Shown one piece after another: positions 1-19,305 of a DNA stretch of 19,305 nucleotides. The position numbers and the translations under genes are program-made. The DNA is from Deltaproteobacteria bacterium (lineage in GTDB: Bacteria > Desulfobacterota > DSM-4660 > Desulfatiglandales > Desulfatiglandaceae). The notes under the pieces were generated by a model, which saw only the letters and a program-made list of their open reading frames with translations, had not been told where the DNA came from and ran no database searches. The stretch covers positions 1 to 19,305 of the forward strand of contig JABGPV010000072.1 in NCBI GenBank assembly GCA_018644785.1, written 5' to 3'. The stretch's first letter is position 1; every line of letters begins with the position of its first letter.

Positions 1-2
1 TT

Positions 3-851
3 GGCTTGCAGGCTGTCGCCAATTTCATTTCTTCCACGTTGAGAGGCGATGGGCTTTTTGCCCGCGAGGCAAAATGGCAGGCCATGGTGCGGACGCTCGG
101 GGCTTTGGGGATACTTCTGAGCCTCCTTTTTGTTCGGGCCGAGCCGTGGGCCATCTTCGGGGGATGGTTCCTTGGGGTGTTGGTGAGTCTGTTTCTGGCG
201 CCCATTCCCATCGTGAAGCCAACATTTGGCGGATTCAGAATTCGGGATGTCCGGCGGGCCTGCCTGGGTTTTATGGCCATTGATGCCGCAACGGTGGTAT
301 ATTATCGTTGCGATATCATTCTGCTGGAGTACTTGACCGGGAACAGCGCTGAGGTGGGGTATTATTCCGCGGCCTACCGCTTTCTTGAAGGCGTTGTTTT
401 GATGGCCGTGCCATTGCGCGTTATCTGGTTCAGGAAGCTGAGATTGGTTTGGGAGGACCGGCGATTTTTTGAGAATCAGGTGTTAAAGATGGGGCTGGGG
501 ATGCTTGGGGCAGCATGCCTGGTGATTGGCATTGGGGTTCCATTCAGTCAAGAGATTATGTAGTTTACCTTTGGTCCGGAATATGCCGATTCGGTTTCCC
601 TGCTGCCGTGGCTGCTGGTTGCTTTGGTGTTTGTGCTGCCGAACGGTGTGCTGACCCAGGGGGTTGTGGCACGGAATATGGAGCGGTATTATGCTTTTGC
701 CGCGGCGGGGGCGGCATTGCTTAATATTGGGTTGAATCTGGTTCTTATTCCTGAGTTTGGAGGGATGGGGGCGGCTTGGGCGACTGTTGTTACTGAGGGG
801 TTTTTGATGGTTGTTCTTTTGGTTGGGGTTCGGGGGAGGGCTGAGGGGTGA
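3..851 (+). pseudogene. Polysaccharide flippase-like membrane protein, 3' part, interrupted by in-frame TAG
   Basis: The reading frame enters from outside the window and runs to a TAG at 561-563. It then continues in the same frame to TGA at 849-851. The conceptual product, about 280 residues, has several hydrophobic segments. After the stop it reads FTFGPEYADSV, which matches the Wzx/MATE-like motif where a Gly-x-x-Tyr segment precedes a C-terminal helix block, and it ends with paired helices (ALLNIGLNLVLIPEFGGMGAAWATV) typical of this superfamily. These proteins flip lipid-linked oligosaccharides across the inner membrane. Because homology continues across the TAG, the gene looks recently broken by a point mutation (TGG or CAG to TAG), rather than being two genes. 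A sequencing error, or readthrough as pyrrolysine, cannot be excluded. The upstream part is missing, so family assignment rests on topology and a few motifs. Confidence 0.7.
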
Positions 852-1107
852 TTAAGGTGGATGTTTTTTTGGTACGGATTTCGCGGTTTGGGTCTTTTGT
901 TTTTGGGGGAGAAATCTAAGCACATATATGCTGGAGGTTTAGTGCGTTCAAAAATTGACGCTGCAAGAGCTCAGATCTTGTTTTTTCTTCTTTGCCGCCC
1001 CCTGACAAAACTGCGGCTATATACGTCCCCATTTTTCTTATTCTATAAATTACTGAAATAACATTTGATTTCATCCCAATTCTGTCTTCCTACAAACAAA
1101 GGTAACG
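852..1107. other. Gene-poor, AT-rich intergenic stretch
   Basis: This stretch separates the broken flippase from the sigma54 promoter of the next operon. Base composition drops to AT-rich. One 66-codon frame (861-1061) and a 23-codon frame that overlaps the flippase stop as GTGA (848) can be read, but neither resembles a known protein. I see no RNA gene or clear terminator. Confidence 0.4.
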
Positions 1108-1123
1108 TGGCACAAAAATTGCA
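1108..1123 (+). promoter_or_regulatory. Sigma54 (-24/-12) promoter
   Basis: The sequence is TGGCAC, five A residues, then TTGCA. It matches the RpoN consensus at every conserved position and has the obligatory GG-N10-GC spacing (GG 1109-1110, GC 1121-1122). The expected start of transcription is near 1134. It stands about 65 nt upstream of the NlpC/P60-like gene and is oriented towards it, so it probably drives the three-gene set 1188-5111. Transcription would require a sigma54 activator, and one is encoded at 10819-11838. Confidence 0.85.
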
Positions 1124-1187
1124 TCTTCCATGGAAAGTAAAGTTCGGAGGAAACTGAAAGGGAGGAATAACATCCTTCCAGTCCGGG

Positions 1188-2705
1188 ATGAGGCCAATGT
1201 TCGTATCTTCAACAACAGGAGGGGAAGCGGTTAAACGGGTAATTGAGACGCCCCAATCTCTTCAAAAATCTGAATTCCCCCGTATACTTAATAAACAAAT
1301 TGCAGACCCGGTCCAACCTGTCCATACGCCCGTTTCCGCACGAGGGTTTCAGATCGGGAGTAAGACGTCGCTTGCGCCGAGTCGTTTTTTCCTGAATACT
1401 ATCACTGTCTCTGACTATTATCCTCCTGTATCAAACCATTCGATCAAACACCCGGCCCATGGGAAAAGGCACGGAAATATCCCTTATCCCAAATTGGACA
1501 GTGATCAGGCTGATTTGAAAATATCGGAAGGTTCCAAAGCTGTTGAAACAGATAAAGACAAAGCTGTCTTAAACAATGGTTTACAAGCAGGGCGTAAAAA
1601 CTCGCATGGGCCCGAGCTCGTTCAGATTGGAACCCTCTCCAAAAGCGACCCTACGGTCTCGGAACTTTTGATCAAACATCCGGCCTATGGGAAGAACTGC
1701 TGGAACATCCTTAACTCCAGCATAAACCGCGACAAAACCTACACCACCATACCGGGCGGTTCCCGAATATACCTAAACCCGGAAACCCATGAAATCGTAT
1801 GGAACCGTCAGGAGGTTTCCGGCAATGGCACTCAGAGGAAGAACAATACTCCGAAAAATGCTGAGCCTGTCTTCCTCGGAACACTCTCCAAAAGCAATCC
1901 TACGGTCTCGGAACTTTTGATCAAACATCCGGCCTATGGGAAAAACTGCTGGAACATCCTTAACTCCAGCATAAACCGCGACAAAACTTACACTGCCATA
2001 CCGGACGGTTCCCGCATATACTTAAACCCGAAGACTTTTGAAGTCGTGTTGAACGGGAACAAAGCCCCTGACGCACACGCTGTGCAGGCGGAACAGCCCG
2101 ATTTTCGGGCCAAACAGATAGAGCCGCGTGAATCCGATCCTTTTTCCGCAGGGCTGGTTAAAGCGCTCAAGCCATACCTTGGGAAACCCTACAAAGAAAT
2201 CAATTGTTTTGAACTGGTGGCTCAGGGACTGGAAGGGGCCGGAATTCGATACTATGGCCGCGATGGACTCGGGGAGCGGCTTGTGAAAATGGCAGCGAAA
2301 AATGGGTTGTCGAACAATCACTACCTTACGGGCGAAGGCCTCATTGAAACTTCCGGTTCACCGATTTATTCTAAATCGATTCCAAGAATCCGTAATTCAA
2401 AGACCGAGGCCCACAAGCTTTACCAAGAAGTTGCGCCTTTGCTGCATGAAGGCTTGATTCTTTCATTTTCCACACCTACCCGCGGACACACGGGAATCGT
2501 ATCCCAGAGAGAACAAAACTGGACTTATATCAACTCAGGACACATGGACAATCGCATTGAGGGCAGAACTTCAAGAGGCGTGGGTGAAGAGTTCCTGAGC
2601 GCGGAGATCAGAAACTGGTTCAGGCTTGCAGCCAATAGGAAGGAACCACTTCAAATTACCATAGGCCGGCTGGATGAAGACAAACTCAGGGCACTTTTGA
2701 TTTAG
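1188..2705 (+). CDS. NlpC/P60-like cysteine hydrolase with tandem 60-residue repeats
   Basis: This 505-residue protein has three parts. Residues about 1-75 are low-complexity and carry no signal peptide or membrane segment. Next come repeats built on PTVSELLIKHPAYGK, CWNIL, INRDK and an IPxGSRIYLNP ending. Two copies (residues about 148-205 and 231-288) are nearly identical, and a degenerate one lies near residues 70-100 (SNHSIKHPAHGK). The repeat ending resembles LysM-type or rod-binding modules, but I cannot name the family. The C-terminal 170 residues look like NlpC/P60: GKPYKEINCFELV supplies the likely catalytic Cys and RGHTGIVSQ the likely His. The usual role is cleavage of cell-wall peptides. 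Absence of a signal peptide is odd for such an enzyme and hints at another export route or a cytoplasmic role. The start is uncertain: GGGAGG lies at 1160-1165, too far from ATG 1188, and ATG 1197 is an alternative. The stop is 15 nt before the next gene's likely start. Confidence 0.75.
   Translation: MRPMFVSSTTGGEAVKRVIETPQSLQKSEFPRILNKQIADPVQPVHTPVSARGFQIGSKTSLAPSRFFLNTITVSDYYPPVSNHSIKHPAHGKRHGNIPYPKLDSDQADLKISEGSKAVETDKDKAVLNNGLQAGRKNSHGPELVQIGTLSKSDPTVSELLIKHPAYGKNCWNILNSSINRDKTYTTIPGGSRIYLNPETHEIVWNRQEVSGNGTQRKNNTPKNAEPVFLGTLSKSNPTVSELLIKHPAYGKNCWNILNSSINRDKTYTAIPDGSRIYLNPKTFEVVLNGNKAPDAHAVQAEQPDFRAKQIEPRESDPFSAGLVKALKPYLGKPYKEINCFELVAQGLEGAGIRYYGRDGLGERLVKMAAKNGLSNNHYLTGEGLIETSGSPIYSKSIPRIRNSKTEAHKLYQEVAPLLHEGLILSFSTPTRGHTGIVSQREQNWTYINSGHMDNRIEGRTSRGVGEEFLSAEIRNWFRLAANRKEPLQITIGRLDEDKLRALLI
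1629..1782 (+). repeat. Intragenic direct repeat, copy 1
   Basis: This is a 154-bp block inside the NlpC/P60-like gene, repeated at 1878-2031 with a shift of exactly 249 bp (83 codons). The two copies differ at only a handful of bases, so the duplication is recent or kept uniform by gene conversion. Confidence 0.9.
1878..2031 (+). repeat. Intragenic direct repeat, copy 2
   Basis: Second copy of the block at 1629-1782, in the same reading frame. It encodes the second PTVSELLIKHPAYGK module. Confidence 0.9.
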
Positions 2706-2720
2706 TTGACAGGGAAAGAT

Positions 2721-4196
2721 ATGAGTCAAATATTCAGGGTATTGATTGTAGATGACAACGAGGTCACCCGAAAACTGTATCGGGGAATTCTAAAGGATTT
2801 TCCCGAATTTCGAGTACGGGAGGCAAAAAACGGCAAAGAAGCTTTAGATCTGATTGCGAAATCGACGCCGGATATTGTCATTAGCGATTTGATGATGCCT
2901 GAAATGGATGGGCTGGAACTATGCCGCTACATCAAGGGCGATGCGAGCGCGAGTCTATCCACCATATATCTGATTATGGTCAGTGCGAAAGAAACCAAAG
3001 AAGACAAAATGGCCTGTATGAGGGAGGGGGCTGACGACTATCTGTTCAAGCCGGTGGATAAGGAGGAACTCCTTGCCAGGATTAAGGTGGGACAGCGAAT
3101 CGCCGCCCGGATCAGGAAAACAGAGATGGAGACCCGGAGGATGTTCGAGGAGATTGACGTCCTGCTTGTTCAGGACGGGGGATGCGCCCCCGGATACAAT
3201 CCTGTCACAGCGTTTATAACCTTCCATTTAGAGGAGATCGGCAGGGAAATTTATGCCACGGTAGAAGGATTGAAGTCTCTGGTTTCCGGAAAGCGAGATG
3301 ATTTTGTCAGGCTGGTCTACCATCCTCAGATACTAAAGAAATTGGACCAGATCCCGGGAGTATTTCATGCCGCCCCCCTTTCCGAATGGCGGGGTGCGCT
3401 TTTGAGGGGCGAAAGATACAGAGACTTCGTGAAAAGGGAAAACCAGAAAAAGGCAGCAGAAACCATCATAAAAAGAAATGTGAAAGCAATCATAGCCATT
3501 GGCGGCAACGGCACGTTTAGAGGAATCAGGGAATTATGTGATTTTCTCCCTACCGCCATCCAGGTATTCTTTGTGCCGGTGACCATTGACAGCGATGTTG
3601 CAGGAACGGAATGTATCGGCGAAAATACAGGGATTGAGATGGGGGCTGAAAAGATCAGATGTTATATGGCGGATGCCCGCACGCACAAGAGGACCTATAT
3701 TATTGAAATGATGGGCGCCAGCAGTGGTTTTCATGCCCTCCATTCCTGTTTGGGATCACGAGCGCATCTCGCTGTTCTCCCCAACAGTGTGATTGATCAC
3801 AAAAAAGTGGTCGAGGCCTTAAATCAGAAAAATGATTGCGTAATCGTGGTGGCGGAAGGGTATAGGGAGGAAGAAAGAAAAAAGGCGGGCATTAAAGACA
3901 ATGCAGCGGAATATTTCCACAAAGAACTGCTGGAAACCGGCATCAAAATCAAGAGAAAAGTGGTATGCGAACCATTTTCACGGGATATAAGAGGCGCCGG
4001 CGCCAACAATCAGGATATCACATTAGCCCAGAGGATGGCCTACAAGATAGCGGAGTATCTAAAAGCCGGGACTTCGAGGCTCATGCCCGCAGTCAGATCG
4101 GGGAGGGAATATGCCATTCCCTTCAATGAAATTCATACGGACAATTTAGTAGAAGCAGATCTTCTTGCCTTGTCCAATCGCCTCACAAGGGCATGA
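2721..4196 (+). CDS. Response regulator receiver fused to phosphofructokinase-like domain
   Basis: Residues 1-125 form a CheY-like receiver: acidic pair in VLIVDDN, phospho-acceptor D56 in VISDLMMPEMDG, and Lys in LFKPVD. A short helix leads to a domain (about 146-490) that follows the PfkA fold motif by motif: GGCAPGYN (family GGDAPGMN), RGALLRGER (GGTxLGxxR), IGGNGTFRGI (GGDGSxxGA), VPVTIDSDVAGT (PGTIDNDIxGT), EMMGASSGF (EVMGRxxG), VVAEGY. The proposed catalytic Asp of TIDxD is kept (D290), but the Mg-ATP Asp of GGDG is Asn, the Arg of MGR is Ala, and the GGT loop is altered. It may therefore be a weak kinase, use another phosphoryl donor, or only bind ligand. A longer reading from TTG 2706 is possible, but ATG 2721 has AGGGA 5 nt upstream. 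The genes on either side follow with short gaps, so it is probably co-transcribed with them. Confidence 0.88.
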   Translation: MSQIFRVLIVDDNEVTRKLYRGILKDFPEFRVREAKNGKEALDLIAKSTPDIVISDLMMPEMDGLELCRYIKGDASASLSTIYLIMVSAKETKEDKMACMREGADDYLFKPVDKEELLARIKVGQRIAARIRKTEMETRRMFEEIDVLLVQDGGCAPGYNPVTAFITFHLEEIGREIYATVEGLKSLVSGKRDDFVRLVYHPQILKKLDQIPGVFHAAPLSEWRGALLRGERYRDFVKRENQKKAAETIIKRNVKAIIAIGGNGTFRGIRELCDFLPTAIQVFFVPVTIDSDVAGTECIGENTGIEMGAEKIRCYMADARTHKRTYIIEMMGASSGFHALHSCLGSRAHLAVLPNSVIDHKKVVEALNQKNDCVIVVAEGYREEERKKAGIKDNAAEYFHKELLETGIKIKRKVVCEPFSRDIRGAGANNQDITLAQRMAYKIAEYLKAGTSRLMPAVRSGREYAIPFNEIHTDNLVEADLLALSNRLTRA

Positions 4197-4241
4197 AATG
4201 AGTGTAAACTTTGGAGTACGACTATGATTAAAGGCTAAAAT

Positions 4242-5111
4242 ATGGAAAAAGATGACGTCCTGAAAAAAATCTATTCAAAGATAGATGAAATCCCCACTCT
4301 TCCCGCGGTAGTCCCGAAGCTATTGGGGGTGATGGAAAGGGGCGGCGCCAATGCCTCCGATATCGCCGGTACAATTTCCACTGACCCTGCCCTTTCATCA
4401 AAAATATTGAAAGTAGCGAACTCTGCCTATTATGGTTTTTCACAGGAAATCTTAAGCCTGAAACTGGCGATGCCTTTGCTTGGCCGTAACATGGTCAAAT
4501 CCCTCGCCCTATCCATCGGGGTTATTCAGAGTCTGCCTTCCCACAAAAAATCCCCCAATTTTTCAGATAAGGGACTGTGGGTGCACGGCTTGGCCGTAGC
4601 CACGCTCATGCAGGAATTGGGGAAAAGATTCAATAATGGGGGAAATACGGAGCATTTCTTCATCACCGGGTTGTTACACGATATCGGTAAAGTCGTTTTA
4701 AATCAATATTTTAACGAGTTTTTCCAAGAGGCCCTAGCGGAAGTTCATAACGAAGGGATCGCGGGACTTCATAATGCCGAAAGTAGATTGATCGGCTTCG
4801 ATCATGGTGAGATAGGCGCCATACTCTTAACGCGCTGGAAATTTCCCGACGTGATCAGTGATTCCATTGCCGCCCATCATCAAACCAAAACGCCTGAAGG
4901 GACAAACAGGCGTGATGTCGCCATGCTCCGGGTTGCAAACGCACTGCCGCAGGAGCTTAGGCTGGGGCAGGAGGGCAATCCCGTTCCACCTACTATTACC
5001 AGGCAGGACCTTAAAGCATTAGAAATAGGGGAAAATGAAATCGAAGAGATGAGGGCGTATCTGGCCGGTGTTGAGGACGAAATCTACGCCCTTTTTGATG
5101 CTATGGCTTGA
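4242..5111 (+). CDS. HDOD domain signalling protein
   Basis: This 289-residue protein matches the HDOD family over nearly its full length: LPTLP-like opening (IPTLPAVVPKLL), STDPALSSKILKVANSAYYGF, a conserved LGRNMVKSLALS stretch, then GLLHDIGK. HDOD proteins are usually found in bacterial signalling and often act as regulators rather than enzymes. Here likely metal ligands of a true HD site remain (H115, H146-D147, H188, H212/H213), so phosphohydrolase activity is not ruled out. The start ATG has AAGG 7 nt upstream and lies 45 nt after the receiver-PFK gene, in line with a three-gene transcript from the sigma54 promoter at 1108. Its stop TGA overlaps the end of the inserted element at 5110-5269. 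Confidence 0.9.
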   Translation: MEKDDVLKKIYSKIDEIPTLPAVVPKLLGVMERGGANASDIAGTISTDPALSSKILKVANSAYYGFSQEILSLKLAMPLLGRNMVKSLALSIGVIQSLPSHKKSPNFSDKGLWVHGLAVATLMQELGKRFNNGGNTEHFFITGLLHDIGKVVLNQYFNEFFQEALAEVHNEGIAGLHNAESRLIGFDHGEIGAILLTRWKFPDVISDSIAAHHQTKTPEGTNRRDVAMLRVANALPQELRLGQEGNPVPPTITRQDLKALEIGENEIEEMRAYLAGVEDEIYALFDAMA

Positions 5112-5269
5112 TGACGTCGTAAAAAATCCCATCTACTGCGTTGCAGTGATTTTTCAGACTCTCAACATACTACATGTATGCCTTCGATCCTGAAAAATCA
5201 CTGCGCCTTGTATATGAAACTTTTTACTTAGCCATCTATAGCGAAAATCGGACTTTTTACGGGACCATC
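5110..5269. mobile_element. 160-bp MITE-like element with terminal inverted repeats and target duplication
   Basis: The ends form an imperfect terminal inverted repeat of about 20 bp: GATGACGTCGTAAAAAATCC at 5110-5129, and the complement of GGACTTTTTACGGGACCATC at 5250-5269. ATGGCTT flanks both ends (5103-5109 and 5270-5276; the match extends to ATGGCTTGA), as expected for a target-site duplication. Inside is a perfect 14-bp inverted repeat (5144-5157 and 5190-5203, CAGTGATTTTTCAG) around a TACATGTA-containing loop. There is no coding capacity, so it would depend on a transposase elsewhere. It lies between two convergent genes and its hairpins could end transcription in both directions. Confidence 0.8.
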
Positions 5270-7193
5270 ATGGCTTGACCTCTTTCGGCTCCAACCAGAT
5301 AACGTCATAGGGCTGTAATGTAATAAAAAGCGTCTCGTTTTCGGCCATCCATTCCATTCCACTCACAAGATCATACCACCTCGCTTCATCCGTTCCAATT
5401 TCAGACAATGGTATTTCCAGGTGGGTAACCCCGCTTGTCACATTTGTCAGGGTCAGAATGAATCGATCCTCTTGCGGGGATCTCCTGATAACAGAAAAGA
5501 CGGAAGGCGATATGGATAGGACTCGTTGAGTTCCGGCGGGGTGAAAGGCACGGTGTTTTGTTCGGATGACGATGAGTCTCCCTAACTCCCGGCTGATCCT
5601 GGAAAACTTGGAAAGAGGATCTTTCAATGTTTCGATAACAGCCCCGGCATCAATCACGGTGCGGTTGATATCCCGATTTGATTGGGTTGCCAGAACCGCT
5701 TCGATGTCGTTCCGGGTACCAATCAGGCTGTGCAGATAAATCCCCGGGACACCCCGAAGAACCAGGGCGATAATTCTGGATGCCACAAACCGCTTGACCT
5801 GAAAGGCGATATCATCATCGCTGTCATCCCGGTTAAGGGCGCTGAACCAGGTGATATTGATTTCATAAGGCACTTCGGTGCCGTCCCGACCCGTCTTATA
5901 TGAGACATACCCGCCATGTTTCTCTGCCCTTTGAATGATAAACGCAATTTCTTCCTCAGTAAGGATTCCCCGTACCGCCATGACGCCGATGCCGTCATGG
6001 GAATCCAGGAAATTAAAGAAAGTCGTCGTATCCGAAACGAATTCCAACCCATCAGCCCATCCGGACAGGGCGGTGGCATCCTCTGTATAGAATGTGTGGA
6101 GAACAAGCGGCGGCAACGCAAAATTGTACACCATATGCGCCTCATCATGGCCATCGCCGAAATAAGAGACGTTCTCCTTGTGCGGCACATTGGTTTCGGT
6201 TATCAGGGCCACCCTCGGTGCAACAATATTCAAAACGTCGCGAAAGAGCTTCACGATCTCATGGGTCTGGGCCAGGCTGACGCATTGGGTTCCGGGCGCA
6301 GTCCATAGATATGTAACGGCATCCAAACGAATAGTGCCGGCGCCCTTACGCACGTAAAAAAGCAGGATCTCGATGACCCGCATCAACACGTCCGGATTGG
6401 TATAGTTGAGGTCTATCTGGTCTTTTGAGAAAGTAGTCCATACATGCATAGGGCCCGTTATGCTCTGAAACTCGGAAAGGATATCAGAAGTCCTTGGACG
6501 AAATATCTTCTTTCGCGCCTCTGCCGACAACTCATCCGGCGTGACAAAATGGATAAAAAATCCCCAATAATAGGGATTGCCATTTAGAAATTCCTGAAAC
6601 CAGCGGCTTTCGGATGATACATGATTGAAAACCCCGTCAAACATCAAACGATACCGACCTTCAAGCGCTTCGATATCCGCCCACGTCCCAAGATTGGGGT
6701 CAACGGTTTCGAAATCGGTGACAGAGAATCCCCTGTCGGAGGAGTAGGGGAAAAAGGGGAGGAGATGAAGCGTATTGATGGTCCCACCCAGATATGTGTC
6801 ACAGAATTCAGCCAGATCTGCGAGGGGCGTGGGCCCTTTACCGCGTAGGAGATCTCCGTAAGTGATCAGGATGACGTCCTCTTGAGTAAATCTCTCTTCG
6901 GGATCAAGCCCCTTATCCTCTTCTATCAATGCCTCAGTTTTATGGGCGTAGTAAACCTCGAGTATCCGTTCAAGTTCAGGCATGTAAGCATCGGCCACAG
7001 GTTCGCCGTAAAGGAAGTTCAAGCGACCCAGGATCCGTTTTCGATCTTCAGGAGGAATCTCTAAAAGAGGTCTCGTGAAATCCGGTTTCGGATTGTGGAA
7101 GGTATGAGGCCCCCCCGGATCTCCGAGAGGCGTGGCATCAGCGGTATCCATTTTGTCTGTGTTATCGTCCATTGCGACCCATAAAATTCCCAT
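5268..7193 (-). CDS. GH13 sucrose phosphorylase-like glycoside phosphorylase
   Basis: The product has about 640 residues and is a complete GH13 (alpha-amylase superfamily) enzyme without a signal peptide, so cytoplasmic. Counting from GTG 7205, the barrel shows THLLPFFPY-like region I (LHLLPFFPYSSDRGFSV), DGVFNHVS, nucleophile D295 in TIRLDAVTYLW, acid/base E337 in LITETNVPH, and transition-state Asp D404 in FLDSHDGIGV. The overall pattern fits subfamily 18, which holds sucrose, glucosylglycerate and glucosylglycerol phosphorylases. These cleave a glucoside with phosphate to give glucose-1-phosphate. Which glucoside is used cannot be read here; in an anaerobic deltaproteobacterium a compatible-solute glucoside is as likely as sucrose. 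The start is uncertain: ATG 7193 has AGGTGA 8 nt upstream, with GTG 7205 and ATG 7172 as alternatives. All of them overlap the end of the MORN gene, implying coupled translation. Its stop codon is supplied by the end of the inserted element. Confidence 0.85.
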   Translation of the reverse strand: MGILWVAMDDNTDKMDTADATPLGDPGGPHTFHNPKPDFTRPLLEIPPEDRKRILGRLNFLYGEPVADAYMPELERILEVYYAHKTEALIEEDKGLDPEERFTQEDVILITYGDLLRGKGPTPLADLAEFCDTYLGGTINTLHLLPFFPYSSDRGFSVTDFETVDPNLGTWADIEALEGRYRLMFDGVFNHVSSESRWFQEFLNGNPYYWGFFIHFVTPDELSAEARKKIFRPRTSDILSEFQSITGPMHVWTTFSKDQIDLNYTNPDVLMRVIEILLFYVRKGAGTIRLDAVTYLWTAPGTQCVSLAQTHEIVKLFRDVLNIVAPRVALITETNVPHKENVSYFGDGHDEAHMVYNFALPPLVLHTFYTEDATALSGWADGLEFVSDTTTFFNFLDSHDGIGVMAVRGILTEEEIAFIIQRAEKHGGYVSYKTGRDGTEVPYEINITWFSALNRDDSDDDIAFQVKRFVASRIIALVLRGVPGIYLHSLIGTRNDIEAVLATQSNRDINRTVIDAGAVIETLKDPLSKFSRISRELGRLIVIRTKHRAFHPAGTQRVLSISPSVFSVIRRSPQEDRFILTLTNVTSGVTHLEIPLSEIGTDEARWYDLVSGMEWMAENETLFITLQPYDVIWLEPKEVKP

Positions 7194-8835
7194 CCCTGAA
7201 TTCACCTATCAGTTTCTCACCATCCGGCGTGGTCAAAATCCCCTGGCCATCTCTTTTGTCATCTTTCCATTCACCCAAATATTTTAGACCGTCAGAGGCG
7301 GTAAAAAACCCCTGCCCATCCCTTTTACCATCCTTCCAGGAACCTTCATATCTTGATCCATCAGGGTAGGTCATAATCCCTCGTCCATGGATTTTGTCAT
7401 TCTTGAATTCACCTTCATATCTTGATCCATCAGGGTAGGTCATAATCCCTCGTCCATGGATTTTGTCATTCTTGAATTCACCTTTATATCTTGATCCATC
7501 AGGGTAGGAATAAACTCCCTGTCCCTCTCTTTCACCATCCTCCCACTCACCATCATATTTCTTCCCCTCCGGACCTGTGGAAACCCCATCCCCATGGGGC
7601 CTACCATCCTCCCACGCACCTTCATATTTTGATCCATCAGGGTAAGAATAAAACCCCTGCCCATCCCTTTTACCATCCTTCCAGGAACCTTCATATTTCC
7701 TGCCGTCAGGATGGGAATAAATCCCAGCGCCATCCCTTTTATCATTCCGCCAGTCACCTTCATATTTTGAACCGTCAGGGTAGAAATAAACCCCCTGCCC
7801 ATCTCTTTTACCATCCTTCCAAGAACCTTCATATTTCCTGCCGTCAGGATGGGAATAAATCCCCACCCCATCTCTTTTACCATCCTTCCACGCACCTTCA
7901 TATTCTGATCCATCAGGGTAGAAATAAACCCCCTGCCCATCTCTTTTATCATCCTTCCAAGAACCTTCATATTTCCTGCCGTCAGGATGGGCATAAATCC
8001 CCACCCCATCTCTTTTACCATCCTTCCACGCGCCTTCATATTTTGAACCATCGGGGTAATTTAGAATCCCTCGTCCTGCTCTTTCACCATCCTTGAATTC
8101 TCCAACATATTTCTTGTCCTGGCTGATCAAAATTCCATTCCCATGGGGTTTATCATCCTTCCATTCACCCTCATATTTTTTACCATTAGAATAAATATAT
8201 ACCCCTTGCCCATCCCTTTTACCATCCTTCCAGGAACCTTCATATTTCCTGCCGTCAGGATGGGAATAAATCCCAGCGCCATCCCTTTTATCATTCCGCC
8301 AGTCACCTTCATATTTTGAACCGTCAGGATAGGTCAAAGTCCCTTGCCCATCCCTTTTACCATCCTTCCAGGAACCTTCATATTTTGAACCGTCAGGATA
8401 GGTCAAAGTCCCTTGCCCATCCCTTTTACTATCCTTCCATGCGCCTTCATATTTTGAACCGTCAAAATAAATATACGTCCCCTGTCCATCCCTCTTATCA
8501 TCAATCCAGTCACCCTCAAATTTTGAACCGTCAAGATAGGTCAAAATCCCTTTTCCATCCCTTTGGCTATCCTTCCACGCACCTTCATATTTTGAACCGT
8601 CAGGATAGGTATATATGCCTTGTCCATGTGCCATATAGTCCTTGAAATGACCCACATATTTTGAACCATCAGGGTAGGCATAAGCCCCTTGGCCATTGAC
8701 ACAGTCACCTTCAACACATTTCCCAAATATCGTTACGGGTAGAAAACATACCAACAACAGGAGAGAAACAAAAGCGATACGCCTTTTGGCTTGTGGACCT
8801 TGAACTAATTGAGACAATTTAAACTCTCTGAACAT
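7162..8835 (-). CDS. Exported MORN-repeat protein (22 repeats)
   Basis: This 557-residue protein starts with a positively charged N-region and a hydrophobic core (residues about 18-38, RRIAFVSLLLLVCFLPVTIFG), so it is probably exported. There is no lipobox. From residue 48 to 552 it consists of 22 consecutive MORN units of 23 residues (one of 22), with pattern GxGxYxYPDGSKYEGxWKDxKRD, followed by GRNGR. MORN repeats form an elongated beta-sheet; in eukaryotes some bind lipids, but bacterial roles are mostly unknown. Two Cys (C40, C45) precede the repeats. The annotated ATG lacks a good ribosome site; TTG at residue 7 (preceded by AGAGAG) is an alternative start. It overlaps the downstream GH13 gene, so the two are probably one transcript. 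Units 6-7 and 14-15 are almost identical, as are 18-20, showing recent repeat shuffling. Confidence 0.88.
   Translation of the reverse strand: MFREFKLSQLVQGPQAKRRIAFVSLLLLVCFLPVTIFGKCVEGDCVNGQGAYAYPDGSKYVGHFKDYMAHGQGIYTYPDGSKYEGAWKDSQRDGKGILTYLDGSKFEGDWIDDKRDGQGTYIYFDGSKYEGAWKDSKRDGQGTLTYPDGSKYEGSWKDGKRDGQGTLTYPDGSKYEGDWRNDKRDGAGIYSHPDGRKYEGSWKDGKRDGQGVYIYSNGKKYEGEWKDDKPHGNGILISQDKKYVGEFKDGERAGRGILNYPDGSKYEGAWKDGKRDGVGIYAHPDGRKYEGSWKDDKRDGQGVYFYPDGSEYEGAWKDGKRDGVGIYSHPDGRKYEGSWKDGKRDGQGVYFYPDGSKYEGDWRNDKRDGAGIYSHPDGRKYEGSWKDGKRDGQGFYSYPDGSKYEGAWEDGRPHGDGVSTGPEGKKYDGEWEDGEREGQGVYSYPDGSRYKGEFKNDKIHGRGIMTYPDGSRYEGEFKNDKIHGRGIMTYPDGSRYEGSWKDGKRDGQGFFTASDGLKYLGEWKDDKRDGQGILTTPDGEKLIGEFRDGNFMGRNGR
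7180..8694 (-). repeat. 69-bp tandem repeat array encoding MORN units
   Basis: Twenty-two units with a 69-bp period (one 66 bp). Neighbouring units at 7372-7440 and 7441-7509 are almost base-for-base identical, and a two-unit block near 7700-7830 recurs near 8230-8340. The array can expand or contract by slippage without changing frame. Long frames on the opposite strand here are by-products of the repeat. Confidence 0.9.
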
Positions 8836-8882
8836 TCACAGGCAATCTTGAGTGTTTTAAATTCCGGAGTTTTCAGGCAGGG

Positions 8883-8913
8883 ATTATATACAATTTTTGA
8901 AGAAAACTGTAAA
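8883..8913 (-). promoter_or_regulatory. Candidate sigma70-type promoter for the MORN-GH13 pair
   Basis: Reading the minus strand, TTTACA (8908-8913) is followed after 17 bases by TATATA (8885-8890), overlapping TATAAT (8883-8888, spacing 19). Transcription would begin near 8876, about 40 nt before the MORN start codon. The match is good at -10 and moderate at -35. Confidence 0.5.
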
Positions 8914-9000
8914 GATATTCAATTTTTTTGCCGATCTAATATTTGAACATCCAAGAAGTTTCCCTTTATCCTTAGCGCATAAAATATTGAGGGGTCTACA

Positions 9001-9129
9001 ATGGAAAAGCTACAGAACATATACGAAGCTCTGGAAATTATGCGAGAGGACCAGCAACAATTTGATAGGACTGTTGCTGATTTAAGAAGAGAAAAGAATT
9101 CCATAACAAAAGGAGATCGGGAGCATTGA
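9001..9129 (+). CDS. Small 42-residue charged protein coupled to the next gene
   Basis: ATG 9001 has GAGGGG six bases upstream, and the frame runs 42 codons to TGA at 9127-9129. The peptide begins MEKLQNIYEALEIMRED, is rich in Glu, Gln, Arg and Lys, and looks like a single amphipathic helix without a signal peptide. Its TGA overlaps the TTG start of the following gene (TTGA, 9126-9129), and the ribosome site of that gene (AGGAGA) lies inside this frame, a classic translational-coupling arrangement. I do not recognise the family. It could be a real small protein or a leader that controls expression of the secreted protein that follows. Confidence 0.6.
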   Translation: MEKLQNIYEALEIMREDQQQFDRTVADLRREKNSITKGDREH

Positions 9130-10076
9130 AAAAACCATTATCAATGATTGGGCTGGCAACCATTGCACTCCTGCTCACGTTAGGGATTATCACTGAAGCC
9201 CTTGCCATTGATGTTTACCATTTTCTGGTGCAATACAAAAATGGCAGGGTTGCTGAAAAAATTTCTACACAATCGGAGGAAAGCTATAAAAATTGCTATG
9301 AAGGGTATGTGGAAAATGTAGCATTACTTAAGAAAAAGGAATATTCCTTACAGGGATTTGCTCAAACCTTTGGTGAAAGAAATTATCATCGATTAATGAC
9401 CGGCTATTTCGGGATTGGCCTGGAAGAGCAGATAATTTTTGATAGAAACGGAGGAGGGCTCGAAGTGGATCCCCAGGCGTTGCCCCCCCCTGACGGGAAG
9501 TCAAAGGCACTGGCAAAAAAAATCGACAGGATTATCCATGGCGACAATCGGGCCGGTGATTCTAACCCATCAGGTAAATCCTTGTTGCCAAATCCGGGGC
9601 CATTGCCGGCACGGCGCGATGATCCTGATTCCCTGGCTAACGGGTCTCTGCAGGAGGAAGGTATCGACCTACCGGCTGACCCCCATCCGGAAAGCCCCAA
9701 AGAATCGGATGAAAAAAAGGGCTATGGCCCCAAAATAGATGTTTACCGGTTTTTAGCGGAATACATAAACGGCGGGACGGTTGAAAAGGCCTCAACACTG
9801 TTACCGGAGGAATATCATACGCAATATAAAGGTTATGTCAGGAAAGTAGCATCGCTCGGAAAAGAAACATACACCGTGAGAGAGTTCAAAAAAACTTTCG
9901 GGGGGGAAAGCTACGATTTGTTAATTCAGGGGTTGTTCGGGAAAGACGATACGGACATCGTAATGGAAAACAGGATAAAAAGAGGAATAGCGCCACGCCC
10001 AGATGTGCTGCCTGTCCCATCTGAAAAATCAATTAAATTGGCCAACAAATTAAAAAGACTTACTGAGAATCAGTAG
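9126..10076 (+). CDS. Secreted protein with a duplicated domain of unknown function
   Basis: This 316-residue protein starts with a clear signal peptide (KK, hydrophobic core to residue 24, cleavage likely after ALA at 27), so the mature form begins IDVYHFL. Two homologous domains of about 108 residues follow: 28-136 and 204-312. They share IDVYxFLxxYxNG, VEKxST, EEY/ESY, YxGYVxxVAxL, KxxYxxxxFxxTFG, YxxLxxGxFG and a C-terminal helix (KSKALAKKIDRI against KSIKLANKLKRL). The domains are joined by a Pro/Asp/Ser-rich linker (about 140-200). Each domain looks largely helical. I do not recognise the family. The TTG start is supported by AGGAGA upstream and the signal peptide that begins directly after it. 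It ends 6 bp from the convergent response-regulator gene. Its promoter region is shared with the divergent MORN gene, which also encodes an exported repeat protein. Confidence 0.75.
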   Translation: MKKPLSMIGLATIALLLTLGIITEALAIDVYHFLVQYKNGRVAEKISTQSEESYKNCYEGYVENVALLKKKEYSLQGFAQTFGERNYHRLMTGYFGIGLEEQIIFDRNGGGLEVDPQALPPPDGKSKALAKKIDRIIHGDNRAGDSNPSGKSLLPNPGPLPARRDDPDSLANGSLQEEGIDLPADPHPESPKESDEKKGYGPKIDVYRFLAEYINGGTVEKASTLLPEEYHTQYKGYVRKVASLGKETYTVREFKKTFGGESYDLLIQGLFGKDDTDIVMENRIKRGIAPRPDVLPVPSEKSIKLANKLKRLTENQ

Positions 10077-10082
10077 CCTCCC

Positions 10083-10766
10083 CTATATTCGTCTCTTGGA
10101 TTCCTCCAAGATCTTTTCGATTAAAGCATAATAGGGGCTTTCTCCCGGAATTGCCTCCTTTAGGTGATCAGCGTAGCTTTCGATCTTCTCCAATGCTTCT
10201 GACTGTGTATCGATTATCTCTTCATATCCCTTTTGCATGCCAAACAGGTGATCAATCTTTGTACCCAAGGTCCTCAATATCTCCTGAAGTTTATTTTCCG
10301 GGATATCGTCTCTGTTTACCAGTAAATCCAACAGTTGATTGTGGAGTGCCTTATGTATTTGCAAAGTATTTTCTGAATTAAGGAACCGCTTATATTCCAA
10401 TACCCTGTCAATTTTTTCTTTTAATTCATTAAGGGGAATAGGCTTCATCACATAATCAAAGGCGCCCAGTTTCATAGCGTCCACAGCGCTTTCTACAGTG
10501 GCATACCCCGTAATCATGATGACCTCGGTCAAAGGGTTATGCTCTTTTACATGCTTTAGAAGGCTCATCCCACCCTCATTATTACCCCCTGTACCAGGCA
10601 TATTTTTGTCGGTCAGAAGAATGTCATAGTCATTTGTTTGCATCAGCGCTAACGCACTGTCCACACTCCCCGCCAGGTCAACGTGGTATCCAATCCCTTC
10701 CATAAAATCAGAAAGCGTATCAAGGATATTCTTTTCATCATCTGCGATCAGTATTCTTGCTTTCAT
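10083..10766 (-). CDS. Response regulator with C-terminal helical extension, no DNA-binding domain
   Basis: The protein has 227 residues from the ATG at 10766, which has AGGAGG five bases upstream; a longer reading to 10787 is less likely. Residues 1-120 form a receiver: acidic D9-D10, phospho-acceptor D53 in LLTDKNMPG, Thr/Gly in MITGYAT and Lys in YVMKPIPL. A short glycine/asparagine insert (GTGGNNEGG) follows the phosphorylation loop. The remaining 105 residues are charged and helix-forming (KLQEILRTLGTKIDHLF, ALEKIESYADHLKEAI) and carry no helix-turn-helix, GGDEF or HD motif. Receivers of this type (YVMKPI, ESAVDAMKLGAFDY) normally head NtrC-like activators. The gene lies 52 nt downstream of an activator that lacks a receiver, so the two may be halves of one regulatory unit. 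This is inference from order. Confidence 0.88.
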   Translation of the reverse strand: MKARILIADDEKNILDTLSDFMEGIGYHVDLAGSVDSALALMQTNDYDILLTDKNMPGTGGNNEGGMSLLKHVKEHNPLTEVIMITGYATVESAVDAMKLGAFDYVMKPIPLNELKEKIDRVLEYKRFLNSENTLQIHKALHNQLLDLLVNRDDIPENKLQEILRTLGTKIDHLFGMQKGYEEIIDTQSEALEKIESYADHLKEAIPGESPYYALIEKILEESKRRI

Positions 10767-10818
10767 CCAGCCTCCTTTTATCCACACCTCAATCCCAACC
10801 GGAACCCATCAACAAAAG

Positions 10819-11838
10819 CTATGGCGCCCGGTTGTTCCGGACTTGCTTCAGCACCTTCGGGTCGGGTAAACTCAGGTGGTGCCTCTTGATTTTTTCCACA
10901 AGGGTTGTTCGCTTTAGATGGAGAAGCTGCGCAGCCTTGTTTTTCACGCCTTTAGCCTTTTGTAAGGATTGAATTATCAAGGCTTTTTCAAAATCTGTTA
11001 CAGCCGTATTAAGACATATACCCTCACCTGCAATCTCAATGGTTTCGCCACCCGGTTGCGCTTTGATCGACCGTACGATTTTTTCCGGCAAATCGTGTCT
11101 CTTTATTGTCCCTTCCTGTTTCAGTACAACAAGCCTCTCAATTAAATTCTTAAGCTCTCTGACGTTCCCCGGCCATGCATACTCCGACAACTGTTTGAGG
11201 ACATTTTCTGAAAATCCTTCAATATTATAATCATTCTTTTTATTGAAAGTTTTAAGGAAATACCTTGCCAGAAGGGGAACGTCACGTTGTCGATTTCTCA
11301 GCGGTGGTAAATTTAGAGGTATTACATAAAGTCGGTAAAACAGATCTTCACGAAACAGGCCTTTCTCGACCTGTCTTTCCAGGTTCCGATGGGTGGCGGC
11401 GATTACGCGAACATCCGCTCTTGTGGTTTTATTACCACCGACCTGCTCGAATTCACCCTCCTCCAGAACCCTCAATATCTTTACCTGAAGGTTTGCGCTC
11501 ATATCACCAATTTCATCCAAGAAAATGGTGCCGCTGTTGCCCCTCTCAAACTTTCCGGTCTTGTTTGTGACAGCTCCGGTAAAGGCCCCCCGCACATGGC
11601 CGAACAATTCGCTTTCTAATAGATTTTCCGGGATGGCCCCGCAATTGATCGATACGAAGGGCCTGTCAACCCTCTTAGAATTCAGGTGGATAGCCCTGGC
11701 TGCCAGCCCCTTGCCGGTGCCGGTTTCCCCGGTAATCAGAATGGTGGTGTCGCTTGAGGCAACCCGCTCGATAACCTTGAAAACTTTTTGGATTTCGAAA
11801 CTCTGCCCGATTATCCCATCAAATTTCAGTTGGAGCAT
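10819..11838 (-). CDS. Sigma54-dependent transcriptional activator lacking a receiver domain
   Basis: This 339-residue protein starts almost directly with the AAA+ domain: Walker A GETGTGKG (37-44), the sigma54-contact loop GAFTGA (84-89), Walker [11 protein letters not shown] (104-113), and the arginine region [11 protein letters not shown] Fis-type helix-turn-helix ends the protein (283-320, [10 protein letters not shown] to LVEKIKRH). It lacks the usual N-terminal regulatory domain, like PspF, so its activity must be controlled by a partner or by its level. The start ATG has GGGAG about six bases upstream. Its enhancer sites are not identified; both sigma54 promoters in this window (1108 and 12091) are candidate targets, and the second lies just upstream on the opposite strand. 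The next gene in the transcript is a response regulator without an output domain. Confidence 0.93.
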
Positions 11839-11917
11839 GAAATACTCCCACGGGGATATTGCATTAACTTCTTAGAACAGCTTTCATGAAAGGCTATTAG
11901 CTCTGTTTTCCCGTATA

Positions 11918-11946
11918 AGTTTAGGAGGATCAAACACGTTTGTCAA
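11918..11946 (-). promoter_or_regulatory. Candidate sigma70-type promoter for the sigma54-activator operon
   Basis: On the minus strand TTGACA (11941-11946) is a perfect -35 box, followed after 17 bases by TAAACT (11918-11923), a four-of-six -10 box. Transcription would start near 11911, about 70 nt upstream of the activator gene. Confidence 0.45.
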
Positions 11947-11968
11947 TCAGTCAGGGAATGAACAAAAG

Positions 11969-11982
11969 AAATGACGTCATTT
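11969..11982. promoter_or_regulatory. 14-bp perfect palindrome, possible operator
   Basis: AAATGACGTCATTT reads the same on both strands. It sits between the two divergent -35 boxes (11941-11946 on minus, 11985-11990 on plus), where a dimeric regulator could control both directions. No regulator can be named from the sequence. Confidence 0.45.
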
Positions 11983-11984
11983 TC

Positions 11985-12012
11985 TTGACGAAATCACCAA
12001 TCATGCTACAAT
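11985..12012 (+). promoter_or_regulatory. Candidate sigma70-type promoter towards the response regulator
   Basis: TTGACG (11985-11990), 16-bp spacer, TACAAT (12007-12012). Transcription would start near 12019, giving a leader of about 200 nt that runs through the sigma54 promoter at 12091. It would provide basal expression beside the inducible promoter. Confidence 0.45.
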
Positions 12013-12090
12013 TGACGCGTACATGCCCATTGAGTGGCAATCCATAATAGAAACAGCCTGCAGTCATTGATATTTGTGGATTCTCTGTTC

Positions 12091-12105
12091 TGGCACAATG
12101 TTTGC
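12091..12105 (+). promoter_or_regulatory. Sigma54 (-24/-12) promoter
   Basis: TGGCAC, five bases, TTGC, with GG at 12092-12093 and GC at 12104-12105: exact GG-N10-GC spacing. The expected start is near 12116, about 108 nt upstream of the response-regulator gene at 12224. The leader contains a possible GGAA/ATCC to GGAT/TTCC stem near 12135-12167. Confidence 0.82.
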
Positions 12106-12223
12106 CTATTTTTTAAACGGGCAGGCAACTATTAAGGAAAAGGAAAAGATCCGCAGAGGATTTCCTGAATAAGCAAGTGAAAATTCCAAGATATTTGTTA
12201 TATGTTGAAAGGGAGAGACCCCT

Positions 12224-13003
12224 ATGAGTATTCTAATTGTGGAAGACAATCCGGTAAACGCTAGAATACTGACCATTCATCTTCAAAAGGCCGGTTACGA
12301 AACCATAGTTGCGCACAGTGCAGAAGAGGCACTGGAATGTCTCATGTCCAATCCCCGGATCAGGCTTGTAATTACCGACATTATGATGTCGGGAATGAGC
12401 GGGCTACAACTCCTTGATAAAATAAAGGCGTTGCCCGATTGGAAAGATATACCCGTGATCATGTGCTCTTCTCTTGCGGATTTGGAAACTGTCAAAAAAG
12501 CCATGAAAGCAGGCTGTAAGCATTATTTAATTAAGCCGGTGGACAAGAATAATCTACTGCGGAATGTTCGGGAGGCCCTAAAACATAGCAAGCTTATCTT
12601 GAAAGACAAGAAGGACGTTATGACCCGGTTGGGTTTAGACAAGAATTCCTATGAAGAGGTTGCCGACATTTTTCTAGCGATGGTGAATGAAAAAATTATT
12701 CAATTGGAAAAGCAGACGGCAGATGAAGATCCCCAAAAGCTCTCCATACATGTATCGGAATTATCGGAGAATGCAATTTCCTTTGGCGCCGAAAGGCTCG
12801 CGGAAGTTCTGGAAAAACTTTCCCCAGGCGAAATTCAGGGTGGTGTAGAGAGCCACAGTTCCAATTATTCTTTGCTCCTAAAGGAATTGAAGCTTGTTAA
12901 AGATGCTTTGGAGGGACAGACGGAAAAAGCCAAAATATCATCCAAGGCCAAGCCCAGTGAGAAAGACGTTGAGAAATCAAAAAAAACGGTTAAGAAAAGT
13001 TAA
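12224..13003 (+). CDS. Response regulator with degenerate HPt-like domain and Lys-rich tail
   Basis: This 259-residue protein has a receiver (1-125): E7-D8, phospho-acceptor D52 in VITDIMMSGMSG and Lys in YLIKPVD. The Pro that normally follows the phosphorylated loop is Ser. Residues about 135-205 look like an HPt four-helix domain, ending FGAERLAEVLEKLSPG. However, in the expected HSLKGSAxxxGA motif the His and Gly are missing (SELSENAISFGA), so it probably cannot carry phosphate in the usual way. The last 30 residues are rich in Lys, Ser and Glu. There is no DNA-binding domain. A GGGAG ribosome site precedes ATG. The sigma54 promoter at 12091 points to this gene, so its level should depend on a sigma54 activator, presumably the divergent neighbour. 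The HPt reading is moderate; the receiver is certain. Confidence 0.88.
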   Translation: MSILIVEDNPVNARILTIHLQKAGYETIVAHSAEEALECLMSNPRIRLVITDIMMSGMSGLQLLDKIKALPDWKDIPVIMCSSLADLETVKKAMKAGCKHYLIKPVDKNNLLRNVREALKHSKLILKDKKDVMTRLGLDKNSYEEVADIFLAMVNEKIIQLEKQTADEDPQKLSIHVSELSENAISFGAERLAEVLEKLSPGEIQGGVESHSSNYSLLLKELKLVKDALEGQTEKAKISSKAKPSEKDVEKSKKTVKKS

Positions 13004-13080
13004 GGGCCTAACCAAAGATATTTGAAATTTTGAAATCGATATTCTGCGGTTCAAATAAAGGGTTACGGACACAAAGGGGG

Positions 13081-13558
13081 ATAGTACGGACAAGGCCGTA
13101 CCTTAATCCTCGTTCCTATACCCTTCGTGCGGGAACGCACTTTCGGACGCTCACGTCCTTTTTGTCTTGCAACGGTCCCTGTCCCATAGGGACATTTGAA
13201 AATAGCCCGGCAATTTATTGTCGGGATTTGATGTCCCGCAATTTTTTTAGTCCCATCGGGACGACAGAAAATGGCCGGGAAAGGAATCATGAGTGGGAAA
13301 TTCCCATATCAGCGTTACATTCGAAGAAGAATACCTTGATTTTTTGAAGAAAAATGATGTCTCTTATGATGAGCGATATATCTGGGTTTGAAGGCTGGAA
13401 CTTTCGAGATCTGCCGTCCCTACGGGACTAATTGCATTTACACGAACACATCCCGGCAATGAATTGCCGGGCTATTTTCATGAGTCCCTACGGGACAGAA
13501 AGTCGGCATGTGCTGTGCCGACTTATGTCTGTAGCGAAACAAAGCCAATAAATGCAAT
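13081..13558. repeat. Cluster of REP-like palindromes
   Basis: At least nine hairpin-forming palindromes lie in this stretch. They include GTACGG/CCGTAC (13084-13101), GTGCG/CGCAC (13127-13140), GGACG/CGTCC (13145-13158), four GTCCC-NNN-GGGAC units (13181-13193, 13250-13262, 13416-13428, 13484-13496), CCCGGCAAT/ATTGTCGGG (13206-13225), CCCGGCAAT/ATTGCCGGG (13452-13471), and a 9-bp AGTCGGCA-type stem (13500-13524). ATTGCATTTA (13431-13440) and its complement (13549-13558) bracket the last group, so units are nested. Such clusters are typical of REP/BIME intergenic repeats. Confidence 0.75.
13293..13391 (+). pseudogene. C-terminal remnant of a probable REP-associated (IS200-like Y1) transposase
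   Basis: An open frame of 32 codons ends at TGA 13389-13391 and reads HISVTFEEEYLDFLKKND then VSYDERYIWV. This resembles the usual C-terminus of RAYT/Y1_Tnp proteins, where a TFQEEYxxFLKKxxxxYDERYxW ending is common. The catalytic HUH and Tyr parts are absent; an in-frame TGA lies at 13290-13292. The palindromes on both sides are the kind of sequence such transposases recognise. The identification rests on a short tail recalled from the family, so it is moderate. Confidence 0.5.
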
Positions 13559-13684
13559 GTGTTACAAATGTGAGAGATGAACTCTCAGAGTGAAACTGTA
13601 AGAATCTAAAGATACGCACGCGGTAGATCCTCCTTTCCAGATGATGATCAGGCTACGTCAGTTTAGGAGTTTTGCGAGGAAACC
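13525..13684. other. Leader region of the PocR-type hybrid kinase
   Basis: No gene is seen. GAGAG/CTCTC near 13570-13590 could make a small stem. No convincing sigma70 or sigma54 promoter was found, so the kinase promoter is unassigned. Confidence 0.3.
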
Positions 13685-15754
13685 ATGAAATACACCTTCA
13701 AAGAACTGATTGATTTGCCCAAATTGCAGGAACTGACCGATGAATTGTACACCGCTGCTTCCATTCCTTCAGCCGTTATCACAGTGGACGGGGAGATTCT
13801 AACCGGATCCGGATGGCAAAAGATATGTGCGGATTTTCACAGAAAACACCAACAGATCGAAAAAGAATGCATCGAAAGCGACATAACTATCAGAAAGAAG
13901 TTGGATGATGGCGAACCTTTTGTGATCTACAAATGCCCGCGAGGACTGGTTGACGCATCGGCGCCGGTTATCATAGCTGGGGAACACATGGCAAACGTTT
14001 TTTCAGGGCAGGTCTTTTTGGAGCCACCTGACGAAACCACGGAACAGTTTTTCAGGGAACAGGCGCGAAAATTCGGGTTTGACGAAACAGATTACATTAA
14101 AGCATTCAAGGAAGTTCCGATTTTCACAGAGAAAAAGTTTCGAGCGGGTATCACCTTCCTTGCTAAATTAGCGCAATCAATTGCCGACACGGGTTTTACG
14201 CGGCTAAGGGAGTTGGAGGCTATGGAGGTGCTGCGGGAGGGTGAAAATAAATTTCGCAGTTTTGCGGAACAATCGCTTGTCGGCATCTATCTCATCTCAG
14301 ATGATGTCTTCAAATATGTTAACCCGAAATTTGCCGAAATGTTTGGCTACAGTGTTGATGAATGCCTGGACAACATGCATTTTCCACAACTTGTGCATCC
14401 CGAGGATTTGGCTACGGTTAAAGAACAGGTAGGGAGACGGGTTTCCGGAGAAACCAAAGCCGTTCAATATTCTTTCAGAGGAATCACGAAAAGTGGCGAT
14501 ACAATCCATGTTGAAATTTTCGGCTCTTTCATGGTTTTAAGAGGCGAGATTGTTGCCACTGGAACCATGTTGGAAATCACCGATCGAAAGCAGGCGGAAG
14601 AAAAAAGGAAACAACTCCAAGCCCAACTCCAGCAAGCCCTGAAGATGGAAGCCATGGGCACCTTGGCAGGCGGTATTGCCCATGACTTTAACAATCTGCT
14701 CATGGCCATCGAGGGACGTGCTTCGATAATGCTGATGAATAAGGCGTCTTCCCATCCTGATTTTCGACACCTGAAAGGGATAGAAGAAAATATTGAAAGC
14801 GCCGCCGACTTAACCAGGCAACTCTTAGGCTTTGCCAGAGGTAGAAAATATGAGGTCAAGCCAACTGATTTGAATGAAGTCGTCAAGAAAGAAAACCGCA
14901 TGTTTGGCCGGACCAAGAAAGAGATCACTATCCGTGGCAAATATGGAAAGGATCTCTGGACTGTAGAGGTCGATCGGGGGCAGATCGAACAGGTCCTGCT
15001 GAATCTTTATGTGAATGCCTGGCAGGCAATGCCCGGGGGTGGTGAGCTATATTTGGAAACAGAGAATGTGGCCCTTGACGAAACTGATGTGAAACCGTTT
15101 CCCATTGAACCCGGAAAATATGTGAAAATATCCGTTATCGACACAGGCGTCGGAATGGATAAAGCAACCCGGGAAAAGATATTTGAGCCTTTCTTTACCA
15201 CCAAAGAGATGGGCAGGGGCACCGGCTTGGGGTTGGCCTCCGCCTATGGAATCGTCAAGAATCACGGTGGATTCATCAATGTTTACAGCGAAAAAGGTCA
15301 TGGGACCACCTTCAATATCTATCTGCCTGCTTCTGAAAAGGAGATCATTGAAGAGAAGAAACCCGCCGGGGACACATTAAGGGGATCTGAGACTGTTCTT
15401 TTCGTAGATGACGAAGATATGATAATTGAAATTGCCGAGGAAATATTTGAGCAGTTGGGTTACAAAGTCTTGACAGCAAGGAGCGGAAAAGAAGCTATTG
15501 AGATATATGAGAAAAACAAAGAACAGATTGACATAGTGCTTCTGGACATGATCATGCCGGACATGAGTGGCAGCGATACCTATGACAAGATGAAAAAGAT
15601 CGATCCTGATATAAAGGTGCTCCTTTCCAGTGGGTACAGCATCAATGGTCAAGCAACCGAGATAATGGATCGAGGCTGCAATGGTTTTATTCAGAAGCCC
15701 TTCAAGATGAAAGAATTGTCACAAAAATTGAGGGAAATTTTGGACAAGAAATAG
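13685..15754 (+). CDS. Hybrid histidine kinase: PocR sensor, PAS, HisKA, HATPase, receiver
   Basis: This 689-residue protein has no membrane segment. Residues about 5-175 form a PocR-type ligand-binding domain ([18 protein letters not shown]; conserved-looking Cys 62 and Cys 84; [10 protein letters not shown]), a module that usually senses small hydrocarbon-derived molecules. A PAS domain spans about 190-300. The dimerisation helix carries phospho-acceptor H333 in [11 protein letters not shown]. The ATPase domain shows the N box ([10 protein letters not shown]), G1 DTGVGM and G2 GTGLGLA. A C-terminal receiver (570-689) has D574-D575, phospho-acceptor D621 in [12 protein letters not shown] and the Lys of FIQKPF. 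A hybrid kinase of this type needs a downstream phosphotransfer protein; none with an intact HPt is seen in the window. ATG 13685 has GAGG six bases upstream. Confidence 0.93.
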
Positions 15755-15755
15755 G

Positions 15756-15779
15756 ACCGAATATGCGGCTATGTTCGGT
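15756..15779 (+). terminator. Short hairpin directly after the PocR-kinase stop
   Basis: ACCGAA (15756-15761) pairs with TTCGGT (15774-15779). It begins two bases after the stop codon but has no T tract. A comparable TCAACC/GGTTGA stem (18898-18918) follows the second kinase, suggesting a shared 3'-end arrangement. Confidence 0.3.
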
Positions 15780-15814
15780 AATGCCCGACGCAACATTTCC
15801 TATATTTGTATTGA

Positions 15815-15901
15815 ATTTCAAAGCCTTCTAAGAAAGTCAGGATTACATCTCCCAGCCTTGCATAATGCCGGAGGATGTGCCATGCTGGGTTCATGCACGA
15901 A
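15815..15901 (+). repeat. 87-bp dispersed repeat, copy 1
   Basis: The sequence from ATTTCAAAGCCTT to TGCACGAA occurs again at 18941-19027 with six differences by eye. It contains CCCAGC (15851-15856) and GCTGGG (15884-15889), which can form an imperfect hairpin. It follows the first hybrid kinase gene by about 60 nt. Confidence 0.85.
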
Positions 15902-16021
15902 TCTTAGCATCTAAATAAGCCAGAATTAGTCCTCGTTAATTCGGATTACATTAGAACCACTGTGACGATAAAATACGGTCGAACATAACTGAAGCTGGGA
16001 GCATACATGATGGATTCGCAA

Positions 16022-16063
16022 AGGCTCATGCATATTATCAAGAAAATGTATGAGCCTTTTTTA
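16022..16063 (+). terminator. Rho-independent terminator just upstream of the heme-kinase gene
   Basis: AGGCTCATGCAT (16022-16033) pairs with ATGTATGAGCCT (16046-16057) in a 12-bp stem with one G-U pair, followed by a T-rich tract. It lies only about 14 nt before the ribosome site of the next gene, so it either ends transcripts from upstream or acts as an attenuator in that gene's leader. Confidence 0.75.
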
Positions 16064-16089
16064 TTTTGAGGGTATTTGGAGAATTTGTG

Positions 16090-18897
16090 ATGATCAAAAG
16101 AACCACTCTTAAAGGAATAGCTCAAACCACAAGCCTTCCGGAAAATACCAGCGTACGTGCAACGCGACTGACAACCTATTTCTGGCTCCTGATTGTAATC
16201 TGGACCATCATTATAATCTGCTTGCTCGCGTTGGATTTCCTTCAGACTGGATGGGTACAACGAGAAATGGCGAAAACAGAAGCCCGTGCAAACTTCAACA
16301 AGGATCAGGCATTTCGATTCTGGTCGTCCAAACACGGCGGAGTTTATGTTCCCATAAATTCCCGTACTCCGCAAAATCCCTTTCTCAGCCACGTCCCGGA
16401 ACGGGATATCACAACAGAATCCGGCAAAGCGCTAACCCTGATGAATCCTGCTTACATGCTTCGGCAGATGCTGGAGGAATACGAAAACCTATTCGGCGTT
16501 CACGGTCACATAACAAGTCTCAAGCATTACAGGCCCGAGACAGCACCCGACGAATGGGAAAGAACGGCGCTTTTGGCTTTTGAACGTGGTGACAAGGAAG
16601 TGCTCGAATTTACAGAAATAGAAGGTACGCCCTATCTTCGTCTTATGCGGCCCATGATTGCTAAAAAGAGCTGTTTGAAATGCCATGTCAATCAGGGTTA
16701 TAAGGTGGGAGATGTCCGGGGTGGTGTGAGTGTTTCGGTACCCATGAGCCTTTATGTTGCGAGTCAACGAAAAGTGTTCACGACCCATGTCTTTGGATTC
16801 GGCCTGGTGTGGTTACTGGGTATTGCCGGAATTGGTATGGCAACCCGGGGGCTCAGGAATCGCAACAGGGCACGCGACAGGGCAGAGGCGGCGCTTCAAA
16901 AAGCGCACGAGGAATTGGAAGTACGGGTTGAAGAACGCACCGTCGAACTGAACAAGGAAATAGAAGAACGTAAGCAGGCGGAGGAAGCGCTGCTGAACCA
17001 GACGTATTTCCTTCAGAAAGCGCAAGAGATTGGACAAATAGGCACATGGGAATTGGATATCAAGAAAAATGAATTACTGTGGACTGATGAGAATTACAAA
17101 ATATTTGGACTTCCCATCGGAACAAAACTCACTTATGAAATCTTCCTGAATTGTGTCCATCCCGATGACAGAGAATACGTCGATAAAGAGTGGAAAGCAG
17201 CATTTGATAAGAAGCCCTATGATATAGAACATCGCTTGTTAGTTGACGGTGACGTGAAATGGGTAAGGGAAAAGGCCGAACTTCAATTCAATGAAAAGGA
17301 TGAATGTGTTAGCGGGACAGGGTTTTCTCAGGACATCACTGATGCTAAAAAGACAGCGGAGGCGCTGCGGGAGAGTGAGGAACGCTACCGCACCGTTGCA
17401 GACTTTGCCTATGACTGGGAAGATTGGATTGCACCGGACGGGCGATATCTTTATGTTTCGCCATCGTGTGAAAGAATTACCGGCTATGGTTCTGATGAGT
17501 TTATCAATGATCCCGGGCTGTTTGAAAAGATAATCCGTCCTGATGATTATTCAAAAGTTGTCGATCATTTTCGAGGAGAGGAGGGTCTGGAAAAGTTACC
17601 CTCCGTTGATTTTCGCATTATCACCCGCAGCGGGGAAGAACGCTGGATCAACCATGTTTGTCAACCTGTACATAGCACCGACGGGCAATATCTCGGCAGG
17701 CGGGGCAGTAACCGTGACATTAGCAAACAAAAGCTAATGCAGGAAGAACTCCTGAAAACCAAAAAACTTGAGTCCCTTGGTGTGCTTGCCGGCGGAATTG
17801 CCCATGATTTCAACAATCTTATGTCCGCCGTTGTGGGCTATATCTCCCTTGCCAGAATGGAGATGAAACCAGGGAGTAAGGGGTTTAAGAACTTAATCGA
17901 AGCAGAAAAGGCATCCATTCAGACAAAGGGGTTGACTGCCCGATTGATTACCTTTTCCAAAGGCGGAGGGCCGATTAAGGAAACAGTTTCGATCGGTGAT
18001 CTGGTAAAGGATTCTGTGGATTCTTCATTGAAAGGCTCTGATCTAGATGCCAGATTTTCCATCCCTGACGATATTTCGCCGGTAGAAATTGATGAAGAGC
18101 AGATGAAACAGGCGGTCCATAATATTATAGCCAATGCGCAGGAGGCCATGGCCGAACAAGGAATGATCAATGTCTCCTGTGAAAATATTGATATAGGGGT
18201 GCAAGACACTCTGACACTAAAGGATGGCAAATATGTCAAGATTTCCATAGAAGATCAGGGGCCCGGTATACCCAAAGAAGACCTTACAAGGATATTTGAC
18301 CCCTATTTTTCGACCAAAGATATGGGTACTCAAAAAGGTATGGGACTGGGGCTTGCGGTATCTGATTCAATTGTAAAGAAACATGATGGGCTGATCACTG
18401 TGAAATCTGAATTGGAGACCAGGACAATCCTTTCTATCTACCTTCCAGCATCTGAAAAAGAGATTGTTGAGGCAGCCCCCGTAAAGAAACCCGTACCGGA
18501 AATATCCGTAACCCAGGGAGAGAAAATCCTGGTGATGGACGATGAGGAAGTCATCAGAGATGTTTGTAATGCGTTGCTCACTCACCTCGGATATGAGGCG
18601 GAGGTTGCCGTAGAAGGTGTTGAAGCGATTGAAATGTACAGAAAGGCAATGGAATCAGAGAAGCCTTTTGATATGGTCATCCTGGACTTGACCAATAAAG
18701 TCGGCATGGGAGGGGCTGAGACTATGGCGAAATTGTTAGAGATTGACCCTGCTGTCAAGGCGATCGTTGCTACCGGTTACTCCAATGATCCTATCATAAG
18801 TAACTTCCGGGAACACGGCTTCCGTAGCCCCCTTCCCAAGCCTTTCACCTTAGATCAACTGAAGACGGCATTGCATGATGCTATTGCAAGAGAATAA
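16090..18897 (+). CDS. Membrane hybrid histidine kinase with c-type heme sensor (DUF3365/Tll0287-like), two PAS, receiver
   Basis: From ATG 16090 (GGAGAA 7 nt upstream; TTG 16066 is a less likely start) the product has 935 residues. TM1 spans about 29-50 and TM2 about 234-252. The periplasmic domain between them has the DUF3365-like pattern (NPAYMLRQM, TSLKHYRPET, LRLMRPM) and a c-type heme motif CLKCH at 195-199. A coiled coil, two PAS domains (about 310-420 and 427-547), HisKA with H572 ([11 protein letters not shown]), and HATPase (NIIANAQEAM, DQGPGI, GMGLGLA) follow. A receiver ends the protein: D866 in VILDLTNKVGMGG, Lys in LPKPF. Such sensors are thought to read redox state or gas ligands at the periplasmic face. 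The receiver lacks the Pro usual after the phospho-acceptor loop. An 87-bp repeat follows it, as after the first kinase. Confidence 0.93.
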   Translation: MIKRTTLKGIAQTTSLPENTSVRATRLTTYFWLLIVIWTIIIICLLALDFLQTGWVQREMAKTEARANFNKDQAFRFWSSKHGGVYVPINSRTPQNPFLSHVPERDITTESGKALTLMNPAYMLRQMLEEYENLFGVHGHITSLKHYRPETAPDEWERTALLAFERGDKEVLEFTEIEGTPYLRLMRPMIAKKSCLKCHVNQGYKVGDVRGGVSVSVPMSLYVASQRKVFTTHVFGFGLVWLLGIAGIGMATRGLRNRNRARDRAEAALQKAHEELEVRVEERTVELNKEIEERKQAEEALLNQTYFLQKAQEIGQIGTWELDIKKNELLWTDENYKIFGLPIGTKLTYEIFLNCVHPDDREYVDKEWKAAFDKKPYDIEHRLLVDGDVKWVREKAELQFNEKDECVSGTGFSQDITDAKKTAEALRESEERYRTVADFAYDWEDWIAPDGRYLYVSPSCERITGYGSDEFINDPGLFEKIIRPDDYSKVVDHFRGEEGLEKLPSVDFRIITRSGEERWINHVCQPVHSTDGQYLGRRGSNRDISKQKLMQEELLKTKKLESLGVLAGGIAHDFNNLMSAVVGYISLARMEMKPGSKGFKNLIEAEKASIQTKGLTARLITFSKGGGPIKETVSIGDLVKDSVDSSLKGSDLDARFSIPDDISPVEIDEEQMKQAVHNIIANAQEAMAEQGMINVSCENIDIGVQDTLTLKDGKYVKISIEDQGPGIPKEDLTRIFDPYFSTKDMGTQKGMGLGLAVSDSIVKKHDGLITVKSELETRTILSIYLPASEKEIVEAAPVKKPVPEISVTQGEKILVMDDEEVIRDVCNALLTHLGYEAEVAVEGVEAIEMYRKAMESEKPFDMVILDLTNKVGMGGAETMAKLLEIDPAVKAIVATGYSNDPIISNFREHGFRSPLPKPFTLDQLKTALHDAIARE

Positions 18898-18918
18898 TCA
18901 ACCCTATAGTTCGGTTGA
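18898..18918 (+). terminator. Short hairpin directly after the heme-kinase stop
   Basis: TCAACC (18898-18903) pairs with GGTTGA (18913-18918), starting immediately after the TAA. No T tract follows. The position matches the hairpin after the other kinase gene. Confidence 0.3.
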
Positions 18919-18940
18919 AGACTTCCTATATAAACCTGGC

Positions 18941-19027
18941 ATTTCAAAGCCTTCCAAGAAAGTCAGGACTACATTTCCCAGCCTTGCATAATGCGGGGGG
19001 ATGTGCCATGCTGGGTTAATGCACGAA
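18941..19027 (+). repeat. 87-bp dispersed repeat, copy 2
   Basis: Second copy of the sequence at 15815-15901, about 93% identical by eye. It lies 43 nt after the heme-kinase stop and keeps the CCCAGC/GCTGGG stem. AGTTCG (18908-18913) and CGAACT (19024-19029) bracket this copy. Confidence 0.85.
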
Positions 19028-19124
19028 CTGAACCGCTTCGCGGAAAGCCCTTCAACGTTCTCCTATATTTTCAAGATCCTTTCCGTCAATCATAATCTCC
19101 CGATTTAACCGATAATCAATTATA

Positions 19125-19187
19125 ATACCTCCCAAGGGAAACGTATGTTTCTCATTCTTATTAATCTTTTTCTACCAAAGGAGGTAT
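19125..19187 (+). promoter_or_regulatory. Inverted repeat that could mask the recombinase ribosome-binding site
   Basis: ATACCTCC (19125-19132) is the exact complement of GGAGGTAT (19180-19187), which is the Shine-Dalgarno of the recombinase gene. Pairing would close a 47-nt loop and hide the site. Eight base pairs could be chance. Confidence 0.35.
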
Positions 19188-19191
19188 CATC

Positions 19192-19305
19192 ATGAGCACC
19201 GAACTAAGGACCCAGTTTCTGAATTACATGACTATGCAACGATTTTCACCGCACACAAAAAAGAATTACGTAACTGCTGTTAAGGGATTGGCAAAATTCT
19301 ACAAT
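19192..19305 (+). CDS. Tyrosine recombinase, N-terminal part (runs off the window)
   Basis: The 38 visible residues begin MSTELRTQFLNYM and include FSPHTKKNYVTAVKGLAKFY. This is the SAM-like N-terminal DNA-binding domain of phage-integrase-family recombinases. The style fits the accessory recombinase of IS91-like elements more than an integron integrase. The catalytic Arg, His and Tyr are beyond the window edge. A strong AAAGGAGG ribosome site precedes the ATG. The gene suggests that a mobile element starts at the right edge; its left end may lie in the 160 nt upstream, where no gene is seen. Confidence 0.75.
   Translation, partial: MSTELRTQFLNYMTMQRFSPHTKKNYVTAVKGLAKFYN

What the first reader, a model, noticed from the sequence alone, without database searches (positions are those of the whole stretch)
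2721..4196. Receiver domain fused to a divergent phosphofructokinase
A CheY-like receiver with a complete phosphorylation site is joined to a domain that keeps the whole PfkA motif order, including the TIDxD catalytic Asp, while changing the Mg-ATP Asp (GGDG to GGNG), the MGR Arg (to Ala) and the GGT loop. It may be a phosphorylation-gated glycolytic enzyme, a PPi- or other-donor kinase, or a sugar-phosphate/nucleotide sensor that talks to the receiver. I know of no described system of this kind.
Basis: partly seen in the sequence, partly recalled or inferred. Interest (0 to 1): 0.78.

Follow-up and report, generated by a model that had tools for sequence, protein, structure and literature searches.

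The report
Phosphofructokinase wired to two-component signalling
A bacterial gene joins the phosphorylation switch of two-component signalling to a protein that looks like phosphofructokinase, a main control point of sugar breakdown, and it belongs to an enzyme branch, for which I found no published study, whose other members carry a cyclic-nucleotide sensor in the same place.

Summary
ORF 2721-4196 (+) is a receiver (Pfam E 1.9e-31) joined to a full-length PFK domain (E 7.7e-45). It is no assembly accident: 119 of the 120 listed relatives carry the fusion (the other is a fragment cut inside it), as do 24 of 27 sampled genomes holding this PFK. The altered motifs are a family signature: GGC, GGNGT, VTIDSD, MGA, SRDIRG. 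A second large group has the same signature with a cyclic-nucleotide-binding domain in place of the receiver; domain-less myxobacterial relatives share part of it (GGNGT, MGN). In a 53-row tree the receiver form arises once. One predicted helix runs from either input domain into PFK strand 1, which ends in the GGCAPG loop; receiver Lys to GGC is 43 residues in all 120 uncut proteins. Catalytic and most sugar-phosphate residues are kept; R21, R25, R154 and E187 of the classical effector site are replaced, though its other positions align uncertainly. Gly104 and Gly108 favour ATP over PPi or ADP. I read it as a sugar-phosphate kinase, most likely ATP-phosphofructokinase, under control of signalling domains. 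Catalysis and gating are untested.

The parts
2721..4196 (+). Receiver-phosphofructokinase fusion gene, 491 aa plus stop
   Evidence: same fusion in 119 of the 120 relatives listed
2736..3095 (+). Receiver domain (about residues 6-125); D11 2751-2753, D12 2754-2756, phospho-acceptor D56 2886-2888, S88 2982-2984, K110 3048-3050
   Evidence: Pfam Response_reg 7-122 E 1.9e-31; acidic pair + D56 + S/T88 + K110 all present in 66 of 120 receiver-type proteins, D56 with K110 in 109 of 120
3060..3149 (+). Continuous predicted helix, residues 114-143, from receiver alpha-5 into PFK beta-1
   Evidence: AlphaFold2 model, mean pLDDT 90.2; K110 to GGC is 43 residues in 120 of 121 proteins, the other (P0019) being a fragment that begins just after the receiver Lys-Pro
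3159..4184 (+). PFK domain (residues 147-488)
3177..3194 (+). GGCAPG loop (residues 153-158) at the end of beta-1; Cys155 in place of E. coli Asp12
   Evidence: C155 in 120 of 120 receiver-type and 120 of 120 cNMP-type proteins
3501..3524 (+). Phosphate-donor motif GGNGTxxG (residues 261-268): Asn at E. coli D103; Gly at 104 and 108
   Evidence: donor signatures from PMC11609450
3582..3596 (+). Catalytic TIDSD (residues 288-292), equivalent to E. coli T125-D129
   Evidence: invariant in 120 of 120 receiver-type proteins
3981..3995 (+). R421-D-I-R424-G block, equivalent to E. coli H249-R252 (sugar-phosphate side); R421 replaces H249
   Evidence: R421 and R424 in 240 of 240 proteins

Best explanation
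The gene encodes a response regulator whose output is a phosphofructokinase-type sugar-phosphate kinase. SHOWN by sequence or model: both domains, their recurrent fusion, kept catalytic residues, an ATP-type glycine pair in the donor motif, replacement of four classical effector residues (R21, R25, R154, E187), a predicted continuous helix of fixed length between receiver and PFK, and a cyclic-nucleotide-binding domain in the receiver's place on the same PFK branch. INFERRED: a histidine kinase encoded elsewhere phosphorylates D56; receiver alpha-5 and the helix that extends it shift or pair; this moves PFK strand 1 and the GGCAPG loop at its end, switching phosphoryl transfer from (most likely) ATP to (most likely) fructose 6-phosphate. 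In the sister group a bound cyclic nucleotide would drive the same helix. The branch may thus have exchanged metabolite feedback for signal-transduction control of a glycolytic step. Rough odds, my judgement: an active kinase 0.75; ATP as donor given activity 0.7; gated by the receiver given activity 0.8.
For: Domains. cNMP_binding+PFK on the same branch: L142; 119 of 120 proteins listed for it, its own entry included; branch found in 14 of 296 genomes of the phylum of G464, the genome of a record titled Bacteroides sp., of which 12 were fetched: 11 match the cNMP-type N-terminal profile strongly, 1 weakly. Same signature in both types, counts of 120 and 120: C155 120/120, N263 117/112, V287 120/119, A333 119/114, R421 120/120. 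Kept: R232 (R72), D290 (D127), D292 (D129), R324 (R162), M331 (M169), R424 (R252) in 240 of 240 and E379 (E222 by the alignment) in 239 of 240. Effector residues over 240: Arg at R21 and R154 in 0, at R25 in 5; Glu at E187 in 0, Asp in 20. Helix 114-143 in the receiver model, pLDDT 90.2, and 125-151 in the cNMP model, pLDDT 87.7; fixed spacing of 43. PFK half more conserved than the receiver: median identity to P0001 78% against 57%. 22 of 27 genomes hold another PFK match over the cut-off, so the fused copy looks dedicated.
Against: No biochemical data. D103 and R171 of E. coli PfkA are changed and R243 is not conserved, so donor, substrate and rate are uncertain. Loss of the effector site is only partly shown: K213 aligns to Arg/Lys in 40 of 42 rows (but to Tyr), K211 to Lys in 16 of 24 cNMP-type rows and R54 to Arg in 10 of 24 or to an invariant Arg197 in 120 of 120 receiver-type proteins; these stretches align differently in the two alignments, and D59 is absent from the four ordinary PFKs too. 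The receiver is less conserved than the PFK: the full set is present in 66 of 120 and 8 of 120 lack D56, so some members may be phosphorylation-independent. One relative (L133) lacks the receiver and keeps the PFK. No partner kinase was seen beside the gene. The models are monomers and say nothing on conformational change.
Confidence: 0.56

Rival explanations
1. Pseudo-enzyme: the PFK domain no longer catalyses but binds a sugar phosphate or nucleotide and reports it to the receiver or a partner protein.
For: Loss of D103 (Mg-ATP side, recalled) and R171, kept in 3 of 4 ordinary PFKs aligned at each; 22 of 27 genomes have another PFK match that could do the metabolic work.
Against: The residues of phosphoryl transfer are invariant: D290, D292, R232, R324 and R424 in 240 of 240, while the receiver drifts; a pure binder need not keep the catalytic Asp. 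Asp occurs at N263 in 3 of 120 and 8 of 120, as if N and D were interchangeable.
Confidence: 0.18
2. Active kinase using another donor (PPi, polyphosphate, ADP, GTP) or another acceptor (for example sedoheptulose 7-phosphate), still gated by the input domain.
For: The donor loop and R171 differ from E. coli PfkA; R243 is not conserved and H249 is replaced by Arg, so the acceptor pocket is remodelled. Genomes with the fusion also hold GGDDT/PKTMDND-type PFKs (L081 in G002, L082 in G001), which look PPi-type.
Against: The PPi signature needs Asp at 104 and the ADP signature Ile at 108 (PMC11609450); here both are Gly in 240 of 240.
Confidence: 0.17
3. The receiver is an assembly or localisation module, not a gate: it pairs subunits or docks the enzyme, and phosphorylation is secondary or absent.
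For: Receiver acidic pair eroded in many members and D56 lost in 8 of 120; a receiver-less relative exists.
Against: K110 kept in 116 of 120 and D56 in 112 of 120; exchange with a ligand-sensing cNMP domain through a similar helix points to switching.
Confidence: 0.09

Closest known systems
Bacterial ATP-dependent PfkA (E. coli PfkA; S. aureus PFK 5xz7)
   Different: N-terminal receiver and helix; GGN for GGD, MGA for MGR, Arg for H249, effector residues R21, R25, R154, E187 replaced.
Cyclic-nucleotide-binding-domain + PFK proteins (sources name Deltaproteobacteria, Desulfobacterales, Calditrichia, Chloroherpetonaceae MAGs)
   Same: Same PFK branch with the same signature; a similar helix into strand 1.
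   Different: Input domain is cNMP_binding instead of a receiver. Two paper searches gave no description of these.
Domain-less PFKs of myxobacteria, including Polyangium and Sorangium (P0242-P0361)
   Same: Three MAG members (L147, L162, L163) fall on the same branch in the tree; GGNGT in 119 of 120 and MGN in 120 of 120 of the proteins listed for L147.
   Different: Only PFK in the Pfam column of 120 of 120; GGN/GGD in place of GGC, MGN in place of MGA; the three MAG members are 39-41% identical to L142's PFK.
Myxococcus xanthus PFK activated by the Ser/Thr kinase Pkn4
   Same: A bacterial PFK under signalling control by phosphorylation (Nariya & Inouye 2002; I saw only its title in the reference lists of PMC1262709 and PMC6213207 and a table row in the latter).
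   Different: A separate kinase acts on the PFK; whether that PFK belongs to this branch was not tested.
Response regulators with enzymatic output (PleD diguanylate cyclase)
   Same: PleD gives the best receiver match among solved chains by sequence.
   Different: Output there makes a second messenger (recalled); here it resembles a central-metabolism enzyme.

Membership tests
PFK-A superfamily (PF00365) | Profile match over the family cut-off and full length | tested here: met
PFK-A superfamily (PF00365) | Catalytic Asp equivalent to E. coli D127 | tested here: met
   D290, 240 of 240 proteins
Named NCBIfam PFK families (PRK03202, PFK_mixed, PFKA_ATP, PFKA_PPi_Ttgales) | Score over the curated cut-off | tested here: not met
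   130.6/253, 111.6/430.55, 104.1/371.35, 93.3/550 bits
ATP-dependent PFK-A | Published signature GGDGSxxG, letter for letter | tested here: not met
   GGNGTxxG; D to N and S to T (signature from PMC11609450)
ATP-dependent PFK-A | Gly at 104 and 108, the discriminating positions | tested here: met
   Gly at both in 240 of 240
PPi-dependent PFK-A | Asp at position 104 | tested here: not met
   Gly264
ADP-dependent PFK-A | Ile at position 108 | tested here: not met
   Gly268
PEP/ADP-regulated bacterial PfkA | Effector-site residues R21, R25, R154, E187 (roles recalled) | tested here: not met
   A164, F168, M316, H349 in the window protein; over 240 proteins Arg at R21 and R154 in 0, Arg at R25 in 5, Glu at E187 in 0 with Asp in 20
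PEP/ADP-regulated bacterial PfkA | Effector-site residues R54, K211, K213, H215 (roles recalled) | tested here: inconclusive
   The alignments place these stretches differently; basic residues are present in one or the other
Two-component response regulator | Acidic pair, phospho-acceptor Asp, Ser/Thr, Lys | tested here: met
   D11, D12, D56, S88, K110 in the window protein; full set in 66 of 120 receiver-type proteins
Two-component response regulator | Phosphorylated by a histidine kinase | not testable with these tools
   No biochemistry; no cognate kinase identified
Phosphofructokinase (activity) | Fructose 6-phosphate phosphorylation | not testable with these tools
   Needs an assay

The most novel reading that the evidence does not exclude
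A whole branch of phosphofructokinases has given up classical metabolite allostery and is switched instead by interchangeable signalling modules: two-component phosphorylation in one lineage, cyclic nucleotides in another, possibly a neighbouring Ser/Thr kinase in myxobacteria. The fused modules would act through a helix into the same strand, giving cells direct post-translational command of the committed step of glycolysis.
Probability: 0.42. Interest if true: 0.85.

Novelty: new variant of a known kind. Interest (0 to 1): 0.68.

Why it matters
Phosphofructokinase is a textbook allosteric enzyme. A branch in which key effector residues are replaced while sensor domains are attached through a fixed helix would show how allosteric control can be replaced by modular signalling, with two unrelated input domains on one catalytic domain as a natural experiment. 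It would also add a candidate glycolytic enzyme to the outputs of two-component systems, in bacteria known here mostly from metagenome-assembled genomes. It is directly testable: 491 aa, one gene, standard assays.

Tried and rejected
Assembly or gene-call artefact: rejected, the fusion recurs in 119 of 120 listed relatives and 24 of 27 genomes.

Conserved operon partner or adjacent histidine kinase: not found. In 28 loci (27 fetched plus the window) the commonest neighbour families occur in 9, 8 and 7 loci; by Pfam of one representative each these are a pyrroline-5-carboxylate-reductase-like protein, an alpha/beta hydrolase and formate-tetrahydrofolate ligase. Only 18 neighbour proteins were scanned by Pfam (10, 8); none is a histidine kinase. 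Several contigs are short, so absence is weak.

(genome collection with the whole protein) was a poor choice: of 80 loci kept only L001 and L002 match over the full length; the others match mainly the receiver. Later searches used the PFK family or the PFK part.

PPi or ADP dependence: rejected as first choice on donor-motif residues.

Ser/Thr kinase link in myxobacteria: an STPK lies convergently next to the PFK in 2 of 3 loci (L164, L165; the two kinases 74% identical; none found in the 6.7-kb contig L166). Myxobacteria have many such kinases (recalled), so this is a lead only. Whether the M. xanthus Pkn4 target belongs here was not tested.

Limits of the samples: the lists are the best 120 of 1326, 549 and 495. 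The alignment left out P0019 (380 aa, a fragment that begins just after the receiver Lys-Pro). One search used 120 receiver-type (window protein included) and 120 cNMP-type proteins; it aligned E. coli E222 to G390, whereas one search gave E379, which I use. A1 holds 65 of 120 receiver-type plus 13 cNMP-type, A2 50 of 120. The tree is a hand-picked 53 rows without L085-L087; it has long outer branches, an unresolved base and a midpoint root. In one search my pattern for the FSR block missed 119 of 120 outgroup proteins and the TIDxD pattern 31 of 120, so those motifs are not counted there. One search extracted wrong or no frames for several loci and was replaced; itself gave an antisense frame for L147, replaced.

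Full report

It is a family, not an accident. A search of about 5.8 billion proteins gave 1326 relatives among 7998 scored; of the 120 listed, 119 bear both Pfam domains and the last, P0019, is a fragment that begins just after the receiver Lys-Pro. With the PFK half as query, 19 of 85 genomes of the class of G001 (the genome of the closest MAG, L001, titled Desulfobacteraceae) have a match, all at 75% identity or more. In a sample of 395 genomes of its phylum 16 match at E 1e-20 or better, of which 14 belong to the branch (60-97% identity) and 2 are ordinary PFKs at 30-34%; nothing lies between. The two searches together give 27 genomes with the branch: 24 receiver+PFK, one cNMP+PFK (G240), one without receiver (G077) and one interrupted by a TAG (G047).

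The altered motifs are a signature. Aligned with E. coli PfkA from L146, the 120 receiver-type proteins (window protein included) have Cys at D12 (120), Asn at D103 (117; Asp in 3), Gly at 104 and 108 (120 each), Val at G124 (120), Ala at R171 (119) and Arg at H249 (120), while R72, D127, D129, R162, M169 and R252 are kept in all 120. The 120 cNMP-type proteins give nearly the same counts: N at D103 in 112, Asp in 8, Ala at R171 in 114. The domain-less myxobacterial relatives share part of it: GGNGT in 119 of 120 and MGN, not MGA, in 120 of 120; they have GGN or GGD rather than GGC. Asn at 103 is not unique to the branch: one of four other PFKs aligned has it too.

Two input domains on one catalytic branch. 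L142 (G240) has a cyclic-nucleotide-binding domain at 98-174 before the PFK; 119 of the 120 proteins listed for it (its own entry included; 549 in all) have the same pair, and P0158 lacks the input domain in the Pfam column. Names given by sources include Deltaproteobacteria, Desulfobacterales, Calditrichia and Chloroherpetonaceae MAGs. 14 of 296 genomes of the phylum of G464 (genome of a record titled Bacteroides sp.) carry this branch; of the 12 fetched as loci, 11 have a strong and one (L160) a weak match to the cNMP-type N-terminal profile, and two were not fetched. A loose pattern for the phosphate-binding cassette matches 84 of 120, and Arg97 of P0122, in that cassette, is invariant in the 50 proteins of A2, so ligand binding is plausible for many. 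In a tree of 53 selected rows the branch is separated from the ordinary PFKs included (100/100), and all receiver forms plus the receiver-less L133 make one group (98/97): one origin of the receiver form and one loss is the simplest account. The order of the deeper forks is open.

How the parts connect. Both models show one helix from the input domain into PFK strand 1: residues 114-143 here and 125-151 in P0122 (pLDDT 87.7). From the receiver Lys-Pro to GGC the distance is 43 residues in 120 of 121 proteins, the exception being the cut P0019; from FGE to GGC in the cNMP type it is 75 in 101 of the 107 in which FGE is found in range, 13 lacking it. A fixed distance suits mechanical coupling better than a loose tether; that is inference.

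Catalysis and donor. Shen et al. 2024 (PMC11609450; abstract, section 6 and search passages seen) give GGDGSxxG for ATP, GGDGSxxI for ADP and GG(D/E)D(S/T) for PPi. Here it is GGNGTxxG, so the two discriminating glycines say ATP, with one charge removed. That D103 serves Mg-ATP, and which residues form the effector site, are recalled, not taken from a call.

The effector site. Over 240 proteins, Arg is found at R21 in none, at R25 in 5 and at R154 in none, and Glu at E187 in none with Asp in 20, whereas four ordinary PFKs have Arg at R21 in 4, Arg or Lys at R25 in 4, Arg or Lys at R154 in 3 and Glu or Asp at E187 in 4. Against a clean loss: R54, K211, K213 and H215 fall in stretches that align differently, and basic residues do occur there (K213 to Arg/Lys in 40 of 42 rows; R54 to an invariant Arg197 in receiver-type proteins); D59 is no guide because the four ordinary PFKs lack it too. 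So the ADP/PEP site is altered, perhaps lost. This is one ground for saying that signalling domains may have taken the place of metabolite allostery.

Evidence that cuts the other way. The receiver drifts: the full set of acidic pair, D56, Ser/Thr88 and Lys110 is found in 66 of 120, D56 with K110 in 109, D56 in 112. Median identity to the window protein is 57% in the receiver and 78% in the PFK. R243 is not conserved. Some members may therefore be phosphorylation-independent, and the substrate could differ from fructose 6-phosphate.

Setting. Neighbour genes are shared by at most 9 of 28 loci. In the window the gene follows an unassigned 505-aa ORF by 15 bases and is followed by an HDOD-domain gene (4242-5111); L143 (G001) has related genes in the same order. 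A GH13-type gene lies at 5268-7205 on the other strand. Two hybrid histidine kinases begin 9.5 and 11.9 kb downstream, not adjacent. 22 of 27 genomes with the branch have at least one other PFK match over the cut-off, that of G123 with a stop inside; G001 has six PFK genes, among them a GGDDT type. In 140 genomes of the phylum of G473 (a Myxococcaceae MAG) 3 have a domain-less member; an STPK gene lies beside it in 2 of the 3 loci.

Literature. Ten searches of open-licence PubMed Central were run; seven bear on such fusions or on response-regulator outputs and three on PFK types, residues and Pkn4. No listing showed a paper describing a receiver-PFK or a cNMP-PFK protein; apart from passages of four papers and one section I judged from listings. 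Most subscription papers are outside that library, so 'undescribed' means not found there. A loosely similar case is a trypanosomatid PGK-like protein with a cyclic-nucleotide-binding domain (PMC4106842, passages).

Verdict. A real and conserved arm of the phosphofructokinase superfamily joined to signalling modules, for which I found no study. It is a new variant of two known kinds (PFK-A enzyme, response regulator) rather than a new kind. Enzyme activity and gating are the two untested steps.

Noticed in passing
4242-5111 (+): HDOD-domain gene directly downstream of the fusion, same strand, with a relative in the same place in L143; possibly co-transcribed.
   Followed up: partly
1188-2705 (+): 505-aa ORF ending 15 bases before the fusion, with an internal repeated block (PTVSELLIKHPAYGKNCWNILNSSINRDKTYT twice) and no Pfam match; a related gene is upstream in L143.
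   Followed up: partly
7162-8835 (-): Protein with 21 MORN-repeat stretches (Pfam E 2.8e-148).
   Followed up: no
5268-7205 (-): Alpha-amylase-family (GH13) protein, perhaps of the sucrose-phosphorylase type (recalled resemblance); a relative lies in the same place in L143.
   Followed up: no
10083-18897: Cluster of signalling genes: receiver protein, sigma-54 activator without receiver, receiver protein with long tail, PocR-PAS and Tll0287-like-PAS hybrid histidine kinases.
   Followed up: partly
L085, L086 (G001): Two further PFK-family proteins of the same genome with degenerate motifs (GPNELG / GPHELG, PKAIEND) in place of GGDG and TIDND; possible inactive PFKs.
   Followed up: no
L164 10263-11834 (-), L165 10064-11278 (-): Related Ser/Thr protein kinases (74% identity) convergent with the domain-less GGNGT PFK in two myxobacterial genomes.
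   Followed up: partly
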